The position numbers were made by a program, and so were the translations under genes. From a virus, in the IMG/VR virus record IMGVR_UViG_3300028883_000005, positions 18,576-82,575 of that record: 64,000 nt of DNA. One strand, written 5' to 3'. Under the pieces are notes generated by a model. The model was not told where the DNA came from and did no database searches. It saw only the letters and a list, made by a program, of their open reading frames with translations. Positions 1 through 64,000 of the stretch are shown here, one piece after another (position 1 is the stretch's first letter; the number at the start of each line of letters is the position of its first letter).

Positions 1-1
1 T

Positions 2-715
2 GATGGCCTTCCTTTAGATGAACTAGATATGCCTCCAGCATATAGCGAAAAGTACAATCACACCCCCTGCTCTGCATGTAGAGATAAAAAAGATGGAAAT
101 TTCATACCTGGTATTTGGTATGTCAAAAGGACTTCTCCTAAAATAGATTATTCTAATCTGACTTCTACTTTGAAATCGTTTGAAGAAAGTTTTGGAGATA
201 ATATACGGATAATTAGTTATCCTATGAATACTGCTAATATAAGCGATGTAAAAAGAGATTTGGATCTTCTAGAGTATACAGAAGGGTTCGTTCCTGATGG
301 CATTGTTTTGGACTATGCAGATATTTTAGGACCTGAAGATTCTAGATTGGTAGGAAGAGATAGCATCAACCAAACTTGGAAGATGCTGAAAAACCTAGCT
401 CAAGAGAGAAACTCTTTAGTAATCACGGCAACACAAAGCAATAGAGGTAGCATGGATAGAAGGAGGGTTAAGCCTACGGATACTAGTGAGGACATTCGAA
501 AGCTAGCCCATGTGAACTTAATGGTATCTCTTAATCAAACTCCTAGGGAAAAGAGAAGAGGATTAATGAGACTAGGAGTATCCGTAGCTCGTGGTGTGGA
601 ATTTGACGAGCTACAAGAGGTGCTTGTAGTTCAGGAACTTTCAATTGGTCAGCCCTTTTTAGATTCTGAAGTGCCTGGCTTTTTAGAAGATGAAGGAGAA
701 AATCATGAAGATTAG
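2..715 (+). CDS. DnaB-like replicative helicase, C-terminal part (5' end outside window)
   Basis: The frame is open from base 2, so this is the 3' part of a gene that begins upstream. The visible part has a RecA-fold Walker B-like stretch (GIVLDYADIL), then a helicase motif ending TATQSNRG and a late arginine-rich region, as in SF4/DnaB-family helicases that unwind DNA ahead of the fork. A CSAC pair sits near the visible start. The Walker A motif must lie upstream and cannot be checked. It overlaps queD by 11 bases, so it probably belongs to the same transcription unit. A RecA/KaiC-like ATPase is the alternative. Confidence 0.72.
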   Translation, partial: DGLPLDELDMPPAYSEKYNHTPCSACRDKKDGNFIPGIWYVKRTSPKIDYSNLTSTLKSFEESFGDNIRIISYPMNTANISDVKRDLDLLEYTEGFVPDGIVLDYADILGPEDSRLVGRDSINQTWKMLKNLAQERNSLVITATQSNRGSMDRRRVKPTDTSEDIRKLAHVNLMVSLNQTPREKRRGLMRLGVSVARGVEFDELQEVLVVQELSIGQPFLDSEVPGFLEDEGENHED

Positions 716-1073
716 TGTATGCAAAATATTTGAGTTTCACGCCGCACATCACCTCCCTCATTACTCTGGCAAATGTAGAGAGGTTCATGGTCATTCCTAC
801 ACACTTGAGATTGAGATAAGTGGAGAGGTGGGCGCTTGGACTGGAATGATATGCGACTTCTCTGAGCTTAAAAAGAAAGTTGAGGGTGCTATTATTTTCC
901 ATTTAGATCACAAAGATCTGAATATACTGATGGAAAACCCCACCGCCGAAAAAACTGTGGAGCTTATTGTGAGTAGGAAAAATCAGTATGTTCCAGACGG
1001 TGCAGAGCTAGAAAGGGTTCGTCTTTACGAGACCCGCACAAGTTTTGCAGAGTGGAGGAGGGAACAACAATGA
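705..1073 (+). CDS. queD: 6-carboxy-tetrahydropterin synthase
   Basis: QueD converts 7,8-dihydroneopterin triphosphate to 6-carboxy-tetrahydropterin, the second step toward 7-deazaguanines. The protein has 122 aa, the usual QueD size. The zinc histidines (H15 region and HGH at 28-30), the catalytic Cys24 just before the HGH, the Asp-His pair in HLDHKDLN (about 67-73) and a late Glu in LYET are all present. ATG at 705 follows an AAGGAG; an earlier in-frame ATG at 690 lacks one. The gene ends 4 bases inside queE, indicating translational coupling. Confidence 0.9.
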   Translation: MKISVCKIFEFHAAHHLPHYSGKCREVHGHSYTLEIEISGEVGAWTGMICDFSELKKKVEGAIIFHLDHKDLNILMENPTAEKTVELIVSRKNQYVPDGAELERVRLYETRTSFAEWRREQQ

Positions 1074-1753
1074 ACAGAGGTAAAACAGACTTTTGCTCAG
1101 CTCCTTTATGGGAGGTTTTCACTTCTATAGACGGTGAAGTGAACAATATAGGTCAAGGGGTTTTGAGTAAATTCATAAGAGTAGCAGGATGCAATCTCCA
1201 CTGCTCTTGGTGTGACACTAAAATAACGCAAACGGTTCCTAAAGAAGCTTCTTGGGAAAACTCTGCAAGTATGATGAGATCTGGTATTATAGGCAGAGAC
1301 CACGTTCAGAAATACACCATCACAGGGGGCGAGCCGCTTCTTTACCCAGAGTGGGTTAGAGAAGTGGTGAACACTCTAGTAGCTCTGGGTAAGAGCGTGT
1401 CTGTAGAAACAAACGGTTCTAGAGTTCTAGTACCAGGATTAGACTGCTGCTGGGTGATAGACGATAAGCCGCCTTCTTCAGGTCATCTGGGTAGTTTTGT
1501 ATACAGCAATTTGTGTACGATGAGAGAAGGAAGAGACTGGATTAAAATTGTAATAGCAACACAAGAAGATTTAGAATGGGCTATCGAGGAGACTAAATAT
1601 ATAAGTAGCAGGATTGGTAAGGCAAACATCGCTTGGAGCTTATCTGAAACTTGTGAGGTTGAAGCTAAACATATCATTAGCGTTTTACTGGAAGAAAGCC
1701 TGCATTATGTTAGAATTAATGCCCAGCTTCATAAGTACTTAGGATTATTGTAA
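1070..1753 (+). CDS. queE: 7-carboxy-7-deazaguanine synthase, radical SAM
   Basis: QueE converts the QueD product to 7-carboxy-7-deazaguanine (CDG) using a radical SAM [4Fe-4S] cluster. The cluster motif CNLHCSWCDT is at residues 41-50 (C41, C45, C48), and the family's FIR-x-AGCNL-x-C-x-WCDT context is intact. The TGGEPL motif of the SAM-binding site follows. The 227-aa length is typical. ATG 1070 has GGAGGAGG upstream; a GTG at 1052 is less likely. It is the last gene before a promoter-like region. Confidence 0.9.
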   Translation: MNRGKTDFCSAPLWEVFTSIDGEVNNIGQGVLSKFIRVAGCNLHCSWCDTKITQTVPKEASWENSASMMRSGIIGRDHVQKYTITGGEPLLYPEWVREVVNTLVALGKSVSVETNGSRVLVPGLDCCWVIDDKPPSSGHLGSFVYSNLCTMREGRDWIKIVIATQEDLEWAIEETKYISSRIGKANIAWSLSETCEVEAKHIISVLLEESLHYVRINAQLHKYLGLL

Positions 1754-1770
1754 ATAAAAATCTAAAGATT

Positions 1771-1803
1771 TATCTTGCAAACCGCCTAATTGCTTGTTAC
1801 ATT
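1771..1803 (+). promoter_or_regulatory. Phage promoter candidate, copy 1
   Basis: TATC at 1771-1774 and GTTACATT at 1796-1803 are separated by exactly 21 bases. The same arrangement occurs at 7429, 16298 and 21665, always in a gap before a + strand gene. Here it precedes the lysine-rich protein at 1909 by about 105 bases. Promoter function is inferred from position and conservation. Confidence 0.6.
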
Positions 1804-1819
1804 GTAAGTAACTTTTAGG

Positions 1820-1875
1820 AGGGCAATCTCTTCAGAGAAGAGTCGAGGCAGCAGAAATACAATCCTCATCGCCCT
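1820..1875 (+). promoter_or_regulatory. Structured 5' leader of the gene at 1909
   Basis: Downstream of the promoter candidate, CTCTTC and GAAGAG (1828-1833, 1837-1842) form a perfect 6-bp hairpin with an AGA loop. AGGGC (1820-1824) and GCCCT (1871-1875) can close an outer stem. The leader ends with AAGGAGG just before ATG 1909. It may stabilise the mRNA or control translation; this is inference. Confidence 0.35.
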
Positions 1876-1908
1876 ATCCTTACTAACTTCATTACAAGGA
1901 GGAATATT

Positions 1909-2523
1909 ATGTTGAGCCCAGAATTCTGCAATGCAACATCCGTTCGGAAAGAGATTGGCGCGCTGAACAAGTGCGGCGTGCTGGCCGAAAAAGTGAAAGC
2001 TGTCGGAGTGGCCAAGAAGGAGTTGGTGGAGTCTTTCCTGAAGGCCGTGGAATCGGTTCCCGAGGGCACCGAGGAAGCCAAGAAGATCCCTGCTTCCGTC
2101 ATCAAGCTCTACAATGAAATCGTTGAAGGTGTTGATCCTTCGCCGGAAGAGCAGGAAAAGCTCAAGGCCGCCAAGACCAAGAAGAAGGACGCCAAGCCCC
2201 GCGGCCCCAGCAATGAAGCCAAAGCTCTGGAAATTTTCACCGAATCTTTCAAGGCCGGCCTGGACGACGCAGCAATCAAGGCCAAGATGACCGAGTACTT
2301 CAAACCGTACTATGAAGCTCGTGGAAAGGGGGATCAACCGGATTTCATCGAGAAGCGGGTGGGCATCTATACCAACATTGCCAAGAAGCAATACTTTGCC
2401 GCCCATCCCGACGAGGCTCCCAAAAAAGAGGAAAAGCCTCCGAAGAAGGAAACTGCCAAAAAGGATGCCGCCAAAGACGAGAAGGCCGCCACCGGCGAAG
2501 AGGAAGCGCCCACGGAGGGGTAG
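1909..2523 (+). CDS. Lysine/glutamate/alanine-rich protein of unknown function
   Basis: This 204-aa protein is not one I can name. The first 165 residues look helical; the last 40 are a low-complexity K/E/A/P tail similar in composition to histone H1-like tails. Codons end strongly in G or C, unlike the AT-rich neighbours, and resemble the capsid and SSB genes, suggesting high expression. A strong AAGGAGG sits before ATG 1909. It lies between queE and folE, so a role tied to modified DNA or DNA binding is possible but not shown. Confidence 0.6.
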   Translation: MLSPEFCNATSVRKEIGALNKCGVLAEKVKAVGVAKKELVESFLKAVESVPEGTEEAKKIPASVIKLYNEIVEGVDPSPEEQEKLKAAKTKKKDAKPRGPSNEAKALEIFTESFKAGLDDAAIKAKMTEYFKPYYEARGKGDQPDFIEKRVGIYTNIAKKQYFAAHPDEAPKKEEKPPKKETAKKDAAKDEKAATGEEEAPTEG

Positions 2524-2524
2524 A

Positions 2525-3115
2525 ATGGACCGGAGCCTAACTGAGCAATATCTTCAGAAGGCTTTAACTGAGGGGTTGGGGCTTGATATTAAAGACCCCA
2601 ACCTCTCAGGAACTCCTGGGCGCATCGCTAAGATGTGGACCCAGGAGTTTTTCTCCTCTTTAGAGCATCCTGAAGGTTTCGACAATCTCACTTCCTTTCC
2701 TAATGATAGGGAGTATGATCAAATAATCCTATTAGATAAGATCCATTTCGTTTCCATGTGTTCCCATCACTTTCTGCCCTTCGCTGGTATAGCTTGGTTA
2801 GGTTATATACCTAAAGGGCAACTCGCTGGAGCTTCAAAGCCTTCACGCCTGATTAACTTTTACTCCAAGAAACCGCAGCTTCAAGAACACCTCTCTCATG
2901 AGATTATCGATTGTTTCAATGAAAAGATAGAACCTCAAGGATGCATTGTTGTAATGCGTGGTATCCATGGCTGCATGAGTAATCGAGGGGCCCTCCAGTA
3001 TAATGGAAGTGGTATGACAACCTCCGCAGTTAGCGGTGTTTTCAGAGATGACAGCAAGGCTAGGTCTGAGGTTATGGACCTAATAAAAATATCCTTAATG
3101 ATCCACGAATTGTAA
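2525..3115 (+). CDS. folE: GTP cyclohydrolase I
   Basis: FolE makes 7,8-dihydroneopterin triphosphate from GTP, the entry step of 7-deazaguanine synthesis. The zinc and active-site motif SMCSHHFLPF is at about 77-86 (C79, H81/H82) and the third zinc cysteine is C150 in GCMSNRG. The 196-aa length fits the family core. ATG 2525 is one base after the previous stop and is preceded by GGAGGGG; longer in-frame starts overlap the upstream gene. With queD and queE it supplies CDG for DpdA. Confidence 0.9.
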   Translation: MDRSLTEQYLQKALTEGLGLDIKDPNLSGTPGRIAKMWTQEFFSSLEHPEGFDNLTSFPNDREYDQIILLDKIHFVSMCSHHFLPFAGIAWLGYIPKGQLAGASKPSRLINFYSKKPQLQEHLSHEIIDCFNEKIEPQGCIVVMRGIHGCMSNRGALQYNGSGMTTSAVSGVFRDDSKARSEVMDLIKISLMIHEL

Positions 3116-3138
3116 TCCTTCCATCAGGGGGTCGAAGC

Positions 3139-3489
3139 ATGGATAATAAAATCTACGCTCGAATCATCATTAATTTTCAATTTGAAGCTTTACACTCTTG
3201 GCCGGGGTGTTCTCTTTTGGACGTAAGTTTCCTTAAGAACGCCCATCGCCATGTTTTTCATGTAGAGATGAAAAAATTGGTGATGCATGACGATCGAGAT
3301 ATAGAATTTATACACTTCAAAAGAGAGGTTTTGAGGTGGGTGAGAGAGAACTGGGAAGAAAAAGATCTAGAATCTAAATCCTGCGAAATGATCGCTACCC
3401 ATCTTCTTCTCTTATTTGAATGTGACTATGTAAAAGTAATGGAGGACGGAGAAAATGGAGCAGAAGTCTTCAAGGATCATAATAATTGA
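3139..3489 (+). CDS. QueD-like protein lacking the catalytic cysteine
   Basis: The 116-aa protein resembles QueD/PTPS at its start: FQFEALHSW aligns with the FEFHAAHHL region and AHRHVF with the VHGHSY metal site, so two zinc-ligand positions remain. The catalytic Cys before the HxH is replaced (FLKNAHRH), and the LDHKDLN segment is absent. It therefore probably does not perform the QueD reaction. It may be a repurposed pterin or 7-deazaguanine binding protein in the same operon. The next gene starts 35 bases before its end. Confidence 0.6.
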   Translation: MDNKIYARIIINFQFEALHSWPGCSLLDVSFLKNAHRHVFHVEMKKLVMHDDRDIEFIHFKREVLRWVRENWEEKDLESKSCEMIATHLLLLFECDYVKVMEDGENGAEVFKDHNN

Positions 3490-4825
3490 TCCCACTTCAA
3501 CAGAGTTTAATCGAGGATCATTTTGTTATTTGCCTTACATCGTTTTTAGTTATTACAAGGATTATTGTGATGCAGAGCTTTGGGAGGACTTCACCGCCGC
3601 ACAAATTGACAACATCCCTCCTGAAGATGAAGTCTTGGTTGCTCTTTGGAGTTACCCTCAAGTAGACCTCTGCAAGACAATATATCGCTTCTCTGCCTCT
3701 AGGAAAATAAAGTTCTTCGGGTATACACCTCTGGTTAAGTGGGCGGGGCTGCCCTTAAAAGTTTTTACTCCCGCTCGTATTAAACAAGGAATCGTAAGTT
3801 ATGCTAATTATGTATCCCTGGGGGCTTTCTATCATATCCTTTTGTCAGATTGTGATATGCATCTTAATAAATATGATGGCATTGTGTACCCTTTGTTCTC
3901 TTCCTACGGGTGCCCTAGGAAATGCACCTTCTGCCCCTCTTGTGTAGCGAGCGAGCATAGAAGACTTTGCATTCATCTAGATGATGTAGAAATTATGCTC
4001 AGTACGATGTACAACAGAGGTATTAGGAATATCCATTTCACCGACGAAGACTTTTTTATGATTCACAAAAGAACTCATGAAGTCTTGAAAATTGCCAAAA
4101 GAATAGGTGATTTCAATTTTATAGCCCTGGCACATCTAGACACATTAAAAAAGTTTGTGGAGGAGTATGGACCAGAGTGTCTGAAAGAATTTGGAGTTAG
4201 ATTAGTAGAGTTAGGGTTTGAAACAGCCGATCCTGCTCTAGCTAAGTCCATGAAAAAAGGAAAGTCTCTCCAAGAGTACATCGATGTATACACCGCTGTA
4301 AAAGACTACACGGACATTTTCTGGTTGTGTCTAACTTTCTTTCCTGGGGAGACAATTACAACATTGAATGAAACAGGCAAGTTTCTTAGAGAATACGGAA
4401 GTAAGCCTGAAGATTTATACGATAGAATCAAAACAAACAGTACTGAAGGAGGACTAGGGCAGTTTTTTCAGCCTTACCCTGGGACTCCTGGATTTGAAGA
4501 CCTTCCTAGTTTAGGTCATCAAATCGAAGATAGACCTGTTCGCCTCATGCCTAGTTTCCTTCCTGATTCTTTTCTAAACGATGAAATAGAATGGGCATAT
4601 AAAGACGGATTTCGCAGCACAATACCTGATAAAGTGTGGGAATGGACGGAGGTTTATAATCTACCTACAGGAAAAATAATTAAATTTTTAGCATGGGTGC
4701 CCCAAAATGTTCGCCAAGCTATTTTAGATGCGAAGAACAATTGTCATCTTTCCGCAGGCGAGGCAGCAACTTTCATCGCAATCCTAGCGAGACTAGGAAT
4801 TATCAAAAGTGGGAGGAGATCATGA
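3455..4825 (+). CDS. Radical SAM enzyme, B12-binding-type architecture
   Basis: This 456-aa protein starts with a Rossmann-like region (IIIIDPT, about residues 6-110) like the cobalamin-binding domain of class B radical SAM enzymes. A radical SAM core follows, with CPRKCTFC (C153, C157, C160) and later strands VELGFETAD and LTFFPGET. Such enzymes carry out methylations or rearrangements at unreactive carbons. The substrate is unknown. Its place between 7-deazaguanine genes and a glycosyltransferase suggests further decoration of the modified base. Its stop overlaps the next start (ATGA). Confidence 0.75.
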   Translation: MEQKSSRIIIIDPTSTEFNRGSFCYLPYIVFSYYKDYCDAELWEDFTAAQIDNIPPEDEVLVALWSYPQVDLCKTIYRFSASRKIKFFGYTPLVKWAGLPLKVFTPARIKQGIVSYANYVSLGAFYHILLSDCDMHLNKYDGIVYPLFSSYGCPRKCTFCPSCVASEHRRLCIHLDDVEIMLSTMYNRGIRNIHFTDEDFFMIHKRTHEVLKIAKRIGDFNFIALAHLDTLKKFVEEYGPECLKEFGVRLVELGFETADPALAKSMKKGKSLQEYIDVYTAVKDYTDIFWLCLTFFPGETITTLNETGKFLREYGSKPEDLYDRIKTNSTEGGLGQFFQPYPGTPGFEDLPSLGHQIEDRPVRLMPSFLPDSFLNDEIEWAYKDGFRSTIPDKVWEWTEVYNLPTGKIIKFLAWVPQNVRQAILDAKNNCHLSAGEAATFIAILARLGIIKSGRRS

Positions 4826-5850
4826 AAATTATACTTGTTCCTATAGAGCCTTTTGAAGAGAGATATTCTATCCAGTGGTCTCGTTGGTTCAAAGAGAGCA
4901 TTTCAAATCTAGATATACCATACATAGAAATCTGCCCTGAGCCTCTTAAATCGTATAGAGAGACAGGTGCCTTTTTGGATGTTGTAGGAACCAACTACTT
5001 CAAGGCTACCCAACTTCAGATGATTTGTGATCTGATAGATCGTGGTGAGATTGAGAGTGGAGATGTTTTCTTGTTTCACGATCTTTGGTTCCCTGGTATC
5101 GAAATGCTCGCTTATATTAGAGACGGCATGGGTATGGATTTCAAAATCACAGGCTGTCTTCATGCAGGAACCTGGGATCCTTGGGATTTTCTAAGCCGAA
5201 GAAACATGGGGAGGTGGGGCACTTTACTTGAAGAGTCGTGGTTTAAGTTTATAGATGCTGTTTTTGTAGCCACAGAATTTCACAAAGAGATGATTCAGTC
5301 ATACTTTGATAGCCCGATACCAAGAATCTACACTACTGGGTTTCCTATTAAAAATGAAGAAGAGCTACCAAATACTGGTAAAAATCAAGTAGTGTTCCCT
5401 CACCGTCTAGATAAAGAAAAAAATCCTGATAGATTTGACAAATTAGAAAAAGCTTTCACTTCAGAATACCCTCTACCTAAGGTGACCTTCCTTAAAACCA
5501 AAGAAGCATGTACTACAAAGAAAGAATATTATGAGGTGCTGGCTAACTCTGTAGTTTCTGTTTCTTTTGCGAGTCAAGAAACTTGGGGAATCGCAATGAT
5601 AGAGAGTGTGCTATCTGGTTGTATACCATTTGTTCCTAATGAGCTAAGTTATGGAGAATTGTACCCTAAAGAGTTCAGATACGACTATGATTTTTCAGAT
5701 GATCACTCTTATTTCCTTCTAGCAAAGAGGATCCATGAGGCTCTTAGGAACACCGAGTACCAAAACATGGTTGAGGATCTGGGTAAAAAATTTATCCTCA
5801 AAGGGTCTTTAGCTATACCTAGAATGATAGAAATTATTATGGATTTGTAA
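4822..5850 (+). CDS. GT-B fold glycosyltransferase
   Basis: The 342-aa protein shows two Rossmann halves. The C-terminal half has the GT4-like donor-binding pattern SFASQETWGIAMIESVLSG (about residues 255-275), with the Glu that contacts the nucleotide sugar. ATG 4822 overlaps the stop of the radical SAM gene (ATGA) after GGGAGGAG, so the two are translationally coupled. The context suggests the acceptor is the modified base or its precursor; a cell-surface or virion acceptor is the alternative. No signal peptide or membrane segment is visible. Confidence 0.72.
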   Translation: MKIILVPIEPFEERYSIQWSRWFKESISNLDIPYIEICPEPLKSYRETGAFLDVVGTNYFKATQLQMICDLIDRGEIESGDVFLFHDLWFPGIEMLAYIRDGMGMDFKITGCLHAGTWDPWDFLSRRNMGRWGTLLEESWFKFIDAVFVATEFHKEMIQSYFDSPIPRIYTTGFPIKNEEELPNTGKNQVVFPHRLDKEKNPDRFDKLEKAFTSEYPLPKVTFLKTKEACTTKKEYYEVLANSVVSVSFASQETWGIAMIESVLSGCIPFVPNELSYGELYPKEFRYDYDFSDDHSYFLLAKRIHEALRNTEYQNMVEDLGKKFILKGSLAIPRMIEIIMDL

Positions 5851-5895
5851 AATTTAGCCGCATGTGCCATTACCCCGGCATGAAAGGAGTGGGTT

Positions 5896-6156
5896 GTGCA
5901 ATTCATAGAAGACACACAAGGATTAGACCAGGTCATAGAATACTGGCACGGATGGTATTGGTGTAGGTTTGCATTGGGCCAAGCGCTGCTATCAAAAGTT
6001 GACCAAATTTGCAAGGAATACCCGGAAGCTGAAACGATTGGCGATTTGCCAGGTGCCATCGGTCTTGAATGCTGTGAAATGCTTGATATAGCGTTTCGGC
6101 AACAAGAGATTCTTACGCATGAAAATATTCCAAACCCCGGCACGACCATCAGTTAA
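5896..6156 (+). CDS. Small protein of unknown function
   Basis: The 86-aa protein starts with GTG after AAGGAG. It is acidic and Trp/Cys-containing, with a YWHGWYWCRF stretch, and has no recognisable family. A short imperfect hairpin (CATGTGCC with GGCATG) lies in the 45-base gap upstream. It is the first of a run of small, compositionally distinct genes between the modification genes and dpdA. Confidence 0.5.
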   Translation: MQFIEDTQGLDQVIEYWHGWYWCRFALGQALLSKVDQICKEYPEAETIGDLPGAIGLECCEMLDIAFRQQEILTHENIPNPGTTIS

Positions 6157-6185
6157 CCCTACTATGCATTAATAAAGGAGAAACC

Positions 6186-6392
6186 ATGGATACCGGAAAA
6201 GGATATTTTGAACAATTTGAATCAATGGAAGCACTGCATGAGGCGAAAACCAGGTTGGAACAGTTAGGAGGCACAGTGCGCGGTGTTTTTACAGTTGGAG
6301 AGGAAATTGAGATAAAGGGTTCACACTTCAAGGTGCAGCAGATATGGCCGCGCAAGCTGGTTTTAAAACTGCTTGCGGCAGATCCGCTATAA
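6186..6392 (+). CDS. Small protein of unknown function
   Basis: The 68-aa protein has a clear AAGGAG before its ATG. Its layout (helix rich in E/A/L, then a beta segment GEEIEIKGSHFKVQQIWP) looks like a small compact domain. I do not recognise a family. It belongs to the accessory cassette at 5.9-7.4 kb. Confidence 0.5.
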   Translation: MDTGKGYFEQFESMEALHEAKTRLEQLGGTVRGVFTVGEEIEIKGSHFKVQQIWPRKLVLKLLAADPL

Positions 6393-6517
6393 CCGACTCC
6401 CCAGCCATCGGACCTAAACCGAAACAGGGTCACGTTATTGTTTTCGCTAACTATTGGTTTCCTGTTCCTGCGACCTGTTTTTCCGGTGAGGTAAAATTTA
6501 CTTGATAGGGGAATATA

Positions 6518-6733
6518 ATGAGAAAAATTAAAAAATGGAAATTAGCATCTGTTTTATATTTACCGTGGATGTGGCTTTTATTTTTTATCTATCATAGTAT
6601 ATGTGAACCATATAGAATTTTATACTCATGGGAAAGACCTTGGTGGACAGGAACACCATTAATTTTAACTATAGGAATTTTATTGTTTGTTCCTGTAGCG
6701 TCAATATTTTCACTCTATGTTAACGATGATTAA
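6518..6733 (+). CDS. Small membrane protein with two transmembrane segments
   Basis: The 71-aa protein has two hydrophobic segments (about residues 11-27 and 46-66) separated by a short loop with WERPWW. The N-terminus is basic, suggesting an N-in, C-in topology. Its base composition is much more AT-rich than the flanking small genes. Function unknown; an envelope-acting accessory protein such as superinfection exclusion is conceivable but unsupported. Confidence 0.45.
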   Translation: MRKIKKWKLASVLYLPWMWLLFFIYHSICEPYRILYSWERPWWTGTPLILTIGILLFVPVASIFSLYVNDD

Positions 6734-6743
6734 CCGCTTGGAA

Positions 6744-7091
6744 AGGAGGACCGACCGTGTTTCACATTCATATTTTAGGAGCCATTGAGAATAAGTGGTT
6801 ATCTGCGTACAAGGGAAGTGAATACACCAAGCAAGTTTTGGGGGAGTGGTTTGGGTTGCTCAGTCGAGACACTAAGGTTTATATTTGCTACATCAACCAT
6901 CCCGTATGCCCTGTATGATAAGGAGGACCGACCATGAAATGGAAAGAATTTTACAAGCGGCTTTCAGAGTTTAAAAATGCTGTTCGTAATCACGAGAAAA
7001 ATCCTTCTTTAGAATCCCTGGATAGGTATAAGTGGGCTTATATTGGAATGAAGCAAGCATTTGAAATATTAAGTAGCGAGGAGGACCGACC
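6744..7091 (+). repeat. Identical 13-base leaders in front of three consecutive small genes
   Basis: AGGAGGACCGACC occurs at 6744-6756, 6921-6933 and 7079-7091, each time touching the start codon (GTG 6757, ATG 6934, GTG 7092). The first part is a strong ribosome-binding site; the conserved GACCGACC is not needed for that. The three proteins are unrelated, so the leader, not the genes, is what is shared. Confidence 0.8.
6757..6918 (+). CDS. Small protein of unknown function
   Basis: The 53-aa reading frame begins with GTG directly after the repeated AGGAGGACCGACC leader. The protein starts MFHIHILGAIENKW and ends VYICYINHPVCPV. No family recognised. The strong and shared ribosome-binding site is the main reason to call it a gene. 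Confidence 0.45.
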   Translation: MFHIHILGAIENKWLSAYKGSEYTKQVLGEWFGLLSRDTKVYICYINHPVCPV

Positions 7092-7095
7092 GTGA
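6934..7095 (+). CDS. Small basic protein of unknown function
   Basis: The 53-aa frame starts with ATG directly after the second copy of the repeated leader and ends overlapping the next GTG start by four bases. It is rich in K, W and E and probably helical. No family recognised. The third leader copy is encoded within its own last codons (EEDRP). Confidence 0.45.
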   Translation: MKWKEFYKRLSEFKNAVRNHEKNPSLESLDRYKWAYIGMKQAFEILSSEEDRP

Positions 7096-7424
7096 CAGAT
7101 TTAATCGAAAAAATACTTTCTGTTGGAACGATATTCGAAGACGACACACCAGAAAAACCGAGTGTTATCTTTGGACACCCAAGTTCAGAGGAGTGGGTAG
7201 ATATATTTCTTACTGCAAAGATGCTCGCGAACACTCGCGCCGCCGATCCTGTGCGGGTGGAGGATAGGTTGCCGGAAACAACTGATGCTATTTTGGTATA
7301 TTCTCAGAGCAGGAAATCATGGTGTCGCGGAAGGCTGGTTGAGTTAAACGTAAATCGTTTCTTTGTTGAAGGGTATTTGGATGACAGAGTAACCCACTGG
7401 CAACCAATGCCACCAGCTCCATAA
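7092..7424 (+). CDS. DUF551-type C-terminal domain protein
   Basis: The 110-aa protein starts with GTG after the third leader copy. Its C-terminal half (VEDRLPE..ILVY, then a Trp-Cys turn, then a final RVTHWQPMPPAP) matches the pattern of DUF551 proteins, common small phage and prophage proteins of unknown role. The first 50 residues are acidic and have no clear match. Confidence 0.6.
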   Translation: MTDLIEKILSVGTIFEDDTPEKPSVIFGHPSSEEWVDIFLTAKMLANTRAADPVRVEDRLPETTDAILVYSQSRKSWCRGRLVELNVNRFFVEGYLDDRVTHWQPMPPAP

Positions 7425-7428
7425 AATT

Positions 7429-7461
7429 TATCGTTACATGCCTTATTTTTATTGCTATATT
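7429..7461 (+). promoter_or_regulatory. Phage promoter candidate, copy 2
   Basis: TATC at 7429-7432, 21 bases, then GCTATATT at 7454-7461, just upstream of dpdA. Same geometry as the copies at 1771, 16298 and 21665. It would transcribe dpdA separately from the accessory cassette. Confidence 0.65.
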
Positions 7462-7493
7462 GTAGTTAAAACAAAGATTTAGAAGGATTAATA

Positions 7494-8471
7494 ATGGAAA
7501 TGACCTTGTTTGTAGATTCAGGTGCTCCCAGTCTTTATAATCAATTTATACGCCGAAACAAAGGCGGTACTTATATGGGAAGCTTTCTTGAAGATAGGAA
7601 AAACGATGACTTCAGCTGGATCCAAAGCAAGGATTTCCAAACCTACCGAAGGAACTATGCTCTTTTTATCAAGAAAAATCTTCAGTTTATTGATTATTAT
7701 GCAAATTTTGATGTGATTAATAATGCAGAAGCAACCTGGTCAAATCAGCAATACTACGAGTCTAAAGGATTGAAACCAATACCTGTTTGGCATTATGGAA
7801 CAGATATGAAGTGGCTGGAAATGTATTTGGAAAAAGGATATGACTATATCGCTATAGGGGGTCTGATACCTAACCCGCCTAGAATCTTGCTTCCTGCATT
7901 AGACTCTATATGGGGCTCTCTTCTCACAGACTCTTCAGGAATGCCTAAAGTAAAAGTTCACGGATTTGCTGTAACTTCTACGAGACTAATTGCCCGCTAC
8001 CCCTGGTTTAGTGTAGATTCCTCTTCTTGGGTAAAATTCGGACAATATGGAGTGATATGTGTCCCTCCTAAAAGAGGGGGAAAGTTTGATTATTCTACCA
8101 CAGCTCATAATATTTTTGTATCCACAAGATCGCCCTCCCAAGAAATTACAGGAAAGCACTATTACACACTGTCAGGCGCAGAGCAAGCAATGATTGATCA
8201 ATACTTGGACCTTAAAGGTCATGTGATGGGTAAATCAGAATTTAAAATGGTAGGTTCAGAATACGAACTTAAAGAAGATGAGGTTTTTGTCAGTGGAAGA
8301 AAGGGAGATGAGGAAAGAAGGGTGGAGATTATATTAGAGAGAGGCGTATGCAACGATTATAAGCTCAGGGACGAGCTTAATGTTCAATATTATATAGATT
8401 TGCAGAACAGTGTTCCGGAATGGCCTTGGGCTTTTCAAATTAATCAGAAGAAAGGATTCTTTGAAATATGA
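7494..8471 (+). CDS. dpdA: DpdA-like DNA 7-deazaguanine transglycosylase
   Basis: DpdA exchanges guanine in DNA for a 7-deazaguanine base; it is related to tRNA-guanine transglycosylase. The 325-aa protein shows the TIM-barrel landmarks of phage-type DpdA: FVDSG (6-10), NFDVI (71-75), HYGTD (100-104), IAIGGL (119-124), HGFAV (156-160) and SVDSSSW (173-179). It has its own promoter candidate at 7429. Together with folE, queD and queE it indicates that phage DNA carries a 7-deazaguanine. The named family is an inference from these motifs. Confidence 0.8.
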   Translation: MEMTLFVDSGAPSLYNQFIRRNKGGTYMGSFLEDRKNDDFSWIQSKDFQTYRRNYALFIKKNLQFIDYYANFDVINNAEATWSNQQYYESKGLKPIPVWHYGTDMKWLEMYLEKGYDYIAIGGLIPNPPRILLPALDSIWGSLLTDSSGMPKVKVHGFAVTSTRLIARYPWFSVDSSSWVKFGQYGVICVPPKRGGKFDYSTTAHNIFVSTRSPSQEITGKHYYTLSGAEQAMIDQYLDLKGHVMGKSEFKMVGSEYELKEDEVFVSGRKGDEERRVEIILERGVCNDYKLRDELNVQYYIDLQNSVPEWPWAFQINQKKGFFEI

Positions 8472-8516
8472 AAAAGTATATCCTTTATGGTGAAGAATAA
8501 TGAAAGGACACAGGTA

Positions 8517-8858
8517 ATGACCGAGAGAAAGCCCAGAAAAATACCTGAAGAAGAAACTTGGTCGGAGGCTTATAATTGTCATACTTTTATCAAGTCTTCC
8601 ATTCCGGTAGATGTTAGTTGGGCATCCGTAGGGGGAGGCTACCAAATAAAAGTGTGTGGTCAGCTATGCTCTGAAAAACCTTCAGATGTTGAAGAGGGGA
8701 AGATTTTAGCTTTGCTCAAAGCTCGTCGTTTAGCTAAAGCTTCCCTAGATAACCTAAACAAAGAATTAGAAGGTCTGTATAGAAAAGGACCTAAAAGATA
8801 TATGGAGTTATATAATAAAATGCTCGAAGGAGAGATTAAATGGGAGAAGCAGAGATGA
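8517..8858 (+). CDS. Small basic protein of unknown function
   Basis: The 113-aa form starts at ATG 8517 after AAAGGA; an ATG at 8487 has no ribosome-binding site. The C-terminal half is a charged helix rich in K/E/L/R. A short beta-like segment (VSWASVGGGYQIKVCG) precedes it. It overlaps the next gene start by four bases. No family recognised. Confidence 0.5.
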   Translation: MTERKPRKIPEEETWSEAYNCHTFIKSSIPVDVSWASVGGGYQIKVCGQLCSEKPSDVEEGKILALLKARRLAKASLDNLNKELEGLYRKGPKRYMELYNKMLEGEIKWEKQR

Positions 8859-9034
8859 AGTTATTCCTAGCGGGCAACTTCCCTCTGATGAGCAACATCG
8901 AGAAGGAAAGAGAGATGAAAGATTATGTTTTTTCCAAAGATGCTCCTTATAATCGCCTAGCCAGTTTTTTCTATACTAAAGGAGCAGCAAACTTGGTAGA
9001 GATAAGAAGTGAAGTTTTGGAAGAGACTAAATGA
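8855..9034 (+). CDS. Short MKLFLAG-family protein, paralog 1
   Basis: This 59-aa protein begins MKLFLAG and contains NRLASFFYTKG, the two hallmarks shared with proteins at 9031, 11890 and 15514. ATG 8855 places the conserved MKLFLAG at the N-terminus; the in-frame ATG at 8840 adds five residues. Function unknown. The N-terminal strand resembles the start of nucleoside deoxyribosyltransferase-like folds, but the protein is too short to carry that activity. Confidence 0.55.
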   Translation: MKLFLAGNFPLMSNIEKEREMKDYVFSKDAPYNRLASFFYTKGAANLVEIRSEVLEETK

Positions 9035-9237
9035 AAGTATTCTTCGCAGCGGTTGGCTACGAGCTAATGGACAGCTTTTTAAACGGAACAAAAGGGCAAC
9101 ATCGAAATATGCTCTTTTCATATTGGGAACTGTCAGGTAGTTCTGGATTTAAACAAAGAAAAATAAACTGGGAGAATATCACAAATGGAACTCAACAGAT
9201 ACGACCTTCAATGGTGCGTGAGGAGACTTCCAAGTAA
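9031..9237 (+). CDS. Short MKVFFAA-family protein, paralog 2
   Basis: The 68-aa protein begins MKVFFAAVGYEL and has HRNMLFSYWELSG in place of the NRLxSYYY motif. It starts four bases before the end of paralog 1 and its last 53 bases overlap the next gene. Function unknown. Two tandem copies here imply local duplication followed by divergence. Confidence 0.5.
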   Translation: MKVFFAAVGYELMDSFLNGTKGQHRNMLFSYWELSGSSGFKQRKINWENITNGTQQIRPSMVREETSK

Positions 9238-9874
9238 CCTACGAAAGTTAATGAAGAAAGAAGAAATCACAGTAGGTGGAGGGTTCATTAGGTCCTGTAT
9301 ATTTAATGAAAAGCCCAACGATATCGACTTGTTTGTCCCAGATAAAGATTGGGCTAAAGAGCTGGCTTTGTTCCTAAGTGAGTACACTCCTGGGCGTTTA
9401 GTGCATACTCCTAATGCCATCACTATCCGTGGCCCGCGCCCGCACGTTCAATTTATCACCAGATGGCTCTACGAAGAACCTCAAGATGTGATTCCTTCCT
9501 TCGACTTCACCCTTTGTCAAGCTATCTTCTGGTGGGATCACTATTGCGGAAAATGGAAGTCTCTGGTTTCAGACGAGTTTTATCCTGCTTTAGCGGCTAA
9601 GAGGCTGGAGTACACAAACCCAGACAGAAACGAGGATGCCGGAGGCAGCTTATTGAGGGTCCTTAAATACTACCAAAAAGGATTCCGCATCACTATACCT
9701 TCTTTCTCTGACGTAATGACCAGATTGATCCGAGATATCGATTTTGATGAAATTAATAGAAATGTGAACAACTTTCCTGGACAGACACGAGAAGAGCGAA
9801 TTAGTTGGATAATTAGAGGACTGCTCAGGGAGGTAGATCCTAACATTGACCCCGATCACATAGTAGGAGAATAA
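9185..9874 (+). CDS. Nucleotidyltransferase-fold protein
   Basis: The 229-aa protein has GGGFIRSCIF followed by NDIDLFV (residues about 31-49), the glycine pattern and Asp-x-Asp of the polymerase-beta-like nucleotidyltransferase superfamily, as in the head domain of tRNA CCA-adding enzymes and poly(A) polymerases. A later SFDFTL may supply the third carboxylate. The substrate is unknown; candidates are a tRNA, a protein or a small molecule. It overlaps paralog 2 by 53 bases. Confidence 0.6.
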   Translation: MELNRYDLQWCVRRLPSNLRKLMKKEEITVGGGFIRSCIFNEKPNDIDLFVPDKDWAKELALFLSEYTPGRLVHTPNAITIRGPRPHVQFITRWLYEEPQDVIPSFDFTLCQAIFWWDHYCGKWKSLVSDEFYPALAAKRLEYTNPDRNEDAGGSLLRVLKYYQKGFRITIPSFSDVMTRLIRDIDFDEINRNVNNFPGQTREERISWIIRGLLREVDPNIDPDHIVGE

Positions 9875-9875
9875 A

Positions 9876-10184
9876 ATGAGCGACGGCAGGTTCGAAGGCG
9901 ATAGTATTGAAGAGATTGTTTGTTTAGTAGGTCAACTAAACGACGAGATTTTTAATCAAACTGGCCGTGATCATGGTTGTGCTTATAGACCGTTGGTAGC
10001 TCATTTTGACGGTGACGATTGTGCGTCAACCGCCTCAGTTTACTTAATCGACATTTGTATCTGGAACTCCGATTGTAACAATAGAGGATTCGATGAGAGC
10101 TTTAATGTATACCAGCCCCTCAAGGAGTTTCTCATTCAAGAAATAAATAGAGTAGTATCTGAATTAAAAGAAATCAAACTTTAA
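9876..10184 (+). CDS. Acidic protein of unknown function
   Basis: This 102-aa acidic protein starts two bases after the previous stop. It has a Cys/Asp-rich central part (DHGCAYR, DGDDCAST, ICIWNSDCNN) and a charged C-terminal helix. No family recognised. The spacing suggests co-transcription with the nucleotidyltransferase-fold gene and the sliding clamp. Confidence 0.5.
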   Translation: MSDGRFEGDSIEEIVCLVGQLNDEIFNQTGRDHGCAYRPLVAHFDGDDCASTASVYLIDICIWNSDCNNRGFDESFNVYQPLKEFLIQEINRVVSELKEIKL

Positions 10185-10201
10185 ATCTAGGGAGAATAAA
10201 A

Positions 10202-11221
10202 ATGATTATGCAAAAGAAAGAGTTCCTTAAAGTGATGCAACTTCTAAAGCCTGGGCTAGCTAAGAAGGACATCATCGAAGAGTTTGTCCATTACCTTTTC
10301 ACAGGAGATGATGTGATTACATTTAATGATGAAATTTGCATCTCCCACCCCTTCAAAACAGATTTCAAATGCTCCTGCCGTGCTGAAGAGCTTTTCAAAA
10401 CGGTAAACGGGATCAAAGAGGAAACTTTGGAGGTTGGAATAGCAGAAGCCGGAAACTGCATCGAAATCAAATCTGCAGGCACACGAGCTCGACTTGCTGT
10501 GTCTTCCGAAGATAAGGCTTCGCAGCTAATCTCTGTACTCAACTTGGAAGAGGTGTGTAAAAACATGACTCCTCTTCCTAAAGACTTTGTCCGCGCTCTG
10601 TACCTTTGCATGTTCTCTGCCTCTAAGGACATGACTAAAGGTATATACACTTGTGTAAAAGTAGATTCAGATTCTGTTTACAGTTCTGACGGAGTGAGGA
10701 TTAGTAAGTATAACTTAGAAGAGCATACAGACTTGTCCACTCTAATACCTGCCAGAAATATTGAGCATTTAGTTCGTTTTCCAGTGATAGAGTTTCGCCT
10801 TACAGACAGCTGGTGTCATTTTAGAACTGAAGAAGGCGTGGTGTTTAGTACTAGGGTGATGGAGGGCGAGTACCCCTCTCTTGATCAGTATTTTACTATT
10901 GAGGGAAAGAGAGTGAGGCTTCCTTCAGAGATAAAATCTCTGGTGTCCAGTGTTTCTTTCATGTCTGATGATAAGGTTATCAAAGACAAAACGGTCACTA
11001 TGGTAATAAGTAGTGGCCAGATAACCTGTAAGGCAGAAAAGAAAGACATAGGTATGGTAGAAAGAGACTTCGATTTTGAATATGCACAAGAAGGGTTTGA
11101 GATTCAGATTAATCCTATATTCCTAAACGAAGTCTTGGAAAAAGCTACTATTATGAGAGTGAACAAAAATGCAGCTATGTTCACTTCGGGGACCTTTAAC
11201 CACATTATTTCTTTGCAATAA
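10202..11221 (+). CDS. DNA polymerase sliding clamp, beta-type
   Basis: The 339-aa length suits a three-domain DnaN-like ring subunit that tethers the polymerase to DNA. Recognisable features are SSDGVRISKYNLEE, equivalent to the DnaN TDGHRLA strand, and GEYPSLDQYF, equivalent to G-x-YPDY, in the second domain. It starts after GGGAG. A clamp loader is encoded at 16365 and the polymerase at 12324, completing a holoenzyme. It is divergent from bacterial DnaN, so the match rests on these patterns, length and context. Confidence 0.75.
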   Translation: MIMQKKEFLKVMQLLKPGLAKKDIIEEFVHYLFTGDDVITFNDEICISHPFKTDFKCSCRAEELFKTVNGIKEETLEVGIAEAGNCIEIKSAGTRARLAVSSEDKASQLISVLNLEEVCKNMTPLPKDFVRALYLCMFSASKDMTKGIYTCVKVDSDSVYSSDGVRISKYNLEEHTDLSTLIPARNIEHLVRFPVIEFRLTDSWCHFRTEEGVVFSTRVMEGEYPSLDQYFTIEGKRVRLPSEIKSLVSSVSFMSDDKVIKDKTVTMVISSGQITCKAEKKDIGMVERDFDFEYAQEGFEIQINPIFLNEVLEKATIMRVNKNAAMFTSGTFNHIISLQ

Positions 11222-11231
11222 TGTGCTGAAG

Positions 11232-11314
11232 CTTATGCAAAAGGACAAAAATCCTTCGTGCTCTAAGCGCGAATTCTGCACGAACTTTATGTAGTCAATG
11301 CATTAGTATACATT
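11232..11314. repeat. Dispersed repeat element, copy A
   Basis: On the + strand this copy has a nested hairpin (GCTTA...TAAGC enclosing AGGA/TCCT), then GAATTCTGCACGA (11271-11283), then 13 bases, then AATGCATTAGTATACATT (11297-11314), a near-perfect inverted repeat. Copies B and C keep the same order and the same 13-base spacing. It fills most of the 177-base gap after the sliding clamp gene. TTCGTGC and GCACGAA on the - strand could form an alternative hairpin. Confidence 0.75.
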
Positions 11315-11398
11315 TGAAAGCTGCCAGCTATGAAATCTTTAATTAGTGGAAAAAGAGGCGGAGGGAATTAAGAAAAGGATAAAAGGGAGGTTCAAAGA

Positions 11399-11893
11399 AT
11401 GGTCGATTTTAAAAGAATACTTAGAGAAAGAGGTCTAAAAGCAGAGGCAGATTTCGCTCCTAAATCTCACAGACCAGACTCTCAAGGGGTATGTGTACAA
11501 TGCGGCTCCGTTTTGGATTTGAGTGATGCCCCTTCAGAATGCCCCGGACCTTACGAGTTTAAATGCACAGGAATCCGAACCAGCTGCATATATCCTGCCT
11601 TGGTGCATTCCCGCATAGCAGATCGTAAATTTGTAGAATTAGATTTAGAACTTAGATTCCTGATGGACGAGTGGTGGATTAATATCTTAAATGGGGTTAC
11701 GGGATTTGAGAGCTGCTCTGTAAAGGATTTTACAACAGGAATGTACCAAGGCAGGAAGGGATGGACCGCCTGTGCAGGAACTACTGGGAGATGGGATTCT
11801 CTTTTTGTTCCTTTTAGCGAGTGCAAAAAGATTTTAAAATGGGTTGAGGGGGTGCTTAAACGAATAAACGGAGATGAGGATGAGGAAAAATGA
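11399..11893 (+). CDS. Cys-rich protein of unknown function
   Basis: The 164-aa protein has VCVQCGS at about 31-37 followed by two more cysteines before residue 65, a possible zinc site. The second half contains GVTGFESC and TGRWDSLFVPF. It has a good GGGAGG before ATG 11399 and overlaps the next gene by four bases (ATGA). I do not recognise the family. Confidence 0.5.
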   Translation: MVDFKRILRERGLKAEADFAPKSHRPDSQGVCVQCGSVLDLSDAPSECPGPYEFKCTGIRTSCIYPALVHSRIADRKFVELDLELRFLMDEWWINILNGVTGFESCSVKDFTTGMYQGRKGWTACAGTTGRWDSLFVPFSECKKILKWVEGVLKRINGDEDEEK

Positions 11894-12324
11894 AAGTTTT
11901 CCTGGCAGGAGTTCCCGCAGGCAATCAAGCTGTTAGGGAGCATCACTTAAAAGCGATGGGTGCCAATAATCGCCTAACTACCTTTTACTATTTGAGGCAG
12001 GCAAAAATAACTATGAAAAAATATAAAGGTCCAGGTAAGGTGGTTCATTGCAAACGGGAACAATTTGATGTTTATATAGGTAGAACAAATACCATGCATC
12101 ATTACGGAAACCCCTTTGTAGTGGGCACTCACGGAGATGCTTTTAAATGTGTATCTAATTATAGAAGATGGCTAACTACAAATGCATACCCACACTTAGA
12201 ACCAGAGAGGAAAGCCTGGATACTATCTAGGGTCAAAACCCTCAAAAACAAAAGGCTGGGCTGCTTCTGTACTAAGCCGCCCTGTCACGGATTTATTCTT
12301 TTAGAGTTGGCGGAGAAGTCATAA
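11890..12324 (+). CDS. MKVFLAG-family N-terminus fused to a DUF4326 domain (paralog 3)
   Basis: Residues 1-38 carry the MKVFLAG start and NRLTTFYYLRQ motif shared with three other short proteins here. Residues about 50-140 match the DUF4326 pattern: YIGR, GNPF, a YRRWL helix, and LGCFCTKPPCHG near the end. DUF4326 proteins are common in phages and have no established activity. The fusion shows that the short module can travel with a second domain. Start and stop overlap neighbours by four bases and one base. Confidence 0.65.
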   Translation: MKVFLAGVPAGNQAVREHHLKAMGANNRLTTFYYLRQAKITMKKYKGPGKVVHCKREQFDVYIGRTNTMHHYGNPFVVGTHGDAFKCVSNYRRWLTTNAYPHLEPERKAWILSRVKTLKNKRLGCFCTKPPCHGFILLELAEKS

Positions 12325-15008
12325 TGGCACTTAAAGGTTTTTTCCAAATAGAATCTACTGAACCTAGAAGGAATGCTAATAAAGAGCTTTTGGATAAAAG
12401 ATATAACCATCCTGGCGATCCGGATTGCTCTAGCTGTGGATTAGATAAAAAAGGATGCAAAAGGCCCAGGATACCTGTAACAGGAAATGGTAGAAGAAAC
12501 ATTCTAGGGATAGCAGAAGCTCCTGGGGCCACCGAAGACACACTAGGGAAGAATTTAGTGGGGGAGGCTGGTCAGTTTCTGGAAAAAAGTCTTAAACCTC
12601 TTGGGATTGATCTTCATAGAGACCTTTACTTAATAAATTCTGTAAATTGCCGTCCTCCTGAGAATAGAAAGCCTACAGATCATGAGTGCCTGTGTTGTCG
12701 TCCTTTATTGCTTAAAACCATCGAAGAGATAAAACCAGATCATATATGGTTATTTGGAGGAACTTCGGTAAGTACTTACATTAGAGATAGATTCAAAAAC
12801 ACAACAATCAGCAGATGGGTAAATTTACCCTTCCCTGACCCTGAAAATGGAGCTTGGGTTACTGCTCAATATCATCCTTCTTTTGTGATGAGAGGAAAAA
12901 ACGATAATCTCAGAGCTATAAACCAGATATATCTCAAAAAAGCAGTAGGCCGTCTATCTTGGAATCCTTACGAGTTTCCTGACTTTGACAGTCAGGTTAC
13001 TATTTTATTAGAATTTAAAAAAATAATCTTCCATCTTAAAAGGATACTTAGAACTAAGCCTTCGATAACTATTGATTATGAATCCACAGGTGTGAAGCCA
13101 TATAAGATTGGTCATAAGATCTATTGTGTAAGTATAGATGATGGAGATCAAAGCTATGTGATTCCTTTGCAAAGGCCTGGGTATTGGAAAGAGGAAGAAT
13201 GGTCAGAAATTCATCGTTTATATGTAGAAATTTTGGAAGATCCTAAAATATTAAAAACAGCTCAAGGTAGAAATTTCGAGGACTCCTGGTCATCTGTTGT
13301 TTTAGGTGCAGATGTTAAAGGTTGGGATTGGTGCACTATGACAGCCTCACATCTTATAGATAGCAGAGAGAAATTCACAGGTCTGAAATTTCAAGCTTTC
13401 TTAAGATTTGGAATAACAGGTTATGAGGAAGAGATTGCACCATATCTGAAGTCGGATAAAGGAGAGGAATTTAACAATATTCATAATGCCCCTCCCGAAA
13501 AGCTACATCACTATTGTGGACTAGATACAGTAAATACCAGAGAGCTGAAAAAATGGCAAAAATCCTTTTTTGATAGGCACCCAAAACTCGAAGCTGCCAG
13601 ACAATTCACGATGGATGGTTTGGAAGCTCTAATGAGTGTGCAAAATGAAGGAATCGTAGCAGACAGGGCTTATTACGACGAGCAAAATGCTTTTCTAGGG
13701 GATGAGATAGAAAAATTAACATTACAGATTTATCAGTCTAAGGAGGCAGAAAAGTTTAAAAAGAGAACAGGAAAGTCCTTTAACTATAAATCTTCTCAAG
13801 ACTTACAAATTCTGTTTTTTGATATTTTAGGGTATACACCAAAAAAGTTCACCAATAAAGATGAAACCAATGCATCGGTAGATGCTGAAGTTGTGAGTTC
13901 TATTAATTCACCTATAGCTAAAAAAATTCTTCGTGTAAAGAAGCTCTACAAAGTAAAAAACACCTACTTGGCACAATTCTTCAGGGAAATTACTGAAGAG
14001 GGCAAGATACACCCTGTTCAGAATCTTCATATAGCTACCACACATAGAGGATCTCAAGATCATCCTAATTTTCAAAACATACCAGTTCGAGATGAGGAGT
14101 CTAAAAAGGTGTGCAGATCTGGTATCGTTGCTTCTTTAGACCCTGAAGAGCCTGTTAGGCTAGGAGAAAAAGATTATGGGTCTCAAGAAGTTAGGATAAT
14201 TGCTTGTTACTCTGAGGACCCTGTTTTAATAGATTATATTAATGATCCTACTACGAACATGCATCGAGATGAGGCGGCGGCCTTATTTATCCTACCTGAA
14301 GAAAGAGTAAGCAAAGATATCAGATTTTATGCCAAAAACTGTTGGGTGTTCCCTCAATTTTATAAAAGCTGGTATGGAAGTTGTGCTAAGGATTTACAAA
14401 AGAACGTTATCATTCCTAATTTAAAAACAGCAGACGGTGAAAAGATACAGGACCACCTTAAGTCTAAAGGAATTTATACAGAGCAGTCTTTCGAGAATCA
14501 TTGTAAAAGGATGGAGAGTGCTTTCTGGGACAAATACAAAGGTGTAAAGAAATGGCAAGATAAAACAATTAAAAAATATCTAGAGCAGGGGTACGTGGGG
14601 ACTTTCTTTGGTCATAGAAGAACAGGTTTCTTGTCCCCTAACGAGATTGTGAATAGCCCTATTCAGGGCACAGCATTCCACTGTTTGCTTTGGACGTTAA
14701 AGAAAGTTAAAGATAGAATTAAGGATTTAGGCTTCCGTAGCCGACCTAACAATCAAATACATGACTCCATTAAAAGCAAAATATATGTTGAAGAGCAAAA
14801 CGAATATATCCAAATGGTAAAAACAATTGCCGAAGATGAAATCAGAGAGCAAAATGGTTGGTTAATTGTACCACTACTATTAGAAATAGAGTTATGTCCT
14901 ATAGGAGGAAACTGGTATCAGAAAGAGGAAGTGTTTTTTGAAGGCGGCACATGGGTAAGTAAAAACAAGGACGGTAGCATTAAGAACGTATACGATGAAA
15001 ATTTCTAA
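12324..15008 (+). CDS. DNA polymerase A with N-terminal uracil-DNA-glycosylase-like domain
   Basis: This 894-aa replicative polymerase has three parts. Residues about 30-205 look like a family 4-type uracil-DNA glycosylase: CSSCGL with C45 (Fe-S ligands), AEAPGATED at 64-72 and YHPSF at 183-187. Next is a 3'-5' exonuclease with IDYESTG (D251, E253), a central N-x-x-D motif in GRNFEDSW and YCGLDTVNT. The polymerase has motif A KDYGSQEVR (about 615), motif B R-x3-K with an unusual NCWVFPQFY continuation, and motif C QIHDSI, where HDE is usual. The UDG-polymerase fusion resembles what I recall of SPO1-type polymerases. Confidence 0.85.
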   Translation: MALKGFFQIESTEPRRNANKELLDKRYNHPGDPDCSSCGLDKKGCKRPRIPVTGNGRRNILGIAEAPGATEDTLGKNLVGEAGQFLEKSLKPLGIDLHRDLYLINSVNCRPPENRKPTDHECLCCRPLLLKTIEEIKPDHIWLFGGTSVSTYIRDRFKNTTISRWVNLPFPDPENGAWVTAQYHPSFVMRGKNDNLRAINQIYLKKAVGRLSWNPYEFPDFDSQVTILLEFKKIIFHLKRILRTKPSITIDYESTGVKPYKIGHKIYCVSIDDGDQSYVIPLQRPGYWKEEEWSEIHRLYVEILEDPKILKTAQGRNFEDSWSSVVLGADVKGWDWCTMTASHLIDSREKFTGLKFQAFLRFGITGYEEEIAPYLKSDKGEEFNNIHNAPPEKLHHYCGLDTVNTRELKKWQKSFFDRHPKLEAARQFTMDGLEALMSVQNEGIVADRAYYDEQNAFLGDEIEKLTLQIYQSKEAEKFKKRTGKSFNYKSSQDLQILFFDILGYTPKKFTNKDETNASVDAEVVSSINSPIAKKILRVKKLYKVKNTYLAQFFREITEEGKIHPVQNLHIATTHRGSQDHPNFQNIPVRDEESKKVCRSGIVASLDPEEPVRLGEKDYGSQEVRIIACYSEDPVLIDYINDPTTNMHRDEAAALFILPEERVSKDIRFYAKNCWVFPQFYKSWYGSCAKDLQKNVIIPNLKTADGEKIQDHLKSKGIYTEQSFENHCKRMESAFWDKYKGVKKWQDKTIKKYLEQGYVGTFFGHRRTGFLSPNEIVNSPIQGTAFHCLLWTLKKVKDRIKDLGFRSRPNNQIHDSIKSKIYVEEQNEYIQMVKTIAEDEIREQNGWLIVPLLLEIELCPIGGNWYQKEEVFFEGGTWVSKNKDGSIKNVYDENF

Positions 15009-15288
15009 GATGATAATCATAGTAGTAACGCTTAGGGAGGAAGACTTTCTAGATAAGGAGCACACCCTCAAGGTTTGGGAAGCGATAAATAAGAGACTGC
15101 CTGAAGTTCCTTGGGAAAGATTTTGGGATCAAAGCAGGATTATAACTGAGTCTATTTTTGAAATTCCTGGCGAGAGGTATACTATACAAATTCCTATGAG
15201 ATGTTTGTTATTTAAAAAGATAAATTGGACTTGGAAACCAGAATGGAAAAAGAGGAAAGAACTCCTACTAAGGAAAATAAAATGGTAA
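14995..15288 (+). CDS. Small basic protein of unknown function
   Basis: The frame starts at ATG 14995, 14 bases inside the polymerase gene; an alternative ATG at 15010 follows the polymerase stop directly. The 97-aa product is basic, with a C-terminal K/R/W-rich segment. No family recognised. Its end overlaps the next ATG at 15282. Confidence 0.45.
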   Translation: MKISKMIIIVVTLREEDFLDKEHTLKVWEAINKRLPEVPWERFWDQSRIITESIFEIPGERYTIQIPMRCLLFKKINWTWKPEWKKRKELLLRKIKW

Positions 15289-15536
15289 AGAATGTACCAA
15301 ACCACCCTCATCCTCCCAGAGTTCCTAAACCTCCTAAACCTAAATATCATTTTGGTAGAAGGGCAAAGAGCAAAGATGAGAAGATGTTAGGTTTGCTTAT
15401 TCATGATCTTTGCGTTCTTTCCTCCAGAGTAGATCAAGGTGTTCTATCTTCAGAGATTATTGAGGAAGAAGTAGAACGATATGTAGAGGCTTTTAAAAAT
15501 AGGATGATGGGAAATGAATCTGTTTCTGGCGGGTAA
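15282..15536 (+). CDS. Small protein with proline-rich N-terminus
   Basis: ATG 15282 follows AAGGA and overlaps the previous stop (ATGGTAA); in-frame starts farther upstream lack ribosome-binding sites. The 84-aa protein has HPHPPRVPKPPKPK near the start, then an acidic helical part. No family recognised. It overlaps the following gene by 23 bases. Confidence 0.45.
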   Translation: MVKNVPNHPHPPRVPKPPKPKYHFGRRAKSKDEKMLGLLIHDLCVLSSRVDQGVLSSEIIEEEVERYVEAFKNRMMGNESVSGG

Positions 15537-15714
15537 TCCTGGTCATGGCAAAGCAGGAACTTACAGAGAGGAATATTTGATAAACAATAAATGTAACAGA
15601 TTGATTAGTTACTTTTGGTTTGGTGAAGGTAAGGATTTTAATAAATATTTTGAGAGGTGGAAAGATGCCAAAGAAGATACTATTCACAGACACAGAGACT
15701 ACAGGTGTAGATGA
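15514..15714 (+). CDS. Short MNLFLAG-family protein, paralog 4
   Basis: The 66-aa protein begins MNLFLAGNPGHG and contains NRLISYFWFGEG, the signature shared with the proteins at 8855, 9031 and 11890. Its last 50 bases overlap the exonuclease gene in another frame, so its C-terminal residues may be unimportant. Function unknown. Confidence 0.5.
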   Translation: MNLFLAGNPGHGKAGTYREEYLINNKCNRLISYFWFGEGKDFNKYFERWKDAKEDTIHRHRDYRCR

Positions 15715-16282
15715 GAAAGATCAGGATGGGTACACACTTCTAGCTCATGAAGTTCACTCTATTATAGAGCTTTCAGGCATTATAGACATAGATGGTAAAA
15801 TGGTGGACAAATTTCAACTCTATGCCAGGCCTAAAGAGGGCGATCCTGTAAGCGCAGAAGCTTTGAATAAAAATGGAAGAACCAAAGAAGAAATAGCCTC
15901 TTTCCCTCCGCAGGTCGAGATGTACAAAAGATTTATTGAGATTTTAGGGAAATGGGTAGACCCTATGGATAAAGAAGATAAATTATGGTTTGTAGCATTC
16001 GGGCCCGGAAGGGGGGCAGGGTTTGATAACGAATTCTTAAGGAGTCTATTTGCCGATCAGGGAGATGTGTATTTCGGATCTTGGTTTTGGGTTCCTTATA
16101 TTGATATTATGCAACTGGCAGGCATTGTTTTGATGGAAAGTGGAGGAAGAGAGCTCATGCCTAATATGAAATTAGCATCTTTGGCTTATCAATTAGGCAT
16201 ACAAACCAAAGAGGAAAACTTTCACGACGGCCTGTATGATAGTAGAATTATGAGGATGATTTATTATAAATTGATGAGCTAA
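15665..16282 (+). CDS. DnaQ-like 3'-5' exonuclease
   Basis: The 205-aa protein has the three DEDD motifs: FTDTETTG near the start, FDNEFL in the middle and HDGLYDSR near the end (DEDDh type). It could proofread, although the polymerase has its own exonuclease, or degrade RNA or DNA ends like RNase T. ATG 15665 places the catalytic DTE at residues 8-10; the longer frame from 15620 overlaps the preceding gene more deeply and lacks a better ribosome-binding site. Confidence 0.8.
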   Translation: MPKKILFTDTETTGVDEKDQDGYTLLAHEVHSIIELSGIIDIDGKMVDKFQLYARPKEGDPVSAEALNKNGRTKEEIASFPPQVEMYKRFIEILGKWVDPMDKEDKLWFVAFGPGRGAGFDNEFLRSLFADQGDVYFGSWFWVPYIDIMQLAGIVLMESGGRELMPNMKLASLAYQLGIQTKEENFHDGLYDSRIMRMIYYKLMS

Positions 16283-16297
16283 ACAAGTATTAAATTT

Positions 16298-16330
16298 TAT
16301 CGTTTATTTCCATTAATTTTGTGTTATATT
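16298..16330 (+). promoter_or_regulatory. Phage promoter candidate, copy 3
   Basis: TATC at 16298-16301, 21 bases, then GTTATATT at 16323-16330. It lies in the 82-base gap ahead of the clamp loader gene, whose ATG is 35 bases downstream. Confidence 0.65.
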
Positions 16331-16364
16331 CCTATTAAAATGAAACACTTACAGGAGCAGCTAA

Positions 16365-17312
16365 ATGGACCTTGCAGAGAAATATCGACCTAAGACCTTA
16401 GACGAAGTGGTAAACCAGGATCCTGTGGTTAACAGTTTAAAATCTGTATTAGCAAGGCCTTTGGATAAAATACCACATGCCTTCCTTTTTTGCGGCCATC
16501 ATGGATGTGGTAAAACTACTATAGCTTATATTGTGAAAGACATGATGGGGTGCGGTGATATGAATTTTGAGTATTACAACACCTCAAACACGAGAGGTAT
16601 AGATACTATTAGAGATTTGGACAAAACATGCAGATTCAAGCCTCTCGTAGCTGAAGGAGAGAAAGTTATAAAGTTTTACATTTTAGATGAGTGTCACGAG
16701 CTCACCAAAAATGCACAAAACGCCCTGTTGGCTCTATTAGAGAAGCCTCCGGCTCATGTTTACTTTGCTCTATGTACAACCGATCCTGGACAGTTGTTAG
16801 ATACAATACGATCCAGATGTCATACCTACACACTTCAATCTTTCAACAGAGTTCGTCTTGTGTATCTCCTCAAAACAATCTGCAATAAGGAAGGAATCGA
16901 CTACCCAAAAGACATCTACAGAAGAATAGCAGATTCCAGTGAGTACTCTGCTAGAAACGCTTTGAAAATCCTAGATGCTGTGATAGACATCGAAGATGTA
17001 GAGGCAGTTCGAGACTCTATCCAAACCGCAGCAGTGGAGCATAAAGAGGTGATTGATATTTGTAGGATAATGCTCGAAAGTCAATATACTTCCTGGTCGG
17101 ACCTTTGCTCCCTTCTTCGCAGTATAGATGCAAAACCAGAAAAGATTAGGTTAAGCATTCTAGGATATTTAGGATCCGTAGCTATGAACTCAAAATCCTA
17201 CCCAGGAAAGCTCATTTCTATGTGTTCCCTTTTCTCTGAAAGTGTAATGTACAGCGGGCTGGGCGGTTTAATATCTTTAATAGGGTTGGCATTTAATATA
17301 AAGGACGAATAA
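16365..17312 (+). CDS. Clamp loader ATPase, DnaX/RFC-like
   Basis: The 315-aa AAA+ protein starts with the family's EKYRP-x-TLDEV, followed by Walker A GHHGCGKT (44-51), Walker B ILDECHEL (106-113) and the SRC motif (150-152). These are diagnostic of sliding clamp loaders, which open the ring at primer ends. No zinc finger is present, as in RFC and T4 gp44. It heads the recombination/replication operon and has a phage promoter candidate upstream. Its stop overlaps the next ATG. Confidence 0.88.
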   Translation: MDLAEKYRPKTLDEVVNQDPVVNSLKSVLARPLDKIPHAFLFCGHHGCGKTTIAYIVKDMMGCGDMNFEYYNTSNTRGIDTIRDLDKTCRFKPLVAEGEKVIKFYILDECHELTKNAQNALLALLEKPPAHVYFALCTTDPGQLLDTIRSRCHTYTLQSFNRVRLVYLLKTICNKEGIDYPKDIYRRIADSSEYSARNALKILDAVIDIEDVEAVRDSIQTAAVEHKEVIDICRIMLESQYTSWSDLCSLLRSIDAKPEKIRLSILGYLGSVAMNSKSYPGKLISMCSLFSESVMYSGLGGLISLIGLAFNIKDE

Positions 17313-17839
17313 TGAAAGTTTATGAAGATTATGATGAGAGTAAAAATCGAGATCTGGTTCGTGTAGATCTAGATAATTTGGATATAGAACTTAGAAACCA
17401 TAGTTTGGTCACTTATGATTATGGTGTGTACCTAGCATATGCCAACAAAAATTACTCTGTAGCTAAAGCAAAAGCAGAGAGGAGAAGAAAGGAGTTATCT
17501 TCTGAGGTTAGGGCCGATCCTTCAGAGTATGGGTTGTCTCCGCCAAATTTGAAGGATGCAATAGATGAATGGGTTTCTTCAAACAAAGAAGTGATAGAAT
17601 TGGAAGACGATGTTATCGAGAAAAAACTTATTGTAGATAAGCTCGTTTCGGCTTGCAATTCTCTGCAAACAAAAAGCAATGACATTGGCAGGGGGCTGAA
17701 GCTCCTGCTGAGAAATTACTACATGGACAACCCCGTTCCAGACGATGTCAAGAAGCGATTTGAAAGTATGGATTACGAGGAAGTCTATGAGAATTTAGCT
17801 AAAATTATGGAGAAAAGGAGGAAAACAAATGAAGTTTAA
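17312..17839 (+). CDS. Helical protein, possible recombination mediator
   Basis: The 175-aa protein is largely helical and charged (residues 45-130 rich in K, E and L). Its position between a clamp loader and a gp32-like SSB, its size, and a pattern in which DPSEYGL is followed by a helical region resemble UvsY-like recombination mediators of some phages. This is context-led and weak; I see no diagnostic residue. Both ends overlap neighbouring genes. Confidence 0.4.
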   Translation: MKVYEDYDESKNRDLVRVDLDNLDIELRNHSLVTYDYGVYLAYANKNYSVAKAKAERRRKELSSEVRADPSEYGLSPPNLKDAIDEWVSSNKEVIELEDDVIEKKLIVDKLVSACNSLQTKSNDIGRGLKLLLRNYYMDNPVPDDVKKRFESMDYEEVYENLAKIMEKRRKTNEV

Positions 17840-19013
17840 TCGGGAAGACCTGGTAAACCAGCTTAGAGAGAGAGCTCAGGAAAGCTACAAAAGCAAAGAT
17901 GAAGGAGGTAAATACGGAAAGTATTACCGATCCCCACCACTACCTGAATGGAAATGCTCTGAAGGTGAGCATGTGATTGACATCCTTCCTTTCTTTGCAG
18001 GTGAGAACTACCCCACCAAAAGCCATGCAAGTCAAGGAAAACCGGTGGACCCAGGTAAAATTCTTTACTGGCTGGATGTATGGATTCATTCAAAGATCGG
18101 CGTAAACGAAGATAACGTGGTTTGCCCTTCTATGAGCTACGGCAAGCGGTGTCCCATCTGTGAAGATGTGGCGGCGGAAAGCAAAAAGCCTGCGAATCTC
18201 AAGGACGAAGCTTTCATAAAAGACACCAAGGCAAAGCGCCGGTCTATGTATCTGATCGTTTGCAGGGATAGCGAATCCGAAGAGAACAAGGGCGTGCAGG
18301 TCTTCGAGGTAGCTCATTTCTATTTGGAAAAGCACATCTCTGCCCTGGCGAAGAAGCCCTTCGGTGGTGGATTTCGTTTGTTTTCGAATCCTTACAACGG
18401 CCAATCTGTTTACTTTTCCAAAAGTGGAACAGGGATGGGGCAGGAATGGTCCGGGTTTCAATTTCTTGATCGCGATTATGCCATCTCGGAAGAGCATCTG
18501 GATGTTGCGGCAGCTACTCCTCTGGCAGACTTCCTGATCCTTTTGGGTTACGAAGAGCTTTGGGAGAAATATTACGGAAAGCCCTTCGATGGAAGTTCTG
18601 CTAAGAGCCCCTCTGACTCTTCAAATCCTGACTACCAGCCCAAAACTAGGGCTCCCAAAGAGGATCCACCTGAGGAGGCTAAAGAGGCTACGACTAGACC
18701 AACTAGGGCTCCGAAAGAGGAACCTGCTAAAGAGGATCCGCCCTCTAGAACTACCAGAGCCCCGAAAGAAGATCCACCCTCTAGAGCCACCAGAGCTCCG
18801 AAAGAGGAACCCCCCGAAGAGGAACAACCTGTTCGGAGAACACGGAGACCCCTTCAAGAGGAACCTGCTGAAAAAGAACAGGAGTCTTCAGCCAAATGCC
18901 CTGGTGGTGGAGTATTTGGCAGAGACATTGACAAGCTCTCAGGATGCGGACCTTGTGAACTATGGGACGATTGCGCCATAGAAGCACAACGGCTAGAGCA
19001 AGAAGGTAAATAA
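17829..19013 (+). CDS. gp32-like single-stranded DNA-binding protein with repeat-rich C-terminal tail
   Basis: The 394-aa protein has a T4 gp32-like core: an early basic helix, YRSPPLPEWKC, and a zinc site NVVCPSMSYGKRCPICED (Cys-x7-Cys-x2-Cys). After residue 255 it becomes a low-complexity tail in which RAPKEDP/EEP units recur about five times, then VRRTRRP, then a Cys motif (CPGG-x-FGRD with CGPC and a final Cys). The acidic tail would recruit partners. Codon use is GC-rich in the core, suggesting high expression. It ends just before the structured RNA at 19018. Confidence 0.75.
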   Translation: MKFNREDLVNQLRERAQESYKSKDEGGKYGKYYRSPPLPEWKCSEGEHVIDILPFFAGENYPTKSHASQGKPVDPGKILYWLDVWIHSKIGVNEDNVVCPSMSYGKRCPICEDVAAESKKPANLKDEAFIKDTKAKRRSMYLIVCRDSESEENKGVQVFEVAHFYLEKHISALAKKPFGGGFRLFSNPYNGQSVYFSKSGTGMGQEWSGFQFLDRDYAISEEHLDVAAATPLADFLILLGYEELWEKYYGKPFDGSSAKSPSDSSNPDYQPKTRAPKEDPPEEAKEATTRPTRAPKEEPAKEDPPSRTTRAPKEDPPSRATRAPKEEPPEEEQPVRRTRRPLQEEPAEKEQESSAKCPGGGVFGRDIDKLSGCGPCELWDDCAIEAQRLEQEGK

Positions 19014-19017
19014 CTTT

Positions 19018-19082
19018 CTTGGGCCCCCTGCCTGAATAGGCGGCGGTAAGCGTGGGGCTGAATCGCTACAAGGGGGCCCAAG
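19018..19082 (+). ncRNA. Three-way-junction RNA structure between ssb and recA
   Basis: CTTGGGCCCCCT (19018-19029) pairs perfectly with AGGGGGCCCAAG (19071-19082). Inside are GCCT-GAAT-AGGC and GTA(A)GCG...CGCTAC with one bulged A and an 11-nt loop containing GGGG. The result is a 65-nt three-way junction, far more GC-rich than its surroundings, ending 16 bases before the recA ATG. No poly-T follows, so a simple terminator is unlikely. It matches no riboswitch or ribozyme I can recall. Confidence 0.7.
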
Positions 19083-19098
19083 TAGTTTAGGAGGAGTC

Positions 19099-20208
19099 AT
19101 GGAAGAACCTGTAAGAAGAGCAAGAAGACCTGCTACAGAGCCCTCTGAAGAAGAAATTAAAAAAGCTTCAGATGCTGTGGAGGAAGAGTACGAAGAGGAA
19201 CCACCTCAACCCTTTTGCTTTAAAGATACAGATGTTGTTTTAAGCACAGGCAGCACCCTCCTCAACTTGGCAGCTTTCGGAGATAGAACTAGGGGCGGCG
19301 GTCTCCCTGGTGGTATTATGGTTGAAATCTATAGCCAATCAGGACTAGGCAAAACTGCCTTAGCTTCTGAAATTTGTGGGTGTGCCCAAAGAGATGGAGG
19401 CGATATCCGATTTGTAGATCCTGAAGGGAGGCTGGATAGAGCTTATGCTCAAATATATGGAGTGAGTATTCCTAAAGATAAATATGCTCGCCTTCATTTA
19501 GTTTCGGATATCATCGAAGATTTTATGGCTTGGGACCCGCCCAATAAAAACGCCATAAATGTGTATGTCACTGATTCTTTGGCAGCCCTCTCCACAAATC
19601 TAGAGATGGATAAAGAAGATAAAATGGGCATGAGGAGAGCTAAGGAGCTCAGCACTCTATTCCGCAAAGGATCTATTCAAATTGCCGAGGGCCACAAGCT
19701 GATGATTTGTACTAACCAGCTTAGAGAAGGGGACAAAGGTACTTTCACTCCTGGCGGCAAAGCAGTAGGATACTGGGCCTCTATAAGGATAGAATTGACT
19801 AGGATAACCCAGTATACTAAAGGCATAGTGAACAAAGATCACGAAATTATGGAGTCTATTACTGTAGGCAGCAAAAACCGATCTGTAGAGCAGGTTATTG
19901 GTATCCGAAGTATGGCGAAGATCACTAAGAACTCTTGTGATTCCCCTTTCAGAACCGCACCTGTAGCTCTCGTGTTTAACTATGGCATAGACGATATCCG
20001 TGAAAATCTCCAATATGTAAAAGATATGACTGGAAACACATCCTTCCTCTGCCCAGATGGAAAATCCTATGTGAGCCTAAAAGATGCTATCAGATATGTG
20101 GAGCAAAATCAGTTAGAGGAAGAGCTCCAAGAAGAGGTAATAGATATTTGGGAAGGAATCAGTAAGGCTTTCAAAGAAAAGACCCCTCGGGAACCTAAAA
20201 GAAGATGA
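19099..20208 (+). CDS. RecA/UvsX-like recombinase
   Basis: The 369-aa ATPase should form filaments on ssDNA for strand exchange. The ATP site is SQSGLGKT (79-86), with Ser replacing the first Gly of the canonical P-loop. FVDPEG follows (the RecA-family Glu), then VYVTDSLAAL (Walker B) and CTNQLRE. The N-terminus EEPVRRARRP resembles the tail motif of the upstream SSB. AGGAGG precedes ATG 19099. Its stop overlaps the next gene by four bases. Confidence 0.82.
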   Translation: MEEPVRRARRPATEPSEEEIKKASDAVEEEYEEEPPQPFCFKDTDVVLSTGSTLLNLAAFGDRTRGGGLPGGIMVEIYSQSGLGKTALASEICGCAQRDGGDIRFVDPEGRLDRAYAQIYGVSIPKDKYARLHLVSDIIEDFMAWDPPNKNAINVYVTDSLAALSTNLEMDKEDKMGMRRAKELSTLFRKGSIQIAEGHKLMICTNQLREGDKGTFTPGGKAVGYWASIRIELTRITQYTKGIVNKDHEIMESITVGSKNRSVEQVIGIRSMAKITKNSCDSPFRTAPVALVFNYGIDDIRENLQYVKDMTGNTSFLCPDGKSYVSLKDAIRYVEQNQLEEELQEEVIDIWEGISKAFKEKTPREPKRR

Positions 20209-21056
20209 TTGAAGACCCTATCATAATTATAGATAGCCATGCTGTAGGACATGCAGCCAAACACTCCTACGGGGGCCTTTCATATGGAGGGGAGCCCGTA
20301 GGAGTTATTTATGGATTTTTAACCAAGATGCTGTCCTTAGCTCAAAAATTCGATACCAGAAAATTTGTATTTACTTTTGATAGCGGAAAAAGTTACCGCA
20401 GAGACATTTATTCTGGCTATAAAATTAAGGACATAGAATATTCTGAAGAAGAAATAGAGAATAACAGAATAGCCAGATACCAATTGGGATTACTAAGAAC
20501 CCAAGTACTGCCGGAATTGGGGTTCTCTAATATATACATACAAACAGGGCTGGAAGCAGACGATATCATTGCTTCCTGTGTCATACATAATAAAGGAACA
20601 AAAATTATTCTTTCGGATGATAGAGATTTATATCAGCTTCTCGGCTACTGTGATATGTTCAAACTCAAAAAGAAAAAGTTGTACACTAAACAGAATTTAA
20701 AAGATAGATGGGGATGCACTCCTGAAGAATGGAAAGAGATGAAAATCTACGCAGGGTGTAAAGGAGATAAAGTTCCTAATATCCCTGGTGTTGCTGAAAA
20801 AACAGCCTTAAAATATTTACAAGGAAGAGCTTCTGTTAAGGTAGAAACAAAAATCAACTTGTTTCTCAGAGAAAACCCTGACTTCATAGATAGGAACAAA
20901 AGCCTAACTTGGTTACCATTTGAAGATACACAAAAAATTAAATTCAAGGAATTTAATAAACTGCAATATATGGATATTTATAGGGTGTGCAATAGATACG
21001 GATTCAACTCTTTGATAAATAAAAACTATAACAGAACTTGGGAAAGGTTTTGTTGA
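20205..21056 (+). CDS. 5'-3' exonuclease, FEN/RNase H family
   Basis: The 283-aa protein matches flap endonuclease/T4 RNase H-type nucleases that remove RNA primers. IIIDSHAV supplies the first Asp, FTFDSG the second, GLEADDIIA and SDDRDLYQ the central acidic cluster, and GCKGDKVPNIPGVAEKTA is the helix-hairpin-helix DNA contact. All key acidic residues are visible. It starts at an ATGA overlap with recA and is followed two bases later by a nuclease-like gene. Confidence 0.87.
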   Translation: MIEDPIIIIDSHAVGHAAKHSYGGLSYGGEPVGVIYGFLTKMLSLAQKFDTRKFVFTFDSGKSYRRDIYSGYKIKDIEYSEEEIENNRIARYQLGLLRTQVLPELGFSNIYIQTGLEADDIIASCVIHNKGTKIILSDDRDLYQLLGYCDMFKLKKKKLYTKQNLKDRWGCTPEEWKEMKIYAGCKGDKVPNIPGVAEKTALKYLQGRASVKVETKINLFLRENPDFIDRNKSLTWLPFEDTQKIKFKEFNKLQYMDIYRVCNRYGFNSLINKNYNRTWERFC

Positions 21057-21057
21057 T

Positions 21058-21627
21058 ATGGCAAAGAAAAAAGCTAAAGGTGGTATCAAAAAAGGAGCCC
21101 CTTACGAAAACGAAATGGCTAAAGAGCTAAGCTGGTGGTTCTCCTGGGGAGAAAGATCCGACTTGATAAGAAGGACAAAAGCTTCAGGTGGGTGGGCTAC
21201 AGAAAGAGACAAAGTAGACCTGCCGGCGGCTTATCAACATGGTGATCTTTCCCCTACCCATCCTAGTATTTACCCTTTTTTCGATTTGTTTCTCGTGGAG
21301 GTTAAGAGGGGATATACGGGAATGGACATCCTAAACATAGTAGACCAGCCTCCTGGTTTTAAAGAAGTGTGTCCTCTTATGGATTGGTGGGAAAAAGCGG
21401 AAAAGGAGAAGGAAATTAGTAAAAGGTTGCAAACTATGATCCTTTTCAAGAGGGATCGAAGGAAAAAAATGGTAGCTATTTCATCCTCTCTTAAAAACGC
21501 TCTTAAGATATATGATCGCGAAGGTATTTTAATCAAAAACAAGATATTTATAATGGATATGGCAGAGTTTTTCTGCCATATAGATCCTGAAGATGTGAGT
21601 AATTTGATATCCTTTTTCAGAGGATAG
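21058..21627 (+). CDS. Putative PD-(D/E)XK nuclease
   Basis: The 189-aa protein has an N-terminal basic stretch, then KGAPYENEMAKEL (helix with a conserved Glu), a middle region with HGD, and FFDLFLVEVKRG, which fits the Asp...Glu-x-Lys core of PD-(D/E)XK nucleases such as Holliday junction resolvases. Position after FEN and before ligase supports a role in DNA processing. Superfamily assignment by eye is tentative. The gene ends before promoter copy 4. Confidence 0.6.
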   Translation: MAKKKAKGGIKKGAPYENEMAKELSWWFSWGERSDLIRRTKASGGWATERDKVDLPAAYQHGDLSPTHPSIYPFFDLFLVEVKRGYTGMDILNIVDQPPGFKEVCPLMDWWEKAEKEKEISKRLQTMILFKRDRRKKMVAISSSLKNALKIYDREGILIKNKIFIMDMAEFFCHIDPEDVSNLISFFRG

Positions 21628-21664
21628 GTTCAAATGCAGATTATACTTTATAATTCGTAAATAA

Positions 21665-21697
21665 TATCTTGCTGCCTTCATAAATAGCTGTTATATT
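21665..21697 (+). promoter_or_regulatory. Phage promoter candidate, copy 4
   Basis: TATC at 21665-21668, 21 bases, then GTTATATT at 21690-21697. It lies in the 100-base gap before the gene at 21728. Same geometry as the other three copies. Confidence 0.65.
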
Positions 21698-21727
21698 TAG
21701 ACATAAACAATAAATGAGGAGAACGTT

Positions 21728-22060
21728 ATGAGTTCCGATACAATACATCTGAAAGACTTTTTAGAGGGAGAAGGCAGATTCTCGTCATATAACATTGTGA
21801 TGGAGAAGCTATCCGAAGCTTTTAACCAAAGCGAAGAGGACCTAGATTATGCTCTCAAAGTTGCAGGTAACTTCGATACCTTAATCATGTTTTGCTCTGC
21901 TTCAAGAGATATGAAAATGAATGTGAGAGAGGTAGCAGATTTATCACTTAATACTACAATCCCTCAAATGTATCTGAGAGAGATACGACCAAAAGGAAGG
22001 GAAGAAGATGAGAAGCCTAGCGCCAGTGTTGTCAATTTTAGAAGAGATAGGAAGTGTTAG
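21728..22060 (+). CDS. Small acidic protein of unknown function
   Basis: The 110-aa protein starts after a GAGGAG and is mostly helical. It contains no recognised domain. It is the first gene after promoter copy 4 and its last 53 bases overlap the ligase gene. Confidence 0.5.
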   Translation: MSSDTIHLKDFLEGEGRFSSYNIVMEKLSEAFNQSEEDLDYALKVAGNFDTLIMFCSASRDMKMNVREVADLSLNTTIPQMYLREIRPKGREEDEKPSASVVNFRRDRKC

Positions 22061-23339
22061 AAGCCGAAAAGAGAAAGAAAGAATTCTCCAAGAAGGTCTA
22101 GAATCCGAATGCGGAGAGTACCTAAGAAAAACAATTCTTTATGCTCTAGATGCTTACCGACAGTTCAACGTAACCAAGTTAGATAGCACAATAGTAAATA
22201 CAGGCATCTCCGGATACCCATCTGTAGATGAAATATTTTTACAATTAGATCTACTGGCTTCTAAAAAAGGAGCAAGCCAAGCTGAAAAAGACGAGTTAAA
22301 CTTCCTGTGTGGAACAGATAAAGAAACCTTGGAGGTAACAAAAAGAATCATTAACAAAGACCTCCGCTGTGGATTGGGTGTTAAAACCGCAGAGAAGTTT
22401 GTTGAAGGCGTTAAAGACTACGGTGTAATGAAGCCCAAAACAGAGAAGAAAAGCCTTCTAAAGGACTTTGATAAGTTTTTGGCGCTAGCTGGAGGATATC
22501 ATAATATTTGCTGGTCAGACAAAGTGGATGGTGTTAGAGTTTGTGACTGCACCGTTCATGAAGATGGATTAGTAGAATACACTTCTACTAATGGTAAACC
22601 CTACCGAAACTTTCATTGTTTCAACCCTGAAGTTATTGATATAGCTAAAACTATACATTTAGAACACGGTGTGCCCTATCCAATAGGATTTGATGGTGAA
22701 GTTATCGACTACACCGGAAATTTCCAAAAAGTTGTAACCCAAACACAAAGAGATTACGATGTAAATACCTCTAACCTTAGGCTTCTTATTTGGTCAGTCA
22801 CCTGTCCTGGACCCTTCCAAAAGAGGTACCAAATGGTTAGAGAGAACTTACCATCTGTTCGCCAAATACTCCGCCAGCAGGACCTTATCGGTCCTAAAGC
22901 TAAAACCAATGTTTTCTGTCTGCATCATTATTTTGAACATCATTTAAAAGAATGGAAAGATGTAGAGCTTCTCGCACGGAGAATGATAAATACAGGCGAG
23001 GAGGGTGTTGTATTAAAGGTTTCTGATCATGAACACGAGAGAAAAAGGAGCCGCCTCTGGTTTCGTTTGAAAGCTCTTTACCTTGAAGGTGAGGGTGTAG
23101 AGGTAGATCTTAAAGTATTGAGAGCAGAAAAAGGTACTGGTAAGTTCTCTGAAATGCTAGGAGCCCTAATTTGCGATTATAACGGTGAGGAAGTCAGAGT
23201 AGGCGGGGGATTTAAAGAGTCACAAAGGAAAGAATTTATAGACAATCCTCCTAAATGGATAACTGTAAATGCAGACAGTGAGACAGATGAGAAGTCTCTA
23301 CGGTTTCCTCAATTTGTTAGAGCTAGGGAGGAGAAATGA
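22008..23339 (+). CDS. ATP-dependent DNA ligase
   Basis: The 443-aa ligase seals nicks using ATP. The adenylated lysine lies in KVDGVR (K172, motif I). Motif III is GFDGEVIDY, motif IV EGVVLKV and motif V RLKALYLEGEGVEVDLKV; an OB-fold follows. The length resembles T4 gp30-type ligases. ATG 22008 lies inside the preceding gene after a GGAAGGAAG. It works with the FEN nuclease and polymerase in Okazaki fragment maturation. Confidence 0.9.
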   Translation: MRSLAPVLSILEEIGSVRSRKEKERILQEGLESECGEYLRKTILYALDAYRQFNVTKLDSTIVNTGISGYPSVDEIFLQLDLLASKKGASQAEKDELNFLCGTDKETLEVTKRIINKDLRCGLGVKTAEKFVEGVKDYGVMKPKTEKKSLLKDFDKFLALAGGYHNICWSDKVDGVRVCDCTVHEDGLVEYTSTNGKPYRNFHCFNPEVIDIAKTIHLEHGVPYPIGFDGEVIDYTGNFQKVVTQTQRDYDVNTSNLRLLIWSVTCPGPFQKRYQMVRENLPSVRQILRQQDLIGPKAKTNVFCLHHYFEHHLKEWKDVELLARRMINTGEEGVVLKVSDHEHERKRSRLWFRLKALYLEGEGVEVDLKVLRAEKGTGKFSEMLGALICDYNGEEVRVGGGFKESQRKEFIDNPPKWITVNADSETDEKSLRFPQFVRAREEK

Positions 23340-23590
23340 GACCAGGACAATATAGAAAAGAGGGAAGAAAAGCTTATCGAGATGGCATTCCTATTGAAGA
23401 TTGCCCTTTTAAACACGGAATAGAAGATTGGAGAGAGGGCTGGAGGGATGCAGCGATAGAAGAAGAGAGGCTGCACCTCGCCAGAGAAAAAGAAACCTCA
23501 CCTCCTTATTACACGCTCCTGTATGAGGTAGGCACTGTAGGAGAGCTCTATGAGTTGCTGGAGCAAATAAAAAGGAATCAAGGTGATTAA
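23336..23590 (+). CDS. Rmf/CrpP-like small protein
   Basis: The first 42 of 84 residues fit the ribosome modulation factor-like fold: GRKAYRDGI, then CPF, then WREGWRDA. Rmf dimerises ribosomes into inactive particles; related small proteins are frequent in phages. The C-terminal half is a separate acidic helix. Start overlaps the ligase stop (ATGA). Whether it binds ribosomes is unknown. Confidence 0.6.
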   Translation: MRPGQYRKEGRKAYRDGIPIEDCPFKHGIEDWREGWRDAAIEEERLHLAREKETSPPYYTLLYEVGTVGELYELLEQIKRNQGD

Positions 23591-23786
23591 ATATAATCAA
23601 GCCATGCACTACTTGAGACAAAATGGATTTCAAGTAGGTGAGGACGCTGAGGAGGGCATACCTGGTGCTCAGGAAGTTATGGATGCCTACTCTTTTCATT
23701 ACTCCTCACCTGGTGATCCTGGAGGACAGATGCTTCTATGCGTGAAATTAGAGGAGTATCTAAAAACTAAAGAGGCTATAGCATGA
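23583..23786 (+). CDS. Small protein of unknown function
   Basis: The 67-aa frame starts with GTG, overlapping the previous stop by eight bases, and ends overlapping the next ATG by four. It is acidic with a predicted alpha-loop-alpha layout. No family recognised; the tight overlaps are the main support. Confidence 0.45.
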   Translation: MIKYNQAMHYLRQNGFQVGEDAEEGIPGAQEVMDAYSFHYSSPGDPGGQMLLCVKLEEYLKTKEAIA

Positions 23787-24121
23787 ATCGTTCTCTAGCA
23801 CTTAAGAATAAAGAACCGGCTGGTGGTTGTAAAGGTATAATTGCCCGTGCCTCTGCTTCCGAGGGTTTCACAAAGTACAATGATGGTTCAAGGGCTTTCT
23901 TCCTCCGTAAGTCCTTACGAATCCTTAAAAAGAAGTCTTGCCCTGGATGCGAGAAATGCGGATGGTTCTATGACTGTGCTCCTGAAGTACATTTAGATGA
24001 TTTTCCTATCGAAGGATTTGAAGAAATTCAAAACGGGAAGCTGTATCGTATATGGGGAACTGGAGATGAGGACGATTTCTATTTATGTGTGATGCCCTAC
24101 TCTGAGGAGGACCAGAAATGA
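23783..24121 (+). CDS. Small Cys-rich protein of unknown function
   Basis: The 112-aa protein has a basic N-terminal half and a cysteine cluster CPGCEKCGWFYDC (about residues 53-65), probably a metal site. The C-terminal half is acidic. The cluster loosely resembles the final cysteine motif of the SSB. Overlaps both neighbours by four bases. Confidence 0.45.
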   Translation: MNRSLALKNKEPAGGCKGIIARASASEGFTKYNDGSRAFFLRKSLRILKKKSCPGCEKCGWFYDCAPEVHLDDFPIEGFEEIQNGKLYRIWGTGDEDDFYLCVMPYSEEDQK

Positions 24122-24294
24122 CTGAAGCTAAAAAAGTTGAGATAATTTATTATCACTTAAGATTGAGTGAAGAGGATGCACGGATTATGATGGGCCTAGT
24201 TCAGAACCCCATCATTCACAATGAAGACGAGAGGATTAAAAAGTTCAGAGAAAGAATTTGGACTACCTTAGAAAAGATAGGTTGCAAGCCTTAA
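24118..24294 (+). CDS. Small charged helical protein of unknown function
   Basis: This 58-aa frame starts ATGA-overlapped with the previous gene. It begins MTEAKKVEIIYYHLRLSEED and is rich in K, E and R. No family recognised. It ends inside the inverted repeat at 24291. Confidence 0.45.
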   Translation: MTEAKKVEIIYYHLRLSEEDARIMMGLVQNPIIHNEDERIKKFRERIWTTLEKIGCKP

Positions 24295-24329
24295 TAGAGC
24301 CCGTGTTTCTCGTGAAGAGTTTCTATTAA
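24291..24329 (+). repeat. Inverted repeat with 8-bp arms
   Basis: TTAATAGA (24291-24298) and TCTATTAA (24322-24329) are perfect inverted arms separated by 23 bases that contain GCCCGTG. The left arm includes the stop codon of the preceding gene. The 80-base gap before the next ATG holds no other signal I recognise. No T-run follows, so a simple terminator is not supported. Confidence 0.4.
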
Positions 24330-24374
24330 TGTGTAGCTAACTACAGAAGTATTTAAGAGAGCTAAAGGTTTGAA

Positions 24375-25142
24375 ATGGTAGATTTTTTCAAAGAAATTAA
24401 ACCAAGACATTCCCATATTTATCCTGCTAAAATGACAGAAATGGGGTTAAGTAGGCATTTCCAGATTCCTATGTTCGATTACAATATGCAGGCGCATGTG
24501 AGGATGGGTGTTTTCTTTGAAATGGTATCGGCTTGTTTATTTGGAGGAGTATTAGTGGATTCTGTTGTGAGTGAAAAGAAAGGTATTTATATAGGATGCA
24601 AACCAGATGTTAAAAACGGAAAAGACAAAAGGTTTATAGAGTCGAAAGCAGTTAGAATGGGCAATCAATTAAATCTTCTTCATGGACAAGTTAGTGCTTA
24701 CAAAGCTCTACAAATTGTTTACCCAGGATTTGATATTTATTACTGTATTTGGAGACACTCTGTTAAAGGGATAAAATCTTATTCTGGTTCTCACATGGAT
24801 CTAAATAAAGAGTTGGCTGAAAAAACCAGGGCAGGTATACTGGTTCCTTTTAGTTTAATAGAGAGGATGTGTTTTGAAGAAGGAAACGAATTGGCCAGAT
24901 ATGTAGATAACAAAGCATGGCCGGATTGTACCAGAATTAAAAGCACAATATTAAATTCTATTCTTTTTAAACCCTCGGAAACACTGGAAAAATATGGCGG
25001 AGATTACAAATACACCTACAAACGATATAGAACACCCAGGCTAAAAGTAGACGGGGTATTTGTAGAGTCCTTTCCTATTATCGTTGTGGAAAACAAAAAC
25101 GATAATTGGAAAGATAACCTTTTAAATACTGTTCCTTTTTGA
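24375..25142 (+). CDS. Possible PD-(D/E)XK-like nuclease
   Basis: The 255-aa protein has GCKPDVKNGKDKRFIESKAV (about residues 76-95) followed by NQLNLLHGQVSAY, similar to the Asp...Glu-x-Lys and following Gln helix of Cas4/RecB-like nucleases. The rest is not recognised. Next to the SbcC/SbcD genes, a DNA-end processing role is plausible. The assignment is by pattern only. Confidence 0.45.
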   Translation: MVDFFKEIKPRHSHIYPAKMTEMGLSRHFQIPMFDYNMQAHVRMGVFFEMVSACLFGGVLVDSVVSEKKGIYIGCKPDVKNGKDKRFIESKAVRMGNQLNLLHGQVSAYKALQIVYPGFDIYYCIWRHSVKGIKSYSGSHMDLNKELAEKTRAGILVPFSLIERMCFEEGNELARYVDNKAWPDCTRIKSTILNSILFKPSETLEKYGGDYKYTYKRYRTPRLKVDGVFVESFPIIVVENKNDNWKDNLLNTVPF

Positions 25143-25186
25143 GGCACAAACCCGGATTGGCTTGCGATGGAAAAAGGTCTAATTTG

Positions 25187-25351
25187 ATGATATTTCATAC
25201 TTTTGTACACACACATAAGCACTGGAAATGGAAAGTTCGTCAATGGGAGTGTTGCGGGCATATATGGCAGTTGCTACTTAGCAATAAATTTCCAGAGAGA
25301 TATGGTTGGAGACCTGTTTGCCCTACTTGCAAAAAGATAGGAAAGATATAA
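25187..25351 (+). CDS. Small Cys-containing protein
   Basis: ATG 25187 gives a 54-aa protein containing CCGH and CPTCKK, probably a small zinc ribbon, with many His and Trp residues. A longer TTG-initiated frame from 25139 is possible. Its stop overlaps the sbcC-like ATG. No family recognised. Confidence 0.4.
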   Translation: MIFHTFVHTHKHWKWKVRQWECCGHIWQLLLSNKFPERYGWRPVCPTCKKIGKI

Positions 25352-26457
25352 TGCCTTATTTGAGCAGCTTAACTTTTATCAATATCCAATCTCATAAAGA
25401 GACAATCCTACCTCTTTCTGAAGGCTTGAATATAATCAAAGGATCCTCCCACAAAGGTAAATCAGCGCTCATAAGAGGTATCAGATTGTTGCTTTTCAAT
25501 GAGCCTCTGGCTCCACAAGATAAAATAAAATCTTGGTTTTCTAGAGATAATGAGGAGCTATCCGTAACGGCAGAGTTTTCTGATGGTTCCTACGTGATCC
25601 GTACTCATAGCAAATCCTTCAATGGTTACATAGTGGGGAATGAAGATGGGGAGGGGGAGTTCGAAGCTTTAAGAGGTGACGTTCCTGAAGAAGTTAAAAA
25701 AGCATTAAATTTAGATAGAATAAACTTCAGAGGCCAACATGATGGTTATTTCATGTTATCTTCTAAATCTGGTGAAGTTGGAAAATTGTTCAATCAGGTG
25801 GCTGGTCTGAGCGTAATAGACTTTGTTTTAGGTAACGTCAATTCTATGTCTAGAGAGACAAGCTGGAAGCTAGAATTAGCTAAAAAGGAAGTGGCTAAAG
25901 CAAAAGGTAAAATAGAGTCTCTATTATACGCTAGAGAGGTAGAACCTAGGATTAAAGCTTTGGAGAGAAGGATAAACAGATGCTCTGCACTCACAGAGAA
26001 TTTATCTGTGATGAAATCTGTTAAGAGCAGTATAAATCTCCAAGAGGAAATAATCAAAAGATCTAAAGAAAAAATATCTTTCAAATCCAAACTTCTGCTG
26101 CTAAAGTCTAAAATTGAAGAGTTTAAGACCTTAAATGGAGAGTATATATACCTTAAAAGCATAGATAGCACTATCAAAAGAGAAGAAAGAGCACACAAAG
26201 AAACCTCAGAGTGGTTGAAAGTAAAAACTAAAGCGGTCAAATTAAGAGCTAAAATCGAAGAGTACAAAACCATCGACGAAAAAAGAAAAGAACTTTCAAA
26301 CATATACAACAGCATTACTAGTGCAAACTTACTGCAGAATTCGCTGTCAGAACGCTTAGAACAGCTAAAGGAAAAGCGAAAAGCACTACATAAGCAGCTT
26401 AATTATTGTCCGCGCTGCGGAGCACACAAGAGTCATTGGGATGATAAACGAGTTTAA
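25351..26457 (+). CDS. SbcC/Rad50-like N-terminal half ending at a zinc hook
   Basis: The 368-aa protein has the N-terminal lobe of an SbcC/Rad50/T4 gp46 ATPase: Walker A GSSHKGKS (31-38) and a Q-loop-like INFRGQHDGYF (about 128-138). A coiled coil covers about 165-350, and CPRCG at 353-357 is a zinc hook motif near the C-terminus. It ends 11 residues after the hook, so signature, Walker B and H-loop are absent. They are found in the gene at 28314. ATG 25351 is chosen because the frame from 25306 overlaps the preceding gene. Confidence 0.82.
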   Translation: MPYLSSLTFINIQSHKETILPLSEGLNIIKGSSHKGKSALIRGIRLLLFNEPLAPQDKIKSWFSRDNEELSVTAEFSDGSYVIRTHSKSFNGYIVGNEDGEGEFEALRGDVPEEVKKALNLDRINFRGQHDGYFMLSSKSGEVGKLFNQVAGLSVIDFVLGNVNSMSRETSWKLELAKKEVAKAKGKIESLLYAREVEPRIKALERRINRCSALTENLSVMKSVKSSINLQEEIIKRSKEKISFKSKLLLLKSKIEEFKTLNGEYIYLKSIDSTIKREERAHKETSEWLKVKTKAVKLRAKIEEYKTIDEKRKELSNIYNSITSANLLQNSLSERLEQLKEKRKALHKQLNYCPRCGAHKSHWDDKRV

Positions 26458-26881
26458 AGGTAAATATCGGTTTTTAAGCAACTTTAGCTCTGCTCCTATT
26501 AAAGTAGGAAATAGAGAGTACCCTACCGTGGAGCATTATTATCAAGCAATGAAGACTGATTCTTATCTAGAACAAGAATCTATAAGACTTTGCTCGTCTC
26601 CGGCTTTAGCTAAAAAACTAGGTAGAGAAGTTAAGATTAGAAAAGACTGGGAAGAGATAAAAATAATTGTAATGCTGAGGGCTTTGAGATTAAAATTTGA
26701 AAATCCTACCCTAAGAGAAAAGCTGTTAAGTACAGGAGATCAACTTTTGGTAGAGGGCAACTGGTGGCACGATACTTATTGGGGTAGATGTAGATGTAGG
26801 ATATGTGAAGGCCATGGAGAGAATAAATTAGGGTGGCTTTTAATGAAAGTAAGAAAGGAGATTAAAAATGGGAAAGAGTAA
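26441..26881 (+). CDS. NADAR-family protein (YbiA-like)
   Basis: The 146-aa protein has the NADAR pattern: YRFLSNFSSAP near the start, YPTVEHYYQAMK, VEGNWWHDTYWG, then GENKLGWLLMKVR. NADAR proteins are N-glycosidases; some remove ADP-ribose from guanine in DNA or RNA as partners of DarT1-type toxins. CRCRICEG is inserted before the last motif and may bind metal. In a phage, protection against ADP-ribosylating defence or NAD-derived metabolites is plausible. It starts 17 bases inside the sbcC-like gene. Confidence 0.8.
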   Translation: MINEFKGKYRFLSNFSSAPIKVGNREYPTVEHYYQAMKTDSYLEQESIRLCSSPALAKKLGREVKIRKDWEEIKIIVMLRALRLKFENPTLREKLLSTGDQLLVEGNWWHDTYWGRCRCRICEGHGENKLGWLLMKVRKEIKNGKE

Positions 26882-27194
26882 ATTCAAAACAGAAACTCTG
26901 GGTCGGAAAAACAATACTAATCCTCTCGATCATATGTTTTCAGATTTTGATAGTATTCGAATCGAAGTTAGGTTCTTTCTCAAAAACCGCCCTCGACCCT
27001 ACAGAAGGCCCTATCACCGCTCTGTATTCTATATAGGCAGAAAGGTTTCCGTGCTTAGATTTTACGGAATACTATCTGATATGTTTACAGTAAATCGCTT
27101 AATCAAGCATTTAAAAAACCTTTTTCCAGATTTTAAAATCCACAAGATAAGTACATTTAGTTTAGCTATATACACCCGAGGTGATAGAAGATGA
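26868..27194 (+). CDS. Basic protein of unknown function
   Basis: The 108-aa protein is strongly basic (RPRPYRRPYHR in the middle) with beta-like C-terminal segments. It overlaps its neighbours by 14 and 4 bases and lies between the NADAR gene and the sbcD-like gene. No family recognised; nucleic acid binding is possible from charge alone. Confidence 0.45.
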   Translation: MGKSKFKTETLGRKNNTNPLDHMFSDFDSIRIEVRFFLKNRPRPYRRPYHRSVFYIGRKVSVLRFYGILSDMFTVNRLIKHLKNLFPDFKIHKISTFSLAIYTRGDRR

Positions 27195-28120
27195 AAATCG
27201 GATGTTTCGGGGATGTTCACATAACAGACAAACGTCCTAAAAACAGAACGGATAAAGACTACCTGAACTCTCTGTATCGCAAGATAGAATGGGCTCGCGT
27301 AGAGCCCCTTAAAGAATGCGAATACATTATAATGCCAGGTGATATTTTTGACTCGTTTAAAGCCAGTGATTTCCTAAAGCAGTTCGCTATCCCTCTTTTC
27401 CTAAAAATGAAAGTCTTGGCTATCTACGGTCAGCATGACTTACGATTCCATAACTCTAATAAGATGAACACACCATTAAGAGTGCTAGAAGTCGCAAAGG
27501 CTGTCACTGTACTAAATGGAAAACCTTTAGAAGTTTGCCCTGGTGTAGAGATATACGGATGCAATTGGGGGGAGGAAATACCTAAAATTGTAGACCCTGA
27601 AGCTTTAAATATCCTAGTGATTCACTTGATGGTGATTAAAGATGAAAAGCTTTGGTCAGCACAAGAGGGTCATTCTATGGCTAAAATTCTATTAAGAACT
27701 TCTGGCTTTGATCTGATAATTTCTGGCGATAATCATCAGAGATTCACCAGCAATTATAAAGACAAGGCTTTAATCAATATGGGGTCTCTAATGAGATCTA
27801 AAATAGACCAAGTAGACCACAAACCTGCTGTAGCCGTTTTTGATACGGAAACTAAAAAAGTAGAAGTGATAGATATCCCTGTGAAGCCTATAAATGAAAT
27901 CTTTAGGATAGAAGAGGCACAAAAAGAAGCTGATAGGAGTGAGCAATTAGAGTCTTTCATTGAAGGTTTAGAATCCACAGAGGAGATCGAAGGTCTAGAT
28001 TTCAAAGCGAATGTTGAAGAATGGATAAAAGATAACAAGGAAGAGCAGGATCCTGAGATTATAAAAATCATGGAGGAGGCTTTAGAATGGAAGAAATCGA
28101 GCAAGAAATCCAATCTTTAG
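27191..28120 (+). CDS. SbcD/Mre11-like nuclease
   Basis: The 309-aa calcineurin-like phosphoesterase pairs with the split SbcC-like ATPase, as T4 gp47 does with gp46, to process DNA ends. Metal motifs in order: GDVHI (7-11), MPGDIFDS (48-55), YGQHD (79-83, Gln replacing the usual Asn), VIHL and SGDNHQ. The C-terminal 70 residues are acidic and helical and probably contact the ATPase. It overlaps the next gene by 34 bases. Confidence 0.87.
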   Translation: MKIGCFGDVHITDKRPKNRTDKDYLNSLYRKIEWARVEPLKECEYIIMPGDIFDSFKASDFLKQFAIPLFLKMKVLAIYGQHDLRFHNSNKMNTPLRVLEVAKAVTVLNGKPLEVCPGVEIYGCNWGEEIPKIVDPEALNILVIHLMVIKDEKLWSAQEGHSMAKILLRTSGFDLIISGDNHQRFTSNYKDKALINMGSLMRSKIDQVDHKPAVAVFDTETKKVEVIDIPVKPINEIFRIEEAQKEADRSEQLESFIEGLESTEEIEGLDFKANVEEWIKDNKEEQDPEIIKIMEEALEWKKSSKKSNL

Positions 28121-28320
28121 AAAAAGAGATAGCTAAGGCAGAACGGGACTTAGCTAAATCTGAAGGCGTAATTGAAAGCGAAAAGCTCCGCCTAGAAACT
28201 ATAGGTGTATCTTATGAAGATTTGGAAGACAAACTATCAGTGATGGGTTCCCAGCTCAAAAAGATTTCCGAGGAAGCACAAAAGGAACTCGAAGAAATAA
28301 AAGGTGGATACCAATGGTAG
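28087..28320 (+). CDS. Small coiled-coil protein
   Basis: The 77-aa protein is a nearly continuous coiled coil with regular E/K/L heptads. It lies between sbcD and the C-terminal sbcC-like gene and overlaps both. It may represent part of the descending coiled-coil arm of the split SbcC, or a linker subunit. This is inference from sequence character and position. Confidence 0.6.
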   Translation: MEEIEQEIQSLEKEIAKAERDLAKSEGVIESEKLRLETIGVSYEDLEDKLSVMGSQLKKISEEAQKELEEIKGGYQW

Positions 28321-28940
28321 ATACTTTAATCTCTTCTTTTAATGAGCTAAAAGAAGCCTGGTCTAAAAAGATGAATACTCTTTCGGACTCCGAGGAAGAC
28401 CTTAAAAAAGCTGAAGAGGAGAAAATTTCTCTGGAGGAAAGAGATATCAATATAAAAAAAGTAAGGGCCATACTTCAAGATATAGCTTATAAAACACAAA
28501 AGAACTTAGAGTTTCATGTATCTTCTTTAGTTACCACCTCTTTGAAGCATGTAGACATAGAGTGGCCGGATTATGAAATAGAATTTGTGAAGAGAAGGAA
28601 CACAACAGAATGCGATGTGTTCTTCGTAGAAAACGAGAGAAAGCAACATCCCTTAGATGAAGGGGGAGGTGGGGCTTGTGATGTAGCCGCTTTCTCTCAG
28701 CTAATAAGCTATTGGACCCTCAAAAAGAATAATCCTATTTTTATCTTGGACGAGCCCTTTAGAAATGTAAGCCCAGATTTACAAGATAGAATATCTGACA
28801 TGCTAAAAATGCTCTGCAAAAAATTAAAGCTTCAGATTTTGATGGTAAGTCATGCTGAAGATGTAAATATTGCTGCGGACAGAACTTACGTGGCAACCAA
28901 AGAAGGAGATGTTTCGGAACTTAAGATTTTAACTAATTAG
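28314..28940 (+). CDS. SbcC/Rad50-like C-terminal half
   Basis: The 208-aa protein has the C-terminal lobe missing from the gene at 25351. Residues 10-65 are coiled coil. The ABC signature is DEGGGGACDVAAF (115-127), Walker B PIFILDEPF (141-149), the D-loop follows, and the H-loop is MVSHAED (177-183). Together the two proteins would make one composite ATPase. It starts seven bases inside the coiled-coil gene, with ATG 28314 after AGGTGG. Confidence 0.82.
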   Translation: MVDTLISSFNELKEAWSKKMNTLSDSEEDLKKAEEEKISLEERDINIKKVRAILQDIAYKTQKNLEFHVSSLVTTSLKHVDIEWPDYEIEFVKRRNTTECDVFFVENERKQHPLDEGGGGACDVAAFSQLISYWTLKKNNPIFILDEPFRNVSPDLQDRISDMLKMLCKKLKLQILMVSHAEDVNIAADRTYVATKEGDVSELKILTN

Positions 28941-28950
28941 GAGGTGTGCG

Positions 28951-29358
28951 ATGTCAAAATGGGTAATGTTGATTTTAGTGATTATGATAGGATCTCTGTC
29001 TTCTCTGGCTTTTTGTAACGATAGAGATTCCAAATGGGTTACACCCTCTGAGCCGGGATGTAAAGATCAGTATCGATGGTCAATGGACAAAAACAAGGCT
29101 GGTCAAGAATTTATGATCATTGATACTGCCCAAGACCTTCTTAAAGAAACTATGGTTTTGGAGAGGATGCAAGATGTGGTTAAAAAGGGCACCAAACTAG
29201 GAATCTCTCTATTTGGTAAGTTCTCTAACCATAGTGAAACCCAAAAGGTTCTGATATCTAGGAGGCAGATTCTTGTTTTCAAATACCCTCTGCCAATGAC
29301 CTGGACCGACTACCAAAAGGATATCATATCCTTGCTCAAGAAACACTTATGTAAATAG
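28951..29358 (+). CDS. Secreted protein of unknown function
   Basis: The 135-aa protein has a Sec-like signal peptide (residues 1-22, a hydrophobic core followed by AFCND). The mature part is basic and ends in a lysine-rich segment. A Cys precedes the likely cleavage site, but the sequence is not a good lipobox. GGAGG precedes the ATG. It may act in the periplasm; function unknown. Confidence 0.5.
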   Translation: MSKWVMLILVIMIGSLSSLAFCNDRDSKWVTPSEPGCKDQYRWSMDKNKAGQEFMIIDTAQDLLKETMVLERMQDVVKKGTKLGISLFGKFSNHSETQKVLISRRQILVFKYPLPMTWTDYQKDIISLLKKHLCK

Positions 29359-29366
29359 GAGGAATT

Positions 29367-29702
29367 ATGACATCCATCGTTTGTTTTTTAGTGAGGGGGT
29401 TAGGCCATATTATAGGTGAGGACGGAGGAAAGGCCCACCACAAAGTTAATATTAGATATCCAGGTCTGGTGATACCAGTAAATTCCGAAGGCAGAGAGGC
29501 CTACTATCTGCAGTCTATTATACCTGGCTTTATGAAAGACCCCTCCACCATCGCACGATCCTTCAATGTACCTGCTGAGGATATAATTATGAAAGGAGAT
29601 ATAGATCCAGATATGGAAAATTTGTACATCTCATGGAAAGCAGAGCAAATCCGAAAATGGTCGGGTCTTATAATTTCAGGAGGTCCTAAGCGGGCACAGT
29701 AG
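29367..29702 (+). CDS. Protein of unknown function, last gene of the + strand block
   Basis: The 111-aa protein starts after TAGGAGG. It contains GLGHIIGEDGGKAHHKV near the N-terminus and no recognised family. Its last 17 bases overlap the convergent glycosyltransferase gene on the other strand, and no terminator hairpin separates the two blocks. Confidence 0.5.
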   Translation: MTSIVCFLVRGLGHIIGEDGGKAHHKVNIRYPGLVIPVNSEGREAYYLQSIIPGFMKDPSTIARSFNVPAEDIIMKGDIDPDMENLYISWKAEQIRKWSGLIISGGPKRAQ

Positions 29703-30636
29703 ATTCATCTATCAACCCTTTAGAGGCAGCTTTTTGCATCCATTCATTAATTGTCATCACTTGCCTAGATTCAATAAGCTGCCTCTGTTTCCACCCTTTC
29801 TTTAAAACATCATTCATAATATCATCTAGCACGTTTGGTCTACCTTTAGCGATATTCCTAAAAGATTTAAGAACCTCCACTCCACCAAAAAGATAATGAG
29901 CTAAAAATCTATTTCTAAGAGAATCATCGTAGTTACTACTATATCCTCTTTTTTCACCATGATGGGCGAGACTCCCTTTATTCCAAATCCATTTTTTCTT
30001 CCCCAAGACTGCCAGTGTGTAATTCATAAAGTGCTCTCCACCAGAGTAAATTCCGAACTCAGGATTCCACCCTCCTGTAAGATCATAAATAGATTTATGA
30101 ATCATCATACCACAAGTTGACATACAAGGCACCTCATAAGGAGTATCAGATTCTCTATACCCTGTAAATCTGTAATCAAAGAAAGCCCCTTTATCCAAGA
30201 GAAATTTGTAAATAAGTTTATGCGGTTCTAGAACCTTATAGTTAATAGGGAGATGAATAGTTCCATCTAATTCTTCCCAATTTTCTTTATAGTATTTAAA
30301 CATAGAATAAATAGAGTCTCTGGTAGGAACAACATGAGAATCACAAAAGAGTAGAAATTTTCCAGAGCTTTTACTAATGCCCATCCTTTTAGCGTTCCAA
30401 TGAGAAAGTTTGGTTTTGTACTCTACATATCTAAGCCAAGAACAAACACCAGCACCTGCTCTGACAGCCTCTCCGGATTTATCCTCAGATCTATCCACAT
30501 AGCCGTCGGCATAGTTATCTACAGCAATGATCTCAAAATCAACTCTTCCTAACAGCTCCTCTGCTATACTGCGAATTGTAAATATCACTTGAGGATACTC
30601 ATTCACGAATGGGATTATAATAGATAGTTCTGCCAT
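29686..30636 (-). CDS. GT2-family glycosyltransferase
   Basis: The 316-aa protein has a GT-A fold start (ELSIIIPFVNEYPQV), the nucleotide-sugar Asp region IIAVDNYADG and FCDSHVVP, where DSH replaces the DXD motif. GGWNPEFGIYSGGEHF fits the catalytic loop of GT2 enzymes. It stands apart from the main glycan operon, separated by repeat element copy B, and is the last - strand gene before the convergent junction. The acceptor is unknown. Confidence 0.8.
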   Translation of the reverse strand: MAELSIIIPFVNEYPQVIFTIRSIAEELLGRVDFEIIAVDNYADGYVDRSEDKSGEAVRAGAGVCSWLRYVEYKTKLSHWNAKRMGISKSSGKFLLFCDSHVVPTRDSIYSMFKYYKENWEELDGTIHLPINYKVLEPHKLIYKFLLDKGAFFDYRFTGYRESDTPYEVPCMSTCGMMIHKSIYDLTGGWNPEFGIYSGGEHFMNYTLAVLGKKKWIWNKGSLAHHGEKRGYSSNYDDSLRNRFLAHYLFGGVEVLKSFRNIAKGRPNVLDDIMNDVLKKGWKQRQLIESRQVMTINEWMQKAASKGLIDESTVPA

Positions 30637-30671
30637 TTCCTTTAGTCCTTATTTATTGTTTAATTTCACAA

Positions 30672-30750
30672 GCTTACAGTAAATTTTAAGACGGGCTCTA
30701 AGCATGAATTCTGCACGATTTTTAGTGTCTTAATGCATTAGTATGCATTA
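30672..30750. repeat. Dispersed repeat element, copy B
   Basis: GGGCTCTAAGC (30693-30703) and GAATTCTGCACGA (30706-30718) are followed after 13 bases by TAATGCAT-TAGT-ATGCATTA (30731-30750), a perfect 8-bp inverted repeat. On the - strand this reads as a leader 36-114 bases upstream of the GT2 gene at 30636. It occupies most of the gap between two glycan genes. Confidence 0.8.
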
Positions 30751-30759
30751 AATTTATAC

Positions 30760-31428
30760 CTATAAGCGATAACCATATTTATAAGCTACCTTCTTCAATT
30801 GAAGGGCTAGCCTTTTGTTTTCAGATTTCAGATCTTCAAAGGTTAATTCCGGATTAAATATTTTTCTTTTAGGGGTAGTGTGAACTTTTTGGCCTAGACT
30901 TTGTATTTTTTGATACATTTCTTCAGAATATTTTAGATTCACTCCCTTGCAGAACTTATTTACTTTACCTTTATATTTAAAATCCTCAACCTTAATTGTA
31001 TAATCAAAATTATAATTCTTTTTACATTCCCTATTCCAAATTATCCACCAAATTAAAACATAAGAAGGAGTTCCTGACAAGTGGTTGTATTGAGGAAAGC
31101 CTCTTCTAAAAATATCTAACCCAGATCTTTTTCGGGTTAAATCTATATTATACATCGAAGAGATAACCTTAACAGGATTCCTGACTAGATGAATATACTT
31201 CACATCATGACCTGCCATAATTTTATGGGTAGCTCTAGATCTATCTTTTTCACCTAAATACCAAGAACAGATGCCATTTTTGTTGAACCCTTCATGACCC
31301 ACCTTATAACCTAAAATCTCAAAAACCTTAGTCATATAAAGGGTTCCGCTTCTTCCGCACCCAACCACCACAAACTTTTTAACTTTAGGGTCTTTAGATA
31401 GCTTATTTAGATTAGGTATCATCCTCAT
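30760..31428 (-). CDS. Sulfotransferase-like protein
   Basis: The 222-aa protein has VVVGCGRSGT (about 20-29), the 5'-phosphosulfate loop of PAPS-dependent sulfotransferases, and YIHLVRNPVKVISSMYN (about 78-94), the 3'-phosphate binding motif. These enzymes transfer sulfate from PAPS to sugars or other acceptors. It is the last gene of the overlapped glycan operon, so a sulfated glycan is likely. It overlaps the upstream gene by ATGA. Phage sulfotransferases are uncommon. Confidence 0.72.
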   Translation of the reverse strand: MRMIPNLNKLSKDPKVKKFVVVGCGRSGTLYMTKVFEILGYKVGHEGFNKNGICSWYLGEKDRSRATHKIMAGHDVKYIHLVRNPVKVISSMYNIDLTRKRSGLDIFRRGFPQYNHLSGTPSYVLIWWIIWNRECKKNYNFDYTIKVEDFKYKGKVNKFCKGVNLKYSEEMYQKIQSLGQKVHTTPKRKIFNPELTFEDLKSENKRLALQLKKVAYKYGYRL

Positions 31429-32081
31429 GGTACCTTACTCATCTCCCTTCTGTATATTTCTTTCTCTTTGTTCATTAAATATCTAATTTCCATATTAGAT
31501 CTTAAGGTTTCCCCTACTTTATGAGTGATTGGATTATATAAATCTTTAAACCAAAAGTATTTATTCCTCTTGGTAAAGTTCCAAATCCAATCGTCTCCGC
31601 AAAAGAACTTTAAAGAGGACGGAATATGTGGTATTTTCTTCACCAAAGAGTTTCTAATCGTAAAAGCCCATCCTTCTCTTTTCTTCATTCCCTTAATCTT
31701 AACTTCAGGTGTTACGGTAGATAAAGCGGACTTTGAGGTGACATTAGGGCAAATAACCCCTGCTCTGGATCTTATATTAAAGCATTTTTCTATCTTATAG
31801 AAAAATAAAGGTGTGATTTCTATATCATCGTTCAAGATTGAAAGATGATTTCCTTCTTTACACTTTCTAAGTCCATAATTCCAAGCGGGGTTCACTCCTA
31901 CATTTTTCTTGGGTGTTACTATTTTAACAGGGTATTCATAAGCCCTAGAGAAATTTAAAGCTTTCTCTGAGTTATTAATTACAGTTACCCTATAAGGTAA
32001 GGTTTCGTTTTTGTTTATCTGGGACAGAACAGCTAGGACTAGGTCTTCATTCATAGTAGGTATTAGAACTTCTATGCTCAT
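31425..32081 (-). CDS. GT2-like glycosyltransferase
   Basis: The 218-aa protein starts IEVLIPTMNED and has TPKKNVGVNPAWNYG and LNDDIE, the typical GT2 acceptor/donor region with a DD-x-E version of the DXD motif. It is shorter than typical GT2 enzymes and may hold only the catalytic domain. Its start codon overlaps the stop of the upstream gene and its stop overlaps the sulfotransferase start. Confidence 0.72.
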   Translation of the reverse strand: MSIEVLIPTMNEDLVLAVLSQINKNETLPYRVTVINNSEKALNFSRAYEYPVKIVTPKKNVGVNPAWNYGLRKCKEGNHLSILNDDIEITPLFFYKIEKCFNIRSRAGVICPNVTSKSALSTVTPEVKIKGMKKREGWAFTIRNSLVKKIPHIPSSLKFFCGDDWIWNFTKRNKYFWFKDLYNPITHKVGETLRSNMEIRYLMNKEKEIYRREMSKVP

Positions 32082-32812
32082 TATATCTTTTCCCAGCAGG
32101 TGAAGTGTTGAGGGTTTCCAGACTTACGCCATCCATTTTCTTCCATCCATTTTCTTCCTATATCTTCTAAACAAGGAGGTGCCTCCTGGGGGTGGTAAAT
32201 TCCAAACCTCCATTGATTTAAATAATCACCCATCCATCTTCCTTTTATTTGTTTCTCAGGATTATGAACAGGATCTATTCTAGCTATAGCCCCTTTAGCA
32301 AAAGCTGTCCTGTTTAGAGAAGGATGACCACACCACCCTGCAGCACCTTTATCTGCTTGAGGGCACTCAAAAAACTTACCGTTCCATAAAAAGAAATGCT
32401 TCCAATTCTTTAAGTGTTCTGAAGTAGATCTAAATTTACTCAATCTCAGATGAGCTAGAGTTATATTATCCTCCATTATTTCAATCATTTCATTGAAATC
32501 TAGTTTTCTTTTTAAGAGCCAATCTTCTTCTAAATGAAATAAATAAGGAGCCCTAGCTAAATTCCATACGGTTAGGAAGGCTTTAGGAAAAAAAGCTCTA
32601 CTAGGGCGAGTGGCTTTGATCTCTTTGAAATATTTAGAACATACCCTAATAACATCCTTATAGCGGTTATTTTCAGATCCTACAGGGTCTATATTAATTA
32701 CCAATCTTAGATCACCTGAAAACCCTGAGAATAGGTTTTCAAAAAAAGACTCTAAAGTTCTATCGATTAGCTCTGGTCTCCAGGTGGCGGTCATAGTGAC
32801 ATCTACTTTCAT
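32081..32812 (-). CDS. Glycosyltransferase, GT-A type
   Basis: The 243-aa protein has a GT-A-like start (VDVTMTATWRPELIDRTLESF) and LFHLEEDWLL, a metal-binding acidic motif equivalent to DXD. The second half is aromatic-rich. Overlaps at both ends couple it to the glycan operon. The sugar and acceptor cannot be read from sequence. Confidence 0.65.
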   Translation of the reverse strand: MKVDVTMTATWRPELIDRTLESFFENLFSGFSGDLRLVINIDPVGSENNRYKDVIRVCSKYFKEIKATRPSRAFFPKAFLTVWNLARAPYLFHLEEDWLLKRKLDFNEMIEIMEDNITLAHLRLSKFRSTSEHLKNWKHFFLWNGKFFECPQADKGAAGWCGHPSLNRTAFAKGAIARIDPVHNPEKQIKGRWMGDYLNQWRFGIYHPQEAPPCLEDIGRKWMEENGWRKSGNPQHFTCWEKI

Positions 32813-33396
32813 TTCTTCACCTTTTCAAATATTGCTGCATTTTTATGGAAAGCCTCTATTCCTGGCTTAAGAGCCCAAGGACTTAAATACTTTTTGAATA
32901 AATTTGTAAGAACAGGTCTGTACTCATATCCTTTATTTCTAAACTTTTCTATCCAGTACTCCAAAGGTTGGCAATTTACATGATAATGGCCCTTTTGACC
33001 AGGAGGTGCGGCGGAAAGGATTAGTTTATCAGACAATTTAATCAAATTGTCTACTAAAATATCAGAGTACTCCTTCTCTATATGCTCCATTACTTCTAAG
33101 CAAGAGCAGAGGTCCATGCGGAGGAGGCCTTCTAGAGGCTCTCTCAGGTCTCGTATTAGAATATTATCTGTCATTCTAAATTCCCAACAATGAGTGCTGC
33201 CTTCAATTCCCCAAGAATAGTGACCTCTGCGGCCCATTTCAAACACCAAATCTCCAGTAGCACACCCTACATCTATATAAGAGAAAATATCTGGGTATAA
33301 TTTCTCGAAGGCGTCTGCTACATGGAGTGCTCTCCAATTGAACTTATACCTTCTGGTAAAGAAAGCCCGTTTATAAATATCCACCAAAGGCTTCAT
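32809..33396 (-). CDS. SAM-dependent methyltransferase
   Basis: The 195-aa class I methyltransferase has motif I YIDVGCATGDLVFEM, an acidic strand end GIEGS, and CLEVMEHIEKE as motif IV region. In a glycan operon it probably methylates a sugar, perhaps as a chain-terminating cap. It starts 26 bases inside the upstream glycosyltransferase gene and overlaps the next by four. Confidence 0.75.
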   Translation of the reverse strand: MKPLVDIYKRAFFTRRYKFNWRALHVADAFEKLYPDIFSYIDVGCATGDLVFEMGRRGHYSWGIEGSTHCWEFRMTDNILIRDLREPLEGLLRMDLCSCLEVMEHIEKEYSDILVDNLIKLSDKLILSAAPPGQKGHYHVNCQPLEYWIEKFRNKGYEYRPVLTNLFKKYLSPWALKPGIEAFHKNAAIFEKVKK

Positions 33397-34492
33397 TGCT
33401 ATACCTCTCTTTGATAAAATCCAGAGAAGGTGCTGATTCTCCGAAACTAGAAAACAATCTGCCCATCGTAGGAATTAAATAATCCGACCCTGATGTCTTA
33501 TTATACCAACTGGTGGCTTTGTTACGATCTTTAGGACTGTAATGCTTTAGAATGTCTCTAAACAAACGGGCTACGGAACCGAAATCGTCTTTATTTTTGG
33601 GAACGGTACAATACTTTCCATAAGTGATATAAGGAGAATGATAAGCAGGTGTTCCTATGATTAATTGACAGCCGCATCTTAAGGCTTCAATAGGTCCTCT
33701 ATCGTTTTGGCCTGAAGTGCCTAAATGAACGAACACTTTAGAAGAGTTGAGAATTACATTTAGATCTGATCTAGGAACCATACCAGGCATGTCAACACCA
33801 AGGTCTTTGGCTAAACCCAAAATTTTGTTTGTTTGGGTGCTATGACGAACAGCCCCAGGCATTATACATTTAGGAATTTTACCGTATATTTTTTTGTACT
33901 CCTCTAGAGCTCGAATTGTTCTCCACTGACCTTTTCTATCGTGTATAAAACTAGCACCTATGCAAAAGTCATATATAGGATTAGATTCTGGTATGAATCT
34001 AAATATTTCTTCGTGAACTGGTTTAGAGAAAGGGAACCAGAGTCTGTTTTCTGTATCTATTCTCAGTTCCAAATCTAAATCGTCTAAAATAGCATCCCAC
34101 CAGGGCCATCTTTGTCTTCCTGTGTTAGCTGCATAAAGAACTAACCAGTGCTTTCCCTTCTTAGAGGCTAACCAATCATGCCAACCTCTAAAGCCCCCTC
34201 GAACAAACAAAACATCTCCTTTTCTTAGAACTTTATCTACTTCGGAGATGTGGGGCACTACAAACCCTAAATTACCATTGAGTTTGAATCTTCCGCATCC
34301 TCTAGAAGATTCTATTATCAAAAGCATATCTTTAATGAATCCTTTAGCCTTCATTTCTTTTAGCATCCAGTAAAGGCCTTCGGACTCTAAGCCACCGTTG
34401 TCTAGATACTTATTTTGGGCAGTAGCTTTGGGATTCCAAGTAGGAATATCATTAGTTCCACCGGTGGTCATAAACAAAAACACTACTCTCAT
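33371..34492 (-). CDS. GT-B fold glycosyltransferase
   Basis: The 373-aa protein has an N-terminal MRVVFLFMTTGGT Rossmann start and a C-terminal GPIEALRCGCQLIIGTP, the GT4 donor-binding Glu motif. ATG 34492 overlaps the upstream stop (ATGA) with AAAGGA eight bases before it; an ATG at 34501 is too close to that site. Substrate unknown. Confidence 0.75.
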   Translation of the reverse strand: MRVVFLFMTTGGTNDIPTWNPKATAQNKYLDNGGLESEGLYWMLKEMKAKGFIKDMLLIIESSRGCGRFKLNGNLGFVVPHISEVDKVLRKGDVLFVRGGFRGWHDWLASKKGKHWLVLYAANTGRQRWPWWDAILDDLDLELRIDTENRLWFPFSKPVHEEIFRFIPESNPIYDFCIGASFIHDRKGQWRTIRALEEYKKIYGKIPKCIMPGAVRHSTQTNKILGLAKDLGVDMPGMVPRSDLNVILNSSKVFVHLGTSGQNDRGPIEALRCGCQLIIGTPAYHSPYITYGKYCTVPKNKDDFGSVARLFRDILKHYSPKDRNKATSWYNKTSGSDYLIPTMGRLFSSFGESAPSLDFIKERYSNEAFGGYL

Positions 34493-35751
34493 TCTACCCA
34501 TCCTTTAGATTCTTCAAATAAAGGTTTATACTCTTTAAGGTACAACCTATCCCAATTATACTTTTGACGAATGAAAGATTTAGATCTGATAGATTTATCC
34601 GTGAGCATCTGAGAAACAACATCTCTAGCTATCGCAGGATAGTACTCGTCTCCCATTGTATTGTCATAGTTTCGATTAAACGACCCAAAATCAAAAAATA
34701 AAGCGTTTCCTCCAGATATCTCTTCGAGCATCTGTAAAGATTTATTTAATACTAAAAGAACACCTCCTGACAGGCAAGCTTCTGGGAGTACCAATCCAAA
34801 AGTCTCTTCCCTAGTTAGAAATACAAATAAATTACTTAGAGAGAATAACTCTCTAACCATACGTTTAGGTATGCCTATTTCATATTTTGGAGGGTCAAAA
34901 TCTGAGGTAAAAACAACTTCTTCATTTGGTATCAGACCTCTGCATTTAGCTTCCCATTTAAACTTTTTTATATCTTCTTTCCTAGTGAGAACCGTGGCCC
35001 ATTGATTTGCAACCACTAAACAAACAGATAAACCTAGAGACTTAATAGCCCCGAATATCTGCAGAGTCTCTGATAGTCTCTTTGCGGATAATCTATCGCA
35101 AGAAGCGGGGTATATTTGAACAACATCCGATTGCATTACTTTAGGATAGGCAGATATAAACTTTCTGGTGGGATCGCTAAAGTCAAACCATGTTCTAGGG
35201 TCTTTTATATGATGTATACATCTAGTATCATCAAAAGTACCTCTATATTGTTTAGCTACATGGTTTCTATCGGTATTGTTAGGATATACAATTTTATGAT
35301 TAGGTCTTAAAATTGAGATTAAATGCCAATCTAAGTTTCTAGAGGGGATACTATGCACCCAATGAAGCCATCTGGTAGAGGGTAGATTAGCAGATGCTTT
35401 TCTTACCCCTAAACAATAAGGTAAGAACCATCCTTGAAACATTAAATCATGAGTTATAACAATATCTATTTCATTTTCTTTGATAAAAGATTCTAAAACA
35501 ACACCTGTTTTAATTGCTTCCTTTTGGTGCTCTTCTGTGATTTGTGAACAGCTGGAGTAATCTCTTAGATGGAAAAAAGGAAGGATTTTATGCGAGTCTA
35601 TATCCTCACCGTGGTAGTTCTCATTTACTACGAGAAACACTTCGTGACCATAAGAGGATAACATTTCTATTTGATCGGAAACAATGCCTGTTAAGGAATT
35701 ACCAGGATTAAACTCCATGAAATTTGTTAAGATTGCTATTTTTTCTTTCAT
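34489..35751 (-). CDS. GT4-family glycosyltransferase
   Basis: First gene of the glycan operon, 420 aa. The N-terminal part has GNSLTGIVSDQIEMLSSYGH, typical of GT4 enzymes, and the C-terminal part has REETFGLVLPEACLSGG, with both donor-contact Glu residues. ATG 35751 sits after a short leader that contains the repeat element copy C hairpin; frames extending upstream run through that element. Likely starts or extends the glycan. Confidence 0.78.
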   Translation of the reverse strand: MKEKIAILTNFMEFNPGNSLTGIVSDQIEMLSSYGHEVFLVVNENYHGEDIDSHKILPFFHLRDYSSCSQITEEHQKEAIKTGVVLESFIKENEIDIVITHDLMFQGWFLPYCLGVRKASANLPSTRWLHWVHSIPSRNLDWHLISILRPNHKIVYPNNTDRNHVAKQYRGTFDDTRCIHHIKDPRTWFDFSDPTRKFISAYPKVMQSDVVQIYPASCDRLSAKRLSETLQIFGAIKSLGLSVCLVVANQWATVLTRKEDIKKFKWEAKCRGLIPNEEVVFTSDFDPPKYEIGIPKRMVRELFSLSNLFVFLTREETFGLVLPEACLSGGVLLVLNKSLQMLEEISGGNALFFDFGSFNRNYDNTMGDEYYPAIARDVVSQMLTDKSIRSKSFIRQKYNWDRLYLKEYKPLFEESKGWVE

Positions 35752-35786
35752 AAGGCCCTCAAGGCTAATGATTGTTTTAGCAGTTT

Positions 35787-35864
35787 GCTTAGAGCCCTTT
35801 TTAAGACGGGCTCTAAGCATGAATTCTGCACGATCTTTTTGCTACTAATGCACTTGTATGCAGC
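35787..35864. repeat. Dispersed repeat element, copy C, with perfect 11-bp hairpin
   Basis: GCTTAGAGCCC (35787-35797) and GGGCTCTAAGC (35808-35818) form a perfect 11-bp stem with a 10-base loop. GAATTCTGCACGA follows at 35821-35833, then 13 bases, then AATGCACTTGTATGCAGC (35847-35864), a decayed version of the palindrome in copies A and B. On the - strand it forms the leader of the glycan operon that starts at 35751. Confidence 0.8.
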
Positions 35865-35868
35865 TAAA

Positions 35869-36093
35869 TTATACCTCTTTGTTCAAGAAAGGCTCCGAAG
35901 CTTTCCTGCGTCTAACTTCAGAGATGGCTAGCTGCATCTCTTCACTTTCAATGAGAGAAGGAAGATCCTCAATCTTCACTTCGATGCCGTCACCCAAAAA
36001 GTAAGAGATCAAATCGGCTGTAGCGATCAAAGCACCAGCTACTGCCAACGATGCCTCCGCCCCCAACTCTATTTTTTCCGCTACACTCGTCAT
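35869..36093 (-). CDS. Small single-pass membrane protein
   Basis: ATG 36093 follows GGGAGGTG and gives 74 aa; the longer frame from 36180 lacks this site. A hydrophobic segment (AEASLAVAGALIATADLISYF, about 12-32) may be a membrane helix, and the C-terminus is charged. It is at the end of the presumed lysis region. Function unknown. Confidence 0.5.
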   Translation of the reverse strand: MTSVAEKIELGAEASLAVAGALIATADLISYFLGDGIEVKIEDLPSLIESEEMQLAISEVRRRKASEPFLNKEV

Positions 36094-36116
36094 TTTGTCA
36101 CCTCCCGTTAAAGAGT

Positions 36117-36782
36117 TTATTTGGTGGTGATGATAATAGTCATCGCTTTTTGAATCAATTTGTTTCTCATCATCCTCCATTCTTCAGAACTTGCTCCGGC
36201 GGCTACAGCGTCCGTGGTGTCGATGGCAAGCTTCCAGTCTTTCAAGATAACACTTGCATCATCTAGAATTTTATTTACTTCGGTTACCCACTTGATTACT
36301 GTAGGATCGTTATAGGTAGCTTCCGGTAAAATCTCTAGCTGCTCTGCTACCCTGTTGTTAGCTTCCTTAAGAAAAGCAGTAGCTTCCAGATAAACCCCTT
36401 TGTTCACATCTAAAGCAGTACCACCCTGCTCCGCAATCTGCTGTGGAATGGTTTTATTAACACCACTACAACTTATAAAAAGCAGAGGTGCTGCAATAAA
36501 TACAACAATACACAAGGCATGTACAAGATAAATAAGAGATATCGAAGAGGATCCTTCTTGAGATTTTTTATATAGCTCTTTTCCTTTAGACCACGCAGCC
36601 GCCACCCCTGCTATCAAAATACCAAAATTTGATAGGAACTGGGTTGCTGAATCTATCAGCGTTTTTTGGTCCTCTTCACTAACCTCGATGTTGAGAGCTT
36701 TTAAGAGCAGAGACACTACTGCCAATAGAACAATCCCCACCCTTCCCTGAGCCAAGCTTTTAAGTAAACTATCGGTTTTCAT
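36117..36782 (-). CDS. Holin-like protein with extra C-terminal membrane/exported domain
   Basis: The 221-aa protein begins with two membrane segments (about 14-28 and 49-63) separated by an acidic helix, and ends this part with AAAWSKGKELYKK. This resembles two-helix phage holins. A third hydrophobic segment (about 82-105) ends in LLFISCSG, which resembles a weak lipobox, and is followed by a roughly 110-residue soluble domain. It could be a holin fused to a spanin-like part. GGAGGAG precedes its ATG. Context with the M15 peptidase supports lysis. Confidence 0.5.
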   Translation of the reverse strand: MKTDSLLKSLAQGRVGIVLLAVVSLLLKALNIEVSEEDQKTLIDSATQFLSNFGILIAGVAAAWSKGKELYKKSQEGSSSISLIYLVHALCIVVFIAAPLLFISCSGVNKTIPQQIAEQGGTALDVNKGVYLEATAFLKEANNRVAEQLEILPEATYNDPTVIKWVTEVNKILDDASVILKDWKLAIDTTDAVAAGASSEEWRMMRNKLIQKAMTIIITTK

Positions 36783-36792
36783 AGCTCCTCCT

Positions 36793-37281
36793 TTACGCCG
36801 GGGATAACCCGGGAATTTTGATTTTATGCGGAGCGGTCAACAGCTTCCGCGCATTCTTTGGATCAGCCCATGATTTGGTTCGGTCGAGAACAAAGCGATA
36901 GGTGTGTGCTCTGCATTCCCACGCCCCGTCGTCTATCATAAGCCGTTCAATGACTTTGTTCGATGCGAACCGGCACCCCATGGGGATATAGCCACCGCGC
37001 ATTAACGCTGCCAGCGCATCATGGGCATGCCCCCCCCGCCCATTGGTGTTCGTATCAATCGTCGGGCCGCTGCAGCCGTCCCATGCAAAGTATTTTCCGA
37101 CCCACATCCAGCTGTCTGTGCGCAAAATGATCAGTTCTGTAACAATGGTTTTAGGCGGGAAAATGCCTGTGAAGTACACCATGTCGTTGCGTGATTGGTA
37201 CTTGAAGCCATCGACGTAGAACAGCTGCGGGGTTTCAACCATGTCGGTGCTGGCCGCCGAAATAAAGTCGTTCCGTTTCAT
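36793..37281 (-). CDS. DUF1353-like protein
   Basis: The 162-aa protein has WDGCSGPT and HAHDALAALMRGGYIPMGCRFA, the conserved core of DUF1353 phage proteins, usually found in tail or lysis regions. Its function is not established; the His/Asp pattern suggests a hydrolase or metal site. The gene is clearly richer in GC than the neighbouring genes, as are the next two. Confidence 0.6.
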   Translation of the reverse strand: MKRNDFISAASTDMVETPQLFYVDGFKYQSRNDMVYFTGIFPPKTIVTELIILRTDSWMWVGKYFAWDGCSGPTIDTNTNGRGGHAHDALAALMRGGYIPMGCRFASNKVIERLMIDDGAWECRAHTYRFVLDRTKSWADPKNARKLLTAPHKIKIPGLSPA

Positions 37282-37296
37282 GACTCGAATTCCTTT

Positions 37297-37695
37297 TTAT
37301 CTTACTATCTCGAAATGACCGTAATCACGCAGTTTGCCGACCTCGTTTTTGAAATTCCAATCGCCATCCCAATCACCCCCCCAGCGCAAGCGGAAGTTGT
37401 AGCATTTGGCTATTCCACGCAACACGCCGCCCAGTGCTATGAAGCGATCGATATCTTTCCAGTCAACGGGGTAGGGCGCCACGTCGATGGCATCCGACGG
37501 CCATTTATTGTGCTTCGATTGTCCGGCCTTGGCCCTGCTTTTACCTTCTGAATAGAGCTGGTCCTGGATGATGTTGTTGCGATACCCGCAAATCACGGTG
37601 AAATCGATCAGATCGATGGCCAAATGGGTGAGGGTAATAATTTCTCCGCAGCAAGTCGAAATTTTGTCTTTTGATGCACGGCTCAGAATAGGCAT
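37297..37695 (-). CDS. Endolysin, M15-family peptidase
   Basis: The 132-aa protein matches the M15 L,D-type peptidases used as endolysins. SKHN..PSDAIDVAPYP contains the zinc His and Asp, and DYGHFEIV near the end carries the third ligand, with the catalytic acid nearby. It would cut peptidoglycan cross-links or stems. No signal peptide, so a holin is needed. ATG 37695 follows GGAGGTG. The GC content is high compared with flanking genes. Confidence 0.82.
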   Translation of the reverse strand: MPILSRASKDKISTCCGEIITLTHLAIDLIDFTVICGYRNNIIQDQLYSEGKSRAKAGQSKHNKWPSDAIDVAPYPVDWKDIDRFIALGGVLRGIAKCYNFRLRWGGDWDGDWNFKNEVGKLRDYGHFEIVR

Positions 37696-37717
37696 ATCTG
37701 CACCTCCATGGCGGCCT

Positions 37718-38035
37718 TCATTTTCCGAATATGTGTTCGATTCCTTTCCTAAACACGAACACAACACCACCCGCTAACGACAGACAAATAAAAGTAACGA
37801 TCACGAGGCCTATCTTTTCGCCGCGCTTTTTGTACCTCGAAAGAAACTTAAGGTCCTCTCGTATAACCTCCACTCCGGCTGAATGTGACCCGTTGCCAAC
37901 ATCGCGGACCATCCCCATGAAATGCCCCATTTCAAGCTGTGCATCATGTGTGAGCCCGCACATGCAACTTTCTCTCATCTCTTCTTTAATAGCAGCTTTA
38001 ACAACTCTTTTGAGATCTTCCTCAGTGATATTCAT
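37718..38035 (-). CDS. Lysis-region membrane protein
   Basis: The 105-aa protein has a charged N-terminal part with CMCG and a single membrane segment near the C-terminus (about 79-97: IGLVIVTFICLSLAGGVVF). Immediately upstream of the endolysin, it is a candidate holin or lysis regulator; a single late segment is also common in small proteins of unknown role. ATG 38035 is chosen over 38053 because of CGGGAG spacing. Confidence 0.5.
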   Translation of the reverse strand: MNITEEDLKRVVKAAIKEEMRESCMCGLTHDAQLEMGHFMGMVRDVGNGSHSAGVEVIREDLKFLSRYKKRGEKIGLVIVTFICLSLAGGVVFVFRKGIEHIFGK

Positions 38036-38072
38036 TATCGCTCCCGCCTGCACTCCATGACCAGCCTAGTTA

Positions 38073-39260
38073 TTAATCTCCACCTGTGCGGATACCTAAC
38101 CCACTAACGCCGGTAATGACCGTTGATTCTGTATATGTGACCGTGATTTGGTCCGTTCCTGTGTTGGAGGATGAGTCCGTGGCTGTTACTGTTATTGCGT
38201 TTTCGCCGTCAGATAAAACTATATCCGATATAGTCCAAGAAGTCGTTCCAGAGGCAGACCCAGAGGTCGGTTCGCACGTTGGACAAGCCCATGTTACCGA
38301 TGAAACCGATACGTTATCAGAAGATGTTCCACCTAAACTAACAGTGCTATCATACCCATTGTCGTAGGTTGCGCTTGAGGTTGGAGACGTTATTGTTACT
38401 ATCGGGTCTGTTGTGTCTTCACCTTCTGACCGAGCACCTATAGGGCTTGTGCTAACAACAACATCATCAAAATAAAATGATGTAACTGTGCTGGAAGACG
38501 GATTCATGTACCGCCAACCGGATATTCTAATGTCGCTGAGTTCGGCCGTAAACCCAGGTATGTTCTGGTCGATCATTACTGCATTTTCGTTGATCCATAT
38601 AGAAAAGAGGTTATTTTGGTTATCCAGCATAAACTCAACCAACACCCACTCCTCGGTATGCTCAGTCCAGTCAAATGCAGTCCTGCCGCCATTTACGGAA
38701 TATCGGTAATCCCCTCCGTTGGTGGCCACAGCAAGGTACTTTCCTCCGTCGCACCCTGAGTAGTTGTATTGGCAATTGATGAAATCTATAATTCCACCAG
38801 CCGCGAAATATGAATTTAAAAATATAAGATGGGTAGATGTCCACTCTGTCCCCGGTACAACATAAAGATAAAACCTTAGATATATTTTATTGTGTGCAGA
38901 TCCAAGGCTGTAAAGTATGTCGCATCCCGGCCCCTCCGTTCCAACACCATAGCTTGTACATTTAAGCGAGCTTGTCCCAGAATTTTTTATACTTGTCTGT
39001 ATTTCATTAAGCGATGACATAGCGGTATCATTTGGTGTAAATCCATGCCAAGGCGAACACCGCGAATCGGAAGAACAGGCACCGTCGTCTGGGCGGGCAC
39101 AACTTGAACACCTCGGGTAAGGCCAATCTTCTGCCGGTGGTGAATCCTGATCCCAATCCTCACAAAGCAGCCACCCCGTACCTCCCTCGGAGCAATTGTC
39201 ATACGCCCAAAGATTGGAGCATAAAAGAAGTACTGCTAAAATAATGATAAACTTTTTCAT
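38073..39260 (-). CDS. Exported protein with lectin/laminarinase-like and Ig-like domains
   Basis: The 395-aa protein starts with a clear Sec signal peptide (residues 1-19, ending LWAYD). Residues about 25-265 are Cys- and aromatic-rich with a beta-sandwich look (KIYLRFYLYV, YFDDVVVST) like concanavalin-like carbohydrate-binding or lyase folds. Residues about 275-380 look like an Ig-like domain (DPIVTITSPTSSATY, GENAITVTATDSSSN). It may be a surface-acting protein or depolymerase. A signal peptide is unusual in a tail-fibre locus. Confidence 0.55.
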   Translation of the reverse strand: MKKFIIILAVLLLCSNLWAYDNCSEGGTGWLLCEDWDQDSPPAEDWPYPRCSSCARPDDGACSSDSRCSPWHGFTPNDTAMSSLNEIQTSIKNSGTSSLKCTSYGVGTEGPGCDILYSLGSAHNKIYLRFYLYVVPGTEWTSTHLIFLNSYFAAGGIIDFINCQYNYSGCDGGKYLAVATNGGDYRYSVNGGRTAFDWTEHTEEWVLVEFMLDNQNNLFSIWINENAVMIDQNIPGFTAELSDIRISGWRYMNPSSSTVTSFYFDDVVVSTSPIGARSEGEDTTDPIVTITSPTSSATYDNGYDSTVSLGGTSSDNVSVSSVTWACPTCEPTSGSASGTTSWTISDIVLSDGENAITVTATDSSSNTGTDQITVTYTESTVITGVSGLGIRTGGD

Positions 39261-39922
39261 CAGTTCATCTCCGCTATTACAGATATATTGTACCCAGAGG
39301 AAACTTCTGTTGCCGAAGATGGATCAAAATTGGACAGAGTGGCACCGCCACTCATTGCTATGTACCAGTAATTACCTCCGCTTGTCCATCCACTCGAATG
39401 AATATCAAAGTCTGTGTCAGAGCCGTCAACAACACAGCCGATGGCATAATTCTTAGCTGATTCCAGGCACACCGTATCGTCTAAGGTAACAACAATAGCT
39501 TGACCCTGTGTATTGTTTCCCTCTCCTGTATTTGGGCCGTCTGCTAGCAGGGTGGCAGTTGAGGCGTTTTCGATTTCCCAAATACCGCAATTGATATAAT
39601 TCCCAGAATCAAGCATGCGCATGTTTACGGTTATTTGGTTAACAGTACCATCAGAAGATGTGTCCGTTGTGTAAACGTCAAAAATCAATACATCTTCTGA
39701 GTCAACCTGCCTATTGCCATCTGTTGTATTTAATCCAAGACCGGCAGATACACCACCAGCGCAGGATGGCGCACCACTCGCCACCGATTGGCCTTCCCGC
39801 GTGTCAGTAGCATTTTGGCCTTCCCATGTATCTGTCCCAGATTGGCCTTCAAACGTATCTACATCGGCAAAAACGAATGCGGCAAAAAGGAGTATTAATA
39901 ATATAGTTAGTAATTTTTTCAT
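39260..39922 (-). CDS. Exported protein with N-terminal EGQ repeats
   Basis: The 220-aa protein has a Sec signal peptide (1-19), then three short units ending in EGQ (DTFEGQ, DTWEGQ, DTREGQ), and a beta-rich, Thr/Ser/Gly-rich body. This composition suits a fibre or adhesin-like protein. Start and stop overlap its neighbours, so it is part of a four-gene unit of predicted exported proteins. Function unknown. Confidence 0.5.
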   Translation of the reverse strand: MKKLLTILLILLFAAFVFADVDTFEGQSGTDTWEGQNATDTREGQSVASGAPSCAGGVSAGLGLNTTDGNRQVDSEDVLIFDVYTTDTSSDGTVNQITVNMRMLDSGNYINCGIWEIENASTATLLADGPNTGEGNNTQGQAIVVTLDDTVCLESAKNYAIGCVVDGSDTDFDIHSSGWTSGGNYWYIAMSGGATLSNFDPSSATEVSSGYNISVIAEMN

Positions 39923-42777
39923 TACTCAACCTCTTGATATGGCCGTGAGAAGTCAAAGTATATTTCGGAATCAGACAAGGCCCATCCAATTATTTGAACA
40001 GCAGAGTTGGATGTAGACGGGGCTGTCTGGGTTAGGCCTCCTGCTGTTTCTGAAAGATAAACAAAACCACCTGGAGTAAGCCCTGTCCATCCTTCATTTC
40101 TCACAACACCTTTAACGAGAATCTTTGCTTCATTCCCGTCTGTACAGGCAGCCACAGATAGTCCAAATGCAGGAAATTCTCCTGCTGCATCAGCATCTGC
40201 CTGATGCCAAGGATCTGCATCATTTTGTATCGAAACTAAATCCCACTGTGTGAGGTTCTCACCGCAGTTTCTGCCGGTGATAGTAATGCCATTGAATTCA
40301 TCATCATCCATTCCATCGGCATCCGCCATTATTTCCACATCTGAATCATCATCTAGTGTAACCCCTTTCACCGCTAAAGTGATAGCTGCTGATTCTGATC
40401 CAGAGTTAGCTACGGTAACATCACTATTACCAGAATCTGCTATAGTAGCTACATAGTTACCAGTAGTATCTGTTCCCATTGCTACGGCATTTGCCGAAAT
40501 GCTACCATCCGACTCTAAATCGGCAGCATCCTCCCACTCAATACTCGCATCTGTATCGTCTAGATTAGCTGAGGCAAGACCAACGGCCGCAGCAGTTGGT
40601 GCTCCATTATCTCCTAGATAGGTTATATTATCCCAGTTAATATGTTCGTTATCTATAGAATCAGTATTATAATTATCTGAATCTATAACATCGGCACCAT
40701 TGAAATCTGTAAATGCCGTTGTTCCGTCGAGTATATTTGAAAACTGAGTTTGAATGTTACCAGTAAGATTATCTAAATAACCTATCTCTGTTGCTGTTAT
40801 AGCGGAAGCGGAAGGTTCTCCATCGGCATCTGAAACAATAGCTCTGCTTCCTGTTACAGTTACACCCTCAATTGTACCATCACCTGTCCAAACTCCCCAC
40901 TGATGGTTAGAAGGGGTTCCTACTTTGGATACATCGCCTCCTCCCATTCCTCCTACATAATCTATAACTGCGGCACAAGTTGGGATGGTAGTATCATTAT
41001 CGTTGCTTCCTATTCCTTCAGATTCGATAACCAGCGCGGCGGCTGCGATGTCTCCTATTACAATGTCGCCTACTTGAACAGCGGAGCCACCAACGTAAAT
41101 AGATTTAGTTGTTTCCCACCTATCATCAGATTCATCAAAACGTAGTATTTCTGTTCTGGTTCCTCCTTGAATAGTGGTTATCCAAAAATCCGCATCTTCT
41201 GAGTCTTCTGTTGTGGTTTCAAAATTACCATAGATCCTGAAAGTTTCTTTATCAGCATCCTCAGACCCCTCCCCATCGCTATCTAATAAAGAAATAAAAG
41301 GGTCAGATGCTGCGTTAAATCCCTCTACTAGGGATTGAGCTATTAAATTATCATCCGTATCGTCTCCGTTTAAGCGGTCAGGGTCTATATCATTAGAATC
41401 TGAATCCTCTTTATTACCAAGAGCTGTAGCTACAGCACCGGAACTAGGCACAGTGCTCGCTGTGCCTCCATCTGAAAGATCAGTATCTACAGGAAGTCTA
41501 GCATACTCCAAAGTACCTGAAGAGAAAAAAGCTGTGGCAGAATCTCCAGCATTAGCTGTGGTGGCGGTGGTTGCTAAATCTACCGTGATGTCGTTTGGAA
41601 CTTGACTATCGGTTACAGCACCCTGGAGATTAGATAAAGTTAAAACACCTTCTAAAGCAGTTTGGAATCCTGCTATTGCTGCCATTGCAGCATAGTCCGC
41701 AGCGGTCACCAGAGACAGTCCATTTGCACTAACCACATTTTCTGCAGATAGACCAGCCTCGATCTCGCTTGTCAAATAGGAAGCATCTGTAGGAGCTCCT
41801 GAAGTACTCGGCCATGAGTCGTCTATGGCTTTAAAAAGCTCGTCTATGGTGTCATCGTCTGCATCTCCGTAGTTATTATAGGTATTTCCTGCGGACAGGT
41901 CCGTAAAGGCAGTGTCTCCTATAGCTGCTCCTACTCCTATAGAAGTTACACCTGTTTGTAAAATGCTAATAGCACCTGAGATTTGAACTGCTTCTATTCT
42001 GCTATCACCAACGCCGTCGTAAATGAGCATTTGGGCATTGTTCATTCCTGTGATTTCAGCAGTTACACCATCTAAAGTAGTATCGCTACCACCAGCCCCC
42101 TCCACTGCTGTCTCTAAAGCTTGCAGAGCTGCTTTGATGGTTACATTGTCATTGATTGTGGTTCCGGTGAACTCTCCGAGGTGTTGCGCTCCATCAGCAA
42201 CACCAGAAAGTGTAATAAGATCATCAACAGACATGGCTGCCTGGACGGCTGAAGCATCTGCCATACCTAATAAATTTGAAGCATAGGCTCCTAGAGAAAG
42301 GGAACTCTCAAGGCTTGCGGCAGAGTTAATACCTAATGTAGCTAGCATTGTAGCAGCATTGGCATCGTCCAATAAAGTTTCTGCAAAGGCAGATATACTG
42401 GTATTGTCAAGCATTGCGAGCGTGATAGATCCGGCCTCAACACCGTCAGGAAGGCCGTCGAAATCAGGATCATGCTGAGCCAAGTAATCTCGTATATCGT
42501 CCTTAGAATAGGAATGAGTCTCGTCACCATTTCCACCGTCAGCTATTGTAGCGTCCACAACCTCGGTAGTTCCCGTTCCGCAAAGACCAGGTTCTATCGT
42601 TTTTGTGGCCCAGTTAATAACCCAACAATAACCATCCTCACCTGCTATTGGAGTCTGGAAGGTGAATCCCTTTACTGGGTTTGGAGAGGTGCCTTGCATT
42701 GCACCACAAAATGCAGTGGTGGGTATTAGAATAAATAATAGAATAAATAATAGAAAAACTATCCAGAGTCTTTTCAT
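39922..42777 (-). CDS. Long tail-fibre-like protein with N-terminal signal peptide
   Basis: The 951-aa protein begins with a strong signal-like sequence (MKRLWIVFLLFILLFILIP then TTAFCG). The rest is low in Cys and rich in A, D, G, S and T, with ANAATMLATLGI and many short Asp/Thr-rich repeats typical of phage tail fibres. ATG 42777 has AGGTGG; a GTG at 42786 is less likely. Its position after the gpJ-like gene suits a side or tip fibre, yet the signal peptide points to export. Confidence 0.6.
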   Translation of the reverse strand: MKRLWIVFLLFILLFILIPTTAFCGAMQGTSPNPVKGFTFQTPIAGEDGYCWVINWATKTIEPGLCGTGTTEVVDATIADGGNGDETHSYSKDDIRDYLAQHDPDFDGLPDGVEAGSITLAMLDNTSISAFAETLLDDANAATMLATLGINSAASLESSLSLGAYASNLLGMADASAVQAAMSVDDLITLSGVADGAQHLGEFTGTTINDNVTIKAALQALETAVEGAGGSDTTLDGVTAEITGMNNAQMLIYDGVGDSRIEAVQISGAISILQTGVTSIGVGAAIGDTAFTDLSAGNTYNNYGDADDDTIDELFKAIDDSWPSTSGAPTDASYLTSEIEAGLSAENVVSANGLSLVTAADYAAMAAIAGFQTALEGVLTLSNLQGAVTDSQVPNDITVDLATTATTANAGDSATAFFSSGTLEYARLPVDTDLSDGGTASTVPSSGAVATALGNKEDSDSNDIDPDRLNGDDTDDNLIAQSLVEGFNAASDPFISLLDSDGEGSEDADKETFRIYGNFETTTEDSEDADFWITTIQGGTRTEILRFDESDDRWETTKSIYVGGSAVQVGDIVIGDIAAAALVIESEGIGSNDNDTTIPTCAAVIDYVGGMGGGDVSKVGTPSNHQWGVWTGDGTIEGVTVTGSRAIVSDADGEPSASAITATEIGYLDNLTGNIQTQFSNILDGTTAFTDFNGADVIDSDNYNTDSIDNEHINWDNITYLGDNGAPTAAAVGLASANLDDTDASIEWEDAADLESDGSISANAVAMGTDTTGNYVATIADSGNSDVTVANSGSESAAITLAVKGVTLDDDSDVEIMADADGMDDDEFNGITITGRNCGENLTQWDLVSIQNDADPWHQADADAAGEFPAFGLSVAACTDGNEAKILVKGVVRNEGWTGLTPGGFVYLSETAGGLTQTAPSTSNSAVQIIGWALSDSEIYFDFSRPYQEVE

Positions 42778-42786
42778 TTTTTCCAC

Positions 42787-43185
42787 CTAGTCCATATATA
42801 TAATTTCTAAGGTGTCGCTGGCGGAATCCGCGATAGCATAAAATATTGTTTTTCCTGGATATGCTACTATCGCTAAACTCATATTGAAATCCACCAACAT
42901 ATACGCGCTGGGATTGGATTGTGTAGCCAAGCGCCAAGAATTCCCTGACCTAGTTTTTATGTAGATAGACTTACAATAGACTTCAGGAGGTAATGTGATT
43001 GCTACATATGAAGCTGAGGTTATAGAAACATTTTGAACTCTGATTACAGAGCTAACTGCTTGGATCGCACTACCTTGAACATCTCTAGGTAGTGGTTTAG
43101 ATGTTGCACCATAAATAACTAATGGTGCCGCAAAAGTAACAAACAACAACAATACCAAAATCAAAAGTTTTTTAAGGGTAATCAT
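42787..43185 (-). CDS. Small exported protein in the tail-fibre region
   Basis: ATG 43185 follows AAGGAGGTG and gives 132 aa with a signal peptide (ITLKKLLILVLLLFVTFAAP, residues 2-21). The mature part looks like a small beta-sandwich (SKPLPRDVQG...TLEIIYMD). It resembles the short structural proteins found in fibre operons but with a secretion signal. No family recognised. Confidence 0.5.
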   Translation of the reverse strand: MITLKKLLILVLLLFVTFAAPLVIYGATSKPLPRDVQGSAIQAVSSVIRVQNVSITSASYVAITLPPEVYCKSIYIKTRSGNSWRLATQSNPSAYMLVDFNMSLAIVAYPGKTIFYAIADSASDTLEIIYMD

Positions 43186-43250
43186 TTTACACCTCCTTAT
43201 ACCATACATAGTATATCCGCCTTGCTTTTTCAACAATAAAGTTTTAAAAT

Positions 43251-43427
43251 CTACTTCTCAGATAAAGCTTTTTGGAGTTTTTTAATTTCCTCTCTGAGAA
43301 CTCGATTTTCAGACTCCAGAGTAGACACCGCCTCGGTTGCCATCGCGAGCTCCCTGGCGTATCTCCCTAGCCATTGATCGTATTTAGAAATATCCACATA
43401 CTGAACAGGTGATTTATTTTCGGGCAT
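43251..43427 (-). CDS. Small coiled-coil protein
   Basis: This 58-aa frame begins MPENKSPVQYVDISKYDQWL and ends in a short leucine-rich coiled coil (ESENRVLREEIKKLQKAL). It starts 14 bases inside the end of the gpJ-like gene with AGGAGA upstream. It may bind the fibre or act as a small tail component. No family recognised. Confidence 0.5.
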   Translation of the reverse strand: MPENKSPVQYVDISKYDQWLGRYARELAMATEAVSTLESENRVLREEIKKLQKALSEK

Positions 43428-46400
43428 TCCTAATCTCCTCTTCTAAACTTATAATTTTGATGTTTAAAAATTCTATTGCAGAGGCTAAATCTTGACAGAA
43501 CACATCTGTAGCTCTGTGGGCACCAAAGGACAAGCCTATAGCAGATTTCAATGCAAAATAAGGTTTACCATCAGGATCTAACAAAGTTTCCTTAGTTTTC
43601 TTATTTTTAGTTGTAAACCAATCAGGAAGAGAATTATCATCTATAATACGAAACCCTGTTCTTTCATCATATTCTGAAGAAGGTCTTATAGAACTTATCA
43701 CAGATAAGTCATCTATATGTTCTATCAACCCATTAGTCTTTCTCCTCTCGTCCAAATAAGGGATATCTGCAACATTTTGAAAATCATCTGCATAAATATC
43801 ATCTGCAGCTTTGGCGGCGGTGAACACATCTAAAACTTTATGAGATGAAGGCCAAATTTCCTCACTCCCGTCTGCCAACTTATAAAAATCTATTTGTAGG
43901 CCACCATCCCCGGCGACATGGTTTCTTAAATCTATTCTAAATCTAGAATACGAATCGTTTTGTAAAATCTCTAGAGAAGCAGATTGCGTACCGTAATCTT
44001 CATCTAAAAGATCTAATGTTATATTGCTCCTTGCTGCCATAAAAGCAGTAGAGAATCTGTTTCCTAAATAAAAACCATTACCCATCATTAGTTGAGTTAC
44101 ATTATCTGCCTCCGGCTCTAAAATAAAACGATTGCCGTCTGTATCTGCCCCCATAATTGTAGAGTAAGAGGTTCCATTGAAAAGAATTTTTCCGGGGTCA
44201 CTATCATTTCCTTCCAATGTTATATCCGCCCCATCTGCGATTACTAAGCCTTCAGGTTGATTAACCGTTAAAACTGCATTATCTAAATCAAAAGACAAAT
44301 TTCCGTTTGTGGACTCCAAAACTCCTGAAATCAGCTTATCTGCAGACAGATATTTTACATGTTGATCTAAAACAGATAAATTCTTTATATAAGCTGAACC
44401 TATTACCTGATTAGCAGTGGCCGTCCAGGCCATAGTGTGTGTTCCACTATTATTGGTAGCAATTATAAAGTCCCCTTCATCTAGTGAAGGTTCTGTGGCG
44501 GCCGCAGAATAACTACTGTCTCCGTTATTCCACCAAACATAAGCTAAGTTAGTATTTCCTGCGGCAATTGTATATTCTGTACCATTATAATAAAGTTTGT
44601 GCTCTGTCCAAGAAATATAACCTGCAGACGGGTCATCGTCTGCCCAAGCATCGTCTACTAATACAGGTATTTCGGTGAAAGCACCACTCAGCTGAGCTAT
44701 GTCTGAAATTGCGGTGGAGGGTAGGTAAATAGAACCTGTGGTGTCGTTATCATCTGCAGCACTACTCTCATTTCCAAAAGTATCTACCGCTTTAACTTCA
44801 AAATAAAGGTCGGCTCCAGAAGGATAACTCTCAGCCTGTGAGTCCGTTAAAAAAACAAATGCCCTTCTATCGTATTTATCATTTTCTATCCAACTTCCCC
44901 ACCCTTCAGATTCTACTTGGAATCTGTACTCATAATGATCAAGGTCTCTTTCTGATCCTAAATTCCATTGGTATGCTAAACCATTCATATAAGGTGTAGA
45001 AGATAAACCATCAGGAGTGGCGGGTGCGGCATTTGTGAAAGTTACCACAGAAGATACAGATTCATCTAAGCTTCCCATCTCCACCGCTGCTATTCTAACT
45101 TTAACAGAGTTGGAAGGGGCACCGCTGTTATCTGAAACATTTTGCTCGTATGTATAAACATAATTATTTACAAAGGAGTCTACCTTTTTAGGAACTTCTA
45201 TACTACGCAGAACTGCTGTTTCCCCAGAATTTAAAAACTCTAATCTCACATGAGATAATGTTATGATCTCAGGTTCAGTCCAAGAAATATCTAGATCTCT
45301 ACTAGCCCAGGTTTGATTGCCTGTATCTGTGCATTCTATGTCTGTTACGGCTTCAATTCCATCGCCTTCGATCGTTACTGTTTCAGAACTTGTCCAATCA
45401 GAAAGCATTCCATAAACGCTTTCTGATCTGGCTTGAACTTCATAAGTAGATCCAACCTGCACCTCATTTATAGATGCTATAGGATCCTCAGAAGAGGCAT
45501 AAACAATCTTCCATTCTGTATAGGTATTTTCTTCTCTGAATCGTACATGATACCTTTTTATTTGGACACCTGGAGGAGACGGAGGTATCAAAGTTACTAC
45601 TATTCCATAACTCACCGTATTACCTGAAAACTCTACCACTCTAATTCCACTCTCTGCACTACTTATAGCAGGAGCAGAAGGTCGAACCCTAGTCGGATCA
45701 TAAGGAACCGTAACATGACTATCAAATTCTGGAGTTTCACCTTGGTCAGCATCATGAACTTCCGGAGCATAGTCCAAACAAATTAATTTAGCAGTGAGTT
45801 GGTGCCCTGGTTCTATACCATTTACAATTAGATCTATAGCCTCCTCATCTGCTTCGCCGAACAAGCATAAAGCTCCTATATCTGGTGCATTAGCTATTGT
45901 TAGAGAAGAGGACACGAATACAGTGGAGGAGGACCCTTCTATAGTTGTAAGCTCTATAGATACAGAGGTCCCGTCCATCTGACGAACTCTTAGACCGTAG
46001 GAAGTCCCTGAAGCCATAGTCCATACTTCATCTACGGTTATACTGGTTACATAAGTTCCATCATCTGTATAAGATTTTACCCTACCTGAACCTAAACCCA
46101 CGCTTATAATTTTATGATTGAATTTAATCCTATCTCCTCTGGTGCAGTCTAACTGCTCTGCATCACAAAAGAAGGTGTGAGTTTCAGGTCTTAACCTTAC
46201 AACAGCTAAAAAATATCTGGCTTGTGCCCAGGCTAATTCTACATTTGTTATACCAGGTAATTCTAGCTCTTCAAATAAAGTAGCATTAGCGGAGGTATAT
46301 CCATCGTCATATACTATTACTTCATCTTCGATATATCCTTTTTCTTCATTTTGTAATCTAACTCTATAAGCATGTGCTTTATTTACAAAAATCTTATTAT

Positions 46401-48360
46401 AGCTATAATCCCAAGTATTCCTCTCTGTAAAATGCTGAGCAATATTGGATTGAGTTTTATCCATTATCACGGAGTGCTTGCCATCTATATAACCTGGTGA
46501 AGCCCTCCCTGCAGAAGCTATCATTTTTAATAGCTCTTCTACACTGGATTTAAAATCTACATAAAGATTAAATTCCCAACCGTTAATTCTACATCTATCA
46601 TGCCATGCTTCTAAAGTATCTATATCTATTTCGTTGTCTGCTTTCGCTTTCTTATTAGCAGGCCCTTGTAAAACATGGCGATAAAGAGAAGCAGGGTTAT
46701 TCGTTGGTGCTAGAGCCCATGTTTCTTCTTCATAATCATAATCTAAACAGATGGTAGTGGCGATACAATTAAATTGGTCGATTACACCATTTAATTTCTC
46801 GGTGGCAGTTATTTTCAAATCTACATGAGCGATGTATGTTTCGAGTATACTTTCGCCAGCTTGGTATGATTTTAAAGTTGTCCAGGTTACTTCATCGAAC
46901 ACCCTATCGTTTGTTGTATCAGATGTAAGCCTTCTAATTCTAACATCATATTGTCCTTCTACTACAGGGAATGAAAACGTTCTAAACACAGCCTCGGAGG
47001 TATGACCTGTAACACTTAAATCCGAATCTATAGCTAAGGTTCCAGAGGCTACATATACTGTATATGTGGTAGGAGAAAAGGTTAATAAACCACCTGTAAC
47101 TTGAAATCCCATAGATTGCACAGCGGAGGATCTTATATCTTCATTATAATCTAGGGCACCTCCATTATTAAGATCCCAGCCAATTACTGCTAAACCGTAA
47201 GCCCAAGAAGGAACTATAGGTTCTTGATCAAAACCACTAGGAACAAAATTTATATCTCCAGATAGTTTGTTCATTACAACAGTGTAATAAACTTGCCAAT
47301 ACTGAGGAGCTCCTATTACATTACCACCAGACTGCCATTCTGGTGTTATTTCTACATTTCTAGATTCAAAGTAGGTTCCACCACCTGACACACCTACCCA
47401 ATCATCTTCCCCTGTGGGCGAGTATTGGAGTTCTAAATTAACTGTTCTAGTAGATTTAGACCCGTCATCTTCAATTTCACACAAACCACGCAAAAAGGTT
47501 AGATCCACACATATTGCCACAGTATTTAACTGAGTTGTATGCAATACCCAACCATCAGCATTAGAAATTAAATCTGATAAGCTATCTGGATAAACATCGC
47601 CAGGTATAATATCGGAATAAGTGGTTTCCTCGTTTCCATAATAAAAAGAATATAAAAGCTCTTCTTCGGAGGCAATATTAGTAAGCTCTGTCTCTCCTAT
47701 TTTGAAATCACTTAACTCACAAGGACCTTTTTGGATTAGAAAAGAACTGAACAAAACTTGTTTTGTTCCTTCAGATTCAGTATAAGGAAGAGCAGCATAA
47801 GGTGGAACAATTCTTACTGTACCTAGTACAGAAGGGATCACTCCATATAGATTTAAACTATTTCTAGCGGCAGATATTCCATAGGAGTTGGAAGATTTGT
47901 AAGTATTGGTGGGACTCATATCCGATGGTGGGGGAACCAACGAATTTAAAGCTAAAAGTCCTAAAGTAGATAAAGCTCCGAAAGCTAGAGCGAAAGCTAA
48001 AGAACCACCTATATAAGGTGTGAGAGGAGCTGCCACATATGGTGCGACAACATAAGCAATCACTAAAACAATCACTGTAAGCACCGTGATCATTGTAGAG
48101 TCACTATCGCCCCCTGAAGGAACAGCTCTCAACATCACTATATCTGTTCTATGAGGAAAGGTTGTAGCCCAATCCTCTTTTTTGATCACCTCGTTATTTA
48201 ATGTTACTATAATATCAACATAAGAGGGAAAGTTCGAAGCTCGCACTATATCTAAGATTGTGCAACCTTCTGAAACTCTAACCTCAGACTTTCGGAAAGA
48301 AAAAGGGTTGCTCCTGACTAGAGCTTTAACTTCTTTTTCGATATCTATAATATCCGACAA
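43414..48360 (-). CDS. Central tail-tip host-specificity protein, gpJ-like
   Basis: The 1648-aa protein has the layout of lambda gpJ-type tip proteins: a beta-grasp start, a hydrophobic stretch (about 94-140), a large central tip domain, fibronectin type III-like segments (about 855-1170) and a C-terminal part with EHIDDLSVISSIRPSSEYDERTG, which resembles an intramolecular chaperone or trimerisation region. It determines receptor contact. Translation appears to begin with TTG at 48360, with GGAG eight bases upstream, 35 bases inside the NlpC/P60 gene. Confidence 0.8.
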   Translation of the reverse strand: MSDIIDIEKEVKALVRSNPFSFRKSEVRVSEGCTILDIVRASNFPSYVDIIVTLNNEVIKKEDWATTFPHRTDIVMLRAVPSGGDSDSTMITVLTVIVLVIAYVVAPYVAAPLTPYIGGSLAFALAFGALSTLGLLALNSLVPPPSDMSPTNTYKSSNSYGISAARNSLNLYGVIPSVLGTVRIVPPYAALPYTESEGTKQVLFSSFLIQKGPCELSDFKIGETELTNIASEEELLYSFYYGNEETTYSDIIPGDVYPDSLSDLISNADGWVLHTTQLNTVAICVDLTFLRGLCEIEDDGSKSTRTVNLELQYSPTGEDDWVGVSGGGTYFESRNVEITPEWQSGGNVIGAPQYWQVYYTVVMNKLSGDINFVPSGFDQEPIVPSWAYGLAVIGWDLNNGGALDYNEDIRSSAVQSMGFQVTGGLLTFSPTTYTVYVASGTLAIDSDLSVTGHTSEAVFRTFSFPVVEGQYDVRIRRLTSDTTNDRVFDEVTWTTLKSYQAGESILETYIAHVDLKITATEKLNGVIDQFNCIATTICLDYDYEEETWALAPTNNPASLYRHVLQGPANKKAKADNEIDIDTLEAWHDRCRINGWEFNLYVDFKSSVEELLKMIASAGRASPGYIDGKHSVIMDKTQSNIAQHFTERNTWDYSYNKIFVNKAHAYRVRLQNEEKGYIEDEVIVYDDGYTSANATLFEELELPGITNVELAWAQARYFLAVVRLRPETHTFFCDAEQLDCTRGDRIKFNHKIISVGLGSGRVKSYTDDGTYVTSITVDEVWTMASGTSYGLRVRQMDGTSVSIELTTIEGSSSTVFVSSSLTIANAPDIGALCLFGEADEEAIDLIVNGIEPGHQLTAKLICLDYAPEVHDADQGETPEFDSHVTVPYDPTRVRPSAPAISSAESGIRVVEFSGNTVSYGIVVTLIPPSPPGVQIKRYHVRFREENTYTEWKIVYASSEDPIASINEVQVGSTYEVQARSESVYGMLSDWTSSETVTIEGDGIEAVTDIECTDTGNQTWASRDLDISWTEPEIITLSHVRLEFLNSGETAVLRSIEVPKKVDSFVNNYVYTYEQNVSDNSGAPSNSVKVRIAAVEMGSLDESVSSVVTFTNAAPATPDGLSSTPYMNGLAYQWNLGSERDLDHYEYRFQVESEGWGSWIENDKYDRRAFVFLTDSQAESYPSGADLYFEVKAVDTFGNESSAADDNDTTGSIYLPSTAISDIAQLSGAFTEIPVLVDDAWADDDPSAGYISWTEHKLYYNGTEYTIAAGNTNLAYVWWNNGDSSYSAAATEPSLDEGDFIIATNNSGTHTMAWTATANQVIGSAYIKNLSVLDQHVKYLSADKLISGVLESTNGNLSFDLDNAVLTVNQPEGLVIADGADITLEGNDSDPGKILFNGTSYSTIMGADTDGNRFILEPEADNVTQLMMGNGFYLGNRFSTAFMAARSNITLDLLDEDYGTQSASLEILQNDSYSRFRIDLRNHVAGDGGLQIDFYKLADGSEEIWPSSHKVLDVFTAAKAADDIYADDFQNVADIPYLDERRKTNGLIEHIDDLSVISSIRPSSEYDERTGFRIIDDNSLPDWFTTKNKKTKETLLDPDGKPYFALKSAIGLSFGAHRATDVFCQDLASAIEFLNIKIISLEEEIRNARK

Positions 48361-48727
48361 TCCTATTTCTCCATTTAATATCGTTTACTCTTCCTATAAC
48401 AGAACTTACACCTTTCCTACAATGAAAGAACTTTTTGTTTCCTAAAAACAAACCACAATGCATTTCATGATTATCTATTCTCAATAAAACCACATCAAAA
48501 GGTTTAGGTTTTTCTATTTTATCCCAAAGAGGTTTGTTAGACTTTATTAAAGATTCTATTTCTTCAAGATCGGAGGTGTTTTGATAGTCTTCTATATACA
48601 AAGGTAGCTCTGTATTTAATAAATCTTTATAAATGAAATAAACGAGACCCCAACAATCCCATCCTTCTAGAGACCTCCCTTTAGCTTTAAAAGGAACTTC
48701 AGAGTATTTAGATACATCTATTTCCAT
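48326..48727 (-). CDS. Tail assembly protein with NlpC/P60 peptidase domain, gpK-like
   Basis: The 133-aa protein has the NlpC/P60 catalytic pattern: GWDCWGLVYFIYKD (catalytic Cys) and HCGLFLG..KFFHC (His). Lambda gpK and relatives carry this domain at the tail tip to cut peptidoglycan during entry or to process tip proteins. ATG 48727 overlaps the upstream stop (TAATG) with AGGA well placed; an ATG at 48736 is the alternative. Confidence 0.82.
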   Translation of the reverse strand: MEIDVSKYSEVPFKAKGRSLEGWDCWGLVYFIYKDLLNTELPLYIEDYQNTSDLEEIESLIKSNKPLWDKIEKPKPFDVVLLRIDNHEMHCGLFLGNKKFFHCRKGVSSVIGRVNDIKWRNRIVGYYRYRKRS

Positions 48728-49233
48728 TAGAAACATCCTGGAAAGTTGCTAGGCAGAATTATTCCACCAGGGTAAGGCTCGCTTAAAAAATTACCTAAAC
48801 TCAAAGTACCAGTAATAGTAAAAGCATCAGCCGAAATATCTACAAATTCAAATCCAGAAAATAAAGCCTCCACAGTGTTTGGTGAAGAAGCTAGAACAAC
48901 CTGCATCGTTACTGTTGGTGATTCTTCCATACCCCTTATTTCTGCGAGCAGATCAGCAAGAACATTGCACACTGTAATGGAAGCTCTAGATACTGTTCCT
49001 TCTTTATCTTCAGGTAGTTGAACTTCCATAGGAAAATAAAGATAGTTCTCTCCATTACTTATTGTGCCTCTAACTGTCTCTCCTAAAAACTCGAAAGAAT
49101 CTGCATTATCAGTAGAGAACCTTATAGGATCCTCTAGATTTTCATGCTCTAAAGTAAGAAGCAATACTAGAACTTGACCAGTCTCCTGGCTATTTGTAGC
49201 TATTCTAAATGTTTCAGATGTCGATCTACTCAT
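48727..49233 (-). CDS. DUF1833-like tail protein
   Basis: The 168-aa protein ends EPYPGGIILPSNFPGCF, close to the EP-x-P-A-G-x-P-x-x-FPGLF ending of DUF1833 tail proteins, and has a beta-rich body. Such proteins occupy the position of lambda gpL or of distal tail proteins in siphophages, between tape measure and gpK-like genes. Overlaps at both ends. Confidence 0.7.
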   Translation of the reverse strand: MSRSTSETFRIATNSQETGQVLVLLLTLEHENLEDPIRFSTDNADSFEFLGETVRGTISNGENYLYFPMEVQLPEDKEGTVSRASITVCNVLADLLAEIRGMEESPTVTMQVVLASSPNTVEALFSGFEFVDISADAFTITGTLSLGNFLSEPYPGGIILPSNFPGCF

Positions 49234-49592
49234 GGTTTCACATACACCTTAAAAGAACATTCCCAGTAACTTGTATACTCTCCTCCTATAAATTTATAAG
49301 AGGGCTCCGTCATAAAAACAAAATCTTTGGTAGACTTTGTATCTGGATGAGTCCACTCGTAAGGAAGACTTCCCCAACTCAAAGTAGTTCTATACAAAGT
49401 CCTAAATGTAGCTTTTTGAGTTCCTGTAAATATAAAAACTAAATCTAATTCCTCTCCTTTAGCACTAGAAAGAGGCCTACTCTTAGGAGGACCAACCTGC
49501 ATATTTTGCCTAATCGTGTTAGAAGGCTCCGTCTCTCCATATTTGAAAGCTACCGGCTTTTGAGGCAAAGTTGAAGGCCATGGAGTACTCAT
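49230..49592 (-). CDS. Minor tail protein
   Basis: The 120-aa protein starts TPWPSTLPQKP and includes MQVGPPKSRP and YEWTHPDT, with aromatic beta strands. This is the pattern of gpM-like/minor tail proteins next to the tape measure. Start and stop overlap neighbours by four bases. The assignment rests on context and pattern. Confidence 0.6.
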   Translation of the reverse strand: MSTPWPSTLPQKPVAFKYGETEPSNTIRQNMQVGPPKSRPLSSAKGEELDLVFIFTGTQKATFRTLYRTTLSWGSLPYEWTHPDTKSTKDFVFMTEPSYKFIGGEYTSYWECSFKVYVKP

Positions 49593-52500
49593 CGTCTCGT
49601 AGTCACCCTTTTAAGTCCATAAAGTTTAGAGAACAATTTATCTAAAGTACCGCCTCCTGCAAAATCTTGAGCGGCTACATCTATTATTATCTTTTTAACA
49701 TCTGCTCCAGAATTATCTTCCCTTGCTGTAGTTCCTGGAGGAGCCTCGTTAATGATTACTTGAACCTCCTTATTCTTCCCTACTTCACTCTTAGGTGTAA
49801 CCTCTTCACCTTTTTGCAATATAGCAGGGTATTCATCCTTCCTTAGCCCTCCATGAAGTCTTGGAGCATAGTTAAAAAGGGAAGGATCTACTTGTTTTCT
49901 AGCGAATAATTTGCTACCAACTACACCACCAGAGTGAGGCTTATTAACTGAAATCCAGGAAGTGTCATATGTAGAACCTCCTCCGCCTCCTCCTAATCCA
50001 AAAGACTTATTTAAAGCATTTAAAAGAGTTTGCTTAATTATCATTTTAGCTAGCCAATCTATTACAGACTTGGCGAAATCCCTGAAAGCTTGCTCGGCAG
50101 TCTTGGTACCGTCTGCAAACTCTAAAATACTAGAGGTTAGATCATCTGCTATTTTGTCGGCTATGGTTTCTCCAATATTATACAGCATCTCGCTCCAGCT
50201 GAGAACTCTACGACTAGCATCTTCAAAGCCATTAACCAGAGCATCCCAAATATTTTCCTGAATTTTCCTCTTCTGTTCTGCCCTCCTAGTATCTGAGATC
50301 AGATTTAATTCCGCGAGTCTATCCAACTCTTCATAGTACTCTTTAACAGTAATTATACCTGCTCTATACTCCTCTTCCAAATTACGGAGCTTTTCTTTAC
50401 GGGACCCCACGTCCTTATCAGCAAATTCTTGTCGTATTCTTTCTATTTCTTTCTGTAGTGCTGCTTCTATGTCAAGCAAAAGCGAAGCCTTCAATTCTGC
50501 TTGGGAGATTTCGTCCTCCACTTGTCTTTTGAGGGCTTCAGCTTTCTTTTTTGCTTCAGCAATAGCAGCTTCGACGGATTCACTTTCAGATTTTAATCTA
50601 AACTTAGATATATCATCTATCAGATCTTCTTCTTTTCTCTTGTACTTCTCCTTAATTTTAAAGATTTCTTTATTTAGAGTTTCCTCCACTGTTATTAATA
50701 AACTCTTTCTCTTATTTGCATCATTAACACTTTCTTTTATTCTTTGAGAGCGGTCTGCTGCTCTAGCTCTTGCGGAGGCTATCTCGGAAGCCTCTAATTC
50801 ATTATTAGCTTGTAAATATGCTTCCTTTATCTCTGCCGCCGTTTTTCTGGCTTTTCTAGCTTTGGCGGTTTCTTTCTCGATAAATGTTCTATATGTCTCT
50901 TCATTGAGTTCTCTAATTCTTGCTTGTAATTGCTCTTCTGTCCACCCTTGCTTATCTGCTAACTGCTCTAGTTTAGTAACCTTCTCCTGCATATCATATA
51001 CAGTTTCTAAAAGATCGGCCCTACGAAGAGCATCTAACTTACGGTACAGAGCTAACCATTTGTCTCCATAAATACTTACCAAGTCCTCTTGTGAGGCGGC
51101 TAGGTTTTTATCGTCTTGCATCGACTTCAGCTTAAGAAGACGAATCCTATCATAATATCCTTGAATATATGTAGCTAATTTATCTGCCTCTTTTTGGCTG
51201 AGACCGAAAACCTCAATTACTTTATCTTTTATCTGCTCAAAAGAGGATGTAGTAGTTAATCCTAAATCTAAAAGAACGTCACCTATCCTGCTAAAAGCAG
51301 CTCTTTGATCAGACACTAAATCGTTGAGTTCTTTTTTGAGCTTATTAATTCTATCTGTGTATCTCTCTACGAAAGGTCTATCTTTCTCCCCTCTTTGTAA
51401 AAGATCCTCATAAGCTTTGATTTTCTTTTCGATGTCTGCTATTCTATCTACATAAGCAGAGAACATATCCGCAAGGTTCTCTAATCTGAGAACCCTAAAT
51501 TTGTTTATTAGCTTTTCTAGAGACTCCCCTTGATCTAAAAATTTACCATTCACAAGATCTATTTGGGTAGCTAACTCTGGAAATTCTTGAATCAGTCTCT
51601 CTAGAGTGGCCCTATATTCCATGCTACCTTCATTAGATCTAGAAAGTCTGATTTGAAAATCATTTAACTTGCTGATATTTTGATCTAAATGAACACCTTG
51701 TTTTTGAAGGGTAGGTATAATCTCCCTCTGCCTCTTGTTCCAGGAGTAAGTGGCAACGGCTACGGCTGAAATTGCCGTTGCTGCTAAAAACCAAGGATTT
51801 GTTTTTAGTAAGAGAAACAAAGACTTAGCAGCTCTGGTTACTCCCTGGAAGGCTACAGCTAGAAGTCCATGGGCAGCGGCATATCTTTGGATGGTAGCTA
51901 CACTCATGCCTGCTGCTAAGGCAGTGAGTTGAATTATAAGATATCTAATGCCTATTCTTAAGGTCGCAATAACCAAAGTCAAAGTAGTGAAAGCAACAAC
52001 TGCCTGACCAAATATAGTATTAGCCAGATCTGTTATAACACTAACAGAGGTTCTTAGAATTGGAAGTATAATCCTGAGAGCGTCTGCTATTCCTCCTTCA
52101 CCTATAGCGATGGCTAAATTAACAAACCTGTCTTTTAGGTTTTTAGCCATTGTAGCAAGGCCTTCCATTTGTTTCTCTGCCATTTCAGAGGCTCTCCCTA
52201 CTGCGTAAACCTCTGATAGCATGGCTTCAAAACCTTCCCTTCCGGCTTGACCTAAAGCCGCTGCTACTGAAGCACCTCTCAAACCAAAAAGCTCAAATGC
52301 TCTCCTAGCCCTCTCTGCAGGATCTACTGTTTTTCCTAGGAGCTTTTGTAGTTCCCCTATAACACTTGTCATAGAAGACACAGCAGGGTTGAGCTTGTCT
52401 AAATCGGCACCTGCGGAGGCAAAAAGAACTCTAAGTTTTTTAGTAGGACTTACTAAAAGCTGCAGAACCCTTCTAAAGCCTGTGCCTATTGTACTGCCTC

Positions 52501-53281
52501 GGAGTCCTGCATTCGCAAGAACCATTGCACCTGCGGCAGTGTTTTCTAAGTCAAGCCCCACTTGTGAAGCGATTGGTCCTAAGTAGTTAAAAGCTGTTCT
52601 GAGTTTATCTACATTAAGTTTAGACCTGTTGATAGCACTAGCAAATATATCGGAGTAACGACCTGCTTGCTGGGCACTCTCTCCGAAAGACCTTAATGCT
52701 GTGGTTATGAGATCAGACACATCCGCCATATTAGAGAGAGTACCAGTAGATAAGTTAGCCACAGCATTTAAAACATCTAAACTCTCGGAAGCAGAGAAGC
52801 CAGCTTGGCCTAAAGTTACAGCCGCCTCTGAAATCTCTCCCGCAGAGTACCTAGTTCTTTCTGCTACATCTAATATCACATCACGCAAAGCCATTATTTC
52901 AGGGCTTGTTGCTCCTGTGATGGCTTGAAGGTTTTTCAAGGATTGGTCAAAATTTGCAATCTCCACCACACCTTGCTTGAGGCTGTTTATTACTCCAAAC
53001 AAAAAAGTTCCTGCTAAACCATAGGAAGCAGTTACTTTCAAGGCGGCAGTGAGTCTTTGGAACCCACCTGATACCTTGCTTATCTTCTTACCTACATTGC
53101 TAAATTCGTCTCCCATAGCTCGGGCTTTTTTAGTAGCCCCGCCCATGGAGGAGGTGCTAGAGGACATTTGACGGGAAAGCCCCATCAAAATGTCCCTTAG
53201 TTTATCTGTCTCCCTTCGGAAAGAAGCATCTACTTTTCCTAAAAAGAGAACTCCTAAAGTGAGATCTGCACCATCTGTCAT
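49589..53281 (-). CDS. Tail tape measure protein
   Basis: The 1230-aa protein has the tape measure layout: an N-terminal domain rich in A, G and S with LGQAGFSASESLDVL and RAFELFGLRGASVAAALG (the PhageMin_Tail/TP901 pattern), hydrophobic segments around 425-520, long coiled coils and a C-terminal region. It sets tail length and passes through the envelope. Size predicts a tail of roughly 180 nm by the usual 1.5 angstrom per residue rule. It starts ATGA-overlapped with the chaperone. Confidence 0.88.
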   Translation of the reverse strand: MTDGADLTLGVLFLGKVDASFRRETDKLRDILMGLSRQMSSSTSSMGGATKKARAMGDEFSNVGKKISKVSGGFQRLTAALKVTASYGLAGTFLFGVINSLKQGVVEIANFDQSLKNLQAITGATSPEIMALRDVILDVAERTRYSAGEISEAAVTLGQAGFSASESLDVLNAVANLSTGTLSNMADVSDLITTALRSFGESAQQAGRYSDIFASAINRSKLNVDKLRTAFNYLGPIASQVGLDLENTAAGAMVLANAGLRGSTIGTGFRRVLQLLVSPTKKLRVLFASAGADLDKLNPAVSSMTSVIGELQKLLGKTVDPAERARRAFELFGLRGASVAAALGQAGREGFEAMLSEVYAVGRASEMAEKQMEGLATMAKNLKDRFVNLAIAIGEGGIADALRIILPILRTSVSVITDLANTIFGQAVVAFTTLTLVIATLRIGIRYLIIQLTALAAGMSVATIQRYAAAHGLLAVAFQGVTRAAKSLFLLLKTNPWFLAATAISAVAVATYSWNKRQREIIPTLQKQGVHLDQNISKLNDFQIRLSRSNEGSMEYRATLERLIQEFPELATQIDLVNGKFLDQGESLEKLINKFRVLRLENLADMFSAYVDRIADIEKKIKAYEDLLQRGEKDRPFVERYTDRINKLKKELNDLVSDQRAAFSRIGDVLLDLGLTTTSSFEQIKDKVIEVFGLSQKEADKLATYIQGYYDRIRLLKLKSMQDDKNLAASQEDLVSIYGDKWLALYRKLDALRRADLLETVYDMQEKVTKLEQLADKQGWTEEQLQARIRELNEETYRTFIEKETAKARKARKTAAEIKEAYLQANNELEASEIASARARAADRSQRIKESVNDANKRKSLLITVEETLNKEIFKIKEKYKRKEEDLIDDISKFRLKSESESVEAAIAEAKKKAEALKRQVEDEISQAELKASLLLDIEAALQKEIERIRQEFADKDVGSRKEKLRNLEEEYRAGIITVKEYYEELDRLAELNLISDTRRAEQKRKIQENIWDALVNGFEDASRRVLSWSEMLYNIGETIADKIADDLTSSILEFADGTKTAEQAFRDFAKSVIDWLAKMIIKQTLLNALNKSFGLGGGGGGSTYDTSWISVNKPHSGGVVGSKLFARKQVDPSLFNYAPRLHGGLRKDEYPAILQKGEEVTPKSEVGKNKEVQVIINEAPPGTTAREDNSGADVKKIIIDVAAQDFAGGGTLDKLFSKLYGLKRVTTRR

Positions 53282-54074
53282 TTTTTAATTGACCCCATTC
53301 GGAATTTGCTGGACATTTCTGATAGTCCTTTCAATTTTTCTTTCATCTTCTCAGTAACTTTAGCCTTTTCTTCATCTGATAAATGATTGTATTCCTCTGG
53401 GTCTTTGAAAACAAACGTCTCTTCGGGTTTAGATTTAGCCTTTTCATCATCCAAATTTACACCTCTAAAAAGAAGCGCATCTGCTTTGAACTTTTCCTCT
53501 TCCACCTCGCTCATGTTTTGCATGAGTGAAACGAGCTGAGAGTGAGTTACCCCTCCTTCCCTAAAACTACGATTATAAAAATGCTCTAATCTGTAGCCTG
53601 GGTAGAAGTGGCAGACTCTTGAGATGGCCCCTTCAAGGCTGATATTTCGTCCTCGCTCGGGAGGAGGGTCAGCATTCTCTTCAAGGGGCCCTTCAGGTTT
53701 TTTAAGAGCTCATCATAATTCATTTCTTTGATTAGAGAAATAAAATCTGAAAACTGATTGTTACTGACATCATCTAGAAGATTGTCTACATTGGAGTAAC
53801 CATTGAAAGACAAATCTTCAGGATCCGTAACGAACGCTATGACCTGCTTCACGTTCTTAATCACAGTATCCAGAACAAAGCTCACAACCTCTTTGTTGAT
53901 ATTTGTTATTTGCTGCCCAAAAAACTTGGCCAAGGCCTCCTCAATCATATCGGAGGCCTTTATTTGCTGGCCAATACTGAGGGGGTATACTTTGAGGGAT
54001 TTAACCTCTCGTATCCCCACCTCCCATTCCTCAATCTGAGGATTCTGATTGGATCCCGGCTTTTTAGTAGTCAT
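53278..54074 (-). CDS. Tail assembly chaperone, long form by -1 frameshift
   Basis: Ribosomes slipping one base back at 53697-53703 would join residues 1-126 of the short form to 139 residues in the -1 frame, ending at 53278. I translated the -1 frame across the junction and found no stop. It begins PEGPLEENADPPPERG and includes FYNRSFREGGVTHSQLVSLM, then a charged tail. This is the gpG-gpGT arrangement of siphophages, in which the long form loads the tape measure. The late in-frame ATG at 53523 alone is unlikely to be the real start. Confidence 0.85.
53586..54074 (-). CDS. Tail assembly chaperone, short form
   Basis: The 162-aa product of normal translation. It has the EEWEVGIREVKSLKVYPLSIG-type start of chaperones located between major tail and tape measure genes and a helical body. 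It should be made in large excess over the frameshifted long form. The slippery site is in codons 124-126, well before its stop, so the two forms differ in their last 36 versus 139 residues. Confidence 0.85.
   Translation of the reverse strand: MTTKKPGSNQNPQIEEWEVGIREVKSLKVYPLSIGQQIKASDMIEEALAKFFGQQITNINKEVVSFVLDTVIKNVKQVIAFVTDPEDLSFNGYSNVDNLLDDVSNNQFSDFISLIKEMNYDELLKNLKGPLKRMLTLLPSEDEISALKGPSQESATSTQATD
53697..53703 (-). other. Programmed -1 frameshift slippery site
   Basis: On the - strand the heptamer is A-AAA-AAC, read in frame as TTA AAA AAC, a canonical -1 slippery sequence. It lies in the chaperone gene between the major tail protein and the tape measure, the normal place for the siphophage tail chaperone frameshift. 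Downstream GGGCCCC/GGGGCC-type GC-rich pairing could serve as a stimulator. Confidence 0.88.
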
Positions 54075-54106
54075 TTACATTCTCCCAATAAATAGGTTTA
54101 CCACTA

Positions 54107-54751
54107 TTATGGAGCTGTGGTAGTGGTTGTTGTGCTGGTCGTAGTTGTAGAGGTCAGAGTGGAACCGTCGTCCCAAATAAAGCAACCGAGGGGCATACCA
54201 TCCCAAATCACATGACCTCCGGATACCTCGCTGTCTGCCCTCTTGGCTTCAATGCTGATAGGCACGGCTGCCGGCTCCTCCGCCTGGAAGTCCAGCTCCT
54301 GCTGGGCAACAATCTGACATCTCGGGAAAATGATGTACAGTTTGTTGGTTCCATCAGGAAAGGTGTATACAGCCTCCATCCTTAGATAAACCGGTGCCGC
54401 CATTGTACCGATAGCCAGACGAGCATAGTGGTTTTCAGAGTAACTCGTAGGATCTAGACCACGAGCAATCGCCATGTTGTAGGGTGTGATTTCCTTGAAA
54501 GCACATTCCAACATAGCAGTTTCACGAAGCGGGAACACCGCATCTTCCATCATCGGAAACCCAGACTCTAGCTTGTAAAAGTCAACAGAGCCTGTGTATT
54601 TGGTATTGGCCAGGGCACCGAGGTTGTTGGTGGTCGGTAAAATGGGGTTTATCTGACCAATGTAGGTTGAAGCGAGACCCACCCTGATCTGTGCGAGACC
54701 CAATGCAACAGCCGTGGTATCTCTGGTTACTGGACCTGTCCTTTGTGTCAT
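54107..54751 (-). CDS. Major tail protein with Thr-rich C-terminal tail
   Basis: The 214-aa protein lies next to the chaperone, the standard place for the tail tube subunit, and its composition (GSVDFYKLESGFPM, beta-rich, QEELDF-like strands) fits. The final 18 residues (54110-54163) are nearly all Thr and Ser and end TTTAP, an extension shared with the capsid and a joining protein. GC-rich codon use agrees with high expression. GGAGGTG precedes the ATG. Confidence 0.78.
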   Translation of the reverse strand: MTQRTGPVTRDTTAVALGLAQIRVGLASTYIGQINPILPTTNNLGALANTKYTGSVDFYKLESGFPMMEDAVFPLRETAMLECAFKEITPYNMAIARGLDPTSYSENHYARLAIGTMAAPVYLRMEAVYTFPDGTNKLYIIFPRCQIVAQQELDFQAEEPAAVPISIEAKRADSEVSGGHVIWDGMPLGCFIWDDGSTLTSTTTTSTTTTTTAP

Positions 54752-54762
54752 AAGATCACCTC

Positions 54763-55038
54763 CTATTCAGATTTGTGTGTTTTGCCGGAATTCTGTTCGA
54801 CTTGGTCGATTGACTGGGGCAACAAAGTAAACACATTCCAATGATCAGGGTGTTCTTTTCTACAGGAGTCCCTGATACATCTCATTCTAGCATTACCTAT
54901 AATTTCGATTTCTACTGGTGGCTCCTTTCTGGCGTAGGACTTGCCAAACTTAAATATTAAAGTTCCATTGCTCTTTCGCTCTATGAGCTTTTTTCCGCAT
55001 TTAGAACATCGAAGCATCATTTTTTTGGGCCTACTCAT
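54763..55038 (-). CDS. Small zinc-ribbon protein
   Basis: The 91-aa protein has RCSKCGKKLIE near the start and a second pair RCIRDSC in the middle, like Com-type zinc ribbons of phage Mu. Com proteins regulate translation, but here it lies between tail genes. Roughly 25 basic residues suggest nucleic acid contact. Overlaps the upstream gene by four bases. Confidence 0.6.
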   Translation of the reverse strand: MSRPKKMMLRCSKCGKKLIERKSNGTLIFKFGKSYARKEPPVEIEIIGNARMRCIRDSCRKEHPDHWNVFTLLPQSIDQVEQNSGKTHKSE

Positions 55039-55508
55039 ATTTTACTCACAAACCGTAGTCTCACCAAGACCACTTTAAATTTAGTTCCTTCTGGAGCAAC
55101 AGACTCCCCTAATTCATCTATGCTAAACACTATGAGAGACCCAATCTTCACCCAAGCAGAGGTTGGGCTGCTCTGATAGAAAGGTATTCTTTTGGTTCCG
55201 TCTCCATTACTGGAAGTGTCAGTAAGATAACCTAAGAGCTTATCTCCTAACTGAGCGAGTTTAAAACCTTCATTATCTTCCTTAGTGCAACAAATTATCC
55301 TTATTAGGGCTTCAGAGGGCACTCCTCTAGTGATTGGTCCAAATTCTACCCTATACCATTTATCTAAGGTTCTACCTGATATGTTAGGAGTAGTAAGACG
55401 AGAATCAAAAAGAATAGGAACCCCTTCAGCAGTCTCTAAGTTGTCCACAAGGAACTTCTTAACACTGTCCCTAAAATTAGATTCTCTCGCCGTTGCATCT
55501 AAAGCCAT
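55035..55508 (-). CDS. Putative tail terminator protein
   Basis: The 157-aa protein has the size and position (between head-tail joining genes and the major tail gene) of tail terminators such as lambda gpU. A DNLETAEGVPILFDSRL segment and WYRVEFGPI fit the pattern of these alpha/beta proteins. The call is mainly positional. Confidence 0.55.
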   Translation of the reverse strand: MALDATARESNFRDSVKKFLVDNLETAEGVPILFDSRLTTPNISGRTLDKWYRVEFGPITRGVPSEALIRIICCTKEDNEGFKLAQLGDKLLGYLTDTSSNGDGTKRIPFYQSSPTSAWVKIGSLIVFSIDELGESVAPEGTKFKVVLVRLRFVSKI

Positions 55509-55714
55509 TAGGAAATAGACCTCATTTCTTCGCTGAGTCTCTGTAGATTAGGAAAAAATTTGGTGGTTACATACTCTCCAGCTTTTTTAAGTCTATCAGA
55601 ACCTAAAAAATCTAAAGAGCAGCTATCCAAAAAATCTAGAAGCATCTCTACTTCCTCTTGAGACATCTCGATTTCTGTATGTAATTGCCTAGGGTAGATC
55701 CTCTTTACTCTCAT
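55508..55714 (-). CDS. Small helical protein of unknown function
   Basis: The 68-aa protein is charged and helical (EIEMSQEEVEMLLDFL). It overlaps its neighbours by one and four bases and lies between two head-tail joining genes. No family recognised. Confidence 0.5.
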   Translation of the reverse strand: MRVKRIYPRQLHTEIEMSQEEVEMLLDFLDSCSLDFLGSDRLKKAGEYVTTKFFPNLQRLSEEMRSIS

Positions 55715-56244
55715 CTCCAGTTCCTCTTTATTATTGTCCTAGATTCTTTCAGCCTCTTTAAGGCTCCGGATTTTTTATATTCTTCCAAAGTAGGACCAAA
55801 AACAGGTCTAGCGGGGTGAACTTGTCCTTCGAATGACCCTCCGTATTCCATTATCCTGCCGTATGCTCCTATGTAAGTGGGCTTGCCTAAACCTGAATAG
55901 TTCTTACCTCCACTATCCAAAATTCCTGCAGGAATGCCTGATACCCACCCAAATTTTCCTTTTTTCCACATAGAAAGTGCCTGAAGTAAATCACCACTTA
56001 AAATCCAAAACCTAGATTCAGGACCTCTCTTAGATTTCCATTTTCCGTACTTTTCACTATATGGTTCATAACCAGCAGAGTATCTCTGGTTAACTATATT
56101 CAAGTAAACGAGCTTTAAATAATCTACACCTAACTGATACCCTATATTTTTAGCTCTGACATAGACGGCAGATCTAACTTTAGCTATTGCGGACAATACC
56201 TTTTTTAGATCTTTAGCAACAAAAATGATTTTTATAGTAACCAT
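55711..56244 (-). CDS. Head-tail joining protein, HK97 gp10/Mu gpG-like
   Basis: The 177-aa basic protein has a helical N-terminal part and YGRIMEYGGSFEGQVHPARPVFGPTLEEY, which fits the IEYGGS...PARPF pattern of gp10-like and gpG-like head-tail connection proteins. Position agrees. It starts directly after the Thr-tailed protein at 56245. Confidence 0.65.
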   Translation of the reverse strand: MVTIKIIFVAKDLKKVLSAIAKVRSAVYVRAKNIGYQLGVDYLKLVYLNIVNQRYSAGYEPYSEKYGKWKSKRGPESRFWILSGDLLQALSMWKKGKFGWVSGIPAGILDSGGKNYSGLGKPTYIGAYGRIMEYGGSFEGQVHPARPVFGPTLEEYKKSGALKRLKESRTIIKRNWR

Positions 56245-56934
56245 CTAAGGAGCTGTTGTTGTCGTAGTGGTGCTGGTTGTTGTCGTAGTGGTGCTGGTTG
56301 TTGTCGTAGTGGTAGTTAAAGTACTGTTATCTAAACTTAATTCTAAAACATCCAGCCCTTCATATCTTTTCTTTTTGACAGATTCAACCAGATAAAAAGC
56401 CCCATCTAGGCGAACAGTGTCTTTGGGTAGGACACCATAGGAGGAGGGAATGTACATCTCTAAAATTTCGGAAGGGATCGGTCCTGTTTCGCTGTCCTCA
56501 TTAAGCTCGTTACCAAATAAAGGTGAAGTTACACAAACATAAATATCTTCGGCCACGATAGTGTAATGAGTTTCAGCTAAATAAGTGTCCTCATTCCTAT
56601 CTTGGTAGGATCGAACTACAGAAACAGGCTCGTTGGCTTTGTATAAAACTAAAGAATGCCTATAAATTTCATTTTCAAAAGAGTCTGGTGTACTATGAGC
56701 TACTAGGTACTGAACACCAGTACCTGTAATAGTTACAACATCTCCAGATTTAATATCTAAATCATAAGCAACTTGACCTTCTAAAAAGAACTCCCGGATA
56801 AAAGGCTTGGTTACTTGGGCATTACTTTTAAGCCAAACATAGTTGGTAGCACTTTGTAAAACTCCATCCCTATGCAAACTGAAAAGCAAACCTGTCTCTT
56901 CTATTGCGGATTTTAGATCTAATCCCAGAGACAT
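56245..56934 (-). CDS. Head-tail joining protein with Thr-rich C-terminal tail
   Basis: The 229-aa protein begins with a helical part followed by beta strands (GDVVTITGTGVQYLVAHS). The last 26 residues (56248-56325) are almost purely Thr with a few Ser and end TTTTTTAP. The tail is encoded by a 21-base tandem repeat. Location between capsid and tail genes suggests a head completion or connector protein. The body is not a family I can name. Confidence 0.6.
   Translation of the reverse strand: MSLGLDLKSAIEETGLLFSLHRDGVLQSATNYVWLKSNAQVTKPFIREFFLEGQVAYDLDIKSGDVVTITGTGVQYLVAHSTPDSFENEIYRHSLVLYKANEPVSVVRSYQDRNEDTYLAETHYTIVAEDIYVCVTSPLFGNELNEDSETGPIPSEILEMYIPSSYGVLPKDTVRLDGAFYLVESVKKKRYEGLDVLELSLDNSTLTTTTTTTSTTTTTTSTTTTTTAP
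56255..56313 (+). repeat. 21-base tandem repeat coding a Thr-rich tail
   Basis: The unit starting GTTGTTGTCGTAGTGGTGCTG occurs at 56255-56275, again at 56276-56296 and partly at 56297-56313. Read on the - strand it encodes Thr and Ser. Perfect unit identity implies recent expansion. Confidence 0.85.
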
Positions 56935-56936
56935 GA

Positions 56937-57386
56937 CTACTCGCTTTCTTTAGGATGGTGCAAAACCAACTGATCCTCGCTGTATGTTCTATCTCTACCT
57001 AATCCATCCGAAGCAAAACCTGCATCCACCTTAGTTCCAAAGAACTTATAAGTACTCACATCAGCAAAAAGCACAGGATTCTCTTCCTTTGCCTCCTCGA
57101 ACTTTTTATCTAGATCTTTTATCAGAGACCTATAATGATCAAAACGCTGATTGAGGTTAACTTGTTCGAACTTAAACTTATGAGCACTCTCGCTCATAAG
57201 TGCAAAAAACAAATGTCTGAGGGCCCTCTGCTTCAACCAGAAAAGCTTATCTCCGGTTTGCGGCAAAGTCCATCCCAGTTCCTCCTCGGCGGAATCTACT
57301 GCTTCTGTGTAGTCCGCCGGGTCGAGATAACTGGAGAGAGACTTAACTTTTACTGGAAGCCAAGCTACCATTTCAGATTGATTCAT
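56937..57386 (-). CDS. Putative head completion protein
   Basis: The 149-aa acidic/helical protein contains DYTEAVDSAEEELGW and FEQVNLNQRFDHYRSLI, a pattern common in gp6-like or similar adaptor proteins between capsid and tail. Assignment is by position. It begins right after the stop of the next upstream gene. Confidence 0.5.
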   Translation of the reverse strand: MNQSEMVAWLPVKVKSLSSYLDPADYTEAVDSAEEELGWTLPQTGDKLFWLKQRALRHLFFALMSESAHKFKFEQVNLNQRFDHYRSLIKDLDKKFEEAKEENPVLFADVSTYKFFGTKVDAGFASDGLGRDRTYSEDQLVLHHPKESE

Positions 57387-57671
57387 TTAGCCCTCAACCC
57401 TTCGAGCTCTTCTCAAAGGCTCCTCTTGCTTAGGTGGTTTCTCTTCGGCAGGCAGGGTGGTTTCCACCGCTGCATCCCAAACAGACAGATCCTCGTCTGA
57501 AACTGGAGGCGGGGGTGATTGATGTTTAGAATACTCTAAAACATCAACCACATCCCCGCGGTAAACTTCAGTTAAGATATCTTCAGGTATGGGGGCAGTA
57601 TACACACCAACAGTATACTCTTTGGACCCTGCCTTTAGATGCTTTTTAAGCAATAGTTTTTCGATATGCAT
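57387..57671 (-). CDS. Small protein with RRARR C-terminus
   Basis: ATG 57671 follows GGAGG and gives 94 aa; the frame from 57710 would overlap the capsid stop. The second half is Pro/Glu-rich and the end is EEPLRRARRVEG, like the motif in the SSB tail and RecA N-terminus. It lies immediately after the capsid gene. Function unknown. Confidence 0.5.
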   Translation of the reverse strand: MHIEKLLLKKHLKAGSKEYTVGVYTAPIPEDILTEVYRGDVVDVLEYSKHQSPPPPVSDEDLSVWDAAVETTLPAEEKPPKQEEPLRRARRVEG

Positions 57672-57709
57672 ATCGATTGCCTCCAGTCGATTATTACGAC
57701 ACCGCCCCA

Positions 57710-59065
57710 TTATGGAGCTGTGGTCGTAGAGGTGGTGCTGGTTGTCGTGGTGCTGGTTGTTGTAGTGGTACTGGTGGCGGACTCACCGGTGGTCGCCGTG
57801 ACATCGATGGTATAAATAGCATCCGTATGATAAAGGACAGGAAGCCCCTTATCTTGGACTCTAACGTAGATGCCTTCAGGGTCCCACACCTCTTTCTTGT
57901 CCACATACATGCCGTAATGACGGCCGAGGCCAAAAGGAGCCTGCATATATCTGGCAATTGGCTTTCCGTCTACTTTGTCCGTAAACATCACGAACTTGTC
58001 GTCCGGCATAAAGTACCTGGTCATGGACACATAATCTTCACCTGCCTGATAGCTGCTGGTGAATGGGTACTCGATCTGAATACGATCGTTTGCCTTGTCC
58101 ACAGAGAGGACTATACGCTCTTCAAAAGAGCCGTCCGTCTGATCCACGATTTTGATCGTAGAGTAAGCCTCAAAATCGCTGGCATCATTCACTGTGAGCC
58201 AGGTGGTGCTTCCGGCGGTGACCGCCGCGGTCAGCCAAGCTTTGACCTCATACATCTCATCGTATACGATGATTTCGTCGATGTCAAAAAGCTGGCCCAG
58301 GGTTCTGGCATTAACCAACGCCAAAGGATCTACCCCAGAACTACCAAATAGACTGCCATCACCGAAACGATCGCGGTACAGAAGTGCCTGCAGGGTGGTG
58401 TCTTTGCCAATCATATCCAAAACCTTGCTGTTACACATGGCCTTGGTAACATGGCTACCCACCGCCTCCGAGATTTTGCGCTTTCCGGTTTTGATATCTC
58501 CGAGGATGTCTTTGCTTCCGCCCGTATCCCAGTAATAGGCAGAGGCAAGACTCACCTTATGGGTGGACGGAATACCGTAATCCAGAGTGAACTTGACGCC
58601 GCCTTTCAGCTGGTAAGTCAAGGACCCCGTAAACAGCATTTGACAGAACATCCACTCTTTCCGGCGATTGGCACGATTGGAAATGTCGGACATGGCATCC
58701 GAAAGGATATCCATCGCTGTGTGGTGCGAGGCGTCTGTTCCGGGCTTACGGAGATTATTCAGGAACTCCTCATCGAAGTACCTTTTCTCCTTCCAGTAAG
58801 CCGCCTCGGCTGTGTGCTCAGCGATGCCATACCCTGCGGACAGTGGTGCTGGATGGCCAGGAGGAACGAACGGTGTCATTCCACGGCCGCCGCGTTGGCT
58901 TTCCCACTTGATAGATGAAGAATCCGCGTTCCTTTTAGGAAAGAGATTAGACATCACCAAATTCGGCGGTGCTTTGAAGGTTTCCACAAACTCCTGAAGA
59001 ACCTCCAACCTTAGGGCAGGAATGTCCGATTGTCCTCGAGACATTTTGTATTTTGATCGATTCAT
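57710..59065 (-). CDS. Major capsid protein, lambda gpE-like, with Thr-rich tail
   Basis: The 451-aa protein resembles the lambda gpE family of HK97-fold capsid proteins: an N-terminal LRLEVLQEFVETFKAPPNLV, a Trp-rich E-loop region, and the FGLGRHYGMYVDKKEVWDPEG-type C-terminal segment. The final 20 residues (57713-57772) are Thr/Ser-rich and end TTTAP, absent from lambda gpE. Codons are GC-rich, as expected for the most abundant protein. GGGAGGTG precedes ATG 59065. The gpD-like gene lies upstream. Confidence 0.82.
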   Translation of the reverse strand: MNRSKYKMSRGQSDIPALRLEVLQEFVETFKAPPNLVMSNLFPKRNADSSSIKWESQRGGRGMTPFVPPGHPAPLSAGYGIAEHTAEAAYWKEKRYFDEEFLNNLRKPGTDASHHTAMDILSDAMSDISNRANRRKEWMFCQMLFTGSLTYQLKGGVKFTLDYGIPSTHKVSLASAYYWDTGGSKDILGDIKTGKRKISEAVGSHVTKAMCNSKVLDMIGKDTTLQALLYRDRFGDGSLFGSSGVDPLALVNARTLGQLFDIDEIIVYDEMYEVKAWLTAAVTAGSTTWLTVNDASDFEAYSTIKIVDQTDGSFEERIVLSVDKANDRIQIEYPFTSSYQAGEDYVSMTRYFMPDDKFVMFTDKVDGKPIARYMQAPFGLGRHYGMYVDKKEVWDPEGIYVRVQDKGLPVLYHTDAIYTIDVTATTGESATSTTTTTSTTTTSTTSTTTAP

Positions 59066-59093
59066 AGAGTATTCACCTCCCTTCTAATGGATT

Positions 59094-59774
59094 TTAACGG
59101 ATATACAGGAACTGACCGAAGGAGGCAGCCGACAGATCTGTCTTGGCGGCGCTGTCCATGTTCCGAAGAACCCCTTCGTGGACGACACAATTGCCCAGGA
59201 CCAATGTAGCGATGGCCCCCTTAGCATTTGCCCCAACCCCTGTATTCACAGATTTTTCAAGGATGCCCACTGCATCCGAGTAGTTGTTGGTGTTGTCACC
59301 AGCCTCCACACAAACATAGGCGAACCTAGCGGTTGTGAAAGCAGTTCCACCGATACTGGCGGTGAAAGTGATCTTGGCCATGTGAGGATAAGTACTCCTA
59401 TCGATGGCGGTGATTGCCCCCAGATTTTCGGCGGAGGTTGTATCATCGTTGATGATCAGGTCGTCACCGACCACAAACTTGTAACTATCGTTCATTGTAA
59501 CATACACATACTTGTCTGTGGTTCCGGAGTTGGCGACCAGATAGGCCCTGCCAGGATGATCCTCAGCGCCGGTAAACGATGTAGGGTTATAAGGAACCAA
59601 AGTTCCTACCCCGCCGCCGGCGGATTCATTCAAAGCCAAGACCTGCCCCATCTTAAGAAGTCCATAACCTGCTTGGATTGTCACAGGTACCTTGAGAGCT
59701 GCCATAGGGTCACTATGGTACATAGCTCTAAGATCTTCCTGAACCCCTCGGATAATGTTAGGAATATCTTGCAT
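59094..59774 (-). CDS. Head decoration protein, gpD-like
   Basis: The 226-aa protein is between scaffold and capsid genes, where lambda gpD lies. It is beta-rich with GYGLLKMGQVLALNESAGG and IATLVLGNCVVHEGVL, matching the head decoration/DUF2190-like pattern. It would stabilise the expanded capsid. AAGGAGGTG precedes its ATG. Codon use is GC-rich. Confidence 0.72.
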   Translation of the reverse strand: MQDIPNIIRGVQEDLRAMYHSDPMAALKVPVTIQAGYGLLKMGQVLALNESAGGGVGTLVPYNPTSFTGAEDHPGRAYLVANSGTTDKYVYVTMNDSYKFVVGDDLIINDDTTSAENLGAITAIDRSTYPHMAKITFTASIGGTAFTTARFAYVCVEAGDNTNNYSDAVGILEKSVNTGVGANAKGAIATLVLGNCVVHEGVLRNMDSAAKTDLSAASFGQFLYIR

Positions 59775-59839
59775 TAAAAATCACCTCCTTATTATAGATT
59801 TGTCTCTTTAACTAAAACTACTTGTCTCGTTTCCGGCGG

Positions 59840-60367
59840 CTATTTAGCTGTCTGGCCGGCGCGGCTCAGCATGTCGGATACTACCGACTTATTCTCTTCA
59901 GAGAGCTGGTCAGATCCTTCACCTGCTTCATCTCCTGAAGAAGAAAACCCTCGAACATCGGTGGGGGCCATTCTGCTTTCCCAGTCTGCAATCTCATCTT
60001 GGACAGCCTTGGAGAAAGCCTCTTCATCCAGTCTATCCTCTTTCACAAACTTGCTGTGGTTGATTTGATTGCGAACCTTAGACTCCAGCCTAGGCTCCAC
60101 ATCGCTGTCCGCAAAGATTTCGGCGAACAACTTGTCTGCCCGACTTTTCATTGCTTCCTCACGAGACAGGGTAAGCTCCTTCTCCATTTTCGCTGTTCTC
60201 TCTTCCGTTTCGGAGAACTTGGAATTCATGGAGTCGATCTGCTCTTGGAAGCTTTTCCTCTCGTCTGAAAACTGAGATTCGGCCTCCTGCCGTCCTAGTG
60301 ATTTGCCCTCCTCAATTACTTGAGAGAACAAGTCGGGGTGCTTGGTTTTGAATTCCTTAAGATCCAT
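59840..60367 (-). CDS. Internal-start scaffold protein
   Basis: Within the protease gene an ATG at 60367 is preceded by GGAAGGAGGTG with optimal spacing. Translation from it gives 175 aa of acidic coiled-coil scaffold, starting MDLKEFKTKHPDLFSQVIEE. Such a strong site inside a gene is unlikely by chance and parallels lambda Nu3 and Mu Z. It would provide excess scaffold over protease. Confidence 0.78.
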   Translation of the reverse strand: MDLKEFKTKHPDLFSQVIEEGKSLGRQEAESQFSDERKSFQEQIDSMNSKFSETEERTAKMEKELTLSREEAMKSRADKLFAEIFADSDVEPRLESKVRNQINHSKFVKEDRLDEEAFSKAVQDEIADWESRMAPTDVRGFSSSGDEAGEGSDQLSEENKSVVSDMLSRAGQTAK

Positions 60368-61006
60368 GATGTTTTCACCTCCTTCCGAGTTTTTGTTAGT
60401 ATCTCCCTCTTCATCTAAAGTAAGAGTCTCCTCACCTCCTTCCTCAAGATAGTCTACCTCTTCCTCTTCATCCCTGGAAAAAGCAGACGATTTGGTTTTG
60501 CTGTCCCACCCAAAAACACATACAGAGGATTCTTTGTACTCCCACTCCCTCCATACCGTTCCTGGGCCTTTGACTTTGTGGCCGTTGACCACAACCTCTT
60601 CATCTTCCCCAAACCTCTGTATCTTGGAAGGTTTTCCATACAAACTTGCCTGATAAGGAAACCCCTCTTTGCTCAATTTACGGAATTCCTGACTATGAGG
60701 TGTGTCTACAAAACCAGACTTTTCAGGGTCCAGTTGAATTCCACCATCCGCAGTAACGATTGGTTTCTGATGGAACCCTACCTTTCGATCAGTTTCATGA
60801 TTTTCCAGAATGGGATAAACCTTTTGGCGGAACTTAACACCTTCGAGGTCCATTATGAGGTTGTCCCACCACCAGTGATTCTCAATCACTCCGCCTGTGT
60901 ATACTGTCATCTGGATCCTCTCTTTGCCGTCATCTGCGGCAAAGGCACAGGCTGTCTGGCCGGCTCCTACAAAACGAAGTGCTCCTTTCGGTATCTTATT
61001 CGCCAT
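59840..61006 (-). CDS. Prohead protease with C-terminal scaffold domain
   Basis: The 388-aa protein joins an N-terminal protease-like domain (about 1-175: ILENHETDRKVGF, PHSQEFRKLSKEGFPYQASL) to an acidic linker and a helical scaffold (about 214-388). The N-terminal part resembles Mu gpI-type prohead proteases, where a scaffold is made from an internal start, as in lambda C/Nu3. ATG 61006 has GGAAGAG; it overlaps the portal gene by 11 bases. Catalytic residues cannot be fixed by eye. Confidence 0.65.
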   Translation of the reverse strand: MANKIPKGALRFVGAGQTACAFAADDGKERIQMTVYTGGVIENHWWWDNLIMDLEGVKFRQKVYPILENHETDRKVGFHQKPIVTADGGIQLDPEKSGFVDTPHSQEFRKLSKEGFPYQASLYGKPSKIQRFGEDEEVVVNGHKVKGPGTVWREWEYKESSVCVFGWDSKTKSSAFSRDEEEEVDYLEEGGEETLTLDEEGDTNKNSEGGENIMDLKEFKTKHPDLFSQVIEEGKSLGRQEAESQFSDERKSFQEQIDSMNSKFSETEERTAKMEKELTLSREEAMKSRADKLFAEIFADSDVEPRLESKVRNQINHSKFVKEDRLDEEAFSKAVQDEIADWESRMAPTDVRGFSSSGDEAGEGSDQLSEENKSVVSDMLSRAGQTAK

Positions 61007-62621
61007 CTTTCTCTTCCTTTTTGTTTGATTTAGCAGGCTCTGCTTCTGCCTTCTCCTGCTTAGACTCTGCATCCATAGTATATACTAACTTAGGATACTT
61101 TTTCCTCTCTGTTTCCCTCTGGAGTCTTCCTCTACCATAGTTACTAAATCCCATTCTATTAGCAACTTCACTATTAGGAACACCCAAAGTCTCTGTGAGA
61201 GGCCCATGCTTTACACCGATCATTCCCTTAGCTCTAGATTCGTAATCTATATTTTCAGAGGTTGGGAAGGATATATCTATTAAAAACTCCGGCTTCCTAG
61301 GTATTTTCTTAAATACAGGTGTGTGATTATACTCTATTTCTCCATTCTCACCTTTTTTCTCTACAGATGTGAAATCCACACACTCTTCCACAGGGATTGT
61401 AGCTGGGAAAGATCCCACTTTATTTTTAAGGAGGAAAACAGATCCCCAAAAATCAAACTGGAGGAAGTTTTTGAACCAGGCAATTTCATCAGAGGTTCTA
61501 TCACTCATAGGACCTCTCGAAGCTTTTATGGAGGCATAAGGAGAGGTGCTCTTTCCTGTCATTACACCTTCCTCTTCATTTAGCCCGCTACCCACCATCT
61601 TTAAAATGTCTGTGTCTTGCTCGTTTAGCGTAGGTAGAGAAGGACTTTTAGCCTCCATAGTAATGCCATTTGGAAGAACCATAGAACCACCAGGTGTCTT
61701 CTTGGCCATAATACCTGTTTTTCTACGATCCTCATCTGAAAGAGAAAGCCAAAGCTTAAATGCCGCAGGATCTTCTATTGTAAATACCCAGAGATAGGAC
61801 CCTGCACTTCTCTTATGGTCTATCTCGTAGTTTTTCAGTTGCTCATATAGATTAGCCCATCTTAAAACGGTTCTTAGATAGGAGATCACCCTCCTCTCAA
61901 TAAGGCCACGGTCCCATCCTACCACAAAACGGTAGTAACCGTTTAATTTTTGGTATACCTTCTTTCTGGATTTACAAACGGCTTGAGCCTTAACTAAAAA
62001 ATCGTCGTGTTTCCTAGCATCTGCTACTAGAGAAGGGTTATGAGCAATATAAATGGAAGGTATTTGATAAGAAAATCCTCTACCTATAGGATTTTCTCCT
62101 TTAATATTATAAAATAGGGGCATGGTCTTTTTTGTAGAATGATAAATAATACCTACATCATCCTTACCCCCTCCCACATCATCTGGGTCTAAAAAATCTA
62201 TTTCTACGAAACCTTTCTCATGAATCGTGAATATTAAAAAGAGTTCACCTTCAATCTTTTCCCTGGCAACATATTTAGGCATGAAATTATAAAGGCGATT
62301 GCGATAATCAAACCAAGTTTCGTCCAACACCTCTTGGACTGTAAACACAGGGCTGCTGCATCCAAATCCTAAACCAGTGAGCCTTCCTTGAAGTCCGCGA
62401 ATAGCTGTGTTGATTTGAGGGTTATTATCGAACTTATTCCAGCACTCGTCTCTAATCTCAGATGCAGACATGGACTTGTAGGGCCGTTTCTGCTCAAAAC
62501 CGTCAGGATCCGAGTAGTCATTATCAGAACCAGGATCGTGCTGCCAGGGAATAGAAAAGGTTAGCCCTTTAAGGACTTCCGGTGGGACATTCTCTAAAGC
62601 TTTTAGAATTTCATTGTCCAT
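60996..62621 (-). CDS. Portal protein
   Basis: The 541-aa protein lies between terminase and protease genes. It has the portal-like order of an N-terminal alpha/beta part (INTAIRGLQGRLTGLGFG), a long helical crown region and LNEEEGVMTGKSTSPYASIKASRG near the DNA-facing part. It forms the 12-mer through which DNA enters. ATG 62621 is three bases after a TTG; the ribosome-binding site is weak. A perfect palindrome lies 15 bases upstream of its start. Confidence 0.75.
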   Translation of the reverse strand: MDNEILKALENVPPEVLKGLTFSIPWQHDPGSDNDYSDPDGFEQKRPYKSMSASEIRDECWNKFDNNPQINTAIRGLQGRLTGLGFGCSSPVFTVQEVLDETWFDYRNRLYNFMPKYVAREKIEGELFLIFTIHEKGFVEIDFLDPDDVGGGKDDVGIIYHSTKKTMPLFYNIKGENPIGRGFSYQIPSIYIAHNPSLVADARKHDDFLVKAQAVCKSRKKVYQKLNGYYRFVVGWDRGLIERRVISYLRTVLRWANLYEQLKNYEIDHKRSAGSYLWVFTIEDPAAFKLWLSLSDEDRRKTGIMAKKTPGGSMVLPNGITMEAKSPSLPTLNEQDTDILKMVGSGLNEEEGVMTGKSTSPYASIKASRGPMSDRTSDEIAWFKNFLQFDFWGSVFLLKNKVGSFPATIPVEECVDFTSVEKKGENGEIEYNHTPVFKKIPRKPEFLIDISFPTSENIDYESRAKGMIGVKHGPLTETLGVPNSEVANRMGFSNYGRGRLQRETERKKYPKLVYTMDAESKQEKAEAEPAKSNKKEEKDGE

Positions 62622-62635
62622 CAATACGCTCTTTA

Positions 62636-62658
62636 GTAGGATATAATGTATATCCTAC
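62636..62658. promoter_or_regulatory. Perfect palindrome between terminase and portal genes
   Basis: GTAGGATATA (62636-62645), ATG, TATATCCTAC (62649-62658) is a perfect 10-bp inverted repeat with a 3-base centre. It sits 15 bases upstream of the portal ATG on the - strand. A TTGACA lies farther upstream on that strand, so the palindrome could be an operator over a promoter or an mRNA hairpin. Confidence 0.65.
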
Positions 62659-62709
62659 CAAATAGCACGGGCGGTGGTGGTATGTCAATAATTAAATTTG
62701 AAAACCGTT

Positions 62710-64000
62710 TTAAATATGTTGGCGGGCGGATGAAGGGTAAAAAATACCGAATTTATCTAAGGATTTTTTTCTTTCTCTGAAATGCTCTGGAGCAAGCTCT
62801 CTTCCTCCATACATACACCATCCTAAACTGAAAATGCTATCATCCTGAATTCCATGCTTTTCGTCTTTATGCGGACTACCAAACCATCGTTTAGTAGTAT
62901 CATGATAAAATACGCCCATTTCTTCTCTGATAATATCTGGGCCTGAAGTACCTGGTATAGTAGCTCTAGGCTTTTTTAGCCTACCTTCTCTAGATACTAA
63001 AAATAATTCCTTAAAACAGTCCCTCTGCCTGTCATAGCCTGGAGATACAAACTCATACTTTATTTTATTATCGTCTAAAAATTTATTCAAATTACCACTT
63101 CCGTATCTCTCCCCACAAAAACTATCTAAACCTTCGTACTCTGCATGGGCTCTAGATAAAACTCCTTTAACAGTGTCGATACTTGCATCTTCAATATGGA
63201 CCACACCTATTAAAAAATAAACATATTTGAGCGTAGCTCTATCTATACCTAAATATCCCAGGTCATATTTGCTATTAGGAAGCCCCTTAGCTACAAAAGT
63301 TAGAATAGTTTTAGCTTTTTTATAGATGGCCATCGGATCTGATTGATCTAATCCAGCTAAAATAGCGAAATCTGACCTGATTAGGTCACTTAACCTAGAG
63401 ATGACGTCCAAAGATGCAAATTCCACCGCACCAAAAGCATTTTTAAGTGTATAAACCGAGTCAACAGGGGCTAATTTTGCCTCGATTGCCGTAACTTGAT
63501 GCAAAAAATCTGCGGAATCTTGCTTAAATCCTATACCAGTATCTGCCTCAGCTAAGTCTAATAATCTATACTTTTCAGCCAGATTAAAAGATATTGACCC
63601 GTGATCCAATAATTTTTCTTCACAAGAGATTATTTCGGTTTCATCTAAAATTTCTCTGGTGAATGGCTTAACAGAGCCTGAATCCCATGAATTTTTAAAA
63701 TATCTCTCAAAATCCTCCTGCAAAAACTTCCTTTTGTATCCATCTAATTGGATCTGAGTCATATGAGGATTCCAATAATCTTCTTGCCTGGCCTCCCTGC
63801 TTTGTCTATGACTAAAAAATACCTGAGGTAGCTCCCCTTCTTTCCACCCCTCATATTGCTGGAATAGAATATGACTTCTATCAGATACGGTAGAGTCTAT
63901 TAGACCGAAAGCATTAGGTATATTTCTAATGGAACCGTCGAGCTGAGTGAAAAACTTAGGGTTTTTCATATCAAAAATTTCAGAGAAGGAATAATTCGAA
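62710..64000 (-). CDS. Terminase large subunit, C-terminal part (5' end outside window)
   Basis: The - strand frame stays open to the window edge, so the start and the ATPase domain are outside. The visible 430 or so residues would carry the RNase H-like nuclease that cuts concatemers during packaging; LGYLGIDRATLKYVYFLIGVVHIEDA fits its first strands with Asp residues, and KHGIQDDSIFSLGW the last acidic pair. Position next to portal supports the call. The ATPase motifs cannot be checked here. Confidence 0.6.
   Translation of the reverse strand, partial: SNYSFSEIFDMKNPKFFTQLDGSIRNIPNAFGLIDSTVSDRSHILFQQYEGWKEGELPQVFFSHRQSREARQEDYWNPHMTQIQLDGYKRKFLQEDFERYFKNSWDSGSVKPFTREILDETEIISCEEKLLDHGSISFNLAEKYRLLDLAEADTGIGFKQDSADFLHQVTAIEAKLAPVDSVYTLKNAFGAVEFASLDVISRLSDLIRSDFAILAGLDQSDPMAIYKKAKTILTFVAKGLPNSKYDLGYLGIDRATLKYVYFLIGVVHIEDASIDTVKGVLSRAHAEYEGLDSFCGERYGSGNLNKFLDDNKIKYEFVSPGYDRQRDCFKELFLVSREGRLKKPRATIPGTSGPDIIREEMGVFYHDTTKRWFGSPHKDEKHGIQDDSIFSLGWCMYGGRELAPEHFRERKKSLDKFGIFYPSSARQHI

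What the first reader, a model, noticed from the sequence alone, without database searches (positions are those of the whole stretch)
3455..5850. Radical SAM and glycosyltransferase coupled to the 7-deazaguanine operon
A B12-type radical SAM enzyme and a GT-B glycosyltransferase overlap by ATGA and directly follow the pathway genes. This order suggests a hypermodified, possibly alkylated and glycosylated, 7-deazaguanine that I have not seen described. It is the best candidate for a new DNA-modification chemistry in this window.
Basis: inference. Interest (0 to 1): 0.8.

Follow-up and report, generated by a model that had tools for sequence, protein, structure and literature searches.

The report
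Viral gene set for sugar-decorated guanine
This virus carries a gene set, found in many other viruses and in some cultured phages, that appears to swap guanine in its DNA for a 7-deazaguanine carrying a sugar, a DNA modification I found no description of, probably made by a side-branch that replaces the usual enzyme QueC.

Summary
In detail: a radical SAM gene (3455-4825) and a GT-B glycosyltransferase gene (4822-5850) overlap by ATGA and sit in a 7-deazaguanine operon (QueD, QueE, FolE, a QueD paralogue 'PTPS2', DpdA). The coupling holds widely. Of 49 non-redundant viral GT relatives with adequate flanks, 47 have PTPS2 and 43 have DpdA within 3.5 kb; another GT of this virus shows none of this. 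Anchoring on DpdA instead, cassettes carry either QueC (28 of 46) or PTPS2 (15 of 46), never both; GT is in all 15 PTPS2 loci. So PTPS2+GT(+rSAM) looks like an alternative branch after 7-carboxy-7-deazaguanine. The same GT is in 7-deazaguanine cassettes of cultured phages (Paride/PA5oct type, ACP17, Phosso, X1, BUCT-ZZ01). The rSAM is an optional slot: an AprD4/TsrM-like rSAM or an unrelated SPASM rSAM, never both, swapped several times. GT has a retaining GT4 signature (MshA/BshA-like), and GalE abuts it in three viruses. Best reading: a glycosylated 7-deazaguanine in DNA. Glycosylation is well supported but inferred; alkylation by the rSAM is not shown and cobalamin use is unproven. No product has been measured.

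The parts
705..1073 (+). QueD (6-carboxytetrahydropterin synthase), catalytic Cys24, Zn His15/28/30, Asp68, Glu109 present
   Evidence: Pfam PTPS 1.1e-29, TIGR03367 1.3e-24; residues invariant in 26 sequences
1070..1753 (+). QueE (7-carboxy-7-deazaguanine synthase), CX3CX2C present
   Evidence: PHROG_2076 9.1e-30, TIGR03963 4.3e-30
1909..2523 (+). Lys/Glu-rich protein, function unknown, recurring between QueE and FolE
   Evidence: relatives within about 5.5 kb of GT in 14 loci
2525..3115 (+). FolE (GTP cyclohydrolase I)
   Evidence: Pfam 3.1e-47
3139..3489 (+). PTPS2 (PHROG_17812): QueD paralogue that keeps the Zn triad and two Glu but lacks the catalytic Cys and Asp; marks the QueC-less branch
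   Evidence: hhalign to QueD prob 93.6%; residue counts; mutually exclusive with QueC
3455..4825 (+). radical SAM enzyme, AprD4/TsrM-like architecture, CX3CX2C; overlaps PTPS2 by 35 nt and GT by ATGA
   Evidence: Pfam Radical_SAM 8.3e-13; AF2 pLDDT 89.8; Foldseek AprD4 1.1e-14, TsrM 9e-12
4822..5850 (+). GT-B glycosyltransferase, retaining GT4 signature (invariant R195, K200, E253-x7-E261)
   Evidence: AF2 pLDDT 93.9; Foldseek MshA 2.7e-11, BshA 2.9e-10; invariants
7494..8471 (+). DpdA (DNA guanine transglycosylase)
   Evidence: PHROG_887 6.6e-36; HGFAxT and (Y/F)PWxSVDS motifs conserved

Best explanation
The operon is an alternative, QueC-less branch of the viral 7-deazaguanine DNA-modification pathway. 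FolE, QueD and QueE make 7-carboxy-7-deazaguanine (CDG). Instead of QueC, the PTPS2 protein (a probable Zn-binding QueD paralogue without QueD's catalytic residues) acts on CDG or a close derivative. The GT4-type glycosyltransferase then adds a sugar to the 7-deazaguanine (retaining, probably from a UDP-sugar), and DpdA exchanges guanine in DNA for the base before or after that step. The radical SAM enzyme is an optional tailoring step on the base's C7 substituent or on the attached sugar. Order of steps, sugar, linkage and rSAM reaction are inferred. Shown: gene content, conserved coupling, mutual exclusion with QueC, intact active-site signatures and predicted folds. Confidence by part: GT and rSAM belong to the 7-deazaguanine pathway about 0.93; GT glycosylates the 7-deazaguanine about 0.65; rSAM alkylates (rather than edits otherwise) about 0.35.
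For: GT-anchored: 49 non-redundant loci, PTPS2 47, DpdA 43, FolE 40, QueE 36 within 3.5 kb. DpdA-anchored, independent of GT: QueC 28, PTPS2 15, both 0 of 46; GT in 15/15 PTPS2 loci and only distant GT hits in 2/28 QueC loci; AprD4-like rSAM in 12/15 and 0/28. No QueC in G000 or 14 related viral records; the control rings in 12 of 14 genomes. Cultured phages with the GT: the Paride/PA5oct group, ACP17, Phosso, X1 and BUCT-ZZ01 have QueE and PTPS2 beside it. Control: another GT4 of this window, 0/10 relatives near the cassette. GT fold and catalytic signature. A GalE-family gene abuts GT in L150, L154 and L155 (L154 over the curated GalE cut-off).
Against: No measured product. IMG/VR records are possibly incomplete, and host QueC could still supply preQ0. 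QueC/PTPS2 exclusion is phylogenetically clustered (2-3 changes on the DpdA tree), so it is not many independent events. Some GT relatives lie without cassette genes nearby (L152; bacterial L162, L163, L170). If PTPS2 decarboxylates CDG to plain 7-deazaguanine, no obvious O/N acceptor remains for the GT at C7.
Confidence: 0.62

Rival explanations
1. The GT does not act on the base: it glycosylates something else tied to modified DNA (a virion or nucleoid protein, or a host factor), while DNA carries a simple 7-deazaguanine such as dCDG or dDG made by FolE-QueD-QueE-PTPS2-DpdA.
For: PTPS2 cassettes without this GT exist (phiST, RHph_I1_18, D479, Ahp1, MA9V-3), so PTPS2 alone gives a usable product; phages do glycosylate proteins.
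Against: GT relatives are almost confined to PTPS2/DpdA cassettes across siphovirus-size and jumbo viruses and several host genera; a protein-targeting GT would not be expected to track a base-synthesis enzyme this tightly; another GT of the same virus does not.
Confidence: 0.2
2. The pathway feeds tRNA (a queuosine-like, glycosylated 7-deazaguanine in host or viral tRNA), not DNA.
For: Glycosylated 7-deazaguanines are known in animal tRNA (galactosyl- and mannosyl-queuosine; PMC12518689, abstract seen).
Against: The transglycosylase is of the phage DpdA type (PHROG_887), not over any TGT cut-off; no tRNA gene in the window; cassettes sit among DNA replication genes.
Confidence: 0.06
3. The rSAM edits the attached sugar (deoxygenation, dehydration or epimerisation) rather than alkylating the base. 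This is a rival to the alkylation sub-claim only.
For: Closest structure is AprD4, a radical SAM 1,2-diol dehydratase of an aminosugar, also the best PDB sequence match; it is nearly always next to the GT; no B12-binding domain match in 20/20 members.
Against: AprD4, TsrM, MgmA and CysS are of similar structural distance, so the reaction cannot be read from fold; nearest NCBIfam model is the PhpK P-methyltransferase.
Confidence: 0.35

Closest known systems
Phage dPreQ0/dADG/dG+/dPreQ1 pathways (FolE-QueD-QueE-QueC-DpdA; phages 9g, CAjan; PMC6884629)
   Same: FolE, QueD, QueE and DpdA encoded together
   Different: No QueC found in the window's record; has PTPS2, GT and rSAM instead
dDG/dCDG and the DpdL/DpdM/DpdN enzymes (Cui et al. 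2023, NAR gkad657; paper not held, known from memory and from a citation in PMC12783734)
   Same: From memory: some phages keep or decarboxylate CDG; PTPS2 may be DpdL (untested)
   Different: From memory, no glycosyltransferase or extra radical SAM and no glycosylated derivative was reported
Queuosine glycosylation in animal tRNA (QTMAN/GTDC1, QTGAL)
   Same: A glycosyltransferase decorates a 7-deazaguanine nucleoside
   Different: tRNA, eukaryotic; acceptor is queuosine's cyclopentene diol; no homology test made here
T4 alpha/beta-glucosyltransferases and TET-associated glycosyltransferases (PMC13216743)
   Same: Phage glycosyltransferases that glycosylate a DNA base
   Different: Act on 5-hydroxymethylcytosine; this GT is closest to MshA/BshA GT4 folds
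MshA / BshA
   Same: Best fold matches of the GT; retaining GT4
   Different: Small-molecule acceptors (inositol phosphate, malate); about 13% identity
AprD4 / TsrM / CysS radical SAM enzymes
   Same: Same overall architecture by Foldseek, CX3CX2C
   Different: 12-15% identity; substrate and cobalamin use unknown here

Membership tests
7-deazaguanine DNA-modification cassette | FolE, QueD, QueE | tested here: met
7-deazaguanine DNA-modification cassette | DpdA transglycosylase | tested here: met
   PHROG_887 6.6e-36; motifs conserved; NCBIfam DpdA model only 0.074
7-deazaguanine DNA-modification cassette | QueC (defines the preQ0-type branch, not the whole family) | tested here: not met
   no PF06508 match in G000 or 14 related viral records
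7-deazaguanine DNA-modification cassette | modified guanine present in virion DNA | not testable with these tools
   needs mass spectrometry
Cobalamin-dependent (class B) radical SAM methylase | CX3CX2C cluster motif | tested here: met
   C153/C157/C160 invariant in 20/20
Cobalamin-dependent (class B) radical SAM methylase | B12-binding domain | tested here: inconclusive
   no Pfam B12-binding hit in 20 members; N-terminal alternating strand/helix region in the model; full-length fold match to TsrM and CysS but best to AprD4
Cobalamin-dependent (class B) radical SAM methylase | methyl transfer | not testable with these tools
   needs enzymology
GT4-type GT-B glycosyltransferase | GT-B fold | tested here: met
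   AF2 pLDDT 93.9; 162 PDB matches at E<=0.001 led by MshA, GlgM and BshA
GT4-type GT-B glycosyltransferase | R/K phosphate-binding pair and E-x7-E motif | tested here: met
   R195, K200, E253, E261 invariant in 31 sequences
GT4-type GT-B glycosyltransferase | score over the curated Pfam cut-off | tested here: inconclusive
   window protein scores 18.4 bits against a cut-off of 26.4 for Glycos_transf_1; 25/31 members match at E<=0.01
QueD / PTPS (for PTPS2) | Zn-binding His triad | tested here: met
   H19, H36, H38 in 37/37
QueD / PTPS (for PTPS2) | catalytic Cys and Asp | tested here: not met
   positions equivalent to QueD Cys24 and Asp68 are not conserved
DpdL (CDG decarboxylase, Cui et al. 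2023) | homology to the published DpdL | not tested

The most novel reading that the evidence does not exclude
A widespread viral DNA modification in which guanine is replaced by a glycosylated 7-deazaguanine made by a QueC-independent branch from CDG (PTPS2 + GT), with interchangeable radical SAM enzymes that further alkylate or edit it. If PTPS2 removes the carboxyl group, the GT might even form a C-glycoside at C7.
Probability: 0.5. Interest if true: 0.88.

Novelty: new variant of a known kind. Interest (0 to 1): 0.76.

Why it matters
The 7-deazaguanine DNA bases I could find described carry small groups (cyano, amide, amidine, aminomethyl; from memory also methyl- and formyl-preQ1, carboxy and unsubstituted). 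A glycosylated one would bring the T4 glucosyl-cytosine strategy to the guanine position, would be expected to protect DNA against restriction and perhaps CRISPR nucleases, and would give a function to large viral protein families now annotated as hypothetical. It is directly testable because well-studied cultured phages (Paride, PA5oct, ACP17) carry the GT.

Tried and rejected
Single-sequence scans for rSAM and DpdA relatives found nothing; alignments worked. The PTPS2 alignment had no searchable block and the phiST PTPS2 scan gave no relatives. INPHARED has no relative of the rSAM. Considered and rejected: that the GT is an ordinary surface-polysaccharide or tail enzyme (context and control); that the rSAM replaces QueE (QueE is present too). 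The key prior paper (Cui et al. 2023) and Pyle et al. 2024 are not held, so whether PTPS2 is DpdL, and whether either paper mentions this GT, could not be checked.

Full report
What is there. The window is positions 18576-82575 of an 82.6-kb IMG/VR virus record. At 3455-4825 lies a radical SAM gene and at 4822-5850 a glycosyltransferase gene; they overlap by ATGA. The preceding genes are a DnaB-like helicase, QueD, QueE, a Lys-rich protein, FolE and a short protein of PHROG_17812 (here 'PTPS2'), whose end the rSAM gene overlaps by 35 nt; DpdA follows at 7494-8471.

Protein identities. The GT is barely visible to Pfam on its own, but AlphaFold2 on 31 family members gives a GT-B model with pLDDT 93.9. 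Its best PDB folds are MshA and BshA, retaining GT4 enzymes, and R195, K200 and E253-x7-E261 are invariant. The rSAM has an intact CX3CX2C; the model (pLDDT 89.8) matches AprD4, TsrM, MgmA and CysS over most of its length. No member has a detectable B12-binding Pfam domain, so 'B12-type' is relatedness, not proof; from general knowledge AprD4 is a non-cobalamin member. PTPS2 aligns with QueD (93.6% probability), keeps the Zn histidines and two glutamates, and lacks QueD's catalytic Cys and Asp; the retained residues are invariant in 37 of 37 sequences.

Is the coupling real? Anchored on the GT: 354 relatives exist in IMG/VR. Of the best 80, 67 are non-redundant and 49 have at least 3.5 kb on both sides; PTPS2 is within 3.5 kb in 47, DpdA 43, FolE 40, QueE 36. 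Anchored on the rSAM: all 32 loci also carry the GT. Negative control: another GT4 of the same window (34489-35820) has 10 relatives and none lies near the cassette. In 84,980 bacterial and archaeal genomes only 13 loci were found to encode the GT, several again beside PTPS2.

Which branch is it? Anchored on DpdA, independently of the GT, 46 non-redundant loci with flanks split into QueC cassettes (28), PTPS2 cassettes (15) and neither (3), with no overlap (Fisher p = 1.6e-9, overstated because the DpdA tree shows only 2-3 changes). GT accompanies PTPS2 in 15/15 and the AprD4-like rSAM in 12/15; neither a close GT nor the rSAM occurs in QueC cassettes, the two GT hits there being distant (about 100 bits against about 400). 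No QueC is found in the window's record or 14 related records. PTPS2 also occurs without this GT in several phages, among them Cellulophaga phiST, Rhizobium RHph_I1_18 and Vibrio D479, again next to FolE. So PTPS2 marks a QueC-less branch, and the GT is a further step built on it (inference).

The rSAM slot. Of 49 GT loci, 19 have the AprD4-like rSAM, 12 a SPASM-domain rSAM, 18 neither, none both; on the GT tree the states interchange several times. The rSAM is thus an optional tailoring step, and two different rSAM classes fill the same slot. The GT acceptor therefore does not depend on this rSAM.

Cultured phages. The GT lies in 7-deazaguanine cassettes of Pseudomonas phages Paride, Deifobo, PA5oct and relatives, Acidovorax ACP17, Sinorhizobium Phosso, Xanthomonas X1 and Synechococcus BUCT-ZZ01. 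In three viral contigs (L150, L154, L155) a GalE-family gene abuts the GT (L154 over the curated GalE cut-off), pointing to a UDP-hexose donor. A more distant GT relative in Xanthomonas PhiXhv-15 sits beside Gat-QueC and a PIG-L-type deacetylase.

Mechanism. Most likely FolE-QueD-QueE make CDG, PTPS2 processes it, the GT glycosylates it, the rSAM tailors it and DpdA puts it into DNA. Shown: gene content, signatures, predicted folds, coupling, exclusion of QueC. Inferred: the substrates of PTPS2 and GT, sugar, linkage, order, and the rSAM reaction. From memory, Cui et al. 2023 named a CDG decarboxylase DpdL; PTPS2 may be it, but the paper is not held. If so, the GT acceptor on the base is unclear (C7 itself, or a group added later).

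Verdict. New variant of a known kind, testable now in cultured phages.

Noticed in passing
54107-54751, 56245-56934, 57710-59065 (minus strand): Three proteins in the structural-gene region end in similar Thr-rich tails (STTTTTTSTTTTTTAP type), which look like O-glycosylation or decoration tails.
   Followed up: no
29686-35820 (minus strand): Cluster of several further glycosyltransferases, a sulfotransferase-like protein and a methyltransferase-like protein; relatives of one GT are not linked to 7-deazaguanine genes.
   Followed up: partly
12324-15008: Family-A DNA polymerase with what looks like an N-terminal uracil-DNA-glycosylase-like domain; a polymerase relative follows the cassette in many related viruses.
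   Followed up: no
26441-26881: Looks like a NADAR-family (YbiA-like) protein, often linked to ADP-ribosylation defence or counter-defence.
   Followed up: no
1909-2523: Lys/Glu-rich protein of visibly higher GC than its neighbours, recurring between QueE and FolE in related viruses (14 loci).
   Followed up: partly
L182:7783-8559, L185:7683-8537, L186:7782-8573: PHROG_20335 of unknown function lies downstream of PTPS2 in cassettes without the GT; candidate alternative DpdA or tailoring enzyme.
   Followed up: partly
L048:14330-14761, L051:5075-5545, L150:11188-11658, L153, L154, L155: A phosphoribosyltransferase recurs in the GT cassettes of jumbo-phage-like viruses, hinting at a nucleotide-level step.
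   Followed up: no

What the first reader, a model, noticed from the sequence alone, without database searches (positions are those of the whole stretch)
54107..59065. Same Thr-rich mucin-like tail on capsid, joining and major tail proteins
Three unrelated virion proteins end in 18-26 residues of Thr and Ser closing with TTTAP. The DNA before two of the stop codons is nearly identical and one tail is a 21-base tandem repeat, pointing to copying of a tail cassette. Thr-rich tails on the most abundant surface proteins are ideal O-glycosylation sites for the operon at 29.7-35.8 kb. A sugar-coated virion could evade antibodies, receptors or defence, or bind mucus.
Basis: partly seen in the sequence, partly recalled or inferred. 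Interest (0 to 1): 0.78.

Follow-up and report, generated by a model that had tools for sequence, protein, structure and literature searches.

The report
Phage mucin-like tails with sugar-adding enzymes
A family of uncultured phages has grown threonine/serine-rich "mucin-like" tails on exactly three particle proteins, always together, and carries a linked gene cluster with an enzyme that looks like the animal enzymes that start mucin sugar chains, so these phages probably wear a mucin-like sugar coat.

Summary
Capsid (MCP), head-tail joining and major tail (MTP) proteins end in Thr/Ser tracts closing TTTAP, the only such tracts in the window. In relatives the tails are all-or-none: no discordant locus among 68 scored for two or more genes, never on 11 other structural proteins, one origin (63 capsids, support 100/100), no loss. 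The glycosyltransferase operon follows the tails: 10 of 11 tailed records over 40 kb, 0 of 10 tailless. It also occurs in apparently unrelated phages, where Thr/Ser tails reappear on the head decoration protein and major tail protein. The operon's GT-A enzyme (29686-30636) models as a polypeptide GalNAc-transferase (29 best PDB entries, Z 24-29; next family 19.8) with invariant DxH, GGE and C-His; DxH marks polypeptide Ser/Thr O-glycosyltransferases (GT27/GT60). Best explanation: phage-encoded cytoplasmic mucin-type O-glycosylation of the virion surface. "Cassette copying" is only weakly supported. The role of the sugar is unknown and nothing is shown biochemically. Virion glycosylation at capsid and tail-tube C-termini is known in mycobacteriophages, so this is a new variant of a known kind.

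The parts
57710..59065 (-). major capsid protein (Phage_cap_E/HK97-like), 451 aa, with C-terminal T/S tail
   Evidence: Pfam PF03864 E 3.3e-29; phrog_29 E 7e-50
57713..57781 (-). T/S tail of the capsid protein: SATSTTTTTSTTTTSTTSTTTAP
   Evidence: tail in 76 of 91 MCP ORFs of relatives (some contigs fetched twice)
56245..56934 (-). head-tail joining (stopper-position) protein, 229 aa, with T/S tail
   Evidence: synteny; no family hit
56248..56316 (-). T/S tail of the joining protein, DNA a 21-base tandem repeat (56255-56313)
   Evidence: tail in 59 of 73 ORFs of relatives
54107..54751 (-). major tail (tube) protein, 214 aa, with T/S tail
   Evidence: phrog_476 E 0.009 plus synteny; tail in 42 of 47 ORFs of relatives
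54110..54154 (-). core of the T/S tail of the major tail protein (TSTTTTSTTTTTTAP)
29686..30636 (-). GTA: GT-A glycosyltransferase, polypeptide-GalNAc-transferase-like; proposed initiating enzyme
   Evidence: PF00535 E 2.5e-12; best PDB fold matches all ppGalNAc-T; DxH, GGE, C-His invariant in 19 of 19
30760..31428 (-). operon gene, 222 aa, weak sulfotransferase-like matches below cut-off
   Evidence: Sulfotransfer_3 E 0.018
31425..32081 (-). second GT2 glycosyltransferase, 218 aa
   Evidence: PF00535 E 1.3e-7
32081..32812 (-). operon gene, 243 aa, conserved with GTA and GTB in most operon-bearing phages, no family
32809..33396 (-). methyltransferase-like protein, 195 aa
   Evidence: Methyltransf_23 E 5e-4, under cut-off; syntenic orthologs
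33371..34501 (-). GT4-like glycosyltransferase, 376 aa
   Evidence: ortholog in G002 matches PF00534 E 1.6e-5
34489..35820 (-). GTB: GT4-like glycosyltransferase, 443 aa, marker of the tailed clade
   Evidence: phrog_2170 E 1.3e-7; found in 12 of 18 tailed and 0 of 9 tailless records searched

Best explanation
The tails are unstructured acceptor peptides for a phage-encoded, cytoplasmic, mucin-type O-glycosylation system. Proposed steps: (1) GTA, a polypeptide-GalNAc-transferase-like GT-A enzyme, puts a first HexNAc (GalNAc or GlcNAc, from the host UDP-sugar pool) on Thr/Ser of the tails; (2) the other operon glycosyltransferases (GTB, the 376-aa GT4-like enzyme, the second GT2 and perhaps the 243-aa protein) lengthen it and the methyltransferase-like gene caps it; (3) capsid, neck and tail tube carry clustered O-glycans on their outer faces, giving a sugar brush over the particle. 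Shown here: the tails, their all-or-none single origin, their linkage to this operon inside and outside the family, and the predicted fold and catalytic motifs of GTA. Inferred: that transfer happens, the sugar identity and order of steps, outward exposure of the tails, and any role (shield or adhesion).
For: T/S tails on MCP, joining and MTP only; 0 of 624 ORFs of 11 other structural orthologs. No discordant locus among 68 scored for two or more genes; single origin, 63 MCPs, 100/100. GTB in 12 records, all tailed, 0 of 9 tailless; GTA in 9 tailed virus records, no tailless one, and 0 of 23 tailless virus records; over 40 kb 10/11 against 0/10, Fisher P 3e-5. Contigs found by GTA alone, in apparently unrelated phages, again carry T/S tails or tracts beside the operon; in G061 and G082 the tails are on the head decoration protein (phrog_49) and the MTP (phrog_807), in G040 on the MTP. 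Matched control: 45 loci with a different GT cluster in the same phage family have no T/S run in 694 kb. GTA: best 50 Foldseek and best 29 VIA-align entries all ppGalNAc-T, Z 24-29 against 19.8 for the next family; sequence profile E 2e-9; DxH/GGE/C-His 19 of 19 and no xED Asp; DxH replaces DxD in GT27 and GT60, which share polypeptide Ser/Thr O-glycosylation (PMC7185993). Virions assemble in the cytosol, so soluble nucleotide-sugar enzymes suffice (established knowledge).
Against: No mass spectrometry or enzyme assay; the phage is uncultured and its host unknown. Within the family the tail/operon link is one evolutionary event (pseudo-replication). GTA lacks the ricin-like lectin domain of animal GalNAc-Ts and the Trp before GGE. 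T7-A-P tails in other phage families often have no detected GT2 (24 of 36) and rarely GTB (2 of 36). Some operon genes are unassigned, no nucleotide-sugar synthesis gene was identified, and the GTs could instead modify DNA or host surface glycans.
Confidence: 0.78

Rival explanations
1. The tails are non-glycosylated disordered brushes (hydration, solubility, anti-aggregation or direct carbohydrate/mucus adhesion), and the operon modifies something else such as host O-antigen or phage DNA.
For: Poly-Thr tails occur in other aquatic phages without a detected GT2 (24 of 36 contigs). Phage glycosyltransferases can serve DNA modification or serotype conversion (PMC12619734).
Against: This operon and the tails go together within the family and again in unrelated phages; GTA belongs by fold and motif with polypeptide O-glycosyltransferases.
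Confidence: 0.13
2. The tails are by-products of DNA behaviour: a repeat or recombination cassette spread by slippage and gene conversion among gene ends.
For: 21-base tandem repeat; slightly longer shared DNA within genomes (10.96 nt) than between genomes (9.54) or after synonymous shuffling (10.22); very variable tail lengths.
Against: Only the same three of 14 orthologs in every genome, no loss in 63 MCPs; all four Thr codons used and neighbours repeat less than chance, z -3.4. Selection acts on the amino acids.
Confidence: 0.05
3. The tails are linkers left after loss of a C-terminal domain (such as Ig-like), as found on many phage major tail and capsid proteins.
For: In G061, G082 and G040 the tail stands where phrog_807 MTPs have an Ig-like domain; same classes of carrier protein.
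Against: Tailless relatives of the window's family end exactly at the junction with no domain; simultaneous presence on three proteins and retention imply a function of the tract itself.
Confidence: 0.04

Closest known systems
Virion glycosylation of mycobacteriophages (Freeman et al. 2023, as cited in PMC12619734; Corndog, cluster O, in PMC4351075)
   Same: Glycans reported at the C-termini of capsid and tail-tube subunits; phage-encoded glycosyltransferases and an O-methyltransferase.
   Different: No mucin-like tail: Che8 MCP ends FNKTGS and MTP EQYSDGS. GTA and GTB have no close counterpart in 50,697 phage records (one 20% match, none). The operon lies after the tail/fibre genes, not between portal and protease.
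Mucin-type O-glycosylation of animals and protists (polypeptide GalNAc-transferases, CAZy GT27)
   Same: Predicted fold, DxH metal motif, C-His, GGE motif, Thr/Ser-rich unstructured acceptors.
   Different: 13-17% identity; no lectin domain; cytosolic and phage-borne; donor sugar unknown.
Ig-like domains on phage capsid, decoration and major tail proteins
   Same: Accessory C-terminal displays on the same classes of surface protein.
   Different: Low-complexity T/S tract instead of a folded domain; linked to a glycosyltransferase operon.
Streptococcus mutans Pgf system acting on the Thr-rich Cnm adhesin (from memory; weak NCBIfam PgfS match)
   Same: GT2-type enzyme plus Thr-rich repeat acceptor.
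   Different: PgfS match far under cut-off (19 against 500 bits); a surface adhesin, not a virion.

Membership tests
Polypeptide GalNAc-transferase (GT27) | GT-A catalytic domain closest to solved ppGalNAc-Ts | tested here: met
   model pLDDT 92.7; Z 24-29 over 275-294 of 316 residues, next family Z 19.8; profile E 2e-9
Polypeptide GalNAc-transferase (GT27) | DxH metal motif instead of DxD | tested here: met
   D99 and H101 in 19 of 19 homologs; DxH replacement described for GT27 and GT60
Polypeptide GalNAc-transferase (GT27) | third metal ligand, a C-terminal-side His | tested here: met
   H225 in 19 of 19, aligned with the ppGalNAc-T His
Polypeptide GalNAc-transferase (GT27) | WGGE(N) Gal/GalNAc-T motif | tested here: inconclusive
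   GGE 19 of 19, next residue N in 13; preceding Trp present in only 1 of 19
Polypeptide GalNAc-transferase (GT27) | C-terminal ricin-like lectin domain | tested here: not met
   the 316 residues are all taken up by the catalytic fold
Polypeptide GalNAc-transferase (GT27) | transfer of GalNAc to Thr/Ser of a peptide | not testable with these tools
   needs an enzyme assay
Glycosylated-virion phages (mycobacteriophage type) | phage-encoded glycosyltransferases linked to virion genes | tested here: met
   operon downstream of the tail/fibre genes, same strand
Glycosylated-virion phages (mycobacteriophage type) | glycan on capsid and tail-tube C-termini | not testable with these tools
   needs intact mass or glycoproteomics
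Glycosylated-virion phages (mycobacteriophage type) | homologous glycosyltransferases | tested here: not met
   GTA one 20% match, GTB none, among 50,697 phage records
[quoted passage not shown]
   tails are T/S low complexity; no Pfam domain on MTP or joining protein

The most novel reading that the evidence does not exclude
A complete, mobile, phage-encoded mucin-type O-glycosylation system: a prokaryotic-virus polypeptide HexNAc-transferase of GT27/GT60 type plus elongating and capping enzymes, acquired together with Thr/Ser acceptor tails on every main surface layer of the virion, and passed between unrelated phage lineages that target it to their own surface proteins.
Probability: 0.6. 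Interest if true: 0.92.

Novelty: new variant of a known kind. Interest (0 to 1): 0.84.

Why it matters
It would show that phages, like animal mucins, coat themselves with clustered O-glycans made by a GalNAc-transferase-type enzyme acting in the bacterial cytosol. It offers an enzyme and a simple natural acceptor tag ((T/S)nAP) for O-glycosylation in laboratory E. coli, a sequence signature for glycosylated virions in metagenomes, and a clean evolutionary contrast (tailed clade with this operon, tailless relatives with another GT cluster next to the joining gene) for asking what virion sugar is for.

Tried and rejected
Exact 32-base repeat search in IMG/VR: nothing. MCP search in GTDB genomes gave no host for the tailed clade: single query none; the profile found a tailless relative in a Melioribacter MAG, one in a Flavobacteriaceae MAG and a fragment. 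GTA profile in 296 genomes of that phylum: nothing at E 1e-30, with no positive control. Named phages have only distant MCPs, about 31% identity at most. Cassette copying tested and found weak. GTB fold search: GT4-like matches only, poor superposition, no clue to its acceptor. A poly-Ala C-tail control scan gave too few contigs (8) for a baseline. Literature: no paper on Thr-rich tails of phage virion proteins was found in the open library; the Freeman paper itself is not held. Presence of any GT2 (PF00535) does not separate tailed from tailless phages, since some tailless ones carry their own GT2; the specific GTA/GTB families do.
Full report
1. What is there. The window is positions 18576-82575 of an 82,575-base IMG/VR virus record. 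On the minus strand it holds a siphovirus-type structural module: terminase, portal, protease, a 226-aa protein, MCP (57710-59065), adaptor, joining protein (56245-56934), gp10-like, terminator, MTP (54107-54751), chaperones, tape measure, tail tip. MCP, joining protein and MTP end in Thr/Ser tracts closing TTTAP, and no other reading frame in the window has such a tract. The joining tail is a perfect 21-base tandem repeat.

2. It is conserved and all-or-none. An MCP search and then a profile search found 25 and 204 relatives in IMG/VR, of which 80 were kept in the second. In these, tails sit on 76 of 91 MCP, 59 of 73 joining and 42 of 47 MTP ORFs, and on none of 624 ORFs of 11 other structural proteins (a dozen or so contigs were fetched twice, so these are loci, not phages). 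Per locus the states of the three genes never disagree: of 68 loci scored for two or more of the genes, 57 are tailed throughout and 11 tailless throughout; the joining ORF of L117 that scored tailless is a truncated match. In tailless relatives the proteins stop where the tail would begin (joining ...EDTR, MCP ...YILDVA, MTP ...GKIVWS). On a maximum-likelihood tree of 78 distinct MCP cores the tailed side is one group of 63 (100/100) with a single change of state. So three tails most likely arose together once and have been kept while length and sequence drifted (10-72 residues in 28 distinct genomes).

3. Selection is on the amino acids. In 84 tails all four Thr codons are used (ACT 0.20, ACC 0.35, ACA 0.27, ACG 0.17) and neighbouring Thr codons are identical less often than expected (0.216 against 0.269, z -3.4). 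This argues against triplet slippage as the cause. DNA stretches shared among the three tails of one genome are only slightly longer than between genomes or after synonymous shuffling (10.96, 9.54, 10.22 nt), and the shuffle also breaks repeats inside a tail, so copying between genes is possible but not shown. For the window the 15 nt shared before the MCP and MTP stops has P 0.046.

4. The operon goes with the tails. Most genes at 29686-35820 have syntenic orthologs in the other large tailed records (28-53% identity by BLASTP) and none in the tailless outgroups. GTB (alignment A2) was found in 12 of 27 records, all tailed, 0 of 9 tailless. GTA (A3) was found in nine virus records, all tailed; the tenth match in that search is a weak generic GT2 in the Melioribacter genome. 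With the deeper profile A4, GTA is absent from 23 tailless virus records. Among records over 40 kb: 10 of 11 tailed have GTA or GTB, 0 of 10 tailless have GTA (Fisher P 3e-5); the exception G001 and the shorter tailed contigs end before the place of the operon. This is one evolutionary event, so the P value overstates independence; for most tailless records GTB was looked for only by BLASTP on the fetched stretch.

5. Independent cases. Contigs found by GTA alone include phages with no detected kinship to the window's MCP. G040 (95 kb) has seven proteins with T/S C-tails and G044 three; G045, G047, G048 and G049 have T/S tracts too; only the 16.7-kb fragment G043, with GTA but no GTB, has none. 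From the other side, a scan for the rare T7-A-P-stop pattern (71 stretches in the whole collection) gave two contigs with GTB, G061 and G082. There the tail is on the head decoration protein (phrog_49) just upstream of a tailless MCP, and on the MTP (phrog_807, 'major tail protein with Ig-like domain', matching only the tube part), as also in G040. So different phages put the tract on whichever proteins form the outer layer. Of the 36 T7-A-P contigs tested, PF00535 was detected in 12 and GTB in 2, so simple poly-Thr tails in other families cannot be taken as glycosylated.

6. A matched control. Four tailless members of the same family examined in detail carry a different cluster directly after the joining gene: a 664-718-aa protein with GT4 and GT9 domains, in G029 followed by GT2, aminotransferase, radical-SAM and others. 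All 45 loci found with that protein have it right after the joining gene, and none has any T/S run in 694 kb, against 17 of 21 GTA-found loci in 357 kb. Having some glycosyltransferase cluster is therefore not what brings tails; this operon is.

7. The enzyme. GTA was modelled from 19 homologs (pLDDT 92.7). The best 50 Foldseek matches in the PDB are all polypeptide GalNAc-transferases. VIA-align puts 29 entries of that family at Z 24-29 over 275-294 of 316 residues, then drops to 19.8. The sequence profile agrees (E 2e-9). The metal motif is DxH (D99, H101), the C-His is H225 and GGE is 199-201, all invariant in 19 of 19; the residue after GGE is never Asp, as expected for a retaining enzyme. 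A published analysis states that DxH replaces DxD in GT27 and GT60, which share polypeptide Ser/Thr O-glycosylation (PMC7185993; also PMC4202792, and PMC9996832). GalNAc-Ts prefer Thr to Ser (PMC9996832); the tails hold 1100 Thr to 358 Ser. GTA lacks the lectin domain and the Trp of WGGE, so it is a relative that probably works like a GalNAc-T, not a shown member of GT27.

8. Reading. Most likely the three tails are acceptors for sequential cytoplasmic O-glycosylation started by GTA and extended by the other enzymes, giving a sugar-coated particle. Glycans at the C-termini of capsid and tail tube are already reported for mycobacteriophages (cited in PMC12619734), but Che8 has no such tails and the enzymes here have no close counterpart in 50,697 phage records. 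The function of the coat (protection or adhesion) is open.

9. Weak points. No biochemistry; host unknown; tail exposure inferred from the classes of carrier protein; joining protein named by synteny; GTA as first-step enzyme inferred from fold and motifs; several contigs are fragments.

Noticed in passing
L284:10001-20500 (record G029:44724-55229); also L285-L328: Tailless relatives carry another glycosylation cluster (664-718-aa GT4+GT9 fusion, in G029 with GT2, DegT aminotransferase, radical SAM) always directly after the joining gene: an alternative virion-modification system?
   Followed up: partly
L019:5699-7380 (G008:55634-57823): A 730-aa, largely Thr/Ser, mucin-like ORF sits between the joining gene and the gp10-like gene, the same place where tailless relatives have their GT cluster.
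   Followed up: no
L017:5752 and L018:5016: A fourth protein, between portal and protease genes, has a T/S tail (about 100 residues in L017), seen in these two contigs only.
   Followed up: no
L182, L190, L197, L206, L216 and others: Unrelated aquatic phages have proteins of about 380 aa ending in T7-A-P (phrog_15060, unknown function), often without a detected GT2.
   Followed up: partly
30760-31428: Operon gene with weak sulfotransferase-like matches under cut-off; if real, the glycan could be sulfated.
   Followed up: no
L024:14056-14967, L026:12760-13677, L141 major tail gene: Deep tailless outgroups have major tail proteins of about 300 aa, some 100 longer than in the family; the extra part has no Pfam domain.
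   Followed up: partly
18729-18805: 36-base direct repeat, 2.1 copies, in the non-structural half of the window.
   Followed up: no
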